Assembly (NCBI RefSeq): GCF_000148725.1 | Contig: NZ_GL476310.1 | Location: 207,219 to 271,218 of the forward strand | DNA: 64,000 nucleotides | From: Roseibium sp. TrichSKD4 | GTDB taxonomy: Bacteria > Pseudomonadota > Alphaproteobacteria > Rhizobiales > Stappiaceae | Direction: 5' to 3' | Shown: piece after piece, positions 1 through 64,000 of the stretch | How the letters are laid out: every line of letters begins with the position of its first letter | Position numbering within the stretch: the stretch's first letter is position 1 | Translations under genes and position numbers: made by a program | Notes under the pieces: generated by a model | Seen by the model: the letters and a program-made list of their open reading frames with translations, nothing else | Databases searched by the model: none | Told to the model about the DNA's origin: nothing

Positions 1-790
1 GATGGCGGGCCGTTATGCCCATGCCAAACAGTTCAAGCGGATGCGCCGGGAACTCAAAAAGCTGAAGACCTATCTGGGCCGGGTCTATCGCGACATCTCC
101 CGCAAGATCGCAGGCAACGAAGGTCTTGAGCACCGGTTCTCCCGTCTGCTGGGACTGGTGGAGCGGCTTCTGGCCCAGACCCCCAAGGACAAAAACAAGA
201 TTTATTCCATGCATGCGCCGGAAGTGGCCTGTATTGCCAAGGGCAAGGCGCGAACACCTTACGAGTTCGGGGCCAAGGTTGGCATTGCCACGACCAATCG
301 GGAAGGATTGGTTCTTGCGGCGAGGGCTTTTGAGGGCAATCCCTATGATGGGCACACCTTGAATGACACCATCAGTCAGGCTGAGAAAGTCTGCGGCACC
401 AAAGCTGAGCGTGTCTATGTGGACCGTGGCTATCGGGGGCATGATTATGAGGGCGACGCCAAGGTCATGATCTCCGGCCAGAAGCGCGGGCTGACGGCAC
501 AGATGAAGCGTGAGCTGAAACGACGATCAGCGATCGAGGCCACCATCGGCCACATGAAAACAGATGGACGACTTGACCGGAACTTCCTCAATGGCAAAAA
601 TGGCGATGCCATCAACGCCCTGCTGGCCGCAGCCGGTCATAACCTGCGTCTGATCCTCAATGCACTGATCATTTTGCTGCTCTGGATCACAAACCCCATC
701 CCCAAACCGGTCAAATCGAATATTTGCGTATTGCTTCGGCCACGCGCAACATCAATGGCTTAGACGTTGTTCAGGGCGGACTACTGCACA
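1..790 (+). mobile_element. IS5-family insertion sequence, right part only
   Basis: The window opens inside an insertion sequence whose transposase ends at 763. The neighbouring dehydrogenase ends at 799, so the right terminus must lie in the 36 bases between them. The left terminus is outside the window, so inverted repeats and target duplication cannot be checked, and the right edge given is approximate. Confidence 0.6.
2..763 (+). CDS. IS5-family transposase, C-terminal part (gene runs off the left edge)
   Basis: The visible 253 residues are the C-terminal part of a DDE transposase that cuts and joins the IS ends. The segment around residues 137-147 (YVDRGYRG) carries the second catalytic aspartate. 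The run around residues 177-184 (IEATIGHM) carries the catalytic glutamate in the Y-(2)-R-(3)-E-like signature region of IS5 elements. The reading frame is open at the window edge, so the first methionine at position 2 is probably internal and the N-terminal part, with the first aspartate, is missing from view. The IS sits directly downstream of a convergent PQQ alcohol dehydrogenase gene and does not interrupt it. The family is clear; the subgroup is not assigned. Confidence 0.8.
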   Translation: MAGRYAHAKQFKRMRRELKKLKTYLGRVYRDISRKIAGNEGLEHRFSRLLGLVERLLAQTPKDKNKIYSMHAPEVACIAKGKARTPYEFGAKVGIATTNREGLVLAARAFEGNPYDGHTLNDTISQAEKVCGTKAERVYVDRGYRGHDYEGDAKVMISGQKRGLTAQMKRELKRRSAIEATIGHMKTDGRLDRNFLNGKNGDAINALLAAAGHNLRLILNALIILLLWITNPIPKPVKSNICVLLRPRATSMA

Positions 791-798
791 TCTGAAAG

Positions 799-2637
799 TT
801 ATTGGGCTGAAGCTTGCTCAATGTTCTTGATTTTGAACACCCAGAAGGAACCGCCTTGGCTTACTTCTCTTGTCAGCTTGGCCATGTCCCCACCCCACAG
901 TGGGACAGCTCCACCATATCCAGACGCAAAACCGATGTACTGTTCGCCGTCCATCTCCCAGGTCACAGGGCAAGAGATGATGCCGGACCCAGTCTGGAAG
1001 CTCCATAACTCTTCACCCGTTTCTGCGTGGAACGCCTTCATGTAGCCATCAGAGGTTCCAGTGAAGACTAGGTTGCCGGCTGTAGTCATTGTCCCAGCCC
1101 ACAAGGGGAGTTCTTCTTTGTGCTCCCAGACGACTTCACCAGTTGTTGGGTTCATAGCTCTTAAAAGACCGACATGATCTTCAAACAGGCGTTTGATTGT
1201 AAAGCCCATACCCAGATAAGCAGCTCCTGGAGAATAGGTTACCTGCTCGGTCCAGTAATCCTCGGTCCAATGGTTTGCCGGGACATAGAACAATCCGGTA
1301 TCCGGGCTGTAAGACATCGGGTTCCAGTTTTTACCACCAAGGAATGGCGGCGAAACCTGAACAGAAGCGCCTCTCTTCTCGCCCTCTGCTGGAGGTGGCG
1401 GGCGCTGACCTTGGACTTCGATTGGTCGCCCTGTCTTGAGATCAATACCCTCGGCCCACGTGATTTTGTCCACAAACGGGAAAGCGTTCAAGAGAGCGGT
1501 TGGACGGTTGATATCACCTCCCCGCTTAGAGCGTGCGTCAATATCTGTTACATAAAAGAAGCCATTCCGATCGGCATGGGCGCCAGCGCGGTGCTTCTGA
1601 CCTTCCTTATCTGTGTAATCAAACAGTATAATCTCATTGTTGCCTGAAAAGTCCCAGGCATCGTTTGGCGTGTGTTGGTAGAAGCCAATCAACTCACCAT
1701 TTGAGGGATCAACATATGCTTGGCCGGATGTAAACAGGCTGTCGCCAGGCCATCTTGTCCAACCGTTCCAAGGGGCAGGATTACCCGCGCCGATAATAAT
1801 TGTGTTGGTTTCAACATCAAATGATGCTGACTGCCAAGGCGCGCCACCACCATGGCGCCATGCTTCAACCAATTCGCCATTTTCGTCGCGCGGCCAAGAT
1901 GGCGCGTTAGGATCGCCGGTCGGAGTTGACGGCTCGCCCATATAGCGTCCCACATGGCCCTGCACCAATGGACGCATCCAGACTTCCTCCCCGGTTTCCG
2001 GGTCACGGGCATAGAGTTTTCCGACAATACCGAATTCATCCCCGGAGGAACCATGTATCAATAGGTCTCGGCCTGATTTTTTATCATGAATTATAGTCGG
2101 CGCGCCTGTCATTGTGTAACCGACTTTGTAGTCACCAAACCTTTTGCGCCAGATAACTTTGCCTGTGTTTTTATCAAGAGCCACTATAGAGGCATCCAAC
2201 AACCCCATATATACCTTGTCACCATAGATTGCTGCGCCGCGGTTAACTACGTCACAGCATGGACGAATTCCTTCTGGTAGACGCGCAGAAAACTGCCACA
2301 GTTTCTTTCCAGTTTTGGCGTCCAGAGCAAACATTCGACTATAGGACGCAGTTGCGTAAATCACCCCATCGTGAACAATTGCTTGAACTTCTTGGCCTCG
2401 TTGCCGTTCGTCTCCGAACGAGAAAGACCACGCTGGTACAAGGTCATCTACGTTTTCTGTGTTGATTTTCGTCAGTGGGCTGTAGCGTTGAGCGTCTGGC
2501 CCAAAGCCATACATCAGAACGTCTTCAGTCGTTTGAGCGTCATTTACGATGTCTTCCCAAGAGACATCAGCAAGTGCTGTCCCAACCATTGAAAATGTCA
2601 ATAAGCTTGCAGCTAAAATTCTGGCCTTCAATTTCAT
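799..2637 (-). CDS. exaA: PQQ-dependent alcohol dehydrogenase, quinoprotein ethanol dehydrogenase (ExaA/QedA) type
   Basis: A periplasmic quinoprotein that oxidises primary alcohols to aldehydes and passes electrons to a c-type cytochrome. The chosen start gives 612 residues. It is preceded by a GGAGGAAG ribosome site and followed by a signal peptide of about 23 residues. The protein shows repeated propeller tryptophan motifs and the vicinal cysteine pair at 127-128 typical of PQQ dehydrogenases. By family knowledge the metal and catalytic residues are Glu201, Asn286 and Asp329. The residue two after the catalytic Asp is Ser331, not the Asp that marks lanthanide-dependent XoxF/ExaF enzymes, so a calcium enzyme is expected. 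An in-frame ATG at 2700 is rejected because it would precede the signal peptide. A two-component system lies upstream on the same strand. The cofactor genes pqqBCDE lie about 60 kb away. No cytochrome partner gene is seen nearby. Confidence 0.93.
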   Translation of the reverse strand: MKLKARILAASLLTFSMVGTALADVSWEDIVNDAQTTEDVLMYGFGPDAQRYSPLTKINTENVDDLVPAWSFSFGDERQRGQEVQAIVHDGVIYATASYSRMFALDAKTGKKLWQFSARLPEGIRPCCDVVNRGAAIYGDKVYMGLLDASIVALDKNTGKVIWRKRFGDYKVGYTMTGAPTIIHDKKSGRDLLIHGSSGDEFGIVGKLYARDPETGEEVWMRPLVQGHVGRYMGEPSTPTGDPNAPSWPRDENGELVEAWRHGGGAPWQSASFDVETNTIIIGAGNPAPWNGWTRWPGDSLFTSGQAYVDPSNGELIGFYQHTPNDAWDFSGNNEIILFDYTDKEGQKHRAGAHADRNGFFYVTDIDARSKRGGDINRPTALLNAFPFVDKITWAEGIDLKTGRPIEVQGQRPPPPAEGEKRGASVQVSPPFLGGKNWNPMSYSPDTGLFYVPANHWTEDYWTEQVTYSPGAAYLGMGFTIKRLFEDHVGLLRAMNPTTGEVVWEHKEELPLWAGTMTTAGNLVFTGTSDGYMKAFHAETGEELWSFQTGSGIISCPVTWEMDGEQYIGFASGYGGAVPLWGGDMAKLTREVSQGGSFWVFKIKNIEQASAQ

Positions 2638-2867
2638 CCATCTTCCTCCCAAGCAATTTTCTTTTGCTAAGGGGAGGTTACTGCTCATTATTTTGAACAA
2701 ACTGAGAGCTTTATAAGAAACCTATAAGAAAACATTGGACATAAGTCTAAACATGTTACTTAGTACAATCATCCCAGCATTGGGCAATCAACTTGGAAAT
2801 TTCAAACGACGGAAATGAGATGCCAACTGCGTACTGATGGGTCTTTTTCCGAAGCTAGCTCCAGCGA

Positions 2868-3547
2868 TTATTTGTACGCAGACTCAAGTCGAAAACCAAC
2901 TCCTCGAACCGTCTTAATTGTGATTTCAGAACCGGATGCCGCAAGTTTCCTGCGGAGATACCCTACATATACATCGACAACACCTGTAGTATGCTTTTCT
3001 TCGTCCCCCAGACATCTCCCAACAGGCTATCCCGCAACACCGCATCGCCACGGGACTGCATAAGGGAATGCAGCAAATCGAACTCACGTTTGGTCAGTTC
3101 AATTATGTTGTTATCGGAGTGTACGATCCGTCGGGACGGATTCAGTGAAAGAGAACCAATGACTAGGTTTTTGTTTTGTTTGTAATCTTTTTGCCTGCGA
3201 AGATGCGCGGCAATGCGGGCGGACAATTCAGCTGTTGAAAATGGTTTTGTAATGTAATCATCCGCGCCCAACCTCAAGCCCCTCAGCATATCCGCTTGAC
3301 TGTCACGACAAGTCAACATCACGATAGGAACTGTGACGCCGCTCTCGCGCAAACGCTGGCAAACTTCAAAACCGCTGAAAACAGGCAACATCGCATCAAG
3401 TAGGATAAGGTCAAACGCACCAGATGCCCCTGCTATCAAGCCCAACTCGCCATCGTTCACAACCGAAATCTCTTGTCCGGTGTTTTGGAGGGTTTTTGAT
3501 ATCAGGTCAGAGATATCGGGATTATCTTCAACAACAAGGATGGTCAT
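2868..3547 (-). pseudogene. OmpR/PhoB-type response regulator, broken by a one-base frameshift in a G tract
   Basis: A transcription regulator with an N-terminal receiver domain (phospho-acceptor Asp51, VMLT and KPF motifs) and a C-terminal winged helix. The frame reads normally to VWG, then passes through five G bases (C at 3005-3009 on the plus strand) into a short wrong tail ending at 2963. One additional G would restore the usual DNA-binding end, with [13 protein letters not shown] and TVRGVGFRL motifs, stopping at 2868-2870. The intact frame would encode about 226 residues, the usual length. As written, the recognition helix and wing are lost. The start at 3547 overlaps the end of the histidine kinase by 20 bases, so the two were one operon. 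The cause could be a recent mutation, tract-length variation or an assembly error. The downstream dehydrogenase gene is a plausible target by position only. Confidence 0.85.
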
Positions 3548-5072
3548 GACAATCATTCTTTGAACGAAGAAGCGGTAGACGAACTGTGAATTCTGCTCCT
3601 CCGTTTACGGTGTTCTCAAAGTTGATATTTCCTTTGTGCTGGTCCGCAATTTGGTTGGCCATTGAAAGCCCAATTCCAGTTCCGCCGCTGAAGAAACTGG
3701 TATGTCGATCAAAAATCGACTTGCCTTGTAAAACACCGGGCCCATGATCACATATAGACACGACTGCAAACCCATCTGCACCGCCTAACTTTATTTCTAG
3801 AGGCTCGCTTTCAGAGGCGAAACGAAGACCGTTCTCAACAATCGCGTCGAAAAGGCGCACAAGCCCATCACGATCTCCTTCAATCTCAAATGGGCCATCA
3901 TCTGAGGCTGAAAAACTTATATATTCTGCGTTTGGCAAAACCCTGAGTTCAGCCAATCTGTTGTCCAGAAGTTCGGTGAGCTCAACAACGCACCGTGGCG
4001 ACGTCAGTCTGCCATCATCAGATTGCGCGAGGGATAGCAGTTCAGATATTCGTTGGTTGACGTTGTCGATTGCCAGAAGTGCGATTGGCACCTCCTGCTC
4101 GTTATTCTTGATGTTTTCTATCGACCCACGTGCCACCGATAGCGGTGTCTTCAAACTGTGGCCGAGGTCGGTGAGAAATCGTCGTCTTGTTTCGTCAATT
4201 TGCTTCAGCCTTGTGTTGCTTAGCTGCAGAGCGTTTGACCGGTGCTCAAGCTCAAATTTAAGGTCAGACTGTACGGTTCTCGATAATGTTCGCTCATCGG
4301 ACAGTGCCTTCCGCAATTCAACAACTGCCGACCGAATATCCACGTCTGGCAAATCAATACTCGAAAGTTGAGGTTCGGAATCTGTGCGCAGTTCCATCAG
4401 ACTCTCAACGAGTAGCTTTCGAAAACCAGCATGCATACTTGCCTGCCAAAGCCAGCCAAAAACGGTACTGCATGCCGCTACAAACAAAAGCACAAACAGC
4501 AAACGCGACCATCGCGTTTGCTCAGTCTCCAGTGTTTTGTGTGCTCGTTCTATTTCCCCTCGCTCATCTTCAATGGCTTCCTGAACCAATGCTTGTATTC
4601 GCTGCCGAGAAGTCACCACAAGCGAGAGGGTCTCTGATACGTCTAAACCGAGGTCAGCCGAGCCTCTCAAACGTATGAGTTGCCTAGCATGCCCTAAAAC
4701 CTCAATCAGTGCCTCGCGGAGTTCCCTTGGACGTTGTCGCTCGGCTTCTTCTTCATTTTGCTCATCTTCACCGACAAATCCTATCTCGATCTCGGTGAGT
4801 TGATCCAAAACACCGAAAGTATGAATTGCGTCCCGCTCGAAAGCATCCAATAGCTGAAGTGTATCTTTCAGATCAGGGTTCAAGATTAGCGAAATCAGTT
4901 GATCATCAAGACGAATGGCAACTCTTTCCAAAGCTACAATTTGTCCGGAAGCTTGTTCTATTCGAGTGGTTAGATGTCTCACGCGCTCGAAATTGAAATA
5001 AGTCACTGCTGTAGCCAATGTGACAGTCAACAAGGCGATCAAGATCGACAATAATCGCAGCAGATTGCTCAT
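3528..5072 (-). CDS. Membrane sensor histidine kinase
   Basis: An inner-membrane sensor of 514 residues. Two membrane segments (about residues 5-25 and 190-211) enclose a periplasmic region rich in helix and acidic residues. Then come a coiled linker, the dimerisation helix with phospho-acceptor His305 (GHSLKTPL), and an ATPase domain with N box (VENGLRF), G1 (DHGPG) and G2 (GGTGIGL). The start is placed at 5072 because its ATG overlaps the stop of the upstream gene as ATGA, which suggests translational coupling. A start at 5105 is possible but poorly placed. The cognate regulator follows directly and carries a frameshift, so the pathway may be inactive. The ligand is unknown; location beside the PQQ dehydrogenase suggests a link to alcohol oxidation, as inference. 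Confidence 0.88.
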   Translation of the reverse strand: MSNLLRLLSILIALLTVTLATAVTYFNFERVRHLTTRIEQASGQIVALERVAIRLDDQLISLILNPDLKDTLQLLDAFERDAIHTFGVLDQLTEIEIGFVGEDEQNEEEAERQRPRELREALIEVLGHARQLIRLRGSADLGLDVSETLSLVVTSRQRIQALVQEAIEDERGEIERAHKTLETEQTRWSRLLFVLLFVAACSTVFGWLWQASMHAGFRKLLVESLMELRTDSEPQLSSIDLPDVDIRSAVVELRKALSDERTLSRTVQSDLKFELEHRSNALQLSNTRLKQIDETRRRFLTDLGHSLKTPLSVARGSIENIKNNEQEVPIALLAIDNVNQRISELLSLAQSDDGRLTSPRCVVELTELLDNRLAELRVLPNAEYISFSASDDGPFEIEGDRDGLVRLFDAIVENGLRFASESEPLEIKLGGADGFAVVSICDHGPGVLQGKSIFDRHTSFFSGGTGIGLSMANQIADQHKGNINFENTVNGGAEFTVRLPLLRSKNDCHDHPCC

Positions 5073-5485
5073 TTTTGTTCTTTTGTAACAAGGTGCAAGC
5101 TCCACCCGCCACTTGCATCAATTTGAACACTTATTTTTTCTGTACTCGCAATTTGGTAAGTTCGCTCCCCAACGCCTCCAATGTGAAGATTTTGGATTGT
5201 ATTGCCATTTTCGTCCAAAACAGTCGCTACAAGAACGGCATCATTGCTGGAGATCAGAATCTTATCGCCTTTCTAGACTTCAAAAATCGGTGTCTGTCCG
5301 GAACGCTCTCCCAAGAAAACTCTTTTCTTCTTAAGCGCGGTTTTGGCGAGCTGATCATAACAGCTAAGACGTTCATCTGGCCTAGGCTTCTCTTGGCAAG
5401 CCCGCAAGCTCTCATCTAACTCTGCTGCCCACGCTGCCATGGACTGCAAAATCGTCAGCGAGACCACTAGAATTAAATTTCGCAT
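5069..5485 (-). pseudogene. Small exported protein interrupted by an in-frame amber codon
   Basis: The frame opens with a signal peptide (about residues 1-20, ending AWA) and a segment with paired cysteines around ACQEKPRPDERLSCYDQLAK, a pattern of small periplasmic proteins. Codon 71 (5273-5275 on the plus strand, CTA) is TAG. The same frame then stays open for another 67 codons, with an ordinary beta-rich composition, up to a TGA that overlaps the histidine kinase ATG. That exact junction argues that the original gene was one protein of about 138 residues and that the TAG is a point mutation. The family is not recognised. It may have been a periplasmic accessory protein of the sensor. The first 70 residues alone could still be made and exported. 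Confidence 0.7.
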
Positions 5486-5794
5486 TTGACTCGACCAAAC
5501 TCAAACGCCGCAATTACCTTGGGTATACGCCAGAAATTCGCCTAAAAAAGCCCTCGTGAGCTTCGCACATCTAAAATCCTACCGATCAAAGGAAACTCTG
5601 AATATTGGACCTAAGTACCGTAAAGGCATCTCACGATATGCCCGGCATTTTACACCCGCTGCCAAATAAATAGCATATGTATCAAATTGTCTTATGTTAG
5701 GGGCGAGGGTTTCAATAACACTGAAGGTCCCTGCAACACCTAGTCGAATACTAAACTTTGACGTTAATTCATAATTGTTAGCTAGGTTAGAACT
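5486..5794. other. Intergenic stretch between two-component operon and integrase fragment
   Basis: No open frame with coding character, RNA gene or clear hairpin is seen here. The part next to 5485 should hold the promoter of the minus-strand two-component operon, but no convincing -35/-10 pair stands out. The AT-rich right part abuts the integrase fragment and may be old island border DNA. Confidence 0.4.
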
Positions 5795-6130
5795 TCACCT
5801 CATCTTGAGTATTTGCCCCGCCAGTGAGCGCTGTTCAGATGACGCATTTTGATATAGCTCCACAAAGCCATCGTGTTCGGACAATTTCGGTCTTATGCGC
5901 AGTGCCTCAATGAGCTCCCGTCGGCGATTGTCATCCAGCTGGCCGTAGTGCTCCTCGGTCGTGCGCATATGCTCGTGACCAAGGTTCTGGCTGAGAGTCT
6001 TGCGTTCTTCCATTATCATTGCGATCTCGTCGATCATCAGAGCGAGCGTCGATCTGATTGCATGGGGGACGAAGTACTTCTGCCCAGCCTTTACGGTGGC
6101 ATGTTTCAGGGTTTTCCGGACCACCGTTGG
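5795..6130 (-). pseudogene. Tyrosine recombinase (phage-type integrase), C-terminal fragment, left copy
   Basis: About 110 residues of the catalytic end of an integrase are present: HxxR in PHAIRST, the second histidine in LGHEH and the nucleophile tyrosine in TEEHYGQL. The N-terminal binding domain and the first catalytic arginine are absent. The DNA and protein closely match the fragment at 12107-12769, with an estimated 80-90 percent identity by eye. The match ends near 6130, about 35 bases before the end of the convergently placed cassette border (the LysR gene stop at 6166). Both fragments are on the minus strand, so they form a diverged direct repeat around the catabolic cassette. Not functional as it stands. 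Confidence 0.85.
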
Positions 6131-6165
6131 GCAGGCTCTGAAACACTTGCTCTCGCTCAGGAGGA

Positions 6166-7008
6166 TCAGCGCACTAACTGGCGATGAAGCCAATCTCGAA
6201 ACGAAACAGCGTTGGCATTAATTTCGTTGATGGAAAGGTAGTACCCCTCTTGTCCGGTGATGGACGCAAGATGCGCCTGTACTAGCAGACCTTCTTTTAT
6301 GGCGTTACCGGCAAGCAACTCGTTCACCAGCGCGACCCCGTTCCCATGCATGGCAATTTGTAGCGCCATACCATAGGAATCTGCAAAGATGCTCGGCGCA
6401 CTGCAGCCGGGGAAAACCTCTCCCCAGGCTCGCCAACCACTTGATGTCCCAACGGTCTCGATCAGCGGCAGTTCTTCCAGTTTCCCTTCAAGGCGGGGAG
6501 ACTTGAGAGCAACCAGTCTGCTTGGCTCCAGAAGTTCCGCATTTTTTCCAACCTGCTTTTGCGATCCAAAGCGAATTTCGACATCCGCGCGGGCGGTGTG
6601 AAAGTCATCTGGCCAAATCGCACTCAGGAACCTGAGCCGAACATCTGGATGGTTGGACATAAAACTGGCGAGGTGCGGCGTGATCACCCATTGTGCGACG
6701 CTGACTGACGTTGCAATGGTCAGTTGATCCGCGGTTGGGCCAGCGTCGAAAGCTTCCGTTGCGAAGGCCAGTTTTTCGAGGGCAGCTCCAACCTGAGGCA
6801 GCAAGCTTCGTCCATTATCTGTCAGCGACAGCCCTCGCGCATGGCGCGTGAACAGCGCAACACGCAGCCTCGTCTCAAGTGCTTTTATCTGTTGGCTGAC
6901 AGCCGACTGTGTCATGCCGATCTCGTTGGCAGCGGCAGTGAAACTGAGATGCCGGGCAGCGGCTTCAAATGTACGAAACCATGTCAGGGGTGGTAGCGAT
7001 TTGGTCAT
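6166..7008 (-). CDS. LysR-family regulator (GcvA-like), likely controls the divergent catabolic cassette
   Basis: A 280-residue cytoplasmic activator with the N-terminal winged helix-turn-helix (residues about 8-65, with AARHLSFTAAANEIGMTQSAV) and a substrate-binding domain typical of LysR proteins. The opening LPPLTWFRTFEAAARH is characteristic of the GcvA branch. It is transcribed away from the cassette starting at 7118, and the 109-base gap between them holds a perfect inverted repeat with the T-N11-A form of LysR sites. That arrangement is the classic layout for a LysR protein acting on a neighbouring operon in response to a pathway compound. The effector cannot be read from sequence. If the cassette is tgn-like, this gene would play the TgnR position, but TgnR membership of the same family was not verified. 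Confidence 0.9.
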   Translation of the reverse strand: MTKSLPPLTWFRTFEAAARHLSFTAAANEIGMTQSAVSQQIKALETRLRVALFTRHARGLSLTDNGRSLLPQVGAALEKLAFATEAFDAGPTADQLTIATSVSVAQWVITPHLASFMSNHPDVRLRFLSAIWPDDFHTARADVEIRFGSQKQVGKNAELLEPSRLVALKSPRLEGKLEELPLIETVGTSSGWRAWGEVFPGCSAPSIFADSYGMALQIAMHGNGVALVNELLAGNAIKEGLLVQAHLASITGQEGYYLSINEINANAVSFRDWLHRQLVR

Positions 7009-7022
7009 TTGTCAAGCAAGCC

Positions 7023-7037
7023 ATTAGTCATTCTAAT
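7023..7037. promoter_or_regulatory. Candidate LysR operator in the divergent promoter region
   Basis: The bases ATTAG, a five-base spacer and CTAAT form a perfect 15-base palindrome that contains a T-N11-A core. It lies 15 bases upstream of the LysR gene start and about 80 bases before the first cassette gene, where autoregulation and activation sites usually lie. No footprint or second half-site was identified. Confidence 0.6.
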
Positions 7038-7117
7038 ACCTAAGCCCATAATTCATTCGCTTGTCAAAAATGCTCCTCCAAAACACAGTTTGCGGACCAA
7101 GTGAGGGAGAGCACAGA

Positions 7118-7717
7118 GTGCAGCCGGACATCCGCAAGATCGTTACCTATGATGAAGAAGTTCTGATTGAGGGGTTTCACCCAGCCGCCACGCCCTGGCG
7201 AATGTTTGCGGTCGCATGTGTTGTCCGCAATCCTTGGGCTGGCCGTTATGTGGAGGATCTGAAGCCGGAAATTCAGGCCTATGGGCCGGTGCTCGGGAAG
7301 CTGATGAGCCAGAGGATGATTGAGTTTGCCGGAGGCGGCGCAGCCATCGAAGCCTGTGGAAAAGCTGCTGTAGTCGGTCTTGATGGCGAAGTGGAACACG
7401 CGTCGGGCCTGATCCACACCCTGCGATTTGGCAATTTTTACCGCGAAGCCGTAGAGGCCAGATCCTACCTGTCTTTCACCAACACGCGCGGTCCGGCGAA
7501 TGCTCCAATCATGGTGCCTCTGATGGACAAGAATGATGCCGGTCGAAGATCGCACTACCTCACAATCCAGTTTGCGATCCCGGATGCCCCTCGAGCCGAC
7601 GAGATTGTCGTTGTTCTCGGCGGCGCGACCGGGGGGCGCCCGCATCACCGAATTGGTGATCGCTATCAGGACCTGAAGGATCTCGGACATGACGTGGACA
7701 ATCCGGCCGCGGTCTGA
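7118..7717 (+). CDS. AA_synth / DUF1185 family protein (annotated elsewhere as amino acid synthesis family)
   Basis: The sequence matches the small DUF1185 (AA_synth) family, with features such as HTLRFGNFYREAVEARSYLSFTN and the closing GDRYQDLK region. The family name is historical and its biochemical role is not established. I chose the GTG at 7118 because GAGGGAGA lies 7 bases before it and the resulting 199 residues fit the family length. An ATG at 7070 would add an unconserved-looking leader. It is the first gene of a tightly packed plus-strand operon. Its 3' end overlaps the hydrolase gene by 29 bases, so it is probably co-translated with catabolic enzymes and may act on an amide or ring-derived intermediate (inference). 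Confidence 0.75.
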   Translation: MQPDIRKIVTYDEEVLIEGFHPAATPWRMFAVACVVRNPWAGRYVEDLKPEIQAYGPVLGKLMSQRMIEFAGGGAAIEACGKAAVVGLDGEVEHASGLIHTLRFGNFYREAVEARSYLSFTNTRGPANAPIMVPLMDKNDAGRRSHYLTIQFAIPDAPRADEIVVVLGGATGGRPHHRIGDRYQDLKDLGHDVDNPAAV

Positions 7718-8468
7718 CTTCGGTGCCCTGTCGGCCATATCTCAGGGGAGCGGTCCTAAGCTGGTGCTTGTTCATGGCGTTGGACTTCGGGCAGAGGCCT
7801 GGAACCGCCAGCTTGACGCTCTCAGCGAACGGTTTGAGGTTACCGCCCTGGATACGCCAGGTCATGGGGAAAGCCCTATACGCGATCCGTTGTCGGCAAT
7901 TCAGGACTTTACCGATCTGGTCGCGGGGCAGATACCTGAGCCGGTCATGATCATCGGTCATTCGATGGGAGCGATGATCGCGCTTGATCTGGCAATCCGG
8001 TATCCAACGCGCGTGCGCGGAGTTGCTGCCCTCAATGCGGTCTACCGGCGAAGCCCTGAAGCCAGAGACGCCGTCATGGCTCGCGCATCAAGCCTTGACG
8101 GACGCTCACCCCCCGACCCGTCCGAGCCGCTTCGAAGGTGGTTTGGCAGTGGTGACAGCGAAGAAAAATCCGCCTGCAGCAACTGGCTGACATCGACCGA
8201 TCCCGCGGCCTACAAACGTGCCTACAGCGCTTTTGCCCGCTCTGACGTTCCCTCTCCAAATGGACTTGAAGCGATGAAATGTCCCGCTCTTTTCATGACA
8301 GGAAGCCGGGAACCCAATTCCACACCGGACATGAGCCGGGCCATGGCCGCAGTCGCGCCAGATGGCAAGACGGCCATCCTGGACGGAGCGGCGCACATGA
8401 TGCCCATGACCCATGCGGACAAGGTAAACCCGATCCTTTTGGATTTTGCTCTAGGTGTTTGGAAATGA
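7689..8468 (+). CDS. Alpha/beta-fold hydrolase (possible TgnD-like amide hydrolase)
   Basis: A cytoplasmic hydrolase of 259 residues. It has the oxyanion strand VLVHGVG (residues 26-32), the nucleophile elbow GHSMG with Ser92, and a C-terminal catalytic His near residue 236 (GAAHMMP). Length and motif order match single-domain alpha/beta hydrolases. It overlaps the upstream gene by 29 bases, and its stop overlaps the next start as ATGA. In Acinetobacter baylyi trigonelline degradation, the ring-opened N-formyl intermediate is cleaved by a hydrolase (TgnD); placement beside a flavin monooxygenase, flavin reductase and aldehyde dehydrogenase suggests a comparable step here. Substrate identity is an inference from context. 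Ester or lactone hydrolysis is equally compatible with the fold. Confidence 0.85.
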   Translation: MTWTIRPRSDFGALSAISQGSGPKLVLVHGVGLRAEAWNRQLDALSERFEVTALDTPGHGESPIRDPLSAIQDFTDLVAGQIPEPVMIIGHSMGAMIALDLAIRYPTRVRGVAALNAVYRRSPEARDAVMARASSLDGRSPPDPSEPLRRWFGSGDSEEKSACSNWLTSTDPAAYKRAYSAFARSDVPSPNGLEAMKCPALFMTGSREPNSTPDMSRAMAAVAPDGKTAILDGAAHMMPMTHADKVNPILLDFALGVWK

Positions 8469-9388
8469 CAAAGTTTGATCCACGCGCCTTGCGGGATGCT
8501 TTTGGCAGTTTCATGACCGGTGTCACGGTCGTGACGGCTTGCACTCCCGATGGGATGGCCATCGGCTTCACGGCCAACTCGTTCACATCAGTTTCGCTGG
8601 ACCCGCCGATGCTGCTGGTGTGTCCGGGCAAATTTCTGTCGACCTTCGAAGCCTTTTCCTGTTGTCAGCATTTTGCCGTCAACATACTTGCCGAGGACCA
8701 GCAGGACATTTCAAATACCTTCGCCCGGCGTGGCGAGGACCGGTTTGCGAGCGTGGCGCATACGCGCAACCACCGTGGTGTGCCATTGATCGAAGGGGCG
8801 TTGGCCAGCTTCTCGTGCATCCGTCGCCAATGCTTGCCAGCAGGGGACCACGCCATCCTGCTGGGCGAGGTCGAAGAGTTTCAGCATGGAGATGGTCGCG
8901 GGCTTGGGTATTTTCGCGGGCATTATTTCAGTCTCGGATTGGAGCGTTCCGCTCTCGATCCCGGAGCCAAGGTCGTCACATGCGGTGTGATCCTCGAGAT
9001 CGGCGGGAGAGTTCTTCTTGAAAAGACAGACAAAGGGTTCAGGCCGCCGCAAGTCAATTTGAAGGACCACTCGCTGCTGCGCCAGTCATTGATTGATGGC
9101 ATGGCTCGACACGGCATAAGCGTCAAGCTTGGACCAGCCTATTCTGTGTTCGACCATGGCGGAAACCGCACGCACTGCGCCTATTTTCTGGCAACCGGCA
9201 GTATGAATGCTGCCCCGGAAAACCTTCATGGCATTGGGCTGCAGGAGCTAGCCGGGCTCGACTACGCCTCTCCAGCGATAGCCCAGATGATGACCCGGTA
9301 TATGCACGAACAGCGAACGGGGGACTTCTCGCTCTATCTCGGTAGCACCGATCGCGGTGATGTTCACAAGTTTGCTTTGGGAGATTGA
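8465..9388 (+). CDS. Flavin reductase with C-terminal NUDIX-like domain (reductase of a two-component monooxygenase)
   Basis: The first 160 residues form a flavin reductase domain of the HpaC type (FGSFMTGVTVVTA near the start, GFTANSFTSVSLDPPM, NILAEDQQ) that uses NAD(P)H to reduce FMN or FAD. After about residue 170 there is a second domain of about 135 residues with NUDIX-like strand order, but the canonical NUDIX glutamates are not present, so it is more likely a sensing or binding domain than an enzyme. Total length is 307 residues. The start ATG overlaps the previous stop (ATGA), and the monooxygenase follows after 3 bases. It should supply reduced flavin to the downstream luciferase-like protein. 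The two-domain form is recalled for trigonelline monooxygenase reductases; this was not checked. Confidence 0.85.
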   Translation: MTKFDPRALRDAFGSFMTGVTVVTACTPDGMAIGFTANSFTSVSLDPPMLLVCPGKFLSTFEAFSCCQHFAVNILAEDQQDISNTFARRGEDRFASVAHTRNHRGVPLIEGALASFSCIRRQCLPAGDHAILLGEVEEFQHGDGRGLGYFRGHYFSLGLERSALDPGAKVVTCGVILEIGGRVLLEKTDKGFRPPQVNLKDHSLLRQSLIDGMARHGISVKLGPAYSVFDHGGNRTHCAYFLATGSMNAAPENLHGIGLQELAGLDYASPAIAQMMTRYMHEQRTGDFSLYLGSTDRGDVHKFALGD

Positions 9389-9391
9389 TAA

Positions 9392-10426
9392 ATGGACTTC
9401 TCTCTCTTTGTTCACATGGATCGTTCCAGCCCTGAACAGTCCCATGAGGAACTGCGTCTCGAATACATGGACTTGTGCAAGCTGGCCGACGAGGCGGGCA
9501 TGCGCGCTGTGTGGACCGGTGAACATCACGGCATGGATTTCACTATTTCGCCCAACCCGTTCCTTGAGCTGGTCAATGTGGCCAATCACACGAAAAACCT
9601 CCGCCTTGGAACCGGCACGGTCATTGCCCCTTTCTGGCATCCAATCAAACTGGCTGGGGAAGCTGCCTCGGCAGACCTGATCACAGGCGGGCGTATAGAA
9701 CTGGGGATCGCGCGCGGGGCCTATTCCTATGAATATGAGCGCCTCATGCCGGGCATGGATGCCTGGGAGGCAGGCCAGAGAATGCGGGAGATGGCTCCCC
9801 TTCTCCCGAAACTCTGGCAAGGCGATTGTACCCACGAAGGTAAGTTCTTCAGCTTTCCCGCGGCCACCTCCGCTCCCAAGCCGCTGCAGGCCGATGGCCC
9901 GCCAATCTGGATTGCGGCCCGCGACCCCAACAGCCACGAATTTGGAGTTCACAATGGCTTCAACATTCAAGTCACGCCTCTTTGGCAGGGTATCGAAGAA
10001 ATTGAGATCCTGATGCAGCGCTTCAATGCAGCTTGCCAAACCCTTGACGGGCCGCGTCCGAAAATCATGTTGTTGCATCACACTTATGTTGCTGCGGACG
10101 AGGCGGATATTTCTAGGGCTGCGGGTGAATTGTCGCGCTTTTATTGCAACTTCGGAGCCTGGTTTCAGAACAAGAGGCCGGTTTCCCAGGGCAGGCTTCT
10201 TCCATTGGACGAAGAGGACTATGCCACCAATGTCATGATGGCACCCGATAATATGCGCCGGGACCTGACAATGGGCATGGCGCCCGAGGTCGTGGACAGG
10301 ATCAAACGCTATGAAGATCTTGGCTATGATGAGTTTTCGTACTGGATCGACAGCGGCATGAGTTTTGAGCGCAAAAAGGCCTCGCTCGAACGATTTGTCA
10401 CTGATGTCATGCCAAAATTCCGATGA
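9392..10426 (+). CDS. Luciferase-like (LLM) flavin-dependent monooxygenase, oxygenase component
   Basis: A 344-residue TIM-barrel monooxygenase of the bacterial luciferase superfamily. The N-terminal MDFSLFVHMD, the GEHHG motif near residue 48, the RLGTGTVIAPFWHP segment and the GRIELGIARG segment are typical. Members use reduced flavin and oxygen to hydroxylate or open rings. It follows the flavin reductase by 3 bases and overlaps the aldehyde dehydrogenase by 4, so these products should be made together. Gene content resembles the tgnAB pair that opens the pyridinium ring of trigonelline in Acinetobacter. Other N-heterocycles or long-chain substrates remain possible because substrate pockets in this family are not readable by eye. 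Confidence 0.9.
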   Translation: MDFSLFVHMDRSSPEQSHEELRLEYMDLCKLADEAGMRAVWTGEHHGMDFTISPNPFLELVNVANHTKNLRLGTGTVIAPFWHPIKLAGEAASADLITGGRIELGIARGAYSYEYERLMPGMDAWEAGQRMREMAPLLPKLWQGDCTHEGKFFSFPAATSAPKPLQADGPPIWIAARDPNSHEFGVHNGFNIQVTPLWQGIEEIEILMQRFNAACQTLDGPRPKIMLLHHTYVAADEADISRAAGELSRFYCNFGAWFQNKRPVSQGRLLPLDEEDYATNVMMAPDNMRRDLTMGMAPEVVDRIKRYEDLGYDEFSYWIDSGMSFERKKASLERFVTDVMPKFR

Positions 10427-11913
10427 GGTGCCCCGTGAAAAACAATCCGCATTATCAGCTATTTATAGACGGGCAATGGGTTGAGGGGGTAACGGGACAG
10501 GTCATGTGCTCTCAAAACCCCGCAACCGGAGAAGATTGGGCAACCTTTGCCTGCGCTTCGCCGAAAGACGTGGACCGCGCCATTTCAGCTGCCCGCAGAA
10601 CGCTGAACTCAGCAGAATGGCGGGACATGAGCCAGACAAAACGGGGTAAACTGCTTTACCGCCTTGCTGAACTGATCGAGCAGAATGCCGAGCATATCGG
10701 CTGTATCGAGACAACCGACAGCGGCAAATTGCTCGCAGAAACTGCCAGCCAGTCGGCCTATGTCGGGGACTATTATCGCTACTATGCAGGCCTTGCCGAC
10801 AAAATCGAAGGCTCGGTATTGCCGATCGACAAGCCTGACATGCACGTGTTTACGCGCTTGGAGCCGATCGGGGTCGTTGTGGCGATTGTGCCATGGAATG
10901 CCCAGATGTTCCTGACAGCCACAAAACTTGGCCCTGCGCTGGCGGCGGGATGCACTGTTGTTCTCAAGGCATCAGAGATCGCCCCTGCTCCCATGTTCGA
11001 GTTCGCCAAACTGGTGGAAGCCGCAGGTTTTCCTGCTGGCACTGTATCCGTCATCACCGGTGATGCTCTGAACTGCGCCATCCCTCTCACCCGTCACCCG
11101 GATGTAGACCGTATTGCCTTCACTGGCGGGCCGGAAACCGCTCGCCATGTCATCCGCAACTCTGCAGAAAATTTCGCTGTAACGACCCTCGAATTGGGCG
11201 GTAAGTCGCCAATCATTGTCTTCGAGGACGCCGACCTTGATGGAGCTGCCAACGGCCTGATCGCCGGAAATTTTGGAGCATCAGGGCAAAGCTGCGTCGC
11301 AGGCTCCAGGGGGCTGGTGCATCGATCAATCTATGAAAAACTCGCGGCCCGGATCGAGGAAAAAATGGCAAATGTTGTCATCGGCGATCCGCTTGATAGA
11401 AGCACCCATGTCGGTCCCTTGTGCACGTCGCAACAAGTGGCGCGGATCGAGGAAACATTGGCAGCTTCGAAGACATCCGGTGCCCGTATACGCTTCGGAG
11501 GGGCGCGCCTCGATCGACCGGGAAATTACATGGCACCGACGCTGGTTGAATGCGCAAACGCCGAAACCGAAACTCTCAAGGTCGAGATGTTTGGCCCGGT
11601 CATGTCGCTACTGCCTTTTGACACGGAGGAAGAGGCAATCGCTCTGGCCAATGCCACGCCATTTGGCCTCGGTTCCGGTGTGTTTACGCAAAATGTCGCC
11701 CGTGCCCACCGGGTCTCGGCGCGATTGAAAGCAGGTATCTGCTGGATCAACACCTATCGCGCAGTCTCTCCCATCGCGCCCTTTGGCGGCTACAATATGT
11801 CCGGGTATGGCCGAGAAGCGGGGATAGCAGCGATTCAGGACTACATCCGCACAAAAACAACATGGATCAACACATCAGAGCGACCGATGGCAAACCCCTT
11901 CGTCATGCGATGA
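10423..11913 (+). CDS. NAD(P)-dependent aldehyde dehydrogenase of the catabolic cassette
   Basis: A 496-residue cytoplasmic aldehyde dehydrogenase of full family length. The nucleotide-binding segment has PWN around residues 158-159, the general base is Glu257 in LELGGKSP, and the catalytic nucleophile is Cys291 in GQSCVAG. The C-terminal PFGGYNMSGYGREAG segment is also standard. The ATG at 10423 overlaps the monooxygenase stop; a GTG four codons later could also serve. It is the last gene of the cassette. In the trigonelline route an aldehyde dehydrogenase-type enzyme (TgnC) oxidises the ring-opened hydroxybutyrolactone form, which fits this gene order, but the exact substrate is inferred. 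About 190 bases without a gene follow before the right integrase fragment. Confidence 0.92.
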   Translation: MRCPVKNNPHYQLFIDGQWVEGVTGQVMCSQNPATGEDWATFACASPKDVDRAISAARRTLNSAEWRDMSQTKRGKLLYRLAELIEQNAEHIGCIETTDSGKLLAETASQSAYVGDYYRYYAGLADKIEGSVLPIDKPDMHVFTRLEPIGVVVAIVPWNAQMFLTATKLGPALAAGCTVVLKASEIAPAPMFEFAKLVEAAGFPAGTVSVITGDALNCAIPLTRHPDVDRIAFTGGPETARHVIRNSAENFAVTTLELGGKSPIIVFEDADLDGAANGLIAGNFGASGQSCVAGSRGLVHRSIYEKLAARIEEKMANVVIGDPLDRSTHVGPLCTSQQVARIEETLAASKTSGARIRFGGARLDRPGNYMAPTLVECANAETETLKVEMFGPVMSLLPFDTEEEAIALANATPFGLGSGVFTQNVARAHRVSARLKAGICWINTYRAVSPIAPFGGYNMSGYGREAGIAAIQDYIRTKTTWINTSERPMANPFVMR

Positions 11914-12106
11914 AACACTCGCTATTGGGAGGGGGTCTGCCAAGGCGAATAGTCTTTGCCGGGGCTGGCAGTTGTAGTGAATTCGATCGCGGCGAGAAGT
12001 TTTTTCGGGAGTGCTCGATGTAGAATTGGTAAGGCATGGATTAAAAGTGGTCGATGTACTCTCTCCTTGAGATAGCTCTTCGGCCCACCTTCGCAGCGCC
12101 CGCTCG

Positions 12107-12769
12107 TCACCTCATCTCGAGAATTTGCCTCGCCAGTGCTCGCCGTTCAGCTGGTGCATTTTGATAAAGCTCCGCAAAGCCTTCCTGTTCAGACAGCTTC
12201 GGCCTTATGCGCATTGCCTCAATGAGCTCCTGGCGACGATTGTCATCCAGCTGGCCGTAGTGCTCCTCGGTTGTTCGCATATGCTCGTGACCAAGGTTCT
12301 GGCTGAGAGCCTTGCGCTCCTCGAACGTCGCTGCAATCTGGTCGATCATTAGAGCGAGTGTCGATCTGATAGCATGGGGCACGAAGTACGTCTGCCCAGC
12401 CTTTGCGGTGGCTTGTTTCAGGATGTGCCGGACAGATGCTGCAGTTTGCCAAAATTGGCTTTCACCACTTTTAACCGGGATCGCGCTGGGTGAGCGCGGG
12501 AAGACCGGTTCATTTTCTGAAGATGCAGTCGTTCCGCGCTCGTTGATCCAGTCGATGAAAATCTGTCCAATGTCCTCACCAACCGGGAACCAGAAGGTTG
12601 TCATCGTTTTGGAGAATTTGGTTCGCACCTCCTTTGCATTCTGGAAGATTAGACGGTTCTCCAGATCGATATGCTTCAAACGCATGCTGATGAGGGCTGC
12701 ATCCCTTACACCGGTCAAAAACAAAAATGCCACGATGGCCCGATCCCGTCTCTGCTGGACGGTATCTTT
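12107..12769 (-). pseudogene. Tyrosine recombinase (integrase), C-terminal fragment, right copy
   Basis: About 215 residues covering the whole catalytic domain: first arginine in TGVRD, HxxR in PHAIRST, histidine in LGHEH and tyrosine in EEHYGQL. The arm-binding and core-binding domains are missing. Integrase-like sequence begins around PKDTVQQRRDRA near 12769, and upstream the DNA instead encodes an AlpA-like helix-turn-helix in another frame, so the gene is a deletion product. It lies between the catabolic cassette and the 3' end of tRNA-Ser, the usual place for an integrase of a tRNA-targeting island. It is longer than, and matches, the left copy at 5795-6130. An ATG at 12733 could start a truncated protein, but activity is doubtful. 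Confidence 0.85.
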
Positions 12770-12865
12770 CGGCAGCGCCAGATCGTCGGTACGCTGACGG
12801 CGAACATTTGCGCAACATCATCGACGGCCAGATATCTCTGGTAGGTCGGCGCCGAATTAGCCCCG
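12766..12865 (-). pseudogene. Remnant of an AlpA/excisionase-type helix-turn-helix protein
   Basis: In a frame different from the integrase, about 28 codons read YQRYLAVDDVAQMFAVSV followed by PTIWRCRK. This matches the MerR-like helix-turn-helix of AlpA and excisionase-type regulators. A TAG lies upstream, there is no start codon or ribosome site, and the match stops exactly where integrase homology starts. It appears to be the beginning of a small regulator gene fused by deletion to the integrase end. Confidence 0.45.
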
Positions 12866-13337
12866 GAAGCCTTGTTCTATGGGGATGGACGCCACGATGC
12901 TGGTTTGGACTTCCGCTCCTGACTGTGGGCAAGGGGCTGAGATGCTTTGAAGCTCCTATTTCCTCTACCCTCAGAAGAGTGGAGGCTTTGGCTCTCCGAG
13001 CGAGAACCGCCACAGCTGGTAGGCGGGGTGTCAGAAGGTTCAAGACAATGTGCGGGAAACAAATCGTCTTGCAGAGGCGCGTGCATTTGTACGTCCTTCT
13101 CCGTCTCTGTTCAGGGCGGTGTTGGAATACAAGCACTCTTGCGCTTGGAGAGACTGATCGAGAATTAGATCAACCGATCAGCTATAATCTTAGCTAATCG
13201 GATTTGCGGTTACATGCAACGAGAGGGCGCTAAAAAAATCGCATGCGAGTGCAGGGTGTGGAAATGCAATTCAATTGATGGGCTAAAAATCTGTCCGAAA
13301 AAATTATCTCAATAATACAATTGCTTGAAAAAGAAAA
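12866..13337. other. Non-coding or decayed stretch between integrase remnant and tRNA-Ser
   Basis: Open frames exist on both strands but they have unlikely compositions, lack ribosome sites and overlap one another, so none is accepted. The stretch abuts the 3' end of tRNA-Ser and probably holds one border of a former integrated element. I did not find a second copy of the tRNA end in the left region. Confidence 0.35.
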
Positions 13338-13427
13338 TGGCGGAGAGAGAGGGATTCGAACCCTCGGAACGCTTGCGCGCTCAACGGTTTTCGAGACCGC
13401 CCCGTTCGACCACTCCGGCACCTCTCC
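13338..13427 (-). tRNA. tRNA-Ser (anticodon CGA)
   Basis: A 90-base cloverleaf with a seven-pair acceptor stem (GGAGAGG with TCTCTCC, last pair G-U), an anticodon loop CTCGAAA giving anticodon CGA, a long variable arm as expected for serine, a T arm with GGTTCGAAT, and an encoded CCA end. It reads UCG codons. Its 3' end faces the integrase fragments and the accessory region, consistent with past use as an integration target. Confidence 0.95.
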
Positions 13428-13466
13428 GCGGCGCTTGGTATCAAGCGGATCTTTCAGGTGGCGCGG

Positions 13467-13495
13467 ACCATAGACAAGGCTTTTTTCCAGCGCAA
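13467..13495 (-). promoter_or_regulatory. Putative promoter of tRNA-Ser
   Basis: On the minus strand a TTGCGC box (13490-13495) and a TATGGT box (13467-13472) are separated by 17 bases and lie about 40 bases upstream of the tRNA 5' end. Spacing is ideal, and the boxes match the housekeeping consensus moderately. Confidence 0.45.
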
Positions 13496-13572
13496 GAGGC
13501 GTAGCGAGCAAACGCAAATTTTTTCAAGAGGGGCCTGCAGCTCCAAAACTGTCGTTTTCCGCCGTGGAAGCA

Positions 13573-13600
13573 TTGACATGGGAGGGCAGATGCATATAGT
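13573..13600 (+). promoter_or_regulatory. Putative housekeeping promoter of the rplU-rpmA operon
   Basis: A perfect TTGACA (13573-13578) and TATAGT (13595-13600) are separated by 16 bases on the plus strand. This is the strongest promoter-like pair in the gap before rplU. Transcription would begin near 13607 and leave a 5' leader of about 210 bases. Confidence 0.6.
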
Positions 13601-13819
13601 GCGCGAGCTTGAAGTGGAAGGTTCTAGTGGACCTTGCCACTTTCATATTGAACCGGGCCCCGCAGGACACGGATCGCCACAAAGCTCTCCAACCTGCCCA
13701 AAGACTTGTTCTGGCACGCAAAGTTTGCTGACCGGAGTAGAGCGCCTTGTTTGATTTCGCACACCAACCTCGAAAACGGGAAGGTGTTTGACAAGAACGA
13801 AAAGAAGGACGTGCTAGAC
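13601..13819 (+). other. Long untranslated leader of rplU
   Basis: The stretch between the predicted promoter and rplU holds no accepted gene. It is GC-rich and contains short complementary runs (for example the purine and pyrimidine blocks around 13620-13690). Long leaders are common for autoregulated ribosomal protein operons, but I could not derive a specific fold or match it to a known leader family. AAGAAGGA just before the start gives the ribosome site. Confidence 0.35.
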
Positions 13820-14446
13820 ATGTTCGCAGTAATCAAATCCGGCGGTAAGCAATACACCGTCGCTGCAGATGACGTATTGAAGGTCGAGAAGCTGGAAGCC
13901 GAAGCCGGTTCTTCCGTGACCTTTGAAGAAGTTTTGGTTGTTGGCAATGGCACCGACACCACCATTGGCGCTCCGACTGTTGAAGGTGCGTCTGTTGTGG
14001 CTGAGGTTGTCGAGCAAGGCCGCGACCGCAAGGTTATCGTTTTCAAAAAGCGTCGCCGTCAAAATTCCCGTCGCCGCAATGGTCACCGTCAATTCTACAC
14101 CATGGTCAAGGTCACCGACATCCTGACCGGTGGTGCAAAGCCGGCCAAGAAGGCTGCGCCAAAAAAGGCAGCGCCGAAGGCTGAAGAGAAAAAAGAAGAA
14201 GCTGCAGCTGACGACGCTGCTCCGCTCTTCACCGCGCCGGAAGGTGCAGCGGACGATCTGAAAAAGATCTCCGGTGTTGGTCCGGTACTTGAGAAGAAAC
14301 TGAACGCTCTGGGCATCACTACTTATGATCAGATCGTCAATTTCTCTGCTGACGACATCGCCCGCGTTGACGAGGTCCTGAATTTCAAGGGCCGCATTGA
14401 GCGCGACAACTGGGTTGAACAAGCCAAGGAACTGGCAGGCAAATAA
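13820..14446 (+). CDS. rplU: Ribosomal protein bL21 with C-terminal helix-hairpin-helix extension
   Basis: The first 103 residues are ribosomal protein bL21, a 23S rRNA-binding protein of the large subunit ([12 protein letters not shown] start, [15 protein letters not shown] motif). A linker rich in alanine, lysine and glutamate (about residues 115-140) leads to a terminal domain of about 60 residues with a helix-hairpin-helix-like [17 protein letters not shown] motif. Total length is 208 residues, double the usual 100-105. Extended bL21 proteins of this type are known in alphaproteobacteria. The function of the added domain, probably nucleic acid binding, is not established. rpmA follows after 49 bases, the standard pairing. 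The start at 13820 is set by family alignment; the frame is open further upstream. Confidence 0.97.
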
Positions 14447-14495
14447 GCCGCCGTTTCAAACGCTGAAGCTAACGAATTAGACGAGGAGTACCCTC

Positions 14496-14765
14496 ATGGC
14501 ACATAAAAAGGCAGGCGGCTCATCCCGTAACGGTCGCGATTCCGCCGGACGTCGTCTTGGTATCAAGAAATATGGCGGCGAAGCTGTCATTCCAGGCAAC
14601 ATCATTGCACGTCAGCGCGGTACCAAGTGGCATCCGGGCACGGGCGTTGGCATGGGCAAGGACCACACGATCTTCGCGACTGTCGAAGGCAAGGTAACCT
14701 TCCAGCCGAAATCCAACGGCCGAACTTTTATCAATGTGCTTCCAGTGGCGGAAGCAGCGGAGTAA
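14496..14765 (+). CDS. rpmA: Ribosomal protein bL27
   Basis: An 89-residue large-subunit protein whose flexible N-terminus reaches the peptidyl transferase centre. The start [16 protein letters not shown], the GGE and [10 protein letters not shown] segments and the length match the family. The N-terminus begins directly with the functional sequence, with no cleavable leader of the Firmicutes kind. ACGAGGAG precedes the ATG. Cotranscribed with rplU. Confidence 0.98.
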
Positions 14766-14895
14766 CGCCGACGTGTCATTAAAACTCGCCGGCGCCCCAT
14801 AAGGCCCCGGAGAGCACGACACCACCAGTCAGAGTTCAAGGGGGAGATGGGGTGCCATCTTTCCCTTTTGCTTTTGAACCTGACTGGAGGAAAAA

Positions 14896-15501
14896 ATGGT
14901 TGTTGAAAGTGATGGTCTGTTAGACGAAAGCTGTCTGGGTGCGGCTCCACTGCCGCAGGACGCGGTTCGCGTGTGGCTCGATACACCACGTGTGGACGAT
15001 ATGCCGGATCTTGTTTATCTGGCCAATAACCGAAAGGTGGCGGTGAACCTGCTCCAGCAGCCGTTTCCCTTCACCACCAAGGATGCGAAAGCGATCATTG
15101 AAAGGGCCGAGTGTCCGGACGATGGCGCAGCAACCTTTGCGATCCGCATGAAGGCGACAGGGCGTTTGATTGGCCTTGCGCGGTACAAAAGCCTGGACGC
15201 AGGCTATTCTGTTCATGTTGGTTTCTGGGTTGGAGAGCCGTTATGGGGCAATGGTTTTGCAACCGAGGCAGTCCATGCACTCGTTGATCATGCATTCACC
15301 GAGTCTCAGACTGAGGAATTGACTGCAGCTTGTCGGGTGACCAATGCCGCCTCTAGGCGGGTCTTGGTGAAGTCTGGCTTCCAGTACCGCGATCAAAGCA
15401 TGATCCATTCTGTCGGTGCAGGCGGCACGGTTCCCATTGAGCGCTACAGCTTGGATAAGTCCGTGTGGGCGTCGTTGAAAGCCTGGGGGAGGATGCAATG
15501 A
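14896..15501 (+). CDS. GNAT acetyltransferase (RimJ/RimL type), first of three
   Basis: A 201-residue N-acetyltransferase. The acetyl-CoA binding region with GNGFATEAVHALVDHAF and the preceding VGFWVGEPLWG strand is typical of RimJ/RimL-like GNAT enzymes, which modify amino groups of proteins or small molecules. A GGAGGAAAAA ribosome site lies before the ATG. It overlaps the next gene by 4 bases. The three consecutive GNAT genes between rpmA and obgE share this pattern and probably arose by duplication. The substrate is unknown; ribosomal proteins are a reasonable guess from location only. Confidence 0.87.
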   Translation: MVVESDGLLDESCLGAAPLPQDAVRVWLDTPRVDDMPDLVYLANNRKVAVNLLQQPFPFTTKDAKAIIERAECPDDGAATFAIRMKATGRLIGLARYKSLDAGYSVHVGFWVGEPLWGNGFATEAVHALVDHAFTESQTEELTAACRVTNAASRRVLVKSGFQYRDQSMIHSVGAGGTVPIERYSLDKSVWASLKAWGRMQ

Positions 15502-16067
15502 CCCTGCCGGAGATTTCTACGCGTCGTTTGATGCTTCGACCGCTCAAACTGGAAGATGCCTCTGCGATCATCGAACTGGGCGGCAAGGATTTTGAAGTCG
15601 CCCGCTGGATGACATCCTTTACCTGGCCCTATGAAGAAGGGGCGGCGGAGAGCTTCCTGCGATCGATCATTAGGACTGATCCGGTCGCTGAAGAAGCGGT
15701 GTTTGCGATCACCTTGGGCGGTGTGTTCATCGGCTTGGTGTCCGTCCAGGCGCCCGGTGATCTGAAAGACCAATTGCCGGAGTGTCCGACAGTTGGCTAT
15801 TGGATTGGCCGTCCGTTTCACGGGTTTGGTTACGCCACCGAGGCTGTGGTGGCGGCGCTTGAATGGGGATTTGAAAACCACACATGTGATGCGATAGCCG
15901 CGCGGGCCTTTGAAGACAATACGGCCTCCCGCGGATTGCTGCGCAAGCTGGGTTTCAAGCCTTATGCACGCACAATGAGATTTTCAAAGGCGCTCGACCG
16001 CAATGTTGACAATGTTGTGGTGCGTTTGGCGCGTAGTGATTTTGACATGCAAAGGGCAGTCGCATGA
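15498..16067 (+). CDS. GNAT acetyltransferase (RimJ/RimL type), second of three
   Basis: A 189-residue GNAT enzyme starting at an ATG that overlaps the upstream stop as ATGA. The N-terminal ISTRRLMLRPLKLEDA and the central PTVGYWIGRPFHGFGYATEAV segment, which contains the acetyl-CoA pyrophosphate loop, identify it. Its stop overlaps the third GNAT start in the same way, so all three are translationally coupled. A start at 15465 is rejected because it would run far into the upstream gene. Substrate unknown. Confidence 0.87.
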   Translation: MTLPEISTRRLMLRPLKLEDASAIIELGGKDFEVARWMTSFTWPYEEGAAESFLRSIIRTDPVAEEAVFAITLGGVFIGLVSVQAPGDLKDQLPECPTVGYWIGRPFHGFGYATEAVVAALEWGFENHTCDAIAARAFEDNTASRGLLRKLGFKPYARTMRFSKALDRNVDNVVVRLARSDFDMQRAVA

Positions 16068-16615
16068 CAAATACTCAAATCAAGACCCAACGGCTGGTGT
16101 TGCGCCAGCCGCGGGCGTCGGACATTCAAATGATTGCACAGCATCTGGGCGACTATGAAGTTGCCAAGATGCTGGCCCGTGTTCCATATCCATATGATCT
16201 GGAAACAGGCCGCCAGAGATTGCAAAAAATCATCGAATGGTGGGAAAAGCCTTCCTCAGCTCCTGAGCTCGTGTTCCATGTTGACCATAAGGGGCAAATG
16301 ATTGGCAGTGTCTCCTTCAAGGCATTGCATGAAACCCCGGAGATCGGCTATTGGCTTGGGCGTCCACATTGGGGGCAGGGAATGATGAGCGAAGCTGTTG
16401 CCGCTGCGATTGATTGGCTCTTTCAAACAACGGACCATGAGATGGTCCTCGGTACAGCCATGGAAGAGAATACAAACTCTCTGAACGTGCTGACCAAATG
16501 CGGATTTGAAGCGATTGGCCGCAGCGCCAGCATGAGCCTGGCTCGTGGGGACTATGTTCCCGACATCGTGATGAAACTCACACGGAATGCATTTACGGCA
16601 CTCAAGGTGGCGTAG
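16064..16615 (+). CDS. GNAT acetyltransferase (RimJ/RimL type), third of three
   Basis: A 183-residue GNAT enzyme with TQRLVLRQPRASDI at the start and the coenzyme loop region GYWLGRPHWGQGMMSEAVAAA in the middle. It overlaps the second GNAT gene by 4 bases and lies 24 bases before obgE. The retained but diverged acceptor side suggests the three paralogs have different substrates. None can be assigned from sequence alone. Confidence 0.87.
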   Translation: MTNTQIKTQRLVLRQPRASDIQMIAQHLGDYEVAKMLARVPYPYDLETGRQRLQKIIEWWEKPSSAPELVFHVDHKGQMIGSVSFKALHETPEIGYWLGRPHWGQGMMSEAVAAAIDWLFQTTDHEMVLGTAMEENTNSLNVLTKCGFEAIGRSASMSLARGDYVPDIVMKLTRNAFTALKVA

Positions 16616-17685
<1,070 letters not shown>

Positions 17686-17686
<1 letters not shown>

Positions 17687-18825
17687 TGAATAGTGCCCGG
17701 CGCTTGAAAGGTCATGACCGTATTGTGGTCAAGATCGGGTCGGCGCTTTTGATCGAAAATGGCCGTTTGAAGCGCGACTGGCTGCAGGCCTTGATAAGCG
17801 ATGTTGTTGATCTTGCAAAAGGCGGGGCGGAACTCCTGATTGTGTCCTCAGGTTCCATTGCGCTTGGGCGCGGCATCCTGGGTCTGCCGAGCGGAGCGCT
17901 GAAACTGGAAGACAGTCAGGCCGCGGCATCTGTCGGGCAAATTGCTTTGGCGCAGGCTTATTCGGAAGCGCTGGCGAGCCACGGTAAACTGGCAGGCCAA
18001 ATTCTCCTGACCCTTGGAGATACAGAAGAGCGCAGGCGTTACCTCAATGCGCGGGCCACGATTGGCACGTTGTTGAAGATGGGCGCGATCCCGATCGTGA
18101 ATGAAAATGATACGGTCGCAACCTCCGAAATCCGCTATGGCGACAATGATCGGTTGGCTGCCCGTGTCGCTACAATGGCAAGCGCGGATTGTCTCGTGCT
18201 TCTGTCCGATATTAACGGGCTTTACACTGCCCCACCAGCAAACAATCCGGATGCGATTTTTCTACCGGAAGTTACCCGCATTACGCGCGAAATAGAAGCC
18301 ATGGCAGGCAGTGCCGGGTCGGAATTGTCGCGCGGGGGCATGAAGACCAAAATTGACGCAGGCAAGATCGCAACCTCCGCCGGCACCTCCATGGTCATCA
18401 CTTCTGGCGAGGCAATGAACCCGCTGAAAAAGCTGGATGAAGGTGCGCGTTGCACCTGGTTCCCGGCACTGGCATCCCCCGCCAGTGCCCGCAAGGCCTG
18501 GATTGGCGGGCACCTGGAGCCAAGAGGTGAAATCCACCTTGATGAAGGTGCTGTTAAAGCATTGGGGCGCGGCAAGAGCCTGCTCCCAGCGGGCGTGACC
18601 AAGGTTGAAGGCCACTTTGATCGGGGAGATGCGGTTTCTCTTCGCGACCCAGACGGGGCAATTATCGGCCGCGGTCTGATTGCTTATGATCACGGGGAGG
18701 CAGTTCTGATCGCCGGGCGCAATAGCCGTGAGATTGAGACAATTGTAGGTTATCCGGGGCGGGCAGAAATGATCCACCGCGATGATTTGGCGATGGAAGA
18801 TGCACTTTCGGGCCGAAACGTATAA
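17686..18825 (+). CDS. proB: Glutamate 5-kinase
   Basis: The first enzyme of proline synthesis; it phosphorylates glutamate with ATP. The 379-residue protein has the amino acid kinase domain ([10 protein letters not shown] near residue 13, [41 protein letters not shown]) and a C-terminal PUA domain from about residue 285. The ATG at 17686 overlaps the obgE stop by one base. proA follows after 48 bases, so the first two steps of the pathway are adjacent. Confidence 0.97.
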
Positions 18826-18873
18826 ACAACACTGAAAGTTTTGCGCAGGCTGATCAGGTAGGGGCAGCGAGAA

Positions 18874-20154
18874 ATGTTGGACAAGGTTGAAGCGGCAGAT
18901 GTAACCGGTCTTATGGCCGAATTGGGCCAACGCGCGCGCGCGGCAACCCGTGTTCTGGCGACTGCTCCAGCCAGTACCAAAAATGCTGCTTTAACCGGGA
19001 TGGCATCAGCCATTCGTGCCGCTGCACCCGACATTTTGGCGGCAAATGCACAAGATCTGGAGGCGATGCGTGCCAATGGGCAGACTGCTGCGTTTCTTGA
19101 TCGCGGAACACTGACTGATGAGCGAATTGAAGCCATCGCGGCCGCACTGGAAGATATTGCAAAGCTGGAAGACCCGGTTGGTAGCGTTATTGCCAGCTGG
19201 CCGCGCCCAAATGGGCTGCAGATTGACCGGGTTCGCACCCCGCTTGGCGTGATTGGCGTGATTTACGAGAGCCGTCCGAATGTCACGGCGGATGCCGGTG
19301 CCTTGTGCTTAAAGGCAGGCAACGCCGTGATCTTGCGCGGTGGGTCTGACACCATCAATTCCAATCGCGCCATTCATGCGGCCTTGCAAAAGGGCTTGGA
19401 AGCTGCAGGCCTGCCGAAAGATGCCATACAAATCGTCCCGGTCGCAGATCGTGCGGCCGTTGGCGAAATGTTGAAGGGGCTCAGCGGCAATCTGGATGTA
19501 ATTGTCCCGCGTGGGGGCAAGAGCCTCGTCGCCCGTGTTCAAACAGAAGCACGCGTGCCCGTTTTTGCGCATCTGGAAGGCTTGGTGCACATCTTCATCG
19601 ACAAGGCTGCAGACGCAACCAAAGCAAAAGAGATTGTTTTTAATTCCAAGCTACGCCGCACAGGCATTTGCGGTGCGCTGGAGACGCTGCTGGTCGACGA
19701 GACTATTGCAGATAAACTGCTGCCGGACGTATTGGAGGTCCTGCAAAAAGGTGGCTGCGAGATTCGGGGCGATGAGCTAACACAACGCCTTGGCAAGGAC
19801 GTGGTTGCTGCGACTGAAGCCGACTGGACAACAGAATATCTCGACAAGATACTGTCCGTGAAAGTTGTGTCCGGGCTGAAAGAGGCTATGGATCGCATCG
19901 CGCAATATAGCTCCTGCCACACGGATTGCATTGTCACGGAAGATGAAGCCGCAGCAGAGACCTTCTTAAACGAAGTCGACTCAGCCATCGTCCTCCACAA
20001 TGCATCAACCCAGTTTGCCGATGGCGGCGAGTTCGGAATGGGGGCCGAAATCGGCATCGCGACTGGACGCATGCATGCGCGTGGGCCGGTTGGCGTCGAG
20101 CAGCTTACAAGTTTCAAATATCAAGTGCGCGGGACGGGGCAAACCCGTTCATGA
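18874..20154 (+). CDS. proA: Gamma-glutamyl phosphate reductase
   Basis: The second enzyme of proline synthesis; it reduces glutamyl phosphate to the semialdehyde with NADPH. It has 426 residues, the family length, in the aldehyde dehydrogenase fold. Seen are [25 protein letters not shown], the IVPRGGKSL segment and the catalytic cysteine in [11 protein letters not shown]. The C-terminal [19 protein letters not shown] is diagnostic. Its stop overlaps the nadD start as ATGA. Confidence 0.97.
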
Positions 20155-20798
20155 AGGCATCGACGAGATCTGGTGATGTTTCGGTAGACTGGCTAAAGCT
20201 GCCGCATGCGGAGACCGGCAACCGGATTGGTCTGTTCGGCGGGTCATTCAATCCTCCGCATTCGGGTCATTGGTTGGTAGCGGAAACGGCCCTCAAGCGT
20301 CTGAAACTGGATCAGGTCTGGTGGCTCGTCACGCCCGGAAATCCGTTAAAGGATCACGCTGATCTCGCTCCTCTGGACCGTCGATTGCGGGCAACCAGAT
20401 TGCTGGCGGATCACCCGAAGATGAGGGTGACGGCAATCGAGCGGATGCTCGGGTCTGCCTACACCGAGCGCACAATCGACATGTTGATCAAGATGCGCCC
20501 AAGGTTGCGATTCGTCTGGTTGATGGGGGCGGACAATCTAGCCGGGTTCCACTATTGGCAAAGCTGGCGATCAATTGTGGGAAAAGTTCCGATTGCGATC
20601 GTCAACCGCCCGGGGGCGTCCCTGTCAGCAGTGTCAGCCCCCATGGCAAAAACCTATGAAAACTACAGGCTTCCAGAAGAAGAGGCTGCTCTTTTGCCGG
20701 ATCTGCAGCCCCCGGTCTGGACGTTTTTGCATGCGCCCCTTGATGGTGCATCCTCCACATCAATTAGGGAAAATGACCTTACCGTTGACCTCATCTAA
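20151..20798 (+). CDS. nadD: Nicotinate-nucleotide adenylyltransferase
   Basis: Transfers AMP to nicotinate mononucleotide in NAD synthesis. The 215-residue protein has the nucleotidyl-transferase motif [15 protein letters not shown] around residues 24-38, which includes the catalytic HxGH histidines, and the C-terminal STSIRE motif. About 25 extra residues precede the motif with the ATG at 20151, which overlaps proA. The order proA-nadD-rsfS-rlmH is common in alphaproteobacteria. Confidence 0.95.
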
Positions 20799-20819
20799 GC
20801 CTTGCGAAATGTGCTTGTC

Positions 20820-20849
20820 TTGAAAATGCCAAGGTAGGCGAGGTATTAT
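20820..20849 (+). promoter_or_regulatory. Putative promoter before rsfS
   Basis: TTGAAA (20820-20825) and TATTAT (20844-20849) are separated by 18 bases in the 210-base gap between nadD and rsfS, the largest gap in this operon run. It may give the rsfS-rlmH group independent transcription. Match quality is moderate. Confidence 0.4.
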
Positions 20850-21008
20850 ACAACCGACTGCAGGGTGTGCAGTCAGGGGAAGGTCAACCGGCTTTGCCCC
20901 GGAGTAGCCGAGCAAATATGACTGTTTGGACACTTCAAAAAAGCAAAGCGGACTTGAAAGCGAAAGGCGATACCACTGACCATGACCTTAGAAAGTGAGG
21001 GGGCGTCC

Positions 21009-21392
21009 ATGTCCACTCCACATCAGACAACCGTAGGCTCTGATCTTGCGGCTGATCTGCTCGACACTGTCCTCACCAGTCTTGACGACTCCAAAGCCGA
21101 GGACATCACAACACTCGACATTGCTGGAAAAAGCTCACTGGCAGACCACATGATTGTGGTGTCAGGCCGGTCCCACCGTCATGTGGGAGCAATTGCCGAC
21201 CACCTTTTGCGTGCCTTGAAAGAGGCAGGAGTGAAAGGGGCGACGGTTGAAGGGCAGTCTGCATGTGATTGGGTGTTGATCGATTCCGGCGATGTGATTG
21301 TTCACATTTTCCGTCCGGAAGTACGCGGCTTCTACAATCTGGAAAAGATGTGGGCGCCGGAAGACGAGCAAGCGCCGCAATTTATAGGCTGA
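21009..21392 (+). CDS. rsfS: Ribosome silencing factor RsfS
   Basis: Binds ribosomal protein uL14 and blocks subunit joining during starvation. The 127 residues include SSLADHMIVVSGRSHRHV, the EGQSACDWVLIDSGDVIVHIF core and the closing RGFYNLEKMW motif. The start at 21009 is preferred because GTGAGGGGG lies at good spacing before it. An in-frame ATG at 20982 would add nine residues. rlmH follows after 86 bases, the usual neighbour. Confidence 0.95.
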   Translation: MSTPHQTTVGSDLAADLLDTVLTSLDDSKAEDITTLDIAGKSSLADHMIVVSGRSHRHVGAIADHLLRALKEAGVKGATVEGQSACDWVLIDSGDVIVHIFRPEVRGFYNLEKMWAPEDEQAPQFIG

Positions 21393-21478
21393 CCCAAATC
21401 GGCAGTCAGTTTGAAACCGGCTGATTGTCGCGCGATTTGGCAAACGTGGAACCGGCCATCTTGGCCGGTCGATAAAAA

Positions 21479-21961
21479 ATGCGCCTGAAAATTGGTTGCA
21501 TCGGCAAGATGAAAGCCGGCGCAGAAAAAGACCTTTTTGACCGTTACATCGACAGAGCCAGAAAGTCCGGACGGCCGTGTGGCGTGACCGACGTGACTTT
21601 GGTTGAGTATCCCGAAAGCAGGGCTCAACGTGCAGAGGATCGTAAACGGGAAGAGGCGCAGCAACTGCTGGGTCAATTGGATGCAAAAGCCAGATTGGTT
21701 GCGCTGGATGAGCAGGGCAAGTCAGTGACCAGTGAAGCCTTCAGTTCAAAACTGTTTGCCTGGGGCGATGACGGCGTCTCGGAAATCATGTTTGCTATCG
21801 GCGGTGCGGATGGACATCGCGAAGAGCTTCTCCAGCGCGCCGAACTGAAGATCGCTCTGGGTGCCATGACCTGGCCACACCAGATCGTTCGCATTTTGCT
21901 CGCCGAACAAATCTACCGCGCCATTACCATTCGTTCCGGGCACCCTTATCATCGCAGCTGA
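21479..21961 (+). CDS. rlmH: 23S rRNA pseudouridine-1915 N3-methyltransferase
   Basis: A SPOUT-fold methyltransferase that modifies pseudouridine 1915 in helix 69 of 23S rRNA in the assembled ribosome. The 160 residues show LDEQGKSVTSEAFS, the knot segment IMFAIGGADGH and the C-terminal ALGAMTWPHQIVRILLAEQIYRA, the full family pattern and length. Follows rsfS in the same direction. Confidence 0.97.
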   Translation: MRLKIGCIGKMKAGAEKDLFDRYIDRARKSGRPCGVTDVTLVEYPESRAQRAEDRKREEAQQLLGQLDAKARLVALDEQGKSVTSEAFSSKLFAWGDDGVSEIMFAIGGADGHREELLQRAELKIALGAMTWPHQIVRILLAEQIYRAITIRSGHPYHRS

Positions 21962-22086
21962 ACCTTCTGCCTGCGTTTTGCCGCATTGCCCCGTCTTAAC
22001 TTGGCCAAAGTGCCATGGCCTGAGCACGAAATATCGTGATCGACATGGTAAACGCTTCGTTAATTTTGGTGCTGCATAAAGACCAT

Positions 22087-23478
22087 ATGAAACAGTTGGG
22101 TGGACAAAACGGTAAGCGATTTTCCGGGCCTTTGGGTCGCTGGGTCAATCCTGCGTTTTACCTTTCTGCCAGTTTACTTATTGGCTCAACTAGTATTGCC
22201 GTTGCGACTGAAGAAAACCAAGCAACCAAGCCAATTGTTGAGCCGACTTCTGAGACCGCAAAAGCTGAAATCCGCAAGCAAGCTCGGGAAGCGGAACTGG
22301 CAACACTTTCTCGCGATATCGAATTGTCTGCTGACACGCAGGGCGAAATCGAGCGCGAAATTGCGTTGATCGACCGGGATCGTGAAACGCTGAATGGAAA
22401 GATCATCGGCACGGCCGACAATATCAAGCGGATTGAAGGCAAGCTGACAGACACCGAGCGCCGCCTTGGCACATTGGGCGCAAATGAAGATGCGATCCGC
22501 CAGTCCTTGAGGGCTCGGCGCGGTGTACTCGCGGAGGTGCTAGCTGGTCTCCAAAAATTGGGCCGTCGCCCGCCGCCTGCTCTCGTGGTGCGGCCAGATG
22601 ATGCTCTTTCTGCGGTTCGGACAGCGATTCTTTTAAATGCCGTGATGCCGGAATTGAAGCTGGAGACAGAGGCGCTGGCCGCCGACTTGGCCGAGCTGAA
22701 CCGCTTGAAATCCGAAATCGCGGAGGAAAAGAACCGCCTGCGCGGCGATGCCATGCGACTTGCCGAAGAGCAATCGCGTCTTGAACTGCTGTTGAGCGCC
22801 AAACGCCGCGAGCGGGAGCGCACAGCGCAAAATCTGGAAGCAGAGAAAAGACGCGCGCAGGAGTTGGCCGAAAAGGCAGACAGTCTGAAAGGTCTTATTT
22901 CCGATCTGGAGAGGGAAATCGCCAGCGCACAAAGAGCAGCCGAAGAGGCGCGGCAGGCTGCTGAAGCTCAGGCAGCGCAAAAACCGGACAAGGCGAATCC
23001 TTTTGCCAACGCGGGCCGCCTTGCGCCTGCAGTGGCCTTTGTTGACGTTCAAGGTAAGCTTCCACGGCCGGTTTCTGGAGCACTTTTGCGTGATTATGGT
23101 GAAGAAGACGATTTCGGCAACTTGACCGAGGGACAATCGATTTCTAGCCGTGTAGGATCAACTGTAACGTCACCTGCTGACGGATGGGTGGTCTATGCTG
23201 GGCCCTTTCGGTCCTTTGGCCAGCTCTTGATCCTCAACATGGGGGATGGGTACCATGTTCTCCTCGCCGGTATGGACCGGATCGATGCGGAACTGGGCCA
23301 ATTCGTTCTGGCAGGTGAGCCTGTTGGTGTCATGGGGACAACCAAATGGGCGAGCGCTTCAACAATCGGGTTGGGTTCCACTCAGCCTGTACTATATGTA
23401 GAGTTTCGAAAAGACGGACGTGCAATTGATCCTGCCCCGTGGTGGGAGAGCACAGAAAAAGAAAAGGCACGCGGATGA
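22087..23478 (+). CDS. EnvC-like murein hydrolase activator (M23/LytM family)
   Basis: An exported cell-division or envelope protein. A hydrophobic signal segment (FYLSASLLIGSTSIAVA) is followed by long coiled coils (about residues 40-300), then an alanine/proline linker and a C-terminal LytM domain with SRVGSTVTSPADGWVVYAGPF and GDGYHVLLAGM. The usual zinc-binding H-x-H is not evident, as in EnvC, which activates amidases rather than cutting murein itself. The start at 22087 puts the signal peptide close to the N-terminus. A GTG at 22036 is an alternative. Its stop overlaps ctpA by 4 bases. Confidence 0.88.
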   Translation: MKQLGGQNGKRFSGPLGRWVNPAFYLSASLLIGSTSIAVATEENQATKPIVEPTSETAKAEIRKQAREAELATLSRDIELSADTQGEIEREIALIDRDRETLNGKIIGTADNIKRIEGKLTDTERRLGTLGANEDAIRQSLRARRGVLAEVLAGLQKLGRRPPPALVVRPDDALSAVRTAILLNAVMPELKLETEALAADLAELNRLKSEIAEEKNRLRGDAMRLAEEQSRLELLLSAKRRERERTAQNLEAEKRRAQELAEKADSLKGLISDLEREIASAQRAAEEARQAAEAQAAQKPDKANPFANAGRLAPAVAFVDVQGKLPRPVSGALLRDYGEEDDFGNLTEGQSISSRVGSTVTSPADGWVVYAGPFRSFGQLLILNMGDGYHVLLAGMDRIDAELGQFVLAGEPVGVMGTTKWASASTIGLGSTQPVLYVEFRKDGRAIDPAPWWESTEKEKARG

Positions 23479-24812
23479 TAAGGAAAGCTTCTCTGCTGCT
23501 CGCTGGCGCCCTGATTGGGGCTGTCGCGGTCACTACACTGTCACAGGTTCCGCTCCGTGTGTCTGATGCGGCCAATGCAGCGGCCTCCGATACGTATCGA
23601 CAGTTAAACCTCTTCGGTGACGTTTTTGAGCGCGTGCGCTCCGACTATGTTGAGGCGCCCGACGACGCCGAGCTCATTGAAAGCGCTATCAATGGCATGC
23701 TGACATCGCTGGATCCGCATTCCAGTTACATGTCCCCGAAAAGCTTCCGCGACATGCAAGTTCAAACCCGCGGTGAGTTTGGTGGGCTTGGAATTGAAGT
23801 CACCATGGAAGACGGCTTGGTGAAGGTTGTGTCTCCAATTGATGATACACCCGCTGCGAAGGCGGGCGTTCTGGCCGGCGACCTGATCACCTATATCGAC
23901 GGTGAGCAGGTGCAAGGTCTCACGCTCAATCAGGCCGTTGAAAAGATGCGTGGCCCGGTAAACACCGACATTGTTATCACCGTCCGTCGCGAGGGTGCCA
24001 ACGCACCTCTCGATATCACGATTACCCGCGATATCATTCGCATCCGGTCTGTTCGTTGGCGTGAAGAAGGTGACGTTGGTTACGTACGTGTAACGCAATT
24101 CAACGAGCAAACTTTTGACGGTCTGAAAAAAGGCATTGAGGAAACCTCTGCCAATATCGGTGGTGATCTTAAAGGCTACATCATCGACCTTCGCAACAAC
24201 CCGGGCGGCTTGCTGGATCAGGCTATTGCCGTATCCGATGCATTCCTCGATCGCGGTGAGATCGTATCAACCCGTGGCCGGAACGCCGATGAGACCCAGC
24301 GATACAATGCACGCGGTGGCGATCTGACAGAAGGCAAGCCGGTGATCATTTTGGTCAATGGCGGCTCTGCATCTGCATCTGAAATTGTGGCGGGCGCACT
24401 TCAGGATCATCGTCGTGCGACAGTTCTGGGAACTCGTTCATTCGGTAAAGGGTCTGTGCAGACCATCATTCCGCTGGGTGCCAATGGCGCGATCCGACTG
24501 ACGACAGCGCGCTACTACACACCGTCTGGAACATCGATCCAGGCCAAGGGCATCACGCCGGACATTGAGGTTCTGCAGGATCTGCCTGAGGAGCTTGTTG
24601 GCCGCGCCGAAACCAAGGGCGAAGCAGGCCTTCGCGGTCACCTGGTTGGCGAAGATGCGGAAGAGGGAGAGGAAGAATCCGGTAGTCAGGCCTATGTCCC
24701 TGCCGATCCGGAGGAAGACAAGCAGCTGCAACTGGCGTTGGATCTTCTGCGCGGCGTTCAGGTGAACAGCGCCTTTCCGCCTGTCGGTGACGGAGCGTCC
24801 GTCCCCAACTGA
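23475..24812 (+). CDS. ctpA: Carboxy-terminal processing protease (S41)
   Basis: A periplasmic tail-specific serine protease of 445 residues with an N-terminal membrane or signal segment, a PDZ domain (about residues 90-165, GEFGGLGIEV, GVLAGDLI) and the S41 core. The catalytic serine lies in NGGSASASEIVAGAL and the lysine in SFGKGSVQ. The ATG at 23475 overlaps the upstream EnvC-like gene as ATGA. EnvC-like, CtpA and a YibQ-like deacetylase together are a recurrent alphaproteobacterial envelope module. Confidence 0.95.
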   Translation: MIRKASLLLAGALIGAVAVTTLSQVPLRVSDAANAAASDTYRQLNLFGDVFERVRSDYVEAPDDAELIESAINGMLTSLDPHSSYMSPKSFRDMQVQTRGEFGGLGIEVTMEDGLVKVVSPIDDTPAAKAGVLAGDLITYIDGEQVQGLTLNQAVEKMRGPVNTDIVITVRREGANAPLDITITRDIIRIRSVRWREEGDVGYVRVTQFNEQTFDGLKKGIEETSANIGGDLKGYIIDLRNNPGGLLDQAIAVSDAFLDRGEIVSTRGRNADETQRYNARGGDLTEGKPVIILVNGGSASASEIVAGALQDHRRATVLGTRSFGKGSVQTIIPLGANGAIRLTTARYYTPSGTSIQAKGITPDIEVLQDLPEELVGRAETKGEAGLRGHLVGEDAEEGEEESGSQAYVPADPEEDKQLQLALDLLRGVQVNSAFPPVGDGASVPN

Positions 24813-24825
24813 TTTATGGTCTGTA

Positions 24826-24850
24826 ACTGCGGCGGGTATCCCGCCGCAGT
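24826..24850 (+). terminator. Strong hairpin after ctpA
   Basis: An 11-pair perfect stem (ACTGCGGCGGG with CCCGCCGCAGT) and a three-base loop lie 14 bases after ctpA. There is no clear T run after it, so it may be an mRNA-stabilising or attenuating hairpin rather than a full intrinsic terminator. Confidence 0.5.
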
Positions 24851-24919
24851 CTTGTAGCGTATGCGTTTTCAGAGAGACACCAACGAAAGCTGCTTTTGCG
24901 GCTTCAAACCCTGAGCGCC

Positions 24920-26053
24920 ATGGCGAACGAAGATCTATCAGCTCCCCTAGGATTAGGTAAAAGACGGTTTCTCCGGCTGCCTTTCGGCTTGATCGGCATT
25001 GGCATCGTTTCGGTATTTGCGACCGTTGCTTTGATCTGGATAGGGATCGTGGATGACCCGCTCGGCGGAGAGCCAACTGCGGTCATCCCTCTCAGCACAG
25101 CTGATGGCCTTGCATCTCGCGATATTGAAGTCGTCGAAATTCGCCCGGCAATGGATGGGGAACTCGGTCCGAGCTTACGCAAAAACGGCGGAGACCAACG
25201 CTTGGGTCCTCGTTATGAACTGATGGATCAAGAAGCACTCAACGCTGCTGCAGGTGGCTTGCCCAATTATCCAGACCCGCGAGTGAGTGAGCGGACCGGC
25301 TTTGGGTTCCTTCCAAGGATCGGTTCCGAGGGTGTCAGGCCGCTCGACGCCTATGCGCGGCCTTTTGAAACCGAATTCGCGTCAACGCCCAAGATTGCAA
25401 TTGTCATCACCGGCTTGGGGCTCAGTGAAGCAGGGACGCAAAACGTTCTCGATCAACTTCCTGCTGACACGACTTTGGGGCTGAGCCCCTATGGGGCCAA
25501 TCTGGACCGCTGGATTCAAGGTGCTCGGACTAAAGGTCATGAAATTGTGCTCAGCTTGCCGATGGAACCCTTTGACTTTCCGGATAATGACCCCGGTCCC
25601 CACACGCTTCTGGTCAGTTTAACTCAATCCGAATTGACAGAACGCCTCACTTGGCTGCTCACACGCATCACCAACTATGTCGGTGTCATGCCGGAGATGG
25701 GGGCACGCTACACATCGACACGGCCAACGCTGCAGCTGCTGATGGAAAAGCTGCGAGATCGTGGGCTGATGTTTGTCGACAATGGAACGTCTTCTCGCTC
25801 TGTGGCAGATGAGATTGCTGAAGAAACAACCACGCCATTTAGTGGAGTGGATGTGGTTTTGGATGCCGTTCCTCGCGAAGATGAGATCAATGCCAAGCTT
25901 CTTCAGCTTGAGGGAATTGCCCGCGCACGCGGTGTTGCTGTGGCGACCGGATCTGCGCTTCCGGTAACAGTCCGGCAGATCGAAAAGTGGGCGCGGGATC
26001 TGGAGGAGCGTGGGCTTCTTTTGGTGCCCGTCAGCGCAACAATTGACAGGTAG
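24920..26053 (+). CDS. Divergent polysaccharide deacetylase family protein (YibQ-like, DUF610)
   Basis: A 377-residue exported or membrane-anchored protein. A single membrane helix (about residues 24-48) precedes a linker and a C-terminal deacetylase-like barrel with IAIVITGLGLSEAGTQNVLDQLP, HEIVLSLPMEPFD, NYVGVMPEMGARYTS and GLMFVDNGTSSRS. Substrates of this divergent family are unknown; a role in envelope polymer trimming is inferred. The ATG at 24920 follows a weak ribosome site; the TTG at 24896 is less likely. rppH lies 8 bases downstream. Confidence 0.87.
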   Translation: MANEDLSAPLGLGKRRFLRLPFGLIGIGIVSVFATVALIWIGIVDDPLGGEPTAVIPLSTADGLASRDIEVVEIRPAMDGELGPSLRKNGGDQRLGPRYELMDQEALNAAAGGLPNYPDPRVSERTGFGFLPRIGSEGVRPLDAYARPFETEFASTPKIAIVITGLGLSEAGTQNVLDQLPADTTLGLSPYGANLDRWIQGARTKGHEIVLSLPMEPFDFPDNDPGPHTLLVSLTQSELTERLTWLLTRITNYVGVMPEMGARYTSTRPTLQLLMEKLRDRGLMFVDNGTSSRSVADEIAEETTTPFSGVDVVLDAVPREDEINAKLLQLEGIARARGVAVATGSALPVTVRQIEKWARDLEERGLLLVPVSATIDR

Positions 26054-26061
26054 AAAACACC

Positions 26062-26592
26062 GTGAAGACTGACTGGCTTGGCCCTGATTTTCCCAAAGGA
26101 AAAGGAGAGCAGCAGTACCGCCCCTGTGTCGGTGTTTTTCTGATAAACGGCGATGGACTTGTCTGGGTCGGTAAGCGCGATGACGGCAGCGGAGAGTCTG
26201 CCTACGAATATTCATGGCAAATGCCGCAAGGCGGGATCGACAAGGGCGAAAATCCGGAAAAGGCTGCTTTTCGCGAGCTTTACGAAGAAACGTCAATCAA
26301 ATCAGTCTCCTTGATCGAAGCTGCCCCCGGGTGGTTCACCTACGACTACCCGCCAGAAGTGGCAGCCAACTCTCGCAAGGGCAAACATTGCGGTCAGGCA
26401 CAGCGCTGGTATGCCCTTCGATTTGAGGGAAGCGACGGCGAAGTGGATATCATGAGCCCGCCTGACGGCCATTCTGCCGAATTCGGCGAATGGCGTTGGG
26501 AGCGGGCAGAAAACCTTCCCGGCCTGATAGTCCCCTTCAAGCGCCCCGTCTATGAAGCGGTGGTTCAGGCTTTTTCTCATCTAACAGCTTGA
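26062..26592 (+). CDS. rppH: RNA pyrophosphohydrolase (NUDIX)
   Basis: Removes pyrophosphate from 5' triphosphate RNA ends and so starts mRNA decay. The 176-residue protein has a complete NUDIX box (GGIDKGENPEKAAFRELYEE, residues about 56-75) and the family opening YRPCVGVFLIN with the conserved WQMPQGG. The start is GTG at 26062. It ends the rplU to rppH series. Confidence 0.95.
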   Translation: MKTDWLGPDFPKGKGEQQYRPCVGVFLINGDGLVWVGKRDDGSGESAYEYSWQMPQGGIDKGENPEKAAFRELYEETSIKSVSLIEAAPGWFTYDYPPEVAANSRKGKHCGQAQRWYALRFEGSDGEVDIMSPPDGHSAEFGEWRWERAENLPGLIVPFKRPVYEAVVQAFSHLTA

Positions 26593-26642
26593 CTTGACGT
26601 CCAAATTGTCTTGCCATCCTGTAAAGGTTTGGGAGGACCAAT

Positions 26643-27407
26643 GTGACATTTGACCTTGCGGGTAAGCGGATACTCATAACAGGTGCATCGAGCGGCCTTG
26701 GGGCTCATTTTGCGCGTGTTTGTGCAGCAAACGGCGCTTCGGTTGCCATCGCCGCTCGGCGCGCCGATCGTCTTGCAGCGCTTGCCCAGGATCTTCAAGC
26801 AGCAGGGGCGGAAGCTATCTCCGTCCACACACTGGACGTCACCGATGAGGCGTCCATCAACATCTGTGTCGCCGAGGCGGCCACCGCATTGGGCGGTCTA
26901 GATGTATTGGTCAACAATGCGGGCACTGCCCGCGACGGCTCTCCTTTGAATCAGTCAGCGGCTGATTTCGACGCAGTCATGAACGTCAATTTGCGCGGTG
27001 TCTGGTTGATGGCGGTGGCCTGCGGCCAGTTCTGGCGCGATGAGGGCACCCCCGGCGCAATCATCAACACCGCGTCGGTGCTGGGCGAGCGTGTCGCCTC
27101 AGGTGTTGCCGCCTATTGTGTGTCAAAGGCCGGGGTCGTGCAGATGACCAAAGCGCTCGCGCTTGATCTGGCGCGCCACAACATCCGTGTCAATGCGTTG
27201 GCTCCCGGATATTTTGAAACCGAGATCAATGCCGGCTTCTTCGAAACGGAAAACGGTCGGAAGATGATCAACCGCATCCCGATGCGCCGGATCGGAAACT
27301 TTGAGGAACTTGATGGCCCGTTTCTGCTGCTCGCAAGCGATGCCTCCCGCTATATGACCGGGACAATCATTCCGGTTGATGGCGGGCATCTGATTTCATC
27401 CATGTAA
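26643..27407 (+). CDS. Short-chain dehydrogenase/reductase
   Basis: A 254-residue NAD(P)-dependent oxidoreductase. The Rossmann motif TGASSGLGAHF (residues about 14-24), the NNAG motif, the catalytic Ser in NTASVLG and Tyr/Lys in YCVSKAG (YxxxK) are present. The start is a GTG with GGGAGGAC seven bases upstream. An acyl-CoA dehydrogenase follows 11 bases later, so the pair probably acts on acyl-CoA or hydroxyacyl-CoA compounds (inference). Exact substrate unknown. Confidence 0.9.
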   Translation: MTFDLAGKRILITGASSGLGAHFARVCAANGASVAIAARRADRLAALAQDLQAAGAEAISVHTLDVTDEASINICVAEAATALGGLDVLVNNAGTARDGSPLNQSAADFDAVMNVNLRGVWLMAVACGQFWRDEGTPGAIINTASVLGERVASGVAAYCVSKAGVVQMTKALALDLARHNIRVNALAPGYFETEINAGFFETENGRKMINRIPMRRIGNFEELDGPFLLLASDASRYMTGTIIPVDGGHLISSM

Positions 27408-27418
27408 GGGAGGCTGAC

Positions 27419-28624
27419 ATGGACTTCACTCTTTCGCAGTGCGCAGAGGACATGCGCCAACGAGTGCGCAGTTTTGTGGCCGAACATGTCCTGCCCCTGG
27501 ACGCGGACCCGGCATCCTATAACGAGTTCGAAAACATCCGCATGGACCTGCGCGACACTTTGCGGGAAAAGGCGAGGGCGGCAGGTCTTTGGGCACCGCA
27601 AATGCCAGAGGGACGCGGTGGTCTGGACCTGACAATGGTCGAGCAGGCTGTTTTCTACGAAGAAGCCAATCGCTCTATCTTTGGACCAGTTGCCTTCAAC
27701 TGTGCCGCGCCGGACGATGGCAACATGCGTTGTCTGGAAATGGTCGCGCGGGAAGATCAGAAGGAAAAATGGCTGCAGCCGATCATCGACGGCAAGGTCA
27801 ATTCATCCTTTGCCATGACCGAGCCACATCCGGGCGGGGGCTCCGATCCGGGCATGATACAGACCCGAGCAGAGCGCGATGGCGACATTTGGAAGATCTA
27901 TGGCCGCAAGTGGTACATCTCCGGCGCAGCGGTCTCCAAACACTTCATCCTCATGGCGCGGACCGATCCGAACCCGGACGAAAAGCGGCGGCACCTCACG
28001 GCCTTTCTGTTTCATGCCGACAGTCCCGGATGGCGGATCGTGCGTCGGATCGGAAATATGGGACCGGACGAGCATGGCGGCGTGTGCGAACTGGAATTCA
28101 ACGGGCTGGAAATCCCCGATGAGGACCGGCTCATGGAGATTGGCGACGGCTTACGCCTGACCCAAATTCGTCTTGGGCCTGCACGCCTCACCCACTGCAT
28201 GCGCTGGCTGGGCCTTTCGAAACGCTGCATGGAAGTCGCACAGGACTATGTATCTACCCGTGAGGGTTTTGGCATCAAGTTGGCAGAACGAGAATCTGTC
28301 CAGCTGACCCTTGGCGAAGTGGCGCATGATATTCAAATTGGACGTCTGCTGACCATGCACGCCGCCTGGAAACTCGATCAGGGAGGTCGGGCCCGCAAGG
28401 AAGTGTCTTCGGCAAAAATCCACGTGGCCGACACCCTGTTCAAGGCCGTCGACACGGCAATCCAGCTAAATGGGGCGAGGGGGTATTCGACAGACACCAT
28501 TTTGGAATGGGTCTACCGGTATGCTCGGGCTGCCAAGCTGGTGGGCGGGGCTTCTGAGGTGCACAAGATGGTGCTTGCCCGGTTCTATGGTAAGGACAGC
28601 AGTGATTACTGGCAGTGGGGCTGA
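27419..28624 (+). CDS. Acyl-CoA dehydrogenase family protein
   Basis: A 401-residue FAD enzyme of the acyl-CoA dehydrogenase fold. Visible are the FAD/substrate segment SFAMTEPHPGGGSDPGMIQT, KWYISGA, the C-terminal helical domain and QLNGARGYSTDTILEWVYR. The family usually oxidises acyl-CoA to enoyl-CoA with electrons to ETF. It forms a two-gene unit with the upstream SDR, and a LysR gene follows 15 bases later. The catalytic base position cannot be fixed by eye, so a substrate is not assigned. Confidence 0.9.
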   Translation: MDFTLSQCAEDMRQRVRSFVAEHVLPLDADPASYNEFENIRMDLRDTLREKARAAGLWAPQMPEGRGGLDLTMVEQAVFYEEANRSIFGPVAFNCAAPDDGNMRCLEMVAREDQKEKWLQPIIDGKVNSSFAMTEPHPGGGSDPGMIQTRAERDGDIWKIYGRKWYISGAAVSKHFILMARTDPNPDEKRRHLTAFLFHADSPGWRIVRRIGNMGPDEHGGVCELEFNGLEIPDEDRLMEIGDGLRLTQIRLGPARLTHCMRWLGLSKRCMEVAQDYVSTREGFGIKLAERESVQLTLGEVAHDIQIGRLLTMHAAWKLDQGGRARKEVSSAKIHVADTLFKAVDTAIQLNGARGYSTDTILEWVYRYARAAKLVGGASEVHKMVLARFYGKDSSDYWQWG

Positions 28625-28639
28625 GGTAGACTGATAATC

Positions 28640-29542
28640 ATGGACCGCCTGCCTCCGTATGATCTTGTTGACCTCCGCTTGTTGGTTGCTTTGGCCGAGC
28701 ATCGGCATTTTGCTCGAGCGGCAGCGGCCTGTGCGTTGTCGCAGCCAGCCTTGTCATCCCGTATTCGAAGGCTGGAGACAACTCTGAACACCCCGCTCAT
28801 CTTTCGCGGAAAACGCTTCGAAGGGTTCACGCCTGAAGGGGAAAAAGCGCTGGAGTGGGCTCGCCGGATTTTGGCAGACTGTTCGGGACTGGTTCAGGAT
28901 CTCAATGAAAAGGAAAGCGGTCCCGGCGGCATCCTGCGTCTCGGCGTTGTGCCGTCTGCAACACCCTATGCTGGACAGTTAAGTGGTACTTTGGCGAGCC
29001 GGTATCCAAGACTGAGAATTCAGGTGCTCTCAATGTCCTCCAAGGCGCTGGAAGCAGGGCTGGCAGATTTTTCACTGGATGCTGCGATCAGTTACTACGA
29101 CGGTTCAGAGTCGCGAAGTAGCGGCCTGGTGCCATTGTTTGAGGAAACATACTGCCTTGTGGCACGGCCAGAAGTTGTCGGAAAACCGGTTGGATTGATG
29201 ACTTGGGAAGACGCAGCCACAATGCCGCTTTGCCTGCTTACCAATGACATGCAGAATCGTCGCATCATCGATCAGGTCTTCAATACTGCCGGGTGTTCAC
29301 CTGAACCCCGGTTTGAAGCCAACAGTTTCAATGCTCTTTTCGCGCTGGTTCGCAAACATGCCTTTGCAACGATACTGCCGCGGGTTCAGATCGAAGCTGG
29401 TCTCACAGACGATCTGGGCGTTTGGGAATTGGTTGCCCCCGTACACAAAAGCTATATTGGCCTCGCTTTTCCTGACCGAGACCCAATGCTGCCCGTGACA
29501 CGGGCATTGATGGACTATATCCGACAAAACCCCGTTGATTGA
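28640..29542 (+). CDS. LysR-family regulator upstream of formate dehydrogenase
   Basis: A 300-residue LysR protein with N-terminal helix-turn-helix (VALAEHRHFARAAAACALSQPALSSRIRRLE) and a substrate-binding domain (GGILRLGVVPSATPYAG). It lies 97 bases before the formate dehydrogenase genes, in the same direction. LysR regulators (FdsR and related) are known for formate dehydrogenase operons, so that target is likely. Control of the upstream SDR/acyl-CoA dehydrogenase pair cannot be excluded. Confidence 0.88.
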   Translation: MDRLPPYDLVDLRLLVALAEHRHFARAAAACALSQPALSSRIRRLETTLNTPLIFRGKRFEGFTPEGEKALEWARRILADCSGLVQDLNEKESGPGGILRLGVVPSATPYAGQLSGTLASRYPRLRIQVLSMSSKALEAGLADFSLDAAISYYDGSESRSSGLVPLFEETYCLVARPEVVGKPVGLMTWEDAATMPLCLLTNDMQNRRIIDQVFNTAGCSPEPRFEANSFNALFALVRKHAFATILPRVQIEAGLTDDLGVWELVAPVHKSYIGLAFPDRDPMLPVTRALMDYIRQNPVD

Positions 29543-29589
29543 TTTGCTGGGCTTATCACGTCATTGGCAATCACGATTTGCGCGAATAT

Positions 29590-29600
29590 GACGTAACGTC
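29590..29600. promoter_or_regulatory. Short palindrome before the formate dehydrogenase operon
   Basis: GACGT, one base and ACGTC form an 11-base perfect palindrome 40 bases before fdsB. Its position in the only gap between the LysR gene and the formate dehydrogenase genes makes it a candidate operator. It is short, so chance occurrence is possible. Confidence 0.35.
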
Positions 29601-29639
29601 TTAATCTGGTTGGAAAAATCGCCAGCCAGAGAGAATAAC

Positions 29640-31316
29640 ATGACATTCGGCAAGGGGCTTTCCAGAAAGCCGTCCCAGCCCAAGGGTCGTCAGATAGACG
29701 ATGTGGCGCTGGAAGAAGTGCAAAAGCTGCTCCAAGATGAGCCGCGCCGCCGCGATCTTCTGATCGAGCATCTTCACAAGATCCAGGATGCTTACGACCA
29801 TCTCTCGGCAGCTCATCTCAGGGCACTCGCAGACGAAATGCGTCTGTCTCAGGCTGAGGTTTATGAAGTCGCCAGCTTTTACCACCACTTCGACATCGTG
29901 AAGGAAGGCCAAGCCGCGCCCGCTCCGCTGACGATCCGTGTGTGTGACAGCGTCGCTTGTTCGCTGAAAGGCGCTGATTCTCTGGCAAAGGTACTCGGTG
30001 AAACACTGGACCCTGCCAAGATACGCATCCAGAAAGTGCCGTGCATCGGGCGCTGTGCGTCGGCGCCTACCGTTCAGGTAGGCAAACGCGCTGTCGACAA
30101 TGCGAGCGAACTCTCCGTGAAGGCAGCCGTCTTTGAAGGGGCAAGCGAAGCAGAAGTCCCGGCTTATGTGAACCTTGAGGCTTACCGGAAAGACGGTGGC
30201 TACCAGAAGCTGGAAGACGTGCGCTCCGGCAAGGTCGGGGCGCTGGATATTGCGGACCAGCTTCTTGCAGCAGGCCTCCGGGGCCTTGGCGGAGCCGGGT
30301 TCCCGACCGGCACGAAATGGAAGATTGTCAACGATCTGCCGGGCCCGAAATACCTCACCATCAATGGCGATGAAGGGGAGCCGGGAACCTTCAAGGATCG
30401 GTTTCATCTGGAGCGCGACCCGCATCGGTTACTGGAAGGGGCTCTGATTGCCGCTCACGCCGTCGGCGTTGAACGCATTTATCTCTACATGCGCGATGAG
30501 TATCCCGCTGTTCTGGAAATCCTGAGGCGGGAAATTTCGGCTCTTAGGGATGCCGGTATCATCACGAATATCGACTTTGAACTTCGCCGCGGCGCTGGCG
30601 CCTATATCTGCGGCGAGGAAAGCGCGATGATCGAGTCGATCGAAGGCAAGCGCGGCCTGCCGCGTCATCGTCCGCCCTTCATTGCGCAGGTTGGCCTCTT
30701 CGGACGCCCAACTCTCAATCACAACGTCGAAACCCTGTTCTGGATTCGAGATATTCTTGAAAAGGGGGCTGACTGGTTCGCAAATCAGGGGCGGCGCGGT
30801 CACAAGGGGTTCCGGTCGTTCTCGGTGTCAGGCCGCGTGAAGGAGCCGGGCGTAAAGCTGGCCCCTGCTGGCGTCACCATGAACGAGCTGCTGACTGAAT
30901 TTTGCGGCGGCATGGAAGAAGGCCATAATTTCAAGGGTTACCTGCCCGGCGGCGCGTCTGGTGGCATCTTGCCAGCATCCCTTGCTGACGAGCCATTGGA
31001 CTTCGGTACGCTCGACAAGCACGGCTGCTTTATCGGCAGCCATGCCATTGTGGTCTTTTCTGACAAGGATGACATGCGCGATGTTGCCCTGAACCTGATG
31101 CAGTTCTTCAAACATGAAAGCTGCGGGCAATGCACGCCATGTCGTTCAGGCACCGAAAAGATGGTGAGCCTCTTGAAAGACCCGAACTGGGACAAGGCGA
31201 AAATCGCCGATCTTGATGCGGTCATGCGCTCTGCCTCCATCTGTGGGCTTGGGCAGGCCGCCAGCAATCCCGTTGCATCCGTCCTGAAATTCTTCCCGGA
31301 GGAGTTTGACCGATGA
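29640..31316 (+). CDS. fdsB: NAD-dependent formate dehydrogenase, beta subunit (NuoE-NuoF fusion)
   Basis: A 558-residue diaphorase subunit that passes electrons from formate oxidation to NAD. The first 150 residues are NuoE-like, with a 2Fe-2S cysteine set (CDSVACSLKG and CIGRCASAP). The rest is NuoF-like: FMN/NADH loop GLRGLGGAGFPTGTKW, GDEGEPGTFKDR, YICGEESAM and the 4Fe-4S cluster motif SCGQCTPCRSGTEK. This fused form matches Fdh1B of Methylorubrum extorquens rather than the separate FdsG/FdsB of Cupriavidus. The ATG at 29640 has GAGAGAA before it. Its stop overlaps the alpha subunit start by 4 bases. Confidence 0.93.
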   Translation: MTFGKGLSRKPSQPKGRQIDDVALEEVQKLLQDEPRRRDLLIEHLHKIQDAYDHLSAAHLRALADEMRLSQAEVYEVASFYHHFDIVKEGQAAPAPLTIRVCDSVACSLKGADSLAKVLGETLDPAKIRIQKVPCIGRCASAPTVQVGKRAVDNASELSVKAAVFEGASEAEVPAYVNLEAYRKDGGYQKLEDVRSGKVGALDIADQLLAAGLRGLGGAGFPTGTKWKIVNDLPGPKYLTINGDEGEPGTFKDRFHLERDPHRLLEGALIAAHAVGVERIYLYMRDEYPAVLEILRREISALRDAGIITNIDFELRRGAGAYICGEESAMIESIEGKRGLPRHRPPFIAQVGLFGRPTLNHNVETLFWIRDILEKGADWFANQGRRGHKGFRSFSVSGRVKEPGVKLAPAGVTMNELLTEFCGGMEEGHNFKGYLPGGASGGILPASLADEPLDFGTLDKHGCFIGSHAIVVFSDKDDMRDVALNLMQFFKHESCGQCTPCRSGTEKMVSLLKDPNWDKAKIADLDAVMRSASICGLGQAASNPVASVLKFFPEEFDR

Positions 31317-34087
31317 GCTCCGAAATCAAATTCACGCTCGATGGACGAGAAGTTGTCGCGAACGAAGGCGAAACCATCTGGCAGGTGGCGAAGCGCGAAG
31401 GCGTTGCCATTCCGCATTTGTGCCACAAGGATGCGCCGGGTTATCGCTCCGATGGCAATTGCCGCGCCTGCATGGTCGATATTGAAGGCGAACGCACTTT
31501 GACGGCGTCCTGTGTCCGGGCCCCGTCCGATGGGATGGTCGTCAACACGGCGAGCGAGCGGGCAGAAAAGGCCCGTGAGATGGTGTTCGAACTTCTGATG
31601 GCGGACCAGCCATCCCGCGATCAGCACCCGGACCCTGAAAGTGATTTCTGGAAATGGTCCGATGAGATTGGGGTGACGGAAAGCCGTTACGCGGCGTGCG
31701 GAAAACCGGCGCAGGACATCTCCCACCCCGCTATAGCGGTCAATCTGGATACCTGTATTGCCTGCAATCTCTGCGAACGGGCCTGCCGGGAAGTTCAGGT
31801 CAATGACGTGATCGGTATGGCCGATCGTGGATCGCATACGGTGCCGGTCTTTGACCTGATGGACCCGATGGGTCTCAGCTCCTGTGTGGCCTGCGGCGAG
31901 TGCGTATCGGCCTGCCCGACTGGCGCGCTGATGGAAAAGAGCCTGCTGGACGAGGCGGCAAAGGTCCGTACGGTTTATGCAGAAGAGAGCATCGACAGTG
32001 TCTGCCCGTTCTGCGGCGTTGGATGTCTGACCTCCGTGAAGGTCAAGGACGGTAGAATCGTTCAGGTGGAAGGCCGGGATGGTCCGGCAAATGAAAACCG
32101 GCTTTGCGTCAAGGGCCGGTTCGGCTTTGACTATGTTTCAAATCCTGAGCGTCTGACCAAGCCGCTGATCCGCCGCGACGATGCGCCGAAGAATGCTAAG
32201 GCAGGTCTCAAGTGGGAAGACCGGTTTGACGTGTTCCGCGAAGCCACGTGGGAAGAGGCGCTTGACCGGGCAGCGAGCGGTCTGAAAACCTCCCACGCTG
32301 CCAAGGGTGGAGCCGGCATTGCCGGGTTCGGGTCAGCCAAGGGATCGAACGAGGAAGCCTATCTCTTCCAGAAATTCATCCGCCAGGGCTTTGGCACCAA
32401 CAATGTCGACCATTGCACTCGGCTGTGTCATGCCTCGTCTGTTGCCGCCCTCATGGAAGGCATTGGCTCCGGCGCGGTCACCGCGCCGTTTACGGCAGCC
32501 GCTGATGCCGACTGCATGATCGTGATTGGCGCACGTCCGGAACAGAACCACCCCGTTGCGGCGACCTACATCAAGCAGGCTGCAAAGAACGGCACGAAGC
32601 TGATTGTCATGGACCCACGCGGTCAGGGCCTGATGCGCCATGCCGACTATGGCCTGAAGTTCAAGCCGGGCACCGATGTTGCCATGCTGAACGCGATCCT
32701 GAATGTGATCATCACCGAAAAGCTTTACGACGAACAGTATATTGCTGCCCACGTCGACGGCTTCGAGGCTTTGCAGGAAAAGATTGCTGACTTCACGCCG
32801 GAAGCGATGGAATCAGTTTGCGGGATTACAGCTCAGACCTTGCGCGAAGTGGCACGGCTTTATGCGACGAGTGCCAAGTCGATCATCTATTGGGGCATGG
32901 GCGTCTCGCAGCACGTTCACGGCACGGACAATGTCCGCTGCCTGATCGCCATGGCATTGACGACCGGCCAGATCGGCCGTCCCGGTACAGGTCTGCACCC
33001 GCTGCGCGGCCAAAACAATGTGCAAGGAGCGTCGGATGCAGGCCTGATCCCAATGGTATATCCGGATTATCGCTCCGTTGAAAATGCGGACATTCGCGGC
33101 GAATTCGAGGACGCCTGGGGACGGACACTCGATCCTGTGCGAGGATTGACCGTTGTCGAGATCATGGACGACATTCTGGTGGGCGGCATCGAGGCCATGT
33201 ATGTGATGGGTGAAAACCCGGCCATGTCCGATCCGGACCAGAACCATGCAAGGGCAGCGCTATCCAGCCTGAAACATCTGGTGGTTCAGGACATTTTCAT
33301 GACCGAGACAGCATGGCATGCGGATGTGATCCTGCCAGCGTCGGCCCATGCGGAAAAGCTCGGCACGTTTACCAACACCAACCGTCAAGTCCAGATCGGA
33401 CGTCCCTGTGTTCCAATGCCCGGAGAGGCCCGAGCCGATTATGAGATCATTGTTGATCTTGCGAATCGGACGGGGCTGAACTGGTCCTATGACGGGGTGC
33501 CAGCGGTCTATGAGGAAATGCGCTCGCATATGAAGTCGCTCTCCAACATCTCCTGGGAGCGCTTGGAGCGAGATGGCACCGTGACGTATCCGGCCGATGC
33601 GCCCGACAAGCCGGGCAACGAAATCCTGTTCGGCCAGTCGTTCCCGACAGCCGACGGCCGAGCACGAATTGTGCCGACGGACCTTGTCCCGCCCGATGAA
33701 GTGCCGGATGAGGATTTCCCGCTGGTGCTGACAACGGGCCGCATGCTGGAACATTGGCACACGGGTGCCATGACCCGACGGGCCACAGTTCTGGATGCGA
33801 TTGAGCCGGAACCGGTTGTCTCGATGAACCAGAAGGACATCGGGCGTCAGGGGCTGGATATCGGCCAGCAGGTGACCGTCGAAACGCGGCGCGGCGCCAT
33901 CACGCTGACCCTTCGGGCGGACAGGGACGTTTCGGAAGGCATGATGTTCATACCGTTCTGCTTTTTTGAGGCCCCGGCGAACTTCCTGACCAATCCGCAG
34001 CTGGACCCGTTCGGGAAAATCCCGGAATTCAAGTTCTGCGCGGCGCGTATTAGGCCCGCCGATGCTCATGCGCAGGCAGCTGAATAG
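31313..34087 (+). CDS. fdsA: NAD-dependent formate dehydrogenase, catalytic alpha subunit
   Basis: A 924-residue molybdenum- or tungsten-bis-MGD enzyme that oxidises formate to carbon dioxide. The N-terminus has a NuoG-like 2Fe-2S region, then two 4Fe-4S ferredoxin motifs (CIACNLCERAC, CVACGECVSACPTG), a further CPFCGVGC cluster motif, and the MGD domains. The active-site cysteine is expected in the DHCTRLCHASS segment near residue 365-370; no selenocysteine codon is needed. The C-terminal domain closes the cofactor tunnel. It forms an alpha-beta pair with the preceding gene. No fdsC, fdsD or fdhD gene follows; a bidirectional terminator ends the operon, so sulfuration and cofactor factors must lie elsewhere. 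Confidence 0.95.
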   Translation: MSSEIKFTLDGREVVANEGETIWQVAKREGVAIPHLCHKDAPGYRSDGNCRACMVDIEGERTLTASCVRAPSDGMVVNTASERAEKAREMVFELLMADQPSRDQHPDPESDFWKWSDEIGVTESRYAACGKPAQDISHPAIAVNLDTCIACNLCERACREVQVNDVIGMADRGSHTVPVFDLMDPMGLSSCVACGECVSACPTGALMEKSLLDEAAKVRTVYAEESIDSVCPFCGVGCLTSVKVKDGRIVQVEGRDGPANENRLCVKGRFGFDYVSNPERLTKPLIRRDDAPKNAKAGLKWEDRFDVFREATWEEALDRAASGLKTSHAAKGGAGIAGFGSAKGSNEEAYLFQKFIRQGFGTNNVDHCTRLCHASSVAALMEGIGSGAVTAPFTAAADADCMIVIGARPEQNHPVAATYIKQAAKNGTKLIVMDPRGQGLMRHADYGLKFKPGTDVAMLNAILNVIITEKLYDEQYIAAHVDGFEALQEKIADFTPEAMESVCGITAQTLREVARLYATSAKSIIYWGMGVSQHVHGTDNVRCLIAMALTTGQIGRPGTGLHPLRGQNNVQGASDAGLIPMVYPDYRSVENADIRGEFEDAWGRTLDPVRGLTVVEIMDDILVGGIEAMYVMGENPAMSDPDQNHARAALSSLKHLVVQDIFMTETAWHADVILPASAHAEKLGTFTNTNRQVQIGRPCVPMPGEARADYEIIVDLANRTGLNWSYDGVPAVYEEMRSHMKSLSNISWERLERDGTVTYPADAPDKPGNEILFGQSFPTADGRARIVPTDLVPPDEVPDEDFPLVLTTGRMLEHWHTGAMTRRATVLDAIEPEPVVSMNQKDIGRQGLDIGQQVTVETRRGAITLTLRADRDVSEGMMFIPFCFFEAPANFLTNPQLDPFGKIPEFKFCAARIRPADAHAQAAE

Positions 34088-34113
34088 TCTGAAGCCTGAG
34101 GGGTGAATTGAAA

Positions 34114-34146
34114 AAGGCGGAGAGGAAAACCTCTCCGCCTTCTTTT
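34114..34146. terminator. Bidirectional intrinsic terminator
   Basis: A 12-pair stem (AAGGCGGAGAGG with CCTCTCCGCCTT) around an AAAA loop, followed by CTTTTT on the plus strand and by TTTTC on the minus strand. It ends the formate dehydrogenase operon and the convergent gene that stops at 34170. Confidence 0.9.
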
Positions 34147-34169
34147 TGGGCTTATATTTCTGATGCTGA

Positions 34170-36332
34170 TTAGTTCGCGGACACCTGAATATTCAGCATG
34201 TCAGGAATGGCCTGCGGGGCGACCATAGCGCCGAGGATCTGTGTCATCGGCACGCTTTTCACTGGCTTGGCAGTGATCTGCAAGCTGCCCGGATTGTTCA
34301 CGAACGATGTGACAGCCTCGCGAACCATCGCGCTGAACGCTTCATTCTGCAGCATGGCGGTGCCACCGACGGCCCGCTCAACCACAATTGCCTTCAAGAT
34401 ATCCGGTGTTATGCCTGAATCTTCAGAAGCGAATTTCAGGCCCTTCTGGGTCAACCCGGCATCTGTGAACTGAAGATCAGCTTCGACAAAGGATGCCAGC
34501 GCAAGCGCCATTTGGCCTTGACCCATCGGGTCTTCGAGAACGTCACGGGCAACATTGGCAAAACGCATGCTGCCTTCAAAGGCGCCGAGATCGTCAACCT
34601 TGATTGTCAGGTTTTCAAGGATAAGGTCCTGTGTTTCCTCGTCCCACTCCATGCGCAGTTCGTCGGAATAGGTCACTGTTTCCAGTCCCATGCCGCGAAG
34701 CAGTTTTTGCGTGTCTGGCTCTTCGATGGCGTCAACCGGCAGTGTCAGATCAACAGTCTTGGAATTGATCGTTGTCGGGATTGGGGCAACAACTGTCGCG
34801 AGGTCAAGGGTATAGCTCCCCAGAGCCACTTCAGCTTCACCCGGGATGGAAAATTCTAGACCTTCGACGCTGGTGGACAATGAAAGCGGCGCGAATGTGC
34901 GTGCCATCAGGAACGGGTCTTGCTCTGCAAGTTGCGGCATCACAACGAGTTTGCCAATCATGTCTTTGATCGGACCGAATTCTGCAAATTCCAGATTGCC
35001 GAAGCTTGCGCTGTCCAGCTTGAAGGACACTCCGTCGGGAAGGCTAGGGGCTCCAAGGTTGGCGACCTTCATCAGGCCAATCCGGTCTGAGCTGAGATCT
35101 TCCATTCGAGCCTCACCTAGTGTGACGCGAATTTCTTCCTGCGGATTATCCGGGTTTGGAACGGCAATAACCATGTCCTTGATTGCAGCTTCTTCCAAAC
35201 CGAAAGACCGGTAAAGCTGCAGCACGCCAAGGGCGATTTGCTCAATGTTTGGCTCGCCACCTGCGATCAAGCTGTCAAAGAATCCAAGGAAGTCAAAATC
35301 ACGCTTCACGGCAAAGAAGTTTTTGGCGTGCGCGGCTCCGCCATTTAGCTGCAGAGCAAAGCCTTTTTCAATTTCCTGTGTGGAGCGATAGCTTTCTACC
35401 GTTTGGGAAGCAACGACCATGACCTTTTCGTCACTGGCCGGAACAGACGGGTCGAAGAGGTCAATGAATGCCTTGTTGTTGATGTCCTTGTAGACCGTGC
35501 CAGTTTGAACAACGGACTGGGTGAGCATGTCGTCGGAATGCTCAGCGCGGGTCAGAATGTTCTGGGTGATTTTCTCCATCACATAGCTGCCGACTTGACC
35601 ATTCTTGGAGTCAAGCACTTGATACCCGTCCATCTGCATTGTCGCGGACATTACCAGCTTTTCGTCGTCACCATTGCCTTCATAGGCCTCTAGCGTCATG
35701 CCCAGGGTGTCTACCTTGGTTTCGTCGAAATTCTGGAGCATCAGCTTTTGAATGAACGGCAACCAGCGAGAGACAGGTTTCCCTTCGTCGCTTGCAGGGA
35801 TTGCTGGCATCTCGAAACTGTAGTTGGTGATCGCCATGCCAGAGAGGCGAATTTCCATCTTCCCGCGGCCCAGATCACCGGCTGCACCGACCGCTTCAAT
35901 CTTGGCATCATCTGAAAGCATCCAGCTCTCAGCACTGTAAACGCCATCGGCTTCGCTCAATCCTTCGATAGTCGTGGTGCCGTTGGAAATGGTAACACTG
36001 TAGGTGAGCTCATCCGGAAGCTTGATATCCGGAGCCGCTTCACCTTCCTTGGTTTCAGGGGTCGAATAAGCGCCTTCAAAGACCCATTTCTCGTTTGAAA
36101 TGGTCAGCTTGTCCGCCCCGGAATCATAGGAAACACCGCTGTTGCTGGCAGAAAAACCAAGCGCTTCCATGTCCTTCACATAGGCGCTGTAGGCATCTTC
36201 AGCAGCCGATTGAGCGAGTGCTGGTTGGGTGAGAATAAGGGCGAGGACGCTTCCGGTCAGCAATGTCGACGCTTTGAATGAGCGTTGTTTGCGAGTGGGA
36301 AATGCGTTTTTGATCAGAAAAGCGGTCGACAA
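34170..36332 (-). CDS. Large exported protein of unknown function
   Basis: About 720 residues with a signal peptide (hydrophobic TLLTGSVLALILTQPALA, cut after AQS). The mature part is acidic, rich in beta strands, with repeated segments that alternate short hydrophobic strands and loops. No cysteines or catalytic motif stand out. I do not recognise the family with confidence; periplasmic DUF945 or DUF2125-type proteins are distant possibilities. The TTG at 36332 is preferred because GGAGGA lies 8 bases before it; a TTG at 36338 is too close to that site. It is a single-gene unit, convergent with fdsA. A role in lipid or envelope homeostasis would be only a guess. Confidence 0.75.
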   Translation of the reverse strand: MSTAFLIKNAFPTRKQRSFKASTLLTGSVLALILTQPALAQSAAEDAYSAYVKDMEALGFSASNSGVSYDSGADKLTISNEKWVFEGAYSTPETKEGEAAPDIKLPDELTYSVTISNGTTTIEGLSEADGVYSAESWMLSDDAKIEAVGAAGDLGRGKMEIRLSGMAITNYSFEMPAIPASDEGKPVSRWLPFIQKLMLQNFDETKVDTLGMTLEAYEGNGDDEKLVMSATMQMDGYQVLDSKNGQVGSYVMEKITQNILTRAEHSDDMLTQSVVQTGTVYKDINNKAFIDLFDPSVPASDEKVMVVASQTVESYRSTQEIEKGFALQLNGGAAHAKNFFAVKRDFDFLGFFDSLIAGGEPNIEQIALGVLQLYRSFGLEEAAIKDMVIAVPNPDNPQEEIRVTLGEARMEDLSSDRIGLMKVANLGAPSLPDGVSFKLDSASFGNLEFAEFGPIKDMIGKLVVMPQLAEQDPFLMARTFAPLSLSTSVEGLEFSIPGEAEVALGSYTLDLATVVAPIPTTINSKTVDLTLPVDAIEEPDTQKLLRGMGLETVTYSDELRMEWDEETQDLILENLTIKVDDLGAFEGSMRFANVARDVLEDPMGQGQMALALASFVEADLQFTDAGLTQKGLKFASEDSGITPDILKAIVVERAVGGTAMLQNEAFSAMVREAVTSFVNNPGSLQITAKPVKSVPMTQILGAMVAPQAIPDMLNIQVSAN

Positions 36333-36506
36333 AACCAAAATCCTCCGTAAGGGAAATATAAGGAGAAGGGACGATGGGAAGCCCCTTACCTAAGGTGCGA
36401 TGACTATCACAACACTGTGTTAGAAAGCGACCATGACTTTATTTTGTCATTGTAAAAATTTGACCAGATGGATCGAAATTTTAGGCAAGTGACTTGGGGA
36501 AAGCAC

Positions 36507-37661
36507 CTAAGGTCCCCATTCCAGGCGCACAAATTCGTCTGTTTCTGTCTGCAACAAGGAGCGTTTCAGCTCTGCATAATCCGTGTCTGAAAGCAGTCTC
36601 GACAAGGCCCAGACTGCGGCACCCCGCACCATCGGGTCAAGGTCACTAAGGTGTGGTTTGACAAGTACGCTCAGGCTTTCATCGCCTGAGTTGCCAGCGG
36701 CGATAAGCACATTTCTCAAGAAACGGTTCCGACCGATCCGTTTGATCGGCGAGCCTGAAAAGAGTGACCGGAAGGTTTTATTGTCAAGAACCAAAAAATC
36801 CGCCAGCTTTGGTGAGATCAGGTCTTCCCGTGCCTTGAGCTTGGCTTCTTTTGCTGCGCGGGCAAATTTGTTCCATGGGCAGGCTGCCAGACAGTCATCG
36901 CAGCCATAAATCCGGTTGCCCATTTTCTCGCGAAACTCGGCTGGGATCGGCCCTGTATGCTCAATGGTCAAATAAGAAATACAGCGCCGCGCATCGAGTT
37001 GATAAGCGGCAGGAAAGGCGTCTGTCGGGCAGCCGTCCAGACACGCCCGGCACGAACCGCAATGATCGGCTTCCTCAGTTCCTTCAGGCAGGTCCAGCGT
37101 TGTGAAGATTGAACCGAGGAAGAACCAAGATCCCAGATCGCGGGAAACAAGGTTTGTGTGCTTGCCCTGCCAGCCAAGACCGGCTGCTGCCGCAAGCGGT
37201 TTTTCCATGACAGGTGCCGTGTCAACGAAAACCTTCACATCGGGCTCAGCAAAGTCTTTGGCCCAGGAGACCAGAAAGCTGGCCAGCTCCTTCAAGCGCC
37301 CCTTGATGACATCGTGATAGTCGCGGTGACGGGCATAAACGGATATGCCACCCGTATCAGGGGCTGAGAGATGGGAGAGCGGATCAACGCCCTCATCAGG
37401 ACCGTAGTTCATTGCCAACATGATGACAGAGCGAACCTCTGGCCACAGCACCAAAGGAGCGGCGCGCCGGTCTTCGGTTTGAGCCATCCACTCCATGGAG
37501 GCATGGTAGCCTTCATTCAAGAACTGGCGGAGCCGATCCGGAGCGTGCGGAATTGCATCAGGTGTTGTGATCTCAAGGCCGTCAAACCCAAGTTGTTCCG
37601 CTCTGGACCTCAGTGCGTTGACGAGTTTCTGGCGTTTTTTATCCGAGCGATCGGATGACAT
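36507..37661 (-). CDS. queG: Epoxyqueuosine reductase
   Basis: The cobalamin-dependent iron-sulfur enzyme that makes queuosine in tRNA. The 384-residue protein has the QueG N-terminal region ([18 protein letters not shown]), [18 protein letters not shown], and two 4Fe-4S motifs ([13 protein letters not shown] and [11 protein letters not shown]), plus a C-terminal HEAT-like end. The ATG at 37661 shares a base with the stop of the upstream GST gene, which fixes the start; the longer upstream frame is rejected. Confidence 0.95.
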
Positions 37662-38353
37662 CAAAAATCCAGATCCGCGTAGGTCGGCGCGGGTGGCATG
37701 CCAAGTATCTTCTCCTGCAGCAGCGGGCGTATGGCCGGTCGGGATTTGATCTTGGCGTACCAGTTTTTCACGTTGTCTTCGCTCGCCCATGGTACTTCGC
37801 CCAGATAGTCCGCGCAGGACAGTTCGGCGGCCAGAGCAAAATCTGCAAAGGATAAGCGTTCGCCCGCCAGCCACCGTCGATAGGCGACAAGATAGCCGAA
37901 ATACTTCATATGATGTTCGATATTTGCGCGTGCGACGCGCAAGGCATTGGAATCAGGTTCGCCGCCACCAGCGGTACGCGGCATGGCCTGTTTGTAGATG
38001 CGCTCGCGCACAAAATGCCCGATTACTTCGTTGTCGAGTTTGGATAAACACCAGTCAACGAGACGTCTGGTTTCGGCCCGCGCCTCTGGATGATCCGGCA
38101 TCAGGCGGCGGTCAGCCAACGCATAGCCACGCGTTTCGTCCAGATACTCCATGATTGGTCCGGGTCCGCAGATGCCAGGTCCGTCGTTTTCGACCAGAAC
38201 AGGAATGGTGCCTGACGCATTCAGGGACATGAGAGCCTGCGGGCGTTCCCACGGATTGACGAGCACAGTCTGAAAATCGGCACCGTATTCAGACAGAATC
38301 ATCCTGACAAAGCGGGAAGATGGCGAAAACGGATGTTGATAGAGCGTCAGCAT
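37661..38353 (-). CDS. Glutathione S-transferase family protein
   Basis: A 230-residue cytoplasmic protein with an N-terminal thioredoxin-like domain ([21 protein letters not shown], then the conserved cis-proline in GTIPVLVEN) and an all-helical C-terminal domain. The N-terminal SPSSR serine is the likely glutathione-activating residue. It overlaps queG by one base, a common pairing in alphaproteobacteria. Specific substrate unknown. Confidence 0.9.
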
Positions 38354-38543
38354 GGCGCCGCGTTACAGCCTTGAATTGAAAATGGGTCATCAGCTCGATA
38401 GCAGCTGTTATCCCAACATTATGACTCAAACTTGGTTATCAATGACTTGACGCCGGATTATCGGCGAAAGGTTATTTTGACCATTTACAAAAGTGTGATC
38501 GGGCGGCACTGAAAGGGCCTCGAGTTCTCTGGACGGAATCACG

Positions 38544-39350
38544 ATGGACAATCAAACGATCATCAATGCGCTTATTCTCGGAATTGTTGAGGGATTGACC
38601 GAGTTCATTCCCGTGTCTTCAACGGGGCATTTGCTCTTGTTGGGCCATTTTCTGGGGTTCGAAAGCACTGGAAAGACGTTTGAAGTTCTGATCCAGCTCG
38701 GGGCGATATTGGCCATTCTCTCAGTTTATTTTTCCCGGCTTTGGAACCTTGCGACGAGTTTGCCGAACGATCCATCCAGTCGCCGGTTTGTGTTTGGCAT
38801 CTTTCTGGCCTTTCTGCCTGCCGCAATTATTGGGGTCATGACGCATGGGTTCATCAAGGAAGTGCTGTTTGAAACCCCGGCTCTAGTTTGCTCCACCTTG
38901 CTATTAGGCGGCCTTGTTCTCTTGTGGGTGGACCGCCTTCCATTAAAGCCGCGCTATACGGATGTCACCGACTATCCGCTGAGCCTGTGTCTTAAGATCG
39001 GCCTTTGCCAGTGCCTTGCCATGGTACCAGGGGTGTCGCGGTCTGGTGCCACGATTGCTGGGTCCCTTTTAATGGGTACAGACAAACGATCTGCGGCTGA
39101 GTTTTCCTTCTTCCTCGCCATGCCCACCATGGCGGGAGCTTTTGCCTACGACCTTTACAAGAACCGCAATGTTCTTTCCGTCGATGATCTAACGCTCATC
39201 GGCATTGGGTTTGTGGCATCATTCATTGCAGGTGTTTTTGTCGTAAAGGGATTGCTTGATTTTGTCAGCAAGCACGGCTTTGCCCCCTTTGCTTACTGGC
39301 GGATTGCTGTCGGGATTTTGGGTTTTGTCGGACTGTATATCTTCGGCTAA
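38544..39350 (+). CDS. uppP: Undecaprenyl-diphosphatase (BacA/UppP)
   Basis: A 268-residue inner-membrane enzyme that recycles the lipid carrier for peptidoglycan synthesis. The N-terminal motif [20 protein letters not shown] (residues about 13-32, with the catalytic glutamates) and the second motif [18 protein letters not shown] are present, with about seven membrane helices. Its stop overlaps by 4 bases the stop of the convergent regulator. Confidence 0.97.
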
Positions 39351-40357
39351 GCGACGCGCTCATATTTGTCCGCCATCGTCTTCAAATCTGCCAGTAGTGC
39401 TTCTCTTAATTCAGGTGGACCCAACAGCTCTGCATCTGGGCCGAGCCAACGAACCAGCGGGAGAAGGCGGGCTAACCCGGTAACAGGGACACGCATGATC
39501 AAGCCGTTCTCATCATCGGCTTCAAAAACAGCGTGCTTGTAATACCAATCAGATTGCAGGCGGGATGCTTGCCAGTCGGACAAACGGATTTCTGCAATCT
39601 GATTGGTGTCTTCCCATCGGCGCATCGCCTGATTCAGCCACACACCGCCCAGCATGTCGCGGATTGTGAAATCCGGATCTGGACGAAACCGCATGCCGCT
39701 GACTGCACAGTCTTTAATACGGTCTGCGCGATAAGTTTTGACGGTCCCGGTGTCGACGCACCGCCCGGCGAGATACCAAAGATCGCGGTCGAGAATTGCC
39801 CCTCTCGGTTCAACATCGTGTTCCTTTAGATCCTTGCGGGATGGGTTGAAATATTGAAATCGGACACGGCGATTTTCCAACAGGCCAATCATGAAGTTGT
39901 CCAGCGCCTGTTGCCAGAACGCTGTCGGCTCGGCCTTTGTGCCGGAATGAAAAATGTCCGGCGGCACCGGTTCGGTGCCGATGAAGCGATCTGCATCACT
40001 GAGAAGTTTGTGCATGCTGGTCGGCAATGAGGCGATGAGTTTTCGTTCCGCCGCCTCCAGATCAGCCGCAAGCGGCATGACGCGCATCACCCGAAACAGC
40101 GATAGGGCAGCCAGAAGCGCAGCTGTTTCATTCCGGTTCAGGGCGACCGGCGGCTGCAAATAGCCCTTGGCAAGGCGATAGCCGCCTTCAGCCCCTCGCG
40201 CCGCTTCTACCGGCACACCCAGCGCATTCAAACGGTCAATATCTCTGTAGATGGTTCGCAGCGACACGCCGAACCGCTCGGCAAGTGTTGTGGCACTTAC
40301 CAGTTTTCCACCTGACATGAGAAGCAAAATGGCAAGGGCTCTTTCGATGGAGTTCAT
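39347..40357 (-). CDS. YafY-type transcription regulator with HTH_11 and WYL domains
   Basis: A 336-residue regulator. The N-terminal winged helix ([23 protein letters not shown]) binds DNA, and the central WYL domain contains the conserved W-Y-L in [11 protein letters not shown] and the following arginines. The start at 40357 is chosen by family alignment ([14 protein letters not shown]). WYL domains bind nucleic acids or small ligands; the signal is unknown. A 28-base inverted repeat at 40411-40438, just upstream, is a good candidate for its own operator and for control of the divergent small gene. Confidence 0.9.
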
Positions 40358-40410
40358 GGTCTGCGCTCGGTCCGTTCGAATCGTCTCTGAAAAAGAGAAC
40401 ATAACGAGAT

Positions 40411-40438
40411 CATACATGACTCCATGCTGTCAGGTATG
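40411..40438. promoter_or_regulatory. Inverted repeat operator between the WYL regulator and the DUF1127 gene
   Basis: Arms CATACATGAC and GTCAGGTATG (nine of ten positions pair) are separated by eight bases. The repeat lies 54 bases upstream of the regulator start and about 70 bases before the divergent DUF1127 gene. The TGAC/GTCA core spacing suits a dimeric winged-helix protein. Confidence 0.55.
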
Positions 40439-40506
40439 GTTTGGCAGTCTCCTTTTTGTCTTGGGAAAAGAGGCTCCGCTGCCTCCTAAAACGAAGGAGT
40501 TTCAAA

Positions 40507-40725
40507 ATGTCATTTTATGAACAACAGCACCTTGTGGCCCGCATTCGGGGCCGCGGCCTTCTGTTTGATCTGGGAGCCAAAATGGTTGAAGGATTTGCCG
40601 TGGCTTATCACCGACGTCGCACCCAAAAAGCCTTGTCCAAACTTGATCACCGACTGTTAGACGATGTCGGGTTGGAGCGTGGGCTGAATGGCGTTTATCA
40701 GCGCCGTAAGGGCCCAGGTGAATAG
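40507..40725 (+). CDS. Small DUF1127 protein
   Basis: A 72-residue basic protein. The C-terminal RRTQKALSKLDHRLLDDVGLERG segment is the DUF1127 (YjiS-like) signature. Small DUF1127 proteins in alphaproteobacteria are linked to RNA or phosphate/carbon metabolism, but the function of this one is not known. GAAGGA lies 7 bases before the ATG. The gene is divergent from the WYL regulator and follows its inverted repeat. Confidence 0.85.
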   Translation: MSFYEQQHLVARIRGRGLLFDLGAKMVEGFAVAYHRRRTQKALSKLDHRLLDDVGLERGLNGVYQRRKGPGE

Positions 40726-40746
40726 TGATGGATGAACCAGCTGAAA

Positions 40747-40768
40747 AGACCGCCGGAAAGGGCGGTCT
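40747..40768 (-). terminator. Intrinsic terminator of the NDUFA9-like gene
   Basis: An eight-pair stem (AGACCGCC with GGCGGTCT) with a six-base loop lies 36 bases beyond the minus-strand stop at 40804, and on that strand is followed by TTTTC. It may also slow plus-strand transcription from the DUF1127 gene. Confidence 0.7.
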
Positions 40769-40803
40769 CTTCGAACTGAATAGGCTGAAAAAAGTCGTCG
40801 CAA

Positions 40804-41778
40804 CTAGCTGGTCCGATACGTTGCGTACTGGCCATGCTCGGCAAACATGCCGAGATAGGTCGGCAAAATCGCTGCAACAGTGCTTGAGTCGATCCCAATG
40901 CCTTCCAGCGTCCGACCTTCCTTGGCAGCTTCTTCTGAAACGATGTTGTCGGATTTCAAAAGTTCTACCTGATCTGCCGTTAATAGGGGCGATGGGAGCA
41001 TCTGCATGATTTTACCCATGGCAGATGCGACCGGGAACGGGATGGGCAAGAGCAGGCGCTTGCGGTCGATAACCGCTAACATCAACTCCAGACATTCCTT
41101 GAAGCTGAGGGCTTCTGGTCCGCCGAGTTCATAAACGGCCCCGGCTTTCAGCTTGCCATCAACGGCCTGGGCTACGGCCTCGGCAACATCTTGAACATAA
41201 ACTGGTTGGAACAAGGTCTCACCGCCGCCGATCAAAGGCAGCGCAGGGGCCATGCCGGACATGGCTGCAAACTGGTTGAAGAAGTTGTCTTCCGGTCCAA
41301 AGACGATGGACGGGCGCAGGATAACGCTGTCAGGCAGGGCTTCAAGAACCGCAGCCTCACCTTCGGCTTTGGTGCGCGCATATTCCGAAACAGAGTTCGC
41401 GTCTGCGCCAATGGCAGAGATATGAACCATGGACGACAGGCCTGAATCGCGCGCAGCTTCTGCAATTGCGCGCGCGCCGAAGCTTTGAACCGCATCGAAC
41501 GTCTGCTTTCCCGTGGGGGCCAAAATCCCGACGGCATTGATGACGGCATCCACTCCCTCAATGGCGCGGTCAATGGACCAGCGGTAGCGCAGGTTTGCCT
41601 GAATGGCCATGGTCTGCCCCGGTGTACCGAGCGGTTGAAGGTGCGTTGCAAGATCGGGGCGGCGCACGGCGGCGCGCACACGATAGCCCCTACGGGCCAG
41701 TGCGCGGATGACATGCCGACCGATAAAACCGGAGCCGCCAAATACCGTAACCAGTTTGCCGTTCAATGCCGTGGACAT
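40804..41778 (-). CDS. NAD(P)-binding protein of the complex I NDUFA9 subunit family
   Basis: A 324-residue atypical short-chain dehydrogenase. The Rossmann motif GGSGFIGRHVIRALARRGY is at residues about 13-31; YARTKAEGE resembles the YxxxK motif, and the C-terminal domain is as in alphaproteobacterial homologs of the complex I accessory subunit NDUFA9. Bacterial roles include complex I assembly or quinone metabolism, not certain for this gene. The start at 41778 is chosen over 41832 because it places the Rossmann fold at the N-terminus as in homologs. Confidence 0.88.
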   Translation of the reverse strand: MSTALNGKLVTVFGGSGFIGRHVIRALARRGYRVRAAVRRPDLATHLQPLGTPGQTMAIQANLRYRWSIDRAIEGVDAVINAVGILAPTGKQTFDAVQSFGARAIAEAARDSGLSSMVHISAIGADANSVSEYARTKAEGEAAVLEALPDSVILRPSIVFGPEDNFFNQFAAMSGMAPALPLIGGGETLFQPVYVQDVAEAVAQAVDGKLKAGAVYELGGPEALSFKECLELMLAVIDRKRLLLPIPFPVASAMGKIMQMLPSPLLTADQVELLKSDNIVSEEAAKEGRTLEGIGIDSSTVAAILPTYLGMFAEHGQYATYRTS

Positions 41779-41948
41779 GCCTCTGCCCTTTCCTTGCGTC
41801 CTTAAAGGTCCCAGTGTGCGTTTCACTGGCACAACTGTCTCATAGCCCTTTGTACGGAAGCTGTGAAGGGCTGGATGTGAATGAATGGTTTTCCCGTCAT
41901 TTTGTTGATTGACAAGAGTGTTTTAGAGCCTTACAAGCCCCCCTCACA

Positions 41949-42035
41949 GCCCAGGTGGCGGAACTGGTAGACGCGCTAGCTTCAGGTGCTAGTGCCCTTA
42001 TGGGCGTGGAGGTTCGAGTCCTCTCCTGGGCACCA
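41949..42035 (+). tRNA. tRNA-Leu (anticodon CAG)
   Basis: An 87-base cloverleaf with acceptor GCCCAGG paired to CCTGGGC, a D arm with GGTAGA, anticodon loop TTCAGGT giving CAG, a long variable arm, T loop GGTTCGAGT and an encoded CCA. A tyrosine recombinase gene starts 86 bases beyond its 3' end in the same direction, the usual sign that the tRNA is an integration site. Confidence 0.96.
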
Positions 42036-42121
42036 TCACTCCAAAAGAGTGTTTCCCCACAAAAAGATAAGCCTAGTCAAGGCGTTGCGTTCATCGTAGT
42101 GTGATACAACGGTGTGATTCA

Positions 42122-43786
42122 ATGCTCTTTAGGTTAGTCGATCCGGTGCAGCGAAAAGGCTCCCGATATCAACAGTTCTCAAAGCGGGTTCCCACTGATC
42201 TCATTGAGGACCTCGCAGGGAAAAAGCTCTTCGTCCCTGTAGGCGATGGGGTCTACCCAGTGACCGTCTCAAAGGACGGCTTGGTGCGCTTCTCACTACG
42301 CACTGCCACACCAGAAGAAGTCCGCGAAAGACAAGCCACGGCGCTTGCCTACCTCGAGAAAGTCTTTAAGGCAGCGAGGAGTGAAGCTCCCATCCCTCTC
42401 TCTCGACAACAGTGTGTCGCCCTCTCTCAGTCGATCTATGAGGCATGGAGTGCAGACCCCGGTGTCAGTTCCCGAACGATTGCCATCGAGATAGACACAC
42501 AGACCAGAGAACAACGTGTCTCCACCCTGAGTGAGGATGATGAAGCGGAGCTACTCCGAACACTCGCAGGGATACTCGATGACGACCGCAAAGACTCCAC
42601 CGAGGAAGCCTTCGAGCGCCTTGAAGATCGTTTCCATCAAGTCGTGGACAGGGCATTGGACGAGAAGGGCATCAGGGAGACCGATCAAGCATCACGCCGC
42701 CTGATCCTGAGAGAGTTTGCTCGAAGTGCGTCTCAAGGTCTTGGCGTCCACACAAGAAAGCTTGCGGATGGCGATTACTCTCCTGACCCCAACGCCAATA
42801 GGTTCCCGCAATGGACATCCACAGAGGTTGCTTCAGCGGCTCCACAAAGCCCACACAGCAGCGTATCCCTTGTTGGACTACCAAATGACTGGTGGCAGGA
42901 GGCATCGCGTACCGGGCACTCCGAGAGCACGAGAGAGGCGTACACGAGGGCTTTCAGGCAACTCTCCGAGTTTGTAGGACACGATGACGCCTCTCGCATA
43001 TCCACAAAGGACATAATCAGCTTCAAGGACCACCGATTGACACAGGTGTCTGCAAGGACCGTTGCGGATGGCGATCTGCCAGCCTTGAAGAGTATCTTCG
43101 AGTGGGCCGTCAAGAACCTGATACTTAATGACAATCCTGCAAGAGACGTGGCGGTTGCCAAGAGTTCAAAGACACATCGCCGCATGAGAGACTTCACCAT
43201 TGAGGAAGCCTCTGCGATCCTGTCAGCAAGTGACGGCACCAAGAGACAAAACAAAGAGAAGCCTCAACGATGGGCATCAAGGCGCTGGGCACCGTGGCTC
43301 TGTGCTTATAGTGGCGCTCGTGTAGGAGAAGTCTTGCAGCTTCGCAAGGCGGATATCATCACGATTGACGGCCATGTGTGCATGAAGATCACCCCTGAGG
43401 CCGTCACAGTGAAGGGAGGGGAGGAGAGGATAATCCCACTTCACCCTCACATCATCGAGAAAGGCTTCATGGGCTACGTTGAGGCAGCTCCCGATGGACC
43501 GCTCTTCATGTGGACCGGCACAGGGCGAAGCGCATGGAGAACCTCGAAGAACAAACTCCGTGAGTTCATTCGAAAGCATGTGTCTGACCCTTCCGTCCAG
43601 CCTAGCCACGGATGGAGACACACCTTCAAGACCATCGGCAGGGAAGTAGGCATCGAGAGCGATATCCTTGATGCAATCTGTGGGCACCGACCAGCAACAG
43701 TCGGCAAGAGCTACGGCGAGTTTAACGTCAAGGCTATGACAAGAGCGCTCCAGAAGTTCCCCAAGTTCAATCCACTAAGTTCCTGA
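42122..43786 (+). CDS. Site-specific tyrosine recombinase of the tRNA-Leu element
   Basis: A 554-residue integrase that recombines att sites. The N-terminal half is long and includes a DUF6538-like arm region (PTDLIEDLAGKKL), then a core-binding domain (STREAYTRAFRQLSEFVG) and the catalytic domain. The catalytic set is visible: Arg in SGARVGEV, HxxR in SHGWRHTFK, His in CGHRPATVG and Tyr in SYGEF. Start codons at 42101 (GTG) and 42122 (ATG) are both possible; I prefer the ATG. It lies just after tRNA-Leu, whose 3' end is probably attL. The gene appears intact, so it could still act if a right att site exists. Confidence 0.93.
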   Translation: MLFRLVDPVQRKGSRYQQFSKRVPTDLIEDLAGKKLFVPVGDGVYPVTVSKDGLVRFSLRTATPEEVRERQATALAYLEKVFKAARSEAPIPLSRQQCVALSQSIYEAWSADPGVSSRTIAIEIDTQTREQRVSTLSEDDEAELLRTLAGILDDDRKDSTEEAFERLEDRFHQVVDRALDEKGIRETDQASRRLILREFARSASQGLGVHTRKLADGDYSPDPNANRFPQWTSTEVASAAPQSPHSSVSLVGLPNDWWQEASRTGHSESTREAYTRAFRQLSEFVGHDDASRISTKDIISFKDHRLTQVSARTVADGDLPALKSIFEWAVKNLILNDNPARDVAVAKSSKTHRRMRDFTIEEASAILSASDGTKRQNKEKPQRWASRRWAPWLCAYSGARVGEVLQLRKADIITIDGHVCMKITPEAVTVKGGEERIIPLHPHIIEKGFMGYVEAAPDGPLFMWTGTGRSAWRTSKNKLREFIRKHVSDPSVQPSHGWRHTFKTIGREVGIESDILDAICGHRPATVGKSYGEFNVKAMTRALQKFPKFNPLSS

Positions 43787-43852
43787 CATAACGAATCCCC
43801 GGTGAGCTGCCGGGTGGAATCCGCCTAGAATACGCAAAGGGAGAAATGCGTG

Positions 43853-44050
43853 ATGCTTACATTCAGACTATTTGGCCGTGAGTTCCTCATGGAACAACAT
43901 TGCGGAACAACTGCGAAAGACAAATGGGACTTCGGAATGGAGGTCCACGAGGATGACTTCAAGACCCTCGAAGCGTGGTTCGGACCATGGCACTTCGCAA
44001 CGAGTTCCTTAACGGCGATAGATGGTGAAGCAACCCCCCTCGTTAGTTGA
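43853..44050 (+). CDS. Small hypothetical protein of the mobile region
   Basis: A possible 65-residue acidic and aromatic-rich protein starting at ATG 43853, with AAGGGAG nine bases upstream. The composition (FGREFLMEQHCG, EDDFKTLEAWFGPWHF) looks like a real small protein rather than a shadow, because no gene overlaps it on the other strand. Family unrecognised. The position beside the integrase suggests an element-encoded accessory protein. Confidence 0.5.
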   Translation: MLTFRLFGREFLMEQHCGTTAKDKWDFGMEVHEDDFKTLEAWFGPWHFATSSLTAIDGEATPLVS

Positions 44051-44418
44051 GGGTGGTAGACGCGAAGTGGTTCTCAGGAGGCGAACTGGTAAAGATTACC
44101 CTCCTGCTTTTCATGTTTTCGGGTCCAATGACAAAGGTATGAATAAAAAATTGCGACAGGATACAGCCATTTCTTGCCAGATTTGTGGCGGTGTTAAAGA
44201 TTTAAGTTATTGATTTTATCAGTTCGTAGCAAGAATATATATCTTACTATTCTACCAAAACAGCCATTCTAAAGAAAAGAAACAGTTGAAAATGTAAAAT
44301 TATTTACTATTTTACTGGCTCACCCAATGCTAAATCAGCTTTCTGGTGCGTTCTTTGACAATTTAATACTACTCTCATGCGCGAAATATCTCTCGTAACG
44401 TAATGAAGGAGGAATGAA
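44051..44418. other. AT-rich control region with inverted repeat
   Basis: No accepted gene is found here. The stretch becomes very AT-rich from about 44200. It contains the inverted repeat GTAAAAT - eight bases - ATTTTAC at 44294-44315, and a TTGACA at about 44355 without a clear -10 partner. It probably holds the promoter and a repressor site for the genes that begin at 44419. Confidence 0.4.
44294..44315. promoter_or_regulatory. Inverted repeat, candidate operator
   Basis: Seven-base arms GTAAAAT and ATTTTAC are separated by eight bases. The site lies about 100 bases upstream of a leader ORF with a strong ribosome site. In AT-rich DNA such repeats can arise by chance, so the assignment is tentative. 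Confidence 0.35.
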
Positions 44419-44457
44419 ATGATTATGCCACATGACAACCAAAAGGAGGCATTATGA
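44419..44457 (+). CDS. Twelve-residue leader ORF coupled to the next gene
   Basis: A very short frame (MIMPHDNQKEAL) begins 5 bases after AAGGAGGA, the best ribosome site in this region, and its TGA overlaps the ATG of the 212-residue gene as ATGA. The ribosome site of the larger gene (AAAGGAGG) lies inside the leader frame. This suggests translational coupling or a leader peptide rather than a random short frame, although no stall motif is evident. Confidence 0.4.
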   Translation: MIMPHDNQKEAL

Positions 44458-45092
44458 CACTGATAGGCTTAGAAACCGAACACTTCCCTATGTCCGACAT
44501 TCCATTGAAATTTACCGGAGACACATTGAATGTTATCGCTGCAACCAAGAGAGCTGGTACATCTTCCTTTGCGGCCAGCGAAATGAACGCCATCGGTGTT
44601 GCCGCATTAATCCAAGGGGACGATGACGAAATCAGTCTCCGTTGGAGTGGGTATGCTGCGAGTGACGATATGGCCCGAGCATTCGTCGTTGCGTTTATTC
44701 TCAAGCATGTCCGCCAAAATCACCAACTCATAAATATTTGCTGTCGGCCAATAGAGACCCTGAGGCATATCGAGGGAGCGCGTAGTCGCGGAGGGATGAG
44801 GAGCGGAAAGAACAAGGGTGTACCTTTCGCAGCATATACACTCTTTGATTTCGTAGAGCGGGCGAAAGGTGATTATTGGTCCCTTTACCCCATTCAAAAA
44901 CGCCGAGAGCCACCTCGGTATGCTGAAATCCAGTCCAATGCAGAGAAAGCGTGTAGCGATGCGGAGAAGTTAGTAGACGACTTTCACATGCATAATACTC
45001 GGCACCCTGATTGGTGGTTTATCAAAGGCGATTTGTCCCATGTGATCAGAGATGAGGTAGGTTTCGAAGATTATCTTTCTGATTACCATTAA
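44454..45092 (+). CDS. Hypothetical protein of the mobile region (212 aa)
   Basis: An unrecognised cytoplasmic protein, without membrane segments or signal peptide. The N-terminal half is beta-rich; the C-terminal half is charged and aromatic (KGDYWSLYPIQKRREPP, HPDWWFIKGDLS). AAAGGAGG lies 6 bases before its ATG and overlaps the leader ORF. The next gene begins 11 bases after its stop, so the two probably form an operon. Composition and lower GC than the core genes suggest transfer. Confidence 0.65.
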   Translation: MTLIGLETEHFPMSDIPLKFTGDTLNVIAATKRAGTSSFAASEMNAIGVAALIQGDDDEISLRWSGYAASDDMARAFVVAFILKHVRQNHQLINICCRPIETLRHIEGARSRGGMRSGKNKGVPFAAYTLFDFVERAKGDYWSLYPIQKRREPPRYAEIQSNAEKACSDAEKLVDDFHMHNTRHPDWWFIKGDLSHVIRDEVGFEDYLSDYH

Positions 45093-45103
45093 CAGGATGA
45101 AGT

Positions 45104-45742
45104 ATGGGTATCTACAGCGAAAGGACGACTTGCCTAATACCCGGTTGCGGGCGACCAATCCAAACTTTAACTGGAACAGGGCACTCAAAGAAATACTGTA
45201 AACAACACGTAGAGTTTCACAGGCGACACGGTTCCTATTGGTTCAGCAGTCTGAAAGCAGAAGATGTTGCACCGTTCCGCAGGATTTCCGAAAAGTGGAT
45301 AAAGAAAAACGCTGCGGACTTCCGAATTAATTTTGGTTTGCAGCAAATAGAATCTCTTTTGGAACAGGCAGGACGAGCTGAGAATGCATATGATCTCAGG
45401 TACTTTAGCGGTAAGGAGAAAGCGCGGATTGCTCTTGCAAGGATCAGGGCGGCTGGTATCGCTCCTAAGGAAATCCTTACGCGGATCATCGCGATCACGT
45501 TATGCTGTGAAGCGAGAGGAGTAGATAACAGGCTTCGAGAATACCGGCACGTCCAGCTCGCCAAGTCTATTCATCGCCTCGCTAGTGGTACGCACAGGAC
45601 TACATCAGGTTTCCGTATGAAAACCAAGTATCCCCGCTCCGAGGGAAATGTGCTTCGATATCTGGGACGCCAGTTGGACGACATTGCTGCATTCGTACTC
45701 AATGATCGGGATTTGTCTCAATTTCTTCCGCCTGCGAAATAG
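45104..45742 (+). CDS. Hypothetical protein with N-terminal zinc-finger-like motif (212 aa)
   Basis: The N-terminus has cysteine/histidine spacing that could bind zinc: Cys10 and Cys15 in CLIPGCG, then a Cys and His in KYCKQH around residues 32-35. The remainder is basic and helical (RISEKWIKKNAADFR, KARIALARIRAAG), suggesting nucleic acid binding. No enzyme motif is seen. It follows the previous gene by 11 bases and precedes the polymerase-like gene by 120 bases. The family is not recognised. Confidence 0.65.
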   Translation: MGIYSERTTCLIPGCGRPIQTLTGTGHSKKYCKQHVEFHRRHGSYWFSSLKAEDVAPFRRISEKWIKKNAADFRINFGLQQIESLLEQAGRAENAYDLRYFSGKEKARIALARIRAAGIAPKEILTRIIAITLCCEARGVDNRLREYRHVQLAKSIHRLASGTHRTTSGFRMKTKYPRSEGNVLRYLGRQLDDIAAFVLNDRDLSQFLPPAK

Positions 45743-45862
45743 GGTCACGGACACTATGTCAGTCACATCCCGCGAGTTTCTACCTATTATCTACCTCGAT
45801 CAAAATAAAGCGCCGCAATACCCTCCTGTGTCTGTCTTCTGGTTCTTTTCTAGGTGTGAGAG

Positions 45863-47005
45863 GTGCTCAAGGTGGGTCTTGACGATTGGGAAGGGGGAGG
45901 GGAGTTCACCGCTTCCTCCTCCCAACTTAATGACTGTATGTTCGATGAATGGGCGACGATAGGTGAAGGCCCTCTAAAGGACCTCGCAAAGGGAATCGCA
46001 GAAGACATCCTTTGTGTCTTGGCACCTACAGGGCGAAAACCAAGGGAAGAATTGATCAAAGGAATTGACGCAATCGTGGCCTCGCTGGTCGCAAACTTAC
46101 TGATACTTCACCGAGACAAGGCTGAAGGGAAGAGACTTGCGGTCCCTTTAGAACGCAAAAAGAAAACCAGATACGACCGCAAGGGCTTTAGGAAGCTGCC
46201 AGAAGTTGTCTCCGCATTAGCAGCGAAAAACTACATCGTGAAGCATAATGCGCAATTCAAAAGACGGCGCACAACAATAGAGGCGACAGGGCCCCTCCTT
46301 CAAACATTGAAGTCTAATGTTGCAAAATTCGCTCCGATAGAACGGGCAGATGGTGAGGAGGTGATCCAGCTAGCTGCAAGGCCGAGGCTGCTTCGCGTAT
46401 ACGGTCGCAAACAGCCGAATATCTTGATTGACTATCAGGATGAAATCGACTCAGCCCGCCTGCGGATGGAACTGGATATGGTCAATCGGTTTCTAGCTTC
46501 GCATTCGATAGTACTTGAAGGTGCTCCTAGAACTAGCTTCCGGCTAGTCCGTCGTTTCTCACTGAGGGACCCTGATGACCCCATAGAGTTCGAGTTCCAT
46601 GGACGCTTATATGGTGGGTTTTGGATGACACTTAAAGCAGTAGAAAGACACCGTATTCGGATTGATGGAGAATCGATTACCGATTTGGATTTTGCGGGGA
46701 TGTTCCCTCGGTTGGCTTACTTGTCAGTTGGCGAAGAACCTCCGCAAGGAGACCTATATTCGGTTCCCGGACTTGAAGACCACCGAGAAGGAGCTAAGGC
46801 TGGGTTGTCTGCCCTGCTATCCTACCCGACACAAATGAAAAGCCTACCCACAAGGTTGAAGGCTATGCTTCCTGAAGGATGGACAGCAAGCCGCCTTCGT
46901 TCTGCGTATGCCGAACACCACCCCCAGCTAGTGCCGTTCTTTGAGAAAGACTTTGGTCTCGATCTCATGTTTACCGAAAGTAAGATACTACTTACAGCCT
47001 GTTGA
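45863..47005 (+). pseudogene. Family-A-polymerase-like protein of mobile elements, 3' end lost to IS21
   Basis: The 380 visible residues begin with a helical region, then a segment with ITDLDFAGMFPRLAYLSVGE that resembles polymerase motif A of family A enzymes. A following helix with R-x3-K (HREGAKAGLSALLSY) resembles motif B. Comparable proteins in phages and integrative elements, as I recall them, carry a later VLPVHD-like motif C. Here the frame enters the IS21 terminus at 47000 and stops at a TGA supplied by it. No continuation is found on the other side of the IS. The start codon is uncertain (GTG at 45863). Function, possibly element replication, is inference. Confidence 0.55.
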
Positions 47006-47071
47006 TTTTCACTGAGAACTGACCCGGTATTTTCACCGAGAATTGACCCACCTTTAGTTATGCGTCGTGGT

Positions 47072-47863
47072 CTATGACGCGGTCAATGTTGGGGTCTCCT
47101 TTCTAGTTTTCTTTGTATCCTTGGAACTGGCTTTGAAGCGGTAGCTGTCGTTGCCTGTTTCCAAGATGTGGCAGCGGTGCGTGAGGCGGTCTAAGAGAGC
47201 GGTGGTCATCTTTGCATCTGTGAAGACCTGCGCCCATTCTGAGAAGCTACGGTTGGTTGTGATGATGACGCTTGTGCGCTCGTAGAGCTTGCTGAGCAGG
47301 TGAAAGAGCAGTGCCCCACCTGATGAACTGAACGGCAGGTAACCGAGCTCATCCAGGATGACCAAGTCGACTTTGGTCAGCATATCAGCGATTTTCCCAG
47401 CCTTGCCAATCGCTTTTTCTTGCTCCAGTGCATTGACCAGCTCCACTGTTGAGAAGAACCGAACCTTGCGCCTGTGGTGTTCGATCGCCTGAACGCCGAT
47501 TGCTGTGGCGGTGTGGCTTTTGCCCGTGCCGGGCCCACCGATCAGAACGACATTCTCGGTGTTTTCGATGAACTCACACCGGTGTAACTGCCGGACTTTC
47601 GCTTCGTTAATTTCACTGGACGCAAAATCAAAGCCGGTGAGGTCTTTGTATGCAGGGAAGCGGGCGACCTTTGTGTGGTAAGCGATGGATCGAACCTCTC
47701 GTTCCGCCATTTCAGCCTTGAGCAGCTGTGATAACATCGGGGTCGCGGCTTCAAAGGCTGGGGCACCTTGGGCGACCAGGTCTTCGACGGCATTTGCCAT
47801 GCCATAGAGCTTGAGGCTGCGCAGCATGATGACGATAGAGGCTCCGGCTGGGTCATGACGCAT
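47072..47863 (-). CDS. istB: IstB, ATP-binding helper of IS21 transposition
   Basis: A 263-residue AAA+ protein that works with IstA in target selection. The Walker A motif [11 protein letters not shown] is near residue 109, Walker B in [14 protein letters not shown], and the sensor-like IITTNRSF and LLDRLTHRC follow, the full family pattern. The ATG at 47863 overlaps the end of istA by 11 bases, the usual coupling. The gene appears intact. Confidence 0.95.
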
Positions 47864-48056
47864 GGCGCTTCTCCCCAGCCTGTCTCAGGCCATCGTAACG
47901 ATTTAGATTTGCCTCGGGCGTGGTTTGCAATGCCAAGGCGTCCGGTGGGTCGACTTCTGGATGTTCCGTCGGCTTACGGTCGATCAACCGGTGTAGAAGG
48001 TTCAGGATATGCGTCTTGGTTGGCACACCCGCTTCCAGCGCCTTGTCCACGGCGCG
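47853..48056 (-). pseudogene. istA: istA, C-terminal piece separated by IS630 insertion
   Basis: About 67 residues (RAVDKALEAGVPTKTHILNL and a tail ending EKRHAS) complete the transposase IstA that begins at 50549. The join would be GTG TTA CGC GCC across the insertion site, which restores a continuous frame. The piece has no start of its own and ends overlapping istB. Confidence 0.9.
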
Positions 48057-48059
48057 TAA

Positions 48060-49223
48060 TACCAACCGTCAAAATTCAGAACCGATGGGCCCAATCTCGC
48101 ATTCCGATGGACATGATGGTCCATGGTTGTTCAATTAACCTGTTCCATGCGCGGCAACAGATATCGATGATTTGTTCGTAGGATTTGAAGACCCGGTTTG
48201 ACAGCCAGTTATCCCTGATGAACTGCCATAGGTTCTCGACCGGGTTCAATTCGGGAGACCTCGGTGGCAATGGGAGAAGGGTAATGTTGTTGGGAATGTC
48301 GAGTTTGCCAGATGTGTGCCAGCCAGCCTGGTCAAGGATGACAACGGCGTGGGCTCCCGGAGCGACTTGCGACGAGATTTCCTGAAGATGCATTTGCATG
48401 GCCATGATGTTGCACTTGGGAAGGACGAGCGCAGCACCGACACCCCGTTCCGGGCAGATGGCCCCAAATATCCATGCTGACTTTGTCCGCTGATCCTTGG
48501 GGGCCCGCGGCCTTGTCCCGCGTTTTGCCCATCGCCTTGTGATCTTGGTCTTTTGACCCACACGCGCCTCGTCCTGAAACCAAACCTCTATCGGGGTGCC
48601 GCTTTCAAGCTGATTGCCGATTTCCGCCAGTTCGGCTGGGAAGCTTTTTTAAAATCCTCGACGGCAAACTCGTTTTGCGCCGGATGCTGCGGCCGGGCCG
48701 TCAGACGCCGATAACCCGCATTCTTCAGCTCCCGCGATACGGTACGCTCGTCAACGACAATGCCAAATTCAGACAGGATCCACGCAGCGAGATCCTTCAA
48801 GCGCCAACGTACCACTGCATCCACCGATGGATACGGGCCTCGTTCGACAATCTCGATCAACGCACGACGCTGCTGCTCGTCAAGTTTTGAGGGGCGACCT
48901 GACTTGGGCGTATCCTTCAGACCATTGGGACCAGAAGCATTGAAACGCAGCACCCAATCGCGAATGATTTGGAGCGTCACTCCGCCAATATGAGCTGCGT
49001 CCGAACGGCTCCCCCCATCATAGATCACCGCCAATGACAAAAGGCGACGGGTCTGTTTGGCGTCCCGGCACACCCTCGCCAACCGGCGAAGGGTACAACC
49101 GTCAAAGTCATCTCGAAGCGGTATCGCGGCTCCCATGGCAAACTCCCATCGTTTGCCATCTGGAATCATATTCGCAACAAAACCGGAAGCCCAAATATGA
49201 GTCACTTCATCTGACGTTTGGTA
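48060..49223. mobile_element. IS630-family element inserted in istA
   Basis: Outer ends TACCAACCGTCA (48060) and the complement of TACCAAACGTCA (ending 49223) are near-perfect inverted repeats. A TAA flanks each side (48057-48059 and 49224-49226), consistent with the TA target duplication of IS630/mariner elements. Length 1164 bases is normal for the family. The transposase gene is on the minus strand. Confidence 0.92.
48076..49136 (-). CDS. IS630-family transposase, two frames joined by probable -1 frameshift
   Basis: The N-terminal frame (from ATG 49136) holds winged-helix DNA-binding domains (RRLARVCRDAKQTRRLLSLAV, GGVTLQIIRDWVLRFN) and runs into an A6 tract (48645-48650 on the plus strand as T6). 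A -1 shift there leads into the second frame with the DDE core: VWFQDEARVGQK, VVILDQAGWH and PELNPVENLWQFIRD. Programmed slippage at an A-rich site is well known for this family, so the two-frame gene is probably natural. As a single frame, the first part alone ends with an unrelated tail shortly after the tract. Confidence 0.88.
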
Positions 49224-49226
49224 TAA

Positions 49227-50549
49227 CACGTCCTCTTCGTTATGCTGCAGAACCAATGAGAGGATGTCGACCATTTCCCTGTCACCCCCCTCCTTGCGTA
49301 ACATGCGTTCCTGCAGCCGTTGGAAGGCTTCCGGCATCTCGGTGAAGGGCGCGCCATTGCGAAGGGCGCCAGGTTTGCGCTGAATGACAGCAAGATAGTG
49401 CCGCCAGTCATAAACAACCTTGCCTGATTTGCGGCAGGACCGATCAATGAGCCGTGCATGTTCACAAACTGTTTGCCCTTCGGCCACAACGACCAGTCGG
49501 TCAGGGTAGACATGCAGGCTGACACGGCGGTTCGCAAAGCTGGCGGGCACGCTATACCTGTTGCGTTCGAATGTGATCAGGCATGTGGGAGACACTCGCT
49601 TGCTATGTTCGATAAATCCATCGAAGGCCGGCGGCAGAGCCATCAGCATTGGCTTCTCAGCTTTCCACACATCGGCGAGAGACCCCGGCAAGGCTTTGTG
49701 CGGCGTCTCCGCCCAAAGGGCGATGCACCGATCTTCAAGCCATTGGTTCAGTTCAGCCAGATCTGCAAGGACGGGCATGACCTGCCAAAGCCGATTGCGC
49801 GCGTCCTGGACGTTCTTCTCGACCTGGCCTTTCTCCCAACCTGAAGCCGGATTGCAGAACTCAGGCTCAAAGACGTAGTGGCTAGCCATCGCCTTGAAAC
49901 GGACGTTGATGTCCCGCTGCTTGCCTTTGCCGACGCGATCAACCGCTGTCTTCATATTGTCATAGATCCCTCGGCCAGGAACGCCGCCAAACACGCGGAA
50001 CGCGTGCCAATGGGCGTCAAACAGCATCTCGTGCGTTTGCAGCAGGTAAGCCCGGACCAAAAACGCCCGACTGTGTGACAACTTGATATGCGCGACCTGA
50101 AGCTTCAGTCGCTCGCCGCCAATATTGGCCCAGTCTTCACTCCAATCAAACTGGAAAGCTTCGCCGGGCTGGAAGATCAGAGGCACAAATGTGCCGCGCC
50201 CTGTCGTCTGTTCCGCCCGCTGCCGGTCCGCACGCCACGCACGGACAAAGGCCGCCACACGTTCATAGGAGCCATCATACCCTAACTGCACCAGATCCAC
50301 GTGCATCTGTTTGACGGTTCGACGCTCTTTGCGCGACTTGCGCGTCTGGGCCACAAGCCAAGAAGACAAACGGTCCGCATACGGATCAAGTTTGGTTGGT
50401 CGCGGCGGGGTTTTGAACTTCGGCTCAACAATGCCCTCGCGCAGATACTTCTTCACCGTGTTGCGAGATAAACCCGTGCGACGGGAAATCTCTCTGATTG
50501 GCATTTTGTCACGCAATGCCCAGCGTCGAATGACACTCAAAAATCCCAT
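49227..50549 (-). pseudogene. istA: istA, N-terminal piece (IS21 transposase)
   Basis: About 440 residues of IstA: a helix-turn-helix (REISRRTGLSRNTVKKYL), the DDE core with FQFDWSEDWA (first Asp), YDNMKTAVD and [12 protein letters not shown], and the C-terminal beta domain. The start at 50549 has GGAG at normal spacing; a longer frame from 50600 is less likely. The frame runs on into the IS630, so a chimeric protein could be made but would lack the IstA C-terminus. The downstream piece lies at 47853-48056. Confidence 0.9.
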
Positions 50550-50646
50550 GTCGATCACTCCATATCCCCCGAGCCAAAAACGTCGGGGTAGTGTGTTCAC
50601 ATGGGTCAGTTCTCAGTGACAATTTATGGGGCCACCGGGTCAGTTC

Positions 50647-50787
50647 TCAGTGAAAATCAACAGTCCATGCCCGATCCACAGCGTTTTCCATAACGTGCCA
50701 AACAGTTCGGATAAGCTCATCCTGTTCTACGGGGGAAAGACCAAGCTGTTCGACGAGATGTCGAAATTCATCCGGGTTACATTGCAT
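50647..50787 (-). pseudogene. Small mobile-element protein truncated by IS21
   Basis: A 42-residue native stretch (MQCNPDEFRHLVEQLGLSPV onward, with QDELIRTVWHVME) resembles the short helical proteins found next to recombinase genes in alphaproteobacterial elements. Its last native codon is at 50663; the final four residues and stop come from the IS21 terminus. The family resemblance is from memory and tentative. Confidence 0.45.
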
Positions 50788-50898
50788 GGAAATATCCTCT
50801 GAGCCTGACAGCACGAATGGACGTGCCTTCAAGCCGGGTGGTTACTTTGGGGTGTTATTGGAAAAAAGGCGGAGCAATTCGCTCAACGCTTACCAGAT

Positions 50899-51123
50899 GT
50901 GGCAATTGCACACGCACTTTATATGGTGGTCCGGTGGTCCAGTCGCAAGCGATACACTTGGGCGGAGGCGTCGAAAACAATCCCGAACTTTCTGCACGGA
51001 AATACCGATAGTGTTTCTGAGATGCGAGCGAGAAGGGTAAATTGTTCCGTGCAGCGGGTGTTCCGCTGTCTGGCTTCAAATCCGGTAAACGAGCTGTCTC
51101 GATGTGAGGCCGGATTCTCCTGA
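50899..51123 (+). CDS. Possible small hypothetical protein
   Basis: A frame of 74 residues from a GTG, open further upstream without a start, has a reasonable composition (RYTWAEASKTIPNFLHGNTD). No ribosome site is clear. Overlapping minus-strand frames look like shadows. It could be a decayed gene; the assignment is weak. Confidence 0.25.
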   Translation: MAIAHALYMVVRWSSRKRYTWAEASKTIPNFLHGNTDSVSEMRARRVNCSVQRVFRCLASNPVNELSRCEAGFS

Positions 51124-51208
51124 ACTAAGGCATTATGCACGAATAAGGGAGGCGCATGCTCGTATGTGATTTGAACGTCCCGCCACCAGGACAAAAAGGA
51201 ATATGCCT

Positions 51209-51367
51209 ATGATCAATAAAGATTGTAATATTGGTTCGTACTATGACGAAAAGTTTAATCGCCTCAGCGAGCGCACAAAGGCGGCTTTGAAAAATATCGA
51301 GCTTGAATGTGAAGCCATCAATGACCTGTTGGAAGGTCATGCAAGTTCATCCGAAGACGCAGAATAA
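51209..51367 (+). CDS. Small hypothetical protein (52 aa), charged and helical
   Basis: An ATG at 51209 lies 8 bases after AAAAGGA. The 52-residue product is helical and acidic (NRLSERTKAALKNIELECEAINDLL), the size and style of small element-borne regulators or recombination accessory proteins. Family unrecognised. It stands alone, followed by 320 bases without a clear gene. Confidence 0.45.
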   Translation: MINKDCNIGSYYDEKFNRLSERTKAALKNIELECEAINDLLEGHASSSEDAE

Positions 51368-51565
51368 ATGCAACATTCAAATGGTTTTACAGCCCTGTTG
51401 GCTGCAAGATGTGTGCAGGTGTATGACACTGCACCCCTTGCGAAGGGAGATGGCTAGCGCTCTCCCGTTCGATCCCTCTTGCATCCGGCTCACGGTCTGA
51501 ACCGAATTTCAAGCTGCCGCCAGCTGATTTGGCGACAGTTATGGTGTTAGATCTGGACGTCAAGA

Positions 51566-51690
51566 TCAGGCCGTTTCGCGATTGGAATTGCTGCCTTTCA
51601 GAGCGTCACGGCGGTGTTTTTCGGCGCGGATTTTGGGCTGATAAAAACGATCCTCGAATTGCTTGCCTTCTTCATAAAAGTCACGGCCTT
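51566..51690 (-). pseudogene. C-terminal fragment of an unknown gene cut by IS3
   Basis: About 41 codons (KGRDFYEEGKQFEDRFYQPK, then IRAEKHRRDALKGSNSNRETA) have strongly coding-like charged composition and end in a normal stop. The 5' side meets the IS3 terminus at 51691. The rest of the stretch 51368-51565 shows no accepted feature. Confidence 0.35.
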
Positions 51691-51746
51691 TGATCCTCCC
51701 CCTTTGAAGTGGTCCATCGTTATGTTTAGGAAAACGGAGGATCAAC

Positions 51747-52025
51747 ATGGCTACGAAACGTCACAAGCCAGAAGAAATTGTCTCGAAGTTGCGGCAGGTT
51801 GAAGTCCTTGTCGGCCAAGGCATGCCGCGCATTGATGCCATTCGGCAGGTTCGTATCACCGAACAGACGTATTACCGGTGGCGAAAGCAGTATGGTGGGA
51901 TGGGAACCGACCAACTGAAAGAACTCAAACGCCTTCAGAAAGAGAACGAGCGGCTGCGCAAGGCAGTGTCTGACCTGACCCTGGACAAGTTGATCTTGTC
52001 GGAGGCCGCAAAGGGAAACTTCTGA
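51747..52025 (+). CDS. IS3-family OrfA
   Basis: A 92-residue DNA-binding protein: helix-turn-helix (KPEEIVSKLRQVEVLVGQGM, TEQTYYRWRKQYGG) followed by a leucine-zipper helix (LKELKRLQKENERLRKAVSDL). It binds the IS ends and pairs with OrfB. Its end overlaps the OrfB frame near AAAGGGAAACTTC, where a -1 frameshift could produce the fused transposase. Confidence 0.93.
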   Translation: MATKRHKPEEIVSKLRQVEVLVGQGMPRIDAIRQVRITEQTYYRWRKQYGGMGTDQLKELKRLQKENERLRKAVSDLTLDKLILSEAAKGNF

Positions 52026-52873
52026 GCCCCGCCCGTCGTCGAGCCTGCATCAATCACATTCGTCAGCATCTCGGCGTGTCAGAGCGCCGAACCTGTCGTG
52101 TTCTGGGTCAGCACCGGTCTACGCAGAGGAAACCTCCAGCAGGGCGTGCTGACGAAGAACATCTTGTGGCGGATATGATCGCACTCGCCCGTGAGTTTGG
52201 CCGTTACGGTTACAGGCGTATTGCAGCTCTGCTCAGAGATGCTGGTTGGCATGTGAATGACAAGCGTGTTGAGCGGCTGTGGCGACGAGAGGGGCTGAAA
52301 GTGCCAATGAAACAACCGAAGAGAGGGCGGCTCTGGCTGAACGACGGATCATGTGTCCGGCTGCGGCCAGAGTATCCCAATCATGTCTGGAGCTATGACT
52401 TCGTGCACTGCCGAACCAATGAAGGAAAAGCGTTCCGGACACTGAACATCCTGGATGAGTATTCCCGAGAGTGCCTGGCAATCCGGGTGAAGCGAAATCT
52501 GAACTCCACCGACGTGATTGATGTGCTAACGGATCTCTTCATCCTGCGAGGTGTTCCAGCCTACATCAGATCAGACAATGGGCCGGAGTTCATTGCTCAG
52601 GCAGTCAGGGACTGGATCAACGCTGTGGGTGCAAAGACCGCGTACATCGAACCAGGTTCGCCATGGGAGAACGGATACTGCGAGAGCTTCAACGCCCGCC
52701 TCCGAGATGAGCTACTCAATGGTGAAATCTTCTACAGCTTAAAGGAAGCACAAATCCTGATTGAACAATGGAGGAAACATTACAATACCAAACGCCCACA
52801 CAGCGCCTTGGGCTACCGACCACCGGCACCAGAAACCATCGTCCGGATGGACCAAAGCCCAGTCATGCACTAA
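52010..52873 (+). CDS. IS3-family OrfB, transposase catalytic part
   Basis: An integrase-like DDE domain. After a HTH_21-type region (FGRYGYRRIAALLRDAGW) come WSYDFVHCRT (first Asp), IRSDNGPEFIAQAV (second Asp) and SPWENGYCESFNARLRDELLN (Glu). The frame lies -1 to OrfA and has no good start of its own, so it is expected to be made by frameshift as OrfAB. Intact in this copy. Confidence 0.93.
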   Translation, partial: KGKLLSPARRRACINHIRQHLGVSERRTCRVLGQHRSTQRKPPAGRADEEHLVADMIALAREFGRYGYRRIAALLRDAGWHVNDKRVERLWRREGLKVPMKQPKRGRLWLNDGSCVRLRPEYPNHVWSYDFVHCRTNEGKAFRTLNILDEYSRECLAIRVKRNLNSTDVIDVLTDLFILRGVPAYIRSDNGPEFIAQAVRDWINAVGAKTAYIEPGSPWENGYCESFNARLRDELLNGEIFYSLKEAQILIEQWRKHYNTKRPHSALGYRPPAPETIVRMDQSPVMH

Positions 52874-52909
52874 CAATCAAAACGGACCACTCAGGTGGGG
52901 CTGATCATT

Positions 52910-53341
52910 ATGTTTCGAAGACTTTCACCTTTCAGAACAGGCGTTCAGATCCTCGCGGCAATCGTATTGCTCGTCACAAGTACTGTTTGTGATGCGCAAG
53001 CCAGAACCTTCAAACAGACCGTTGCATCGGGAAAAACAACTTTGGTGAATTGGCATCATCGCATTCGTCAAGACTGCAAAATCCAGCCAATCTCGCTCGA
53101 TATTGTCAAACAACCCCAAAACGGTGTCGTCACCGCCAAATTGTCAAGAAGGAAACTGGACAGGAAAACGGCAGGAAACTTGCGACACTGTTATGGCAAA
53201 ACAGCTGTGTTCATCGAGGTTTATTACAAGTCCAACAAGGGATTTAAAGGCAAAGACAGCTTTAGTTACAAGAGGGTCAGCCCGCAAAGCAATGACAAGT
53301 GGAACCGCCATGTTGTAAAAATGAATATTACTGTCAAATGA
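52910..53341 (+). CDS. Exported small protein whose start abuts the IS3 end
   Basis: A 143-residue protein with a signal peptide (GVQILAAIVLLVTSTVCDAQA) and a beta-rich mature part with cysteines (DCKIQPISLDIVKQPQNGVV, GKDSFSYKRVSP), resembling small Ig-like or cadherin-like repeats. The ATG lies 3 bases beyond the IS3 end, so native upstream DNA is gone and the AGGTGGGG of the IS may act as ribosome site. Function unknown. Confidence 0.6.
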   Translation: MFRRLSPFRTGVQILAAIVLLVTSTVCDAQARTFKQTVASGKTTLVNWHHRIRQDCKIQPISLDIVKQPQNGVVTAKLSRRKLDRKTAGNLRHCYGKTAVFIEVYYKSNKGFKGKDSFSYKRVSPQSNDKWNRHVVKMNITVK

Positions 53342-53471
53342 GGCTATGACATTCTACCAAAGTGGCTCACCCCAAAAAGGGTGCATCAAAGGGCAAGTGA
53401 CAACAGCAAGAGGTTGTGACGGAAGAGTGCGCATATTTAAAGAATATTGGGATCAATGCCGATTTGAAGGT

Positions 53472-56255
53472 TCAATGTTCCAGTTCGCGCTCATAAATGG
53501 AGCTGGCTTTATTGTCTGGCCCGTGCCCGGATCTGGGGCCGCTTGAATGATCATAAATTCGCAGATCCTGTTTGTGCCTTGTCATGGCGACATAGGAGAG
53601 ATGCTTATCCATCGTGCGGGACTTGAGTACAAAAGCATGATCAACGGTTGCACCTTGAGATTTATGGACAGTGGTTGCATAGCCGTGATCGAAAGATGAA
53701 AACCGCTTTGTGTCAAAGGTGACTGAGCGGGGTGATTTGGTGTTCTCTGCATTGTGCAACTGGACTGTGAATTTGTCACCATCAATTTCAGTGACCCAAC
53801 CAAGCATACCGTTTTTGACATTGAGATCATAATCATTGCGCGTGATCAGGACCCGGTCGCCCTTGGCAAAGACGCGTTTGCCAAAATCCGTATCAAACAC
53901 ACGCTCATTTTCTAGCTCACCTGCCGAGTGCCGCGCGGAGCGAATGGCTTTGTTGATCGCAAAAACATCCTGCCTGCGATGGGCTAAAGCCATCCGGGAT
54001 TTACCTTCGCCATGGAGTTCCCAGTCAATCATGTAATCTTCCACCAGAGCAGATATGGCATCATGCTCAGATTGGGCATGTTCTACCTTCCCCTGGTCTT
54101 CATAGGATTTGATGGCCTTCTCAGTCTCACCATGCGCCAGATCAAGCGTAGCGGCTTTTTGCCAAACTGACTTTTGACGCCGGATTTCAGTGAGTTCTAC
54201 AAAACCGGTTTTCCCTGCAATGTCCTTGAAGGGTGTCCCCGCCTGGATAGGTTGGAGTTGTTCAGGATCACCAACCAGAACAAGTTTGGCTTTGTGCGCC
54301 CGCACATGTTTGGCAATTCGTGCTAATTGCGCGGTCCCAACCATACCGGCTTCATCAATGACAAGAATGTCTCCGGCTTTAAGGTGGTTGTTGCCATTTT
54401 TCCAACCATGCTCCCAGGAATGCAAGGTTCGGCTCGCAATACCAGAAGATGATTGTAAGCTATCTGCAGCCTTGCCCGCCAAAGCCCCACCGATAACGCG
54501 ATAGCCTTGGCGTTCCCATGCATCCCGCGCCGCGTTGAGCATCGTCGATTTACCCGCACCCGCCAGACCAACAACACAAGCGATTTGCCTGCGATTGAGC
54601 ACATGCTCAATTGCGGCACATTGTTCATCACTGAGATTTACGCCAGCCGTTTTTTGCAATTGCTTATTCTGGCTATTGACTGCCGCCTGCATATGCTTGC
54701 GTTCCACCCCATAGGCTTTGTTCGATGAAAGGAATGAAGCCGTATCCATCAATTGCCTGTCTTGTTGCTGAAAGCTTCGCGTTGTGAATCTGGGATCGGT
54801 TTCTGCTTTTCCGTTCACGAGGATCAATTCTGACGAAGCCAGGGCGCTGTCAACAGCACAGCGAAGCTGTTCAGGACCGCAAATATATTCAGACAATTTG
54901 CGAAGGATATCATTGCGTGAGAATTCAGCGTGGGTTTCACAGAGCAAGCGCAGCACATAATCAGGTGATCGCTCAATCTGGGACTTATGAAACGCAAAGT
55001 CAGGGTCAGGGAGGCGCTTGAATTCGTCCTTTGCAACAGGTGGATAAACCAATGGCTGGATCGAATTGCGTTGTCTTTTTAATTCGGCGATCTGTGAGCG
55101 GAGCTTCCGCAGTTCCAAGCGCTGCTCTTCACTTTGGTATTGGCGTTCTGCCGTAAATTGATCTTCGACCACCTGAAGTGCTTCTTGACGTTCTCGCAGC
55201 AGTTTCTTGCGATTGCCAACCGCCCATTGCCATAAACGACGAAGTGGAGAGTGAGACCGTTTAAATGTTTCGATTTCCTCTTTCCGCTGTTTTTGCTGCT
55301 GCCCTCGTAAATCAACACGGGCTTTTCTGTGAGATTGGATCAGATCACTTTTGGCCGATTCCAGATCAGCAATTTTCTGATCAAGATGAATGATAAGAGG
55401 ATCAGGCTTCGCTGATACTGCTTTGAATTCCGAGAATGGCGAAACATCATCATTCCGAGGTGCGTTTTCAGAGTTGAACCGCGACAGAGCCTCTTCGACC
55501 GAAAGCAAAAGCTCAGGATCGCCCAGACGCAGTTTCAAGAGTTTTGGCTTTACATTCAGCCAACGACTTAGGGAATAAACCTTGCCGTCCTTGTCGATGG
55601 CGACGAAGCCCCGGCGGTCCCCGCGGCAGAGCTGAAAATCATACTCCTTCAATGCTGCTTCAAAGCTGGCTTTGTTATCGGATTGCGCCCAGCATTCCTT
55701 TAGCGCTGCTTTGAGTTCCAGGGGGTCGCGCTTGGCACGCTTGGCAACCTGATATTCTTCCAGGGAATAATTGAGGGGATCGGAAAGTTTGCGGTCAACG
55801 TGGCCTTGAGGCAACTCCCAACCATGTTGCAAAAACAACTCCCGTGATAAATCACAGAGCCGGTCCTTGAAGAAGGATAGATTAATCGCTGTCATTGAAC
55901 CCGCATCAATGCGTGACACGACCAAATGAGCATGACGTCTTGCATGCTTTTCATGAAAAATCACGACGTGAGGCTGGTCTGCCAGCCCCAAACGCTTCAT
56001 GGCCTGTGCAATAGCTACCTCAAAATCGGCATTGCTGACATTTGCTTCTTCTGGCGGTGATAAGGACAATGAGAACAAATATTGCTTACAATTGGTCGCC
56101 TGAGCAGCTGCCCTGATTTCCTGGAAAGCGCCAGCGACATCATTGGAAATAAATCCATTGATGGCATGCACTTCAATATGGTCATTGTCATCAGCGTTCG
56201 TGAGGTGAGCAGCCAACGCTGCATCACCTCCACGCTGGGAAGCTTTCAAGATCAT
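53472..56255 (-). CDS. Relaxase fused to a TraA-like helicase
   Basis: A 927-residue DNA-transfer protein. The N-terminal relaxase domain has motif III HEKHARRHAHLVV (near residue 100) that binds metal, and an early ILKASQRGGDAALA region. After a long coiled middle (residues about 300-450) comes a superfamily 1 helicase: Walker A GLAGAGKSTML, Walker B VIDEAGMV, GDPEQLQPIQ, and the C-terminal VHKSQGATVDHAFV and YVAMTRHKQDL. Such proteins nick oriT and unwind the strand to be transferred. A MobC-like gene lies 24 bases upstream. No type IV secretion genes occur in the window, so transfer would depend on a helper element. Confidence 0.88.
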   Translation of the reverse strand: MILKASQRGGDAALAAHLTNADDNDHIEVHAINGFISNDVAGAFQEIRAAAQATNCKQYLFSLSLSPPEEANVSNADFEVAIAQAMKRLGLADQPHVVIFHEKHARRHAHLVVSRIDAGSMTAINLSFFKDRLCDLSRELFLQHGWELPQGHVDRKLSDPLNYSLEEYQVAKRAKRDPLELKAALKECWAQSDNKASFEAALKEYDFQLCRGDRRGFVAIDKDGKVYSLSRWLNVKPKLLKLRLGDPELLLSVEEALSRFNSENAPRNDDVSPFSEFKAVSAKPDPLIIHLDQKIADLESAKSDLIQSHRKARVDLRGQQQKQRKEEIETFKRSHSPLRRLWQWAVGNRKKLLRERQEALQVVEDQFTAERQYQSEEQRLELRKLRSQIAELKRQRNSIQPLVYPPVAKDEFKRLPDPDFAFHKSQIERSPDYVLRLLCETHAEFSRNDILRKLSEYICGPEQLRCAVDSALASSELILVNGKAETDPRFTTRSFQQQDRQLMDTASFLSSNKAYGVERKHMQAAVNSQNKQLQKTAGVNLSDEQCAAIEHVLNRRQIACVVGLAGAGKSTMLNAARDAWERQGYRVIGGALAGKAADSLQSSSGIASRTLHSWEHGWKNGNNHLKAGDILVIDEAGMVGTAQLARIAKHVRAHKAKLVLVGDPEQLQPIQAGTPFKDIAGKTGFVELTEIRRQKSVWQKAATLDLAHGETEKAIKSYEDQGKVEHAQSEHDAISALVEDYMIDWELHGEGKSRMALAHRRQDVFAINKAIRSARHSAGELENERVFDTDFGKRVFAKGDRVLITRNDYDLNVKNGMLGWVTEIDGDKFTVQLHNAENTKSPRSVTFDTKRFSSFDHGYATTVHKSQGATVDHAFVLKSRTMDKHLSYVAMTRHKQDLRIYDHSSGPRSGHGPDNKASSIYERELEH

Positions 56256-56279
56256 AGGCGTTTCATTGGGTGGTTGAGT

Positions 56280-56690
56280 TTAACGTCGGAGGCCCAGAGC
56301 CTTCAGAAGATCTGAACGCAATAAGCTGAGTTCAGCTTGAACTGCATTCAAAGAACCCATCAGTTCAGGGGAGGCGTCGATCAGACCTGATTGCAGCGCC
56401 GACAGAAGATCATTCAAAGTGCTGAATGCATCCCGCTGACCCAATTGAGTCAAAATCTGCACCAGCAATTTTTGACGGTTTAACGGCGATAGGCGATCAT
56501 TGTGACATTGAGTGGCAGCGATCTCGGCTCTATTGACCGAAAACAATTGCCGTCTCACATATTCGCTAACTGAAAGACCACCAGCGGCACTTTTGAGTTC
56601 ACAGAGTTCCTCTTCTGTGAATCTGATGCTGATAGGTTTTGTGAGCGCTGAGCGTTTTTGACCCCGCGTTGTCTCAATATTGATTTCCAT
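56280..56690 (-). CDS. MobC-like relaxosome accessory protein
   Basis: A 136-residue protein. The N-terminal segment PISIRFTEEELCELKSAAGG with SVSEYVRRQLF is typical of ribbon-helix-helix MobC proteins that bind oriT beside the relaxase. The remainder is helical. It lies directly upstream of the relaxase on the same strand, the common order. The gene start at 56690 is preceded by only about 76 bases before the IS66 terminus, which includes a perfect palindrome. Confidence 0.8.
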   Translation of the reverse strand: MEINIETTRGQKRSALTKPISIRFTEEELCELKSAAGGLSVSEYVRRQLFSVNRAEIAATQCHNDRLSPLNRQKLLVQILTQLGQRDAFSTLNDLLSALQSGLIDASPELMGSLNAVQAELSLLRSDLLKALGLRR

Positions 56691-56718
56691 GATTTCCGTT
56701 ACGAATTCGCGGCAAGTT

Positions 56719-56730
56719 CACACGCGTGTG
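56719..56730. other. Palindrome upstream of mobC, candidate oriT part
   Basis: CACACGCGTGTG is a perfect 12-base palindrome, flanked by AGTT and AAACT, between mobC and the IS66 end. oriT sites with inverted repeats are normally located upstream of mobC/relaxase genes. No nick-site consensus could be assigned, and part of the region may have been lost to IS66. Confidence 0.4.
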
Positions 56731-56830
56731 CAAACTGTAGCCAAGTTGAAGAAACATGGAAAAATCGTGAGCGTTCGGTATTCCCGCTCTGACGGGGAGC
56801 GCAGTGGGGTGATAATGTCCATTTTCGTTA

Positions 56831-57238
56831 ATGGACATTGTGAGGCACATTTTGGGTACGAAGAAGGGCAGCAAGAAGCGGTTTTGGTCGGATGACGAGA
56901 AGCGGTCGATCTGTTTGCAGGCCAGAGTGCCGGGGGTTTCGGTTGCGCAGGTTGCGCGCCGCTCTGCGATGAATGCGAACCTGATCCACAACTGGCTGCG
57001 TGATGAGCGGTTTGCGCCAGAAGACAGCGATTGCGTCCTTGATGGAGCGGCGTTTCTACCAGTGGAGATAGAGGGCCCGCAGGCCGCACCAGGCCACCAG
57101 ATCGCGGCGCTTGCCTCGGATATGCCGTTGTCGGCTCAGCGGGTTGATATCACGCTGTCGGACGGGCGGCGGGTATTGGTGGAAGGGACGACGGCGCTGC
57201 CGACGGTGCTGGCTTTGGTTGAAGGTCTAATGCCGTGA
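56831..57238 (+). CDS. IS66 TnpA
   Basis: A 135-residue accessory transposition protein with a helix-turn-helix of the transposase-8 type ([40 protein letters not shown]). It is required with TnpB and TnpC for IS66 transposition. Its stop overlaps the tnpB GTG as GTGA. Confidence 0.93.
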
Positions 57239-57582
57239 TCCCCGTGCCGTCCAACGCGCGGGTTTGGCTGGCTGCCGGGGTGACGGACATGCGGCGCGGG
57301 TTCAACACTTTGGCGGCTCAGGCGGAGAAGGTTCTGGAGCTTGAACCCTATTCTGGACATCTGTTTGTGTTCCGGGGACGGCGCGGTGATCTGCTGAAGA
57401 TCATCTGGTGGGATCGACAGGGCGCATGCCTGTTCAGCAAGCGCCTTGAGAAGGGCCGGTTTGTTTGGCCTGCTGCGAAGGACGGTAAGGTCAGCGTGAC
57501 GCCCGCGCAATTGTCGATGTTGCTTGAAGGCATAGACTGGCGGATGCCGCAAAAAACATGGCGGCCCCTGAGCGTCGGATAG
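57235..57582 (+). CDS. IS66 TnpB
   Basis: A 115-residue IS66 Orf2 protein. The run [13 protein letters not shown] and [20 protein letters not shown] are diagnostic of the family. It begins with GTG at 57235, coupled to tnpA. Its biochemical role is not known, though it is needed for transposition. Confidence 0.95.
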
Positions 57583-57651
57583 GCCAATATATTGGCGTTT
57601 GCGCGCCTCTCGGGATTCAACTTACGCCCTTGATCTGATATAAGATCGAAG

Positions 57652-59178
57652 ATGCTGAAGGACCTTGATATCACCCCGGAGGACCCCGCCGAATTGAGGG
57701 CGGTGAACCGCCTTCTGGCCGACGAGGTCAAGGCTCTGAGCCTCAAGGTCGAGCAGCTTCAACACCAGTTGCACGGGGCCAATCGGCATCGGTTCGGCTC
57801 CAAGTCTGAGGGTCTGGATCAGCTCAATCTCGATCTGCTCGAGGACGCCGAGATTGTTGAGGCCGCTGAAGACCAGGCAAAACAGCCCGCCCCGTCGCAG
57901 GAGGGAGTTGATCCAAAGCCGAAGCGCAAACACAGCCGCAAGCCCTTGCCGGATCATCTGGATCGGGAAGACGAGGAGCTCTCTCCCGGTGATGAATGCG
58001 GTCGTTGTGGTGGCAACTTGCGCACCCTGGGTGAGGATGTCACCGAAGAGTTGGAATACGTGCCGGGACGCTTCAAGGTGAAGCGGATCATCCGGCCCCG
58101 CAAAGCCTGTTCATGGTGCGAGGCGATTGTGCAAGCGCCGCTGCCATCGCGCCCCATTGAGCGTGGGCGGCCCGGACCGGGATTGTTGGCCCATGTTCTG
58201 GTAAGCAAATATGCCGATCATTTACCCCTCTATCGCCTGAGCCAGATCTTTGCCCGTGAAGGCGTCGATCTGGACCGCTCGACCATGGCCGACTGGGTTG
58301 GTCGCTCGACGGCCCTGCTGGAACCTCTTGCCGATGCCATCGGACGGATGGTGCGGCAAGGACCTGCGCTTTTTGCCGACGATACGCCCATCAAAATGCT
58401 GGCCCCCGGCAACAAGAAGACCAAAACGGCGCGGGTCTGGACCTATGTGCGGGATGAGCGTGCCTGGTCTGGCCAATCGCCACCCTGTGCATGGTATCAG
58501 TTCACGGTGGATCGCAAAGGAGAGCATCCCGTTGCTCATTTGTCGGGATACAAGGGCTGGGTCCATGCGGATGGATATTCCGGGTTCAACGGTGTGTTCG
58601 GTGACGACAAAGCCGATGAGATGGCCTGCATGGCGCATGTACGACGCAAGTTCGTGGATGTCTTCTCCTCGCAGGGCAGCGCCATTGCCGAAGAAGTCAT
58701 CCGCCGGATTGCTGAGCTTTACGCTATCGAGAAAGAGATCAGGGGCATGCCCCCCGAAGACCGCGCTACCATCCGGCAGGCTAGGGCAAAACCGATCTTT
58801 GACGCCTTGGAAGAATGGTTGCAGACGCAATTGCCCAAAATCTCGGGAAAGTCACCACTCGCGCAGGCCATCCGCTATGCCTTGGGCCGAATGCCGAAAG
58901 CACGCCCATACCTTGAGCTCGGCCATCTGGAATTGGATAACAACACCGCCGAGCGCGCCGTTAAACCCGTCGCCATCGGACGCAAAAATTGGATGTTCTC
59001 AGGCTCCCAAGGCGGCGGCAAAGCCATGGCTATCGCTTATACCCTGATCGAAACGGCCAAGCTCAACGGTGTTGACCCTCAGGCCTGGCTGACCTGGGTC
59101 CTCGGTCAAGTCGCCGACCACAAAATCACACGCCTCGACGAACTTCTGCCCTGGCGTTACGCTGCTCAGGCAGCGTAA
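57652..59178 (+). CDS. IS66 TnpC transposase
   Basis: A 508-residue DDE transposase. It has the N-terminal leucine zipper ([19 protein letters not shown]), a zinc-binding region (CGRCGGNL and CSWCEAIV), and the core with [10 protein letters not shown] (first Asp), YSGFNGVF and [20 protein letters not shown] (Glu). It appears intact. The ATG lies 69 bases after tnpB. Confidence 0.95.
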
Positions 59179-59224
59179 CAGGCCGCATCGGTGTCGCGCC
59201 AGAGCGCCTTCGCCGGACGGTCAC

Positions 59225-59595
59225 CTTCATCCTGCGAGGTGTTCCAGCCTACATCAGATCAGACAATGGGCCGGAGTTCATTGCTCAGGCAGTCAGGGAC
59301 TGGATCAACGCTGTGGGTGCAAAGACCGCGTACATCGAACCAGGTTCGCCATGGGAGAACGGATACTGCGAGAGCTTCAACGCCCGCCTCCGAGATGAGC
59401 TACTCAATGGTGAAATCTTCTACAGCTTAAAGGAAGCACAAATCCTGATTGAACAATGGAGGAAACATTACAATACCAAACGCCCACACAGCGCCTTGGG
59501 CTACCGACCACCGGCACCAGAAACCATCGTCCGGATGGACCAAAGCCCAGTCATGCACTAACAATCAAAACGGACCACTCAGGTGGGGCTGATCA
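59225..59595 (+). mobile_element. IS3-family remnant, 3' 371 bases
   Basis: This stretch is identical by eye to 52537-52907 of the complete IS3 element. It contains the end of orfB (from FILRGVPAYIRSDNG to the stop) and the right terminal repeat. The 5' part is absent and IS66 begins immediately left of it. It forms a direct repeat with the complete element, enclosing the relaxase module and IS66. Confidence 0.95.
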
Positions 59596-60306
59596 ATGCC
59601 ACAAACTTATAGGCCCAGGTATATCATTTACCGGTGCCTTCACATCATAAGAGAAAGTACGGTCATGTTTCGAAATTGCCACGCAATCTGGCATGTTTGA
59701 TGCGCTGTTGGGCATGTCTTTTACTAAATACTTTTTGGCGTTGCATGGAGATTTTTGCTCTAAGAAGGGGGTCAATTGAGACTGTAACGTTGAACCGTCA
59801 CGTACGTAAGCCACCATCATTGCTTCTGTAGTTCCCCACGCGTACTCCCCGTTCAAAAATCTCATCAAGCCTTTTTCACAATATAGTTTTTCCGTTTTTC
59901 CTCTCGGTATATCAATTAGTTTTGCTTCTGCGATTAAGGGAAAATTTCTGTTGCGCTCAGTTAAAAAAATTGACAAATCTGGCCGTTTTTCCAAATGCGA
60001 GCCATCAAAGCTGAGGCTTTCCGCCCCCCTAATTGTACACCTAACCAACTGCCCCCAAAGCGGTTCAGAATCTGCTAAGGTATTCAGATGGGACACTAAT
60101 AGACTGGTAACTTCAGATTCTGTGCCCTCTTCTATAACTTTCTGATTATTAACTTGAATATTTTCAAATGCTTGCAAAAGCGTCTCAACTATTACTTCTA
60201 AATGTAGATTGTTAATTTCAGGGAGCGGCAACGAAGCGCCACGAGAAAGCTCTAATATTTGATCAGGACGAGGCTTGATTGAAATTGATTTCACGTTCCC
60301 TATCAT
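59593..60306 (-). CDS. PD-(D/E)XK-like nuclease family protein, C-terminus altered by IS3
   Basis: A 237-residue protein. The segment KRPDLSIFLTERNRNFPLIA followed by EAKLID has the D...ExK pattern of restriction-type nucleases, and a later segment RFLNGEYAWGTTEAMMVAYV with RDG recalls uncharacterised endonuclease-like proteins. The N-terminus is helical (HLEVIVETLLQAFENIQ). The stop codon at 59593-59595 is the TGA of the IS3 terminus, so some C-terminal residues were probably lost. Its ATG overlaps the preceding 84-residue gene, and the operon includes smaller coupled frames. Defence or toxin function is inference from fold and mobile context. Confidence 0.6.
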   Translation of the reverse strand: MIGNVKSISIKPRPDQILELSRGASLPLPEINNLHLEVIVETLLQAFENIQVNNQKVIEEGTESEVTSLLVSHLNTLADSEPLWGQLVRCTIRGAESLSFDGSHLEKRPDLSIFLTERNRNFPLIAEAKLIDIPRGKTEKLYCEKGLMRFLNGEYAWGTTEAMMVAYVRDGSTLQSQLTPFLEQKSPCNAKKYLVKDMPNSASNMPDCVAISKHDRTFSYDVKAPVNDIPGPISLWH

Positions 60307-60557
60307 CCCTTTAGAATATCAACATGCGACCAAATAATTCTTTGTGCTAACAAGCGGGCTTGAGTTTCACTCCAGTATCTTTTTTGAGATAACCTCCCCG
60401 CAATCAATCCTCGTTCTCCGAAATTGATAAGAATTTCTGAGGATGCGGTCTCGTCTGCCAGTTGAACTAAACCAGATAAATCGATATCCGGATCGATTGA
60501 AACTTCACCTTTATCGTGGACTACAATTGCTAAATAATCCCAAGGAGAACCGCTCAC
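60303..60557 (-). CDS. Small partner protein of the nuclease gene (84 aa)
   Basis: A GTG-started protein of 84 residues, mixed alpha/beta, acidic at the N-terminus (HDKGEVSIDPDIDLSGLVQL) and basic at the end (RLSQKRYWSETQARLLAQRI). It overlaps the nuclease gene by 4 bases. Unrecognised. Tight coupling suggests a partner, inhibitor or specificity subunit. Its own start overlaps a 12-codon frame that follows the upstream small ORF. Confidence 0.55.
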   Translation of the reverse strand: MSGSPWDYLAIVVHDKGEVSIDPDIDLSGLVQLADETASSEILINFGERGLIAGRLSQKRYWSETQARLLAQRIIWSHVDILKG

Positions 60558-60591
60558 GAAAAATCTGACAAGTCAGACGCAATAAATCTCA

Positions 60592-60726
60592 TCAAGGTGA
60601 TGGTGGTTTTTGCCCCAAACTGGTGCCCTTTAACACCTCTTCCCAACGTGAAAGTTCATCAAAAACCTCTTCAAATCGGTTCGAACTTTCTCCGAAGGTG
60701 CGCACCAATTCCCTCTCGGCAGACAT
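60592..60726 (-). CDS. Small ORF at the head of the nuclease operon (44 aa)
   Basis: A 44-residue acidic helical frame (MSAERELVRTFGESSNRFEE, then VFDELSRWEEVLKG). Its TGA shares a base with the ATG of a 12-codon frame (60554-60592), which in turn ends overlapping the GTG at 60557. The chain of overlapping frames could be real small genes or a single gene broken by frameshifts. A terminator lies just upstream. Confidence 0.45.
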   Translation of the reverse strand: MSAERELVRTFGESSNRFEEVFDELSRWEEVLKGTSLGQKPPSP

Positions 60727-60744
60727 GCTAGAGACCTCAAAAAG

Positions 60745-60769
60745 ACCGGCCTTCGCGCCGGTTTTTTTG
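60745..60769. terminator. Bidirectional intrinsic terminator between element and core
   Basis: Stem ACCGGC with GCCGGT around a CTTCGC loop, preceded by AAAAAG and followed by TTTTTTT. On the minus strand it ends in CTTTTTG. It lies just upstream of the nuclease operon. The gene it originally served on the plus strand is not visible. The gap 60770-60947 holds no other accepted feature. Confidence 0.8.
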
Positions 60770-60947
60770 TGCCCGATTGGGCGTTTTTCCGGCTTTCAAG
60801 TTCTTTTTGACGGAAGTGTTTTCAACTTTCGGCGGTGGCTCCCATTGTGCGCAATACAGGACCAAAGAACAGGTGCTCTTAAGGCAGATTTTTGTGATTT
60901 AATCCTTGATGCAGGAAAAATGACGAAAACCTGCAAGGGAGGAAACG

Positions 60948-61379
60948 TTGAAAAAACAGATCATTATCGGCCTTGCTGCGGCACTGTTGTCCGCACCGGC
61001 CTCTGCTCATGAATTCGGTTTCGCGGGCATTTTGGATAAATCCAACAAGGAAGAGCTGCCAGAGCTCACGCTGTCATCAGGCCAACCGATTGCCGATGGG
61101 CCCTTGATGCTGAAATCCGGTACCATGTACGAGATCGAGATTGAGTCTGATGGGTCTGCGGAAATGGCGCTTGAGGGATCAGGCTTTTTCCGCGCCATCT
61201 GGGTGAATGAGGTCGTCGTCAATGATCTCGAAATCCGGCCTTTCGGACTGGAAAGCGTGGAGTTTGACGACGCCGGTACGATGGAAATCGAGTTTCTCGC
61301 TATCAAGCCGGGTCGCTACTATCTGCGTCAGCCGGGTTCCACTGGCGAAGGCCAGCGCGTTGAAATCATTATCCAATAG
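60948..61379 (+). CDS. Small exported protein beside the pqq cluster
   Basis: A 143-residue protein starting at TTG with AGGGAGGA six bases upstream. A signal peptide (IIIGLAAALLSAPASA) precedes a beta-sandwich-like mature region (LKSGTMYEIEIESDGSAEMA and GRYYLRQPG), which resembles a cupredoxin-type fold, but no copper-binding cysteine is present. Family not assigned. It is convergent with pqqE, 57 bases away. An electron-transfer or chaperone role next to PQQ genes would be inference. Confidence 0.7.
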   Translation: MKKQIIIGLAAALLSAPASAHEFGFAGILDKSNKEELPELTLSSGQPIADGPLMLKSGTMYEIEIESDGSAEMALEGSGFFRAIWVNEVVVNDLEIRPFGLESVEFDDAGTMEIEFLAIKPGRYYLRQPGSTGEGQRVEIIIQ

Positions 61380-61436
61380 CGGATTACATTCATTTTGCTG
61401 AAGGGGACGTCCCCTTCGGCATTGCATCGCTCTTAA

Positions 61437-62519
61437 TCAGATGTCAGCTGTCCCGATCACGCGTCTTTGCACATGATCGGTGAAGGTAAGTTCTGCCATT
61501 TTCTCATGAAATGGCGACTTTATGCAGGCTGGATCTGTCTCGGTTGCATCGCCGGTCAAGGCCATAGCCTGACATCGGCAGCCGCCAAAATCAATGTCCC
61601 TGCGCTCGCATGAGCGGCACCGGTCATTCATCCAATCGGTCCCGCGGTAGGCATTAAAGGCCTTGGAAGTTTCCCAAATCTCGCGGAGTGGCATGTCCTT
61701 GATGGATGTGAAGGTGAGCGACTTGATGGATTGTGCTGCATGGCAAGGCAGCATCATGCCACCGGGCGTTATGACAAAGGCGTCTTTCGCCCATCCGCCC
61801 ATGCAGGGTTTGGGATAGTCCGCATAATAATCGGGAGGCACAAAGTCGATGTTCAAGATGCCGGTCAGCTGCTCTCGAATGGCGGTGACATACTCAACCT
61901 GTCGGTCCACATCTGTCCGATGAGGCAACAAGGCAGCCTTGTTCAGTTCTGCCCAGCCGTAATATTGAACATTGGCGATTTCCAGACGCTCGGCATCAAG
62001 ATCGAGGGCCAGTTGCACGAACTCTGGAACTTCAGAAATGTTCAGGCGATGAATGGGCGCATTGATGGTGACTGGAAGTCCGAGCTTGCGCGCAGCTTTT
62101 GCAACCTCGACCTTCTTTTGATGAGCATTCCGATAATGACCAATTTTCTCGGTAGTCTCGGGTCTGGCACCTTGAAAACTGATCTGGATGTGGTCGAGGC
62201 CAGCCTCCTTGAAGGTTGCAAGCCGGGCATCTGACAACGAAACGGCTGCTGTAATCAGGTTCGTGTAAACGCCTTGAGACGACAAGCAGCCGATGATCTC
62301 TTCCAAGTCCTTGCGAAGCGTAGGCTCTCCGCCCGACAAGTGAACTTGAAGCACACCCATATCGGCGGCTTGTTCAAATGCGTCCAGCCACGTTTGTGTC
62401 TCAAGTTCCCTGTTGGCCTTGAGCAATTCCAGCGGATTGGAGCAATAACCACACTGCAAGGGGCAGCGATGTGTGAGTTCTGCAAGGATGCCGAGAGGGG
62501 GAAAAATGTCCGGTTCCAT
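61437..62519 (-). CDS. pqqE: PqqA peptide cyclase (radical SAM)
   Basis: The radical SAM enzyme that links Glu and Tyr in the PqqA peptide, the first step of PQQ synthesis. Its 360 residues contain the CPLQCGYC cluster motif (residues about 19-26), HLSGGEPTLR, and C-terminal SPASM-type auxiliary cluster cysteines (CMGGWAK, CRSCERRDIDFGGCRCQ). The ATG shares its last base region with the pqqD stop (TGATG). Confidence 0.97.
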   Translation of the reverse strand: MEPDIFPPLGILAELTHRCPLQCGYCSNPLELLKANRELETQTWLDAFEQAADMGVLQVHLSGGEPTLRKDLEEIIGCLSSQGVYTNLITAAVSLSDARLATFKEAGLDHIQISFQGARPETTEKIGHYRNAHQKKVEVAKAARKLGLPVTINAPIHRLNISEVPEFVQLALDLDAERLEIANVQYYGWAELNKAALLPHRTDVDRQVEYVTAIREQLTGILNIDFVPPDYYADYPKPCMGGWAKDAFVITPGGMMLPCHAAQSIKSLTFTSIKDMPLREIWETSKAFNAYRGTDWMNDRCRSCERRDIDFGGCRCQAMALTGDATETDPACIKSPFHEKMAELTFTDHVQRRVIGTADI

Positions 62520-62833
62520 CAGTCAGCCGCCATGACACTTCGCACAAGCAAACGGTCGCTCCACTCCTGCAGAAACTCCAGAACATCGGCATAAACTTCA
62601 GCTTCGGGCGCTTGATACTCTTCCGCCAAGTCTGATGCGATTTGACGTGTGGTTGCGGTCCCGTCGCATTTTCGCAGGATTTCCACGCTGATGTCATCCG
62701 GCCACATCACCTTTTCAGGCGCGAGAACGGCCCATTGCTGGCGCGTTTTATCGAACATCAGCCGGACATGGCTAGGTAAATAGGGTGCGCTATCCTCTTG
62801 AAGTGTGATCCGTTGGCGAGTTCCAAAATCCAT
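62519..62833 (-). CDS. pqqD: PqqA-binding chaperone PqqD
   Basis: A 104-residue protein that binds PqqA and presents it to PqqE. Core pieces PSHVRLMFDKTRQQWAVLAP, then ISVEILRKCDGTATTRQIAS, are typical. The start at 62833 lies 4 bases after the pqqC stop; the longer upstream frame is rejected. Its end overlaps pqqE by one base. Confidence 0.95.
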   Translation of the reverse strand: MDFGTRQRITLQEDSAPYLPSHVRLMFDKTRQQWAVLAPEKVMWPDDISVEILRKCDGTATTRQIASDLAEEYQAPEAEVYADVLEFLQEWSDRLLVRSVMAAD

Positions 62834-62837
62834 ATGA

Positions 62838-63674
62838 TCAGACCTCGTCCGGCTGAACAAAAGCACCCGGGGGAACAAGGCCCGGCGAGACATAGGCGAA
62901 ATAAAGCGCATCCAGTTGGGCCCACAGCAAATTGCACTTTGCCAAGAGCGCCTCAACAGCATCAGCCTGTTTATCCGGCGTGTCCGCCCAATTCAAAACG
63001 AGGTCGAGCGCGTGATCAGCATCTCTGGGAGCCTGTTTCAAACGTGGTGTGAAATAGGACAAAGTTTCCTCTTTGATGTAATCGTACCGAGCCAACATGG
63101 CTGGTACACGCTCTCCAATCGCGATGGGCGAAAAAAGTTCCGTCAGTGAGGACGCAACGGCCACAAGCAATGAAGAACTAGAGACAAGGTCCAGATAGGC
63201 ACCGACTGCATAGCGCGTTGCTGGGAGCGCGTATTTACGCGAGCGGACCATATCGAGATCCAGCTCCAGATCATCGACCAGTTTCAGCCAGCGCTCGATG
63301 CCCCCATCGAGTCCTTTTTCATCATTGCCATCATGGTCAACGATGCGCTCAATCCATTTCCTGCGAAACTCAGGATCATTGGACTTGGCCAATATGATCG
63401 CGTCTTTTTTCGGAATGGCATCTTGATAGCAAAACCGGTTGAGCGCCCAAGCACGCAGCTGGGTTTTTGTCAGCTCACCCGCATTCATCATCTTATGGAA
63501 AGGATGATGGATGTGATACCGGTCAAAACCTGCGGTTCGAAGAGCTTCGGTCAGCTCTTCATGAGTAAGGAGACGCCCTTCTTTCCGAATGATGTCGGCC
63601 CGATCAGGAGAGATGCCACTTCCGATGGCGGTACTTGTCGGCTCGGCAGGTGCGTGTTCAGCAAGGTCTGTCAC
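62838..63674 (-). CDS. pqqC: Pyrroloquinoline-quinone synthase PqqC
   Basis: The last enzyme of PQQ synthesis; a cofactor-free oxidase that closes and oxidises the ring. The 278 residues include YHIHHPFHKMMNAGELTKTQ, LRAWALNRFCYQDAIPKKDA and RKYALPATRYAVGAYLDL, the family's active-site helices. The frame starts at GTG 63674, whose bases overlap the pqqB stop (GTGA). Confidence 0.96.
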   Translation of the reverse strand: MTDLAEHAPAEPTSTAIGSGISPDRADIIRKEGRLLTHEELTEALRTAGFDRYHIHHPFHKMMNAGELTKTQLRAWALNRFCYQDAIPKKDAIILAKSNDPEFRRKWIERIVDHDGNDEKGLDGGIERWLKLVDDLELDLDMVRSRKYALPATRYAVGAYLDLVSSSSLLVAVASSLTELFSPIAIGERVPAMLARYDYIKEETLSYFTPRLKQAPRDADHALDLVLNWADTPDKQADAVEALLAKCNLLWAQLDALYFAYVSPGLVPPGAFVQPDEV

Positions 63675-64000
63675 AATTCCAACTCCATACCATCATATGC
63701 GATTTCCCAACCGGCCTTACGGACAGTGCCCGCCTGCTCCGAAGCTGGGTCAAGAACCGGGTTCGTATTGTTGATGTGAATGTAGATCCGTCGTTTCAAC
63801 GGTGTCTCACGAAAGGCTTCAAGGCTGCCATTTTCGCCGCTCATCGAGATATGACCCATGCGAGCACCTGTTTTGGTCCCGACACCGGTTTGCGCCATTT
63901 CATCGTCTTCAAACACGGTGCCATCAAACATCAGGCATCCGCCCCCCGATAGGCGCTGAGTGAGATCGTTTTCCACCAGCGCGCATCCGGGAACATAAAA
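63671..64000 (-). CDS. pqqB: PqqB, metallo-hydrolase-fold protein (partial, cut by window end)
   Basis: The visible 109 C-terminal residues include YVPGCALVEN, GGGCLMFDGTVFEDDEM and the final RRIYIHINNTNPVLDPASEQ with the HINNTNP metal-site region, all typical of PqqB. It hydroxylates the PqqE/PqqA-derived precursor. The N-terminal two thirds and any pqqA gene lie beyond the right edge. It overlaps pqqC by 4 bases. Confidence 0.95.
   Translation of the reverse strand, partial: FYVPGCALVENDLTQRLSGGGCLMFDGTVFEDDEMAQTGVGTKTGARMGHISMSGENGSLEAFRETPLKRRIYIHINNTNPVLDPASEQAGTVRKAGWEIAYDGMELEL

Follow-up and report, generated by a model that had tools for sequence, protein, structure and literature searches.

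CLOSEST DESCRIBED SYSTEMS

In the trigonelline pathway, breakdown of an N-formyl enamine gives succinate semialdehyde, methylamine, formate, and CO2. The Acinetobacter sp. PK01 locus in which tgnA, tgnB, and tgnC are annotated (L007) contains the same five gene types as the cassette described here, with order and strand preserved and including the tail of the reductase. In the tgn-type locus of Acinetobacter baylyi (L016; the strain compared is DSM 14961, not ADP1), the five enzymes are colinear with those of the cassette, with the same order and strand and homology over most of their lengths. Identities to A. baylyi are 65% for the DUF1185 protein, 60% for the luciferase-like monooxygenase (LLM), 53% for the aldehyde dehydrogenase (ALDH), 39% for the flavin reductase, and 38% for the alpha/beta hydrolase. 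The likeness to tgn that a sequence-only reading had proposed, along with a protein-by-protein comparison, thus reflects true homology, at 38 to 65% identity.

A cassette on plasmid pSymA of Sinorhizobium meliloti (L008) has the five genes in the same order. It is tgn type by tree and, unlike the window (the whole 64-kb stretch of DNA analyzed), continues with NIPSNAP and ABC transporter genes. Trigonelline catabolism presumably maps to the symbiotic region of pSymA that carries this cassette.

The Acinetobacter loci have a divergent GntR gene with DUF1330, a cytosine permease, and SSADH, whereas the cassette has a LysR regulator and none of these. Within the 64-kb window, there was no match to references for GntR, DUF1330, cytosine permease, CMD, ABC transporter, or N-methylglutamate-type proteins, and the SSADH reference matched only the cassette ALDH, weakly, with no separate SSADH match in the window. 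A linked SSADH and transporter are not universal in tgn-type loci either.

GENE ORGANIZATION

The cassette comprises a LysR gene divergent from a forward-strand operon whose neighboring genes overlap or almost touch at their ends, and its gene set is as originally proposed. The regulator (6166 to 7008, reverse strand; Pfam HTH_1 and LysR_substrate) is GcvA-like but scores below the NCBIfam GcvA cut-off (203.4 versus 288 bits). The operon begins with a TgnF-like DUF1185 (AA_synth) gene (7118 to 7717) that has a GTG start and encodes 199 amino acids (aa), with solved homologues 2qtp and 3byq. Next is a TgnD-like alpha/beta hydrolase (7689 to 8468; Pfam) with a GHSMG nucleophile motif from residue 90 and AAHMM from residue 234. 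It is followed by a TgnA-like flavin reductase of 307 aa (8465 to 9388; Pfam Flavin_Reduct), the TgnB-like LLM (9392 to 10426; Pfam), and a TgnC-like ALDH (10423 to 11913; Pfam) containing both GQSC and LELGG. All six reading frames are open, and family profiles are matched over most of their lengths.

Two features had been offered as signs of a variant pathway, and neither serves as such. The DUF1185 gene, thought to be an addition, heads the operon in A. baylyi as it does in the window, and a passage of PMC7913881 describes ADP1 TgnF as homologous to a DUF1185 protein. The NUDIX-like region of the reductase is a tail common to the tgn type, with matches reaching reference residue 270 or further in 91 of 92 tgn-type loci. 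The alignment with the A. baylyi reductase (39%) spans residues 7 to 302 and includes this tail, which has a Nudix fold (8963 to 9358, forward strand) and is probably noncatalytic. Among solved structures, the S. meliloti protein SMa0793 (3rh7) matches best, with 39% identity across 289 alignment columns (this protein and the pSymA cassette were each compared separately with the window). The mutual placing of the reductase domains is unsure, since the model has a pTM of 0.51 and an rmsd to 3rh7 above 11. Across 21 loci with the window type of LLM, including a hybrid locus (L153), the reductase is full length in 13, lacks the Nudix part in 3, and has no match in 5, among them the locus nearest to the window (L137).

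A SISTER TYPE OF THE tgn OPERON

The idea of a variant is upheld on other grounds, namely, trees and the regulator. Window-type LLMs form their own clade (support of 99/97) in a tree that included 18 tgn-type LLMs, all trees being built on chosen subsets. The ALDH, hydrolase, and DUF1185 proteins also fall outside the tgn clade: a branch with 100/100 support parts the window type from the tgn type in the ALDH tree, and SH-aLRT values for this split are 100 for the hydrolase and 97 for DUF1185. Tgn-type LLMs stand alone on one side with support of just 48/0, because two loci with an LLM plus a hydrolase (L116 and L120) fall beside them. Nor are the window-type ALDH and DUF1185 groups exclusive, as L117 and L118 fall among both and L119 among the ALDHs.

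Alphaproteobacterial cassettes under LysR control (L111 to L115 and L137 to L151) have LLMs in the same clade as that of the window. The nearest, L137, is 81% identical in the LLM, 82% in the ALDH, 90% in DUF1185, and 67% in LysR. A LysR homologue occurs in all 5 loci of the first set and in 12 of the 15 in the second; L140, L144 (a short contig), and L148 had no LysR match. Some cassettes are incomplete: L140 had no ALDH match, and L138, L144, and L146 had no DUF1185 match, L138 and L144 being short contigs. One of these loci (L148) has a weak match to DUF1330 (38%). Most tgn loci have GntR in place of LysR.

The divergent intergenic region contains an exact palindrome, ATTAG-TCATT-CTAAT (7023 to 7037), which is a putative LysR box and the sole site with zero or one mismatch to ATTAG-N5-CTAAT in the 64-kb window. 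With at most one mismatch, this box recurs in 15 of 17 LysR-proximal regions (the window counted). The window thereby shows every mark of what we define here as the LysR-controlled tgn-like type: the LLM clade, the LysR gene, and the box. Judged by the trees and the regulator, the cassette is a distinct sister type of tgn.

MONOOXYGENASE AND HYBRID LOCUS

The best matches of the window LLM are TgnB homologues (60% to A. baylyi). In each of five genomes with tgn-type loci, it has a single close homologue (60 to 66%), all other matches there having at most 35% identity and E values never better than 7e-29. In the plasmid collection, the best LLM match was 67.0% identical, and no ALDH match reached 60%.

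The LLM structure model (pLDDT of 87.3) matches luciferase-family chains. A consensus of 22 sequences of the window type was compared with one of 94 sequences of the tgn type. The two agree at 65 of 73 positions in the active-site shell, which was defined by the C-terminal ends of the modeled strands, and at 182 of 271 positions elsewhere. When at least 90% agreement within each type is required, just two residues, 18 and 190, separate the types, and both lie outside the shell; position 190 holds Phe in all 22 sequences of the window type and Cys in 92 of the 94 from the tgn type. The number of diagnostic residues depends on the rule, with nine under a looser one (6 window-type sequences) and two under this stricter one (at least 90% in both types, 22 sequences).

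Within the Leisingera family, 44 of 248 genomes had a match, each once; after the exclusion of 3 with 38 to 41% identity, the 41 classified genomes comprised 15 of the window type, 25 of the tgn type, and 1 hybrid (G004, G336, and G159 were assigned through L092, L097, and L099). None of the 41 carries both monooxygenases. Mutual exclusion of the two types was considered and set aside, since zero co-occurrence is not significant when only about 1.6 genomes with both are expected by chance.

The hybrid arrangement, L153, was observed in a single genome. It combines GntR with tgn-type DUF1185, hydrolase, and ALDH genes but has no tgnA or tgnB of the canonical type; a window-type LysR, a short reductase, and a window-type LLM lie about 5 kb downstream. 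No further TgnB homologue was detected in this genome at an E value of 1e-100. The hybrid suggests a shared intermediate and hence trigonelline or a near relative. Together, the conserved active-site shell and L153 argue for a heterocycle that is the same as, or very similar to, that of tgn.

PROPOSED PATHWAY AND SUBSTRATE

We regard it as likely that the cassette is an island-acquired, LysR-controlled sister variant of the tgn operon and that it opens the pyridinium ring either of trigonelline (N-methylnicotinate) or of an N-methylpyridinium carboxylate closely resembling it, so that the host can feed on the compound. From the observed gene content, homology, order, phylogeny, conserved box, and mobile context, we infer the substrate and every catalytic step. 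LysR would sense the substrate or an intermediate and act at the ATTAG-N5-CTAAT box. The reductase would supply reduced flavin to the LLM, which, by homology to TgnB, would open the ring using this flavin and oxygen. The ALDH may then oxidize the ring-opened aldehyde or hydroxylactone, and the hydrolase, following the chemistry of the trigonelline pathway, would act on the N-formyl enamine to yield the four products named above. The DUF1185 protein may enhance the last step, that of the semialdehyde, an effect reported for TgnF.

GmaS, a marker of methylamine use, exceeds its cut-off in 2 of 5 genomes of the window type. Of 9 further genomes from the family of these five, among them one with an LLM-plus-hydrolase locus, 4 exceed it, as do 10 of 16 genomes of the tgn type and 3 of 7 that carry other LLM relatives. 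GmaS does not discriminate window-type genomes and therefore lends no support to methylamine release.

The same five reaction types could serve another N-methylpyridinium or pyridine, such as homarine (N-methylpicolinate), 1-methylnicotinamide, or another betaine, the sister clade then marking a change of substrate in a route sharing an ancestor with tgn. We consider this rather unlikely, although the separate placement of the ALDH, DUF1185, and hydrolase, the different regulator, and the Phe/Cys difference at LLM residue 190 are all in its favor. At 45 ALDH positions, a residue present in at least 90% of tgn-type sequences is absent from the window type (n = 6), and substrate drift is therefore possible. 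A conserved homarine pathway is described in a 2026 paper cited in a passage of PMC13390433. Against a change of substrate stand the conserved LLM shell and L153, which joins a window-type LLM to a tgn-type ALDH and hydrolase; were the substrates different, the products of both monooxygenases would have to enter the same downstream enzymes. For homarine in particular, a passage of PMC8269262 considers action by TgnAB unlikely for steric reasons.

If the trigonelline-type reading is right, alphaproteobacteria have two operon types that open this ring in parallel, each under its own kind of regulator, and L153 offers a ready natural test of their interchangeability.

MOBILE CONTEXT

Truncated-looking recombinase remnants lie on either side of the cassette. 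The left one (5795 to 6094, reverse strand) is the C-terminal remnant of a tyrosine recombinase and one copy of a 300-nt direct repeat, 87% identical to positions 12107 to 12406; the open reading frame containing it (5795 to 6193) has a weak NCBIfam recombinase match (E = 2.3e-4). The other copy belongs to a tyrosine-recombinase fragment (12107 to 12733, reverse strand; Pfam Phage_integrase, 1.4e-12) close to a tRNA-Ser(CGA) gene (13338 to 13427, reverse strand; ARAGORN), the probable integration site of an island. This tRNA gene lies upstream of rplU, as it does in the same relative orientation in five of five relatives (about 1 to 3 kb away in three and 8 to 10 kb in two). Obg identity is 61 to 73% among the matches listed for 385 sampled alphaproteobacteria and 66 to 73% within one order, which points to an alphaproteobacterial lineage with no close genome among those searched. 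The window has no further copy of the tRNA-Ser 3' end that would define the ends of the island. Its position between recombinase remnants beside a tRNA gene suggests that the cassette was probably gained horizontally, on a small genomic island.

The truncated remnants, and the lack in the window of a transporter or SSADH of its own among the references searched, would also suit a decaying or silent passenger with no catabolic role in its host. This seems very improbable given the six open frames with extensive profile matches, the catalytic motifs, and the exact LysR box. We give almost no credence to a rut-like opening of a pyrimidine ring: the rut operon contains an LLM, a hydrolase, and a flavin reductase, but only these gene types are in common, the RutF and RutD models score far below their cut-offs (84.1 versus 254.75 and 58.3 versus 238.5 bits), RutA is absent among the 25 of 26 LLM matches listed, and ALDH and DUF1185 are not known as rut genes. 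Should the cassette act on trigonelline or a close analogue, annotation by close identity to TgnA, TgnB, and TgnC would overlook the LysR type.

Gene content and homology to tgn loci

The cassette consists of six open frames that match the Pfam families named in the sequence-only reading: a LysR gene on the minus strand (6166-7008) and, across a 109-bp gap, a divergent operon encoding a DUF1185 protein (start most likely GTG 7118), an alpha/beta hydrolase, a flavin reductase, a luciferase-like monooxygenase (LLM), and an aldehyde dehydrogenase (ALDH). The frames of DUF1185 and the hydrolase overlap, as do those of the hydrolase and reductase (ATGA at 8465); three bases separate the reductase from the LLM, whose stop is overlapped by the ALDH frame. 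Such tight spacing and overlaps are typical of one transcription unit. The hydrolase contains the motifs GHSMG and AAHMM, and the ALDH contains LELGG and GQSC.

The proposed homology to the tgn genes is confirmed by identities to the domain-confirmed locus of Acinetobacter baylyi DSM 14961 of 65% (DUF1185), 38% (hydrolase), 39% (reductase), 60% (LLM), and 53% (ALDH); this genome is among the best 80 of 568 relatives kept in the contig scan. Each of five genomes has one close homologue of the LLM (60 to 66%), further matches being much weaker. In the plasmid search, LLM relatives occurred in 1,091 records, 251 of them at 60 to 80% identity, and 11 of the 12 regions opened have the same five genes in the same order. 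The Acinetobacter sp. PK01 record annotates tgnA, tgnB, and tgnC at this locus, with DUF1185 and the hydrolase preceding them, GntR and DUF1330 genes divergent, a cytosine permease and SSADH downstream, and sarcosine-oxidase-like genes upstream. Burkholderia-type loci (L003, L023, L034, and others) have a second flavin reductase of similar size and an ABC transporter upstream of tgn-type operons.

A sister type of the tgn operon

Judged from sequence, the cassette appears to work like the tgn operon, and it is a sister type of it. It should not be called a tgn cluster proper, because it falls in a different clade and has a different regulator. In a class-wide sample, the LLM was detected at E 1e-100 or better in 14 of 385 genomes; in one family it occurs in 6 of 14 genomes, 5 of which have a LysR-headed cassette like that in the window. 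Within the family of Leisingera genome G004, 44 of 248 genomes had matches at E 1e-80, and after 3 distant hits were dropped, the remaining 41 were classified gene by gene as 15 window-type, 25 tgn-type, and 1 hybrid. A LysR homologue is present in 12 of the 15 window-type loci and GntR in none; conversely, GntR is present in 21 of 22 tgn-type loci (L152, L154, L156-L175) and window-type LysR in none.

The carefully built trees unite the 21 window-type LLM rows in a single clade (support 99/97). A 100/100 branch of the ALDH tree parts the tgn type from the window type plus three further loci (L117-L119), and the DUF1185 and hydrolase trees give the same split (SH-aLRT, 97 and 100, respectively). 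The nearest relative of the cassette is locus L137 (LLM, 81%; ALDH, 82%; DUF1185, 90%; LysR, 67%). The loci L117-L119 have DUF1185, hydrolase, LLM, and ALDH without a reductase, followed in L117 by a DAO-type oxidoreductase; L116, L120, and L121 are reduced to LLM and hydrolase. The LLM relatives in L116-L121 possibly act on other N-heterocycles.

Trees and regulator thus uphold the sequence-only reading of the cassette as a variant, but not the two signs first offered for it. DUF1185 belongs to the A. baylyi locus too; TgnF of strain ADP1, a DUF1185 homologue, is reported to stimulate TgnE-dependent succinate semialdehyde oxidation (PMC7913881). Likewise, the C-terminal tail of the reductase, a Nudix fold, is general in tgn-type loci: the match reaches reference residue 270 or beyond in 91 of 92, a count to which a second reductase copy may contribute in a few loci and in which L063 is too short for the whole gene. 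Sinorhizobium meliloti SMa0793 also matches the window reductase across both domains. Among 21 window-type loci (hybrid included, window left out), the reductase is full length in 13, lacks the Nudix part in 3, and is absent from 5. The tail is likely noncatalytic, since the catalytic Nudix motif was not visible by eye in the alignment and a Pfam search of the reductase returned no Nudix hit.

The hybrid locus and the predicted substrate

In the hybrid locus, L153, GntR clusters with tgn-type DUF1185, hydrolase, and ALDH; this cluster contains no canonical tgnA or tgnB, and the gap between its hydrolase and ALDH frames is 82 bp. Downstream lie, in order, a binding-protein transporter, an Fe-ADH, a LysR of the window type, a short reductase, and an LLM of the window type. 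No other TgnB homologue was found in this genome, all nine candidates having been scored. Read most simply, this arrangement would have the window-type LLM feeding the tgn-type ALDH and hydrolase, so that the intermediate would be the same as in the tgn type. Conservation of the LLM active-site shell, defined by secondary structure of the predicted model rather than by bound ligand, agrees with this reading: consensus identity between the types is 65/73 in the shell versus 182/271 elsewhere. Against a shared intermediate stand the deep divergence of ALDH between the types, the occurrence of the hybrid in one genome only, and the lack of a methylamine signal. The predicted substrate of the cassette is most probably trigonelline.

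A molybdenum formate dehydrogenase alpha subunit scores over the NCBIfam cutoff at 29610-34087, adjoined by a NuoF-like subunit. Formate is an expected product of the pathway proposed here, but these formate dehydrogenase genes lie about 18 kb off and are common.

A putative LysR box

The LysR/DUF1185 intergenic region contains an exact inverted repeat of the T-N11-A type, ATTAGTCATTCTAAT (7023-7037), which is the sole match with one or no mismatch in the 64-kb window. In a survey that left out L141, 15 of 17 LysR-proximal regions (window included) have the box with at most one mismatch, 5 of them exactly, and L147 and L153 have it with two mismatches; the scan that covered the whole window shows one mismatch in L112. 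LysR-type boxes usually take the T-N11-A form, suggesting that the LysR protein may bind this putative box.

Mobile context and origin

On either side of the cassette lies a copy of a tyrosine-recombinase end; the two copies form a 300-nt direct repeat and are 87% identical. A tRNA-Ser(CGA) gene (13338-13427) lies 0.4 kb upstream of rplU, and in all five genomes fetched, chosen as the best Obg matches within one order, it also precedes rplU, oriented the same way relative to that gene (at about 1 to 3 kb in three and 8 to 10 kb in two). The cassette is probably foreign to its host, because none of the LysR, ALDH, recombinase, kinase, regulator, and PQQ frames of the window has a match in these five 19-kb rplU loci, and because, at a cutoff of E 1e-200, window-type ALDH occurs in 0 of 40 genomes of that order and, with the same query, in 5 of 43 genomes of another. 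Its closest kin are probably in the Leisingera family.

Between a transposase (2-763) and the cassette, positions 799-5105 hold a PQQ-type dehydrogenase, a response regulator (C-terminal domain partly matched), and a frame that by eye is sensor-kinase-like, none of which matches the rplU loci of the five relatives. There are several mobile elements within the window, with IS21 and IS66 family transposases over the cutoff at 48588-50600 and 57652-59178. In L113, a window-type cassette has a tRNA-Arg(CCT) gene (12449-12525) adjoining its LysR gene, a second case of a cassette beside a tRNA.
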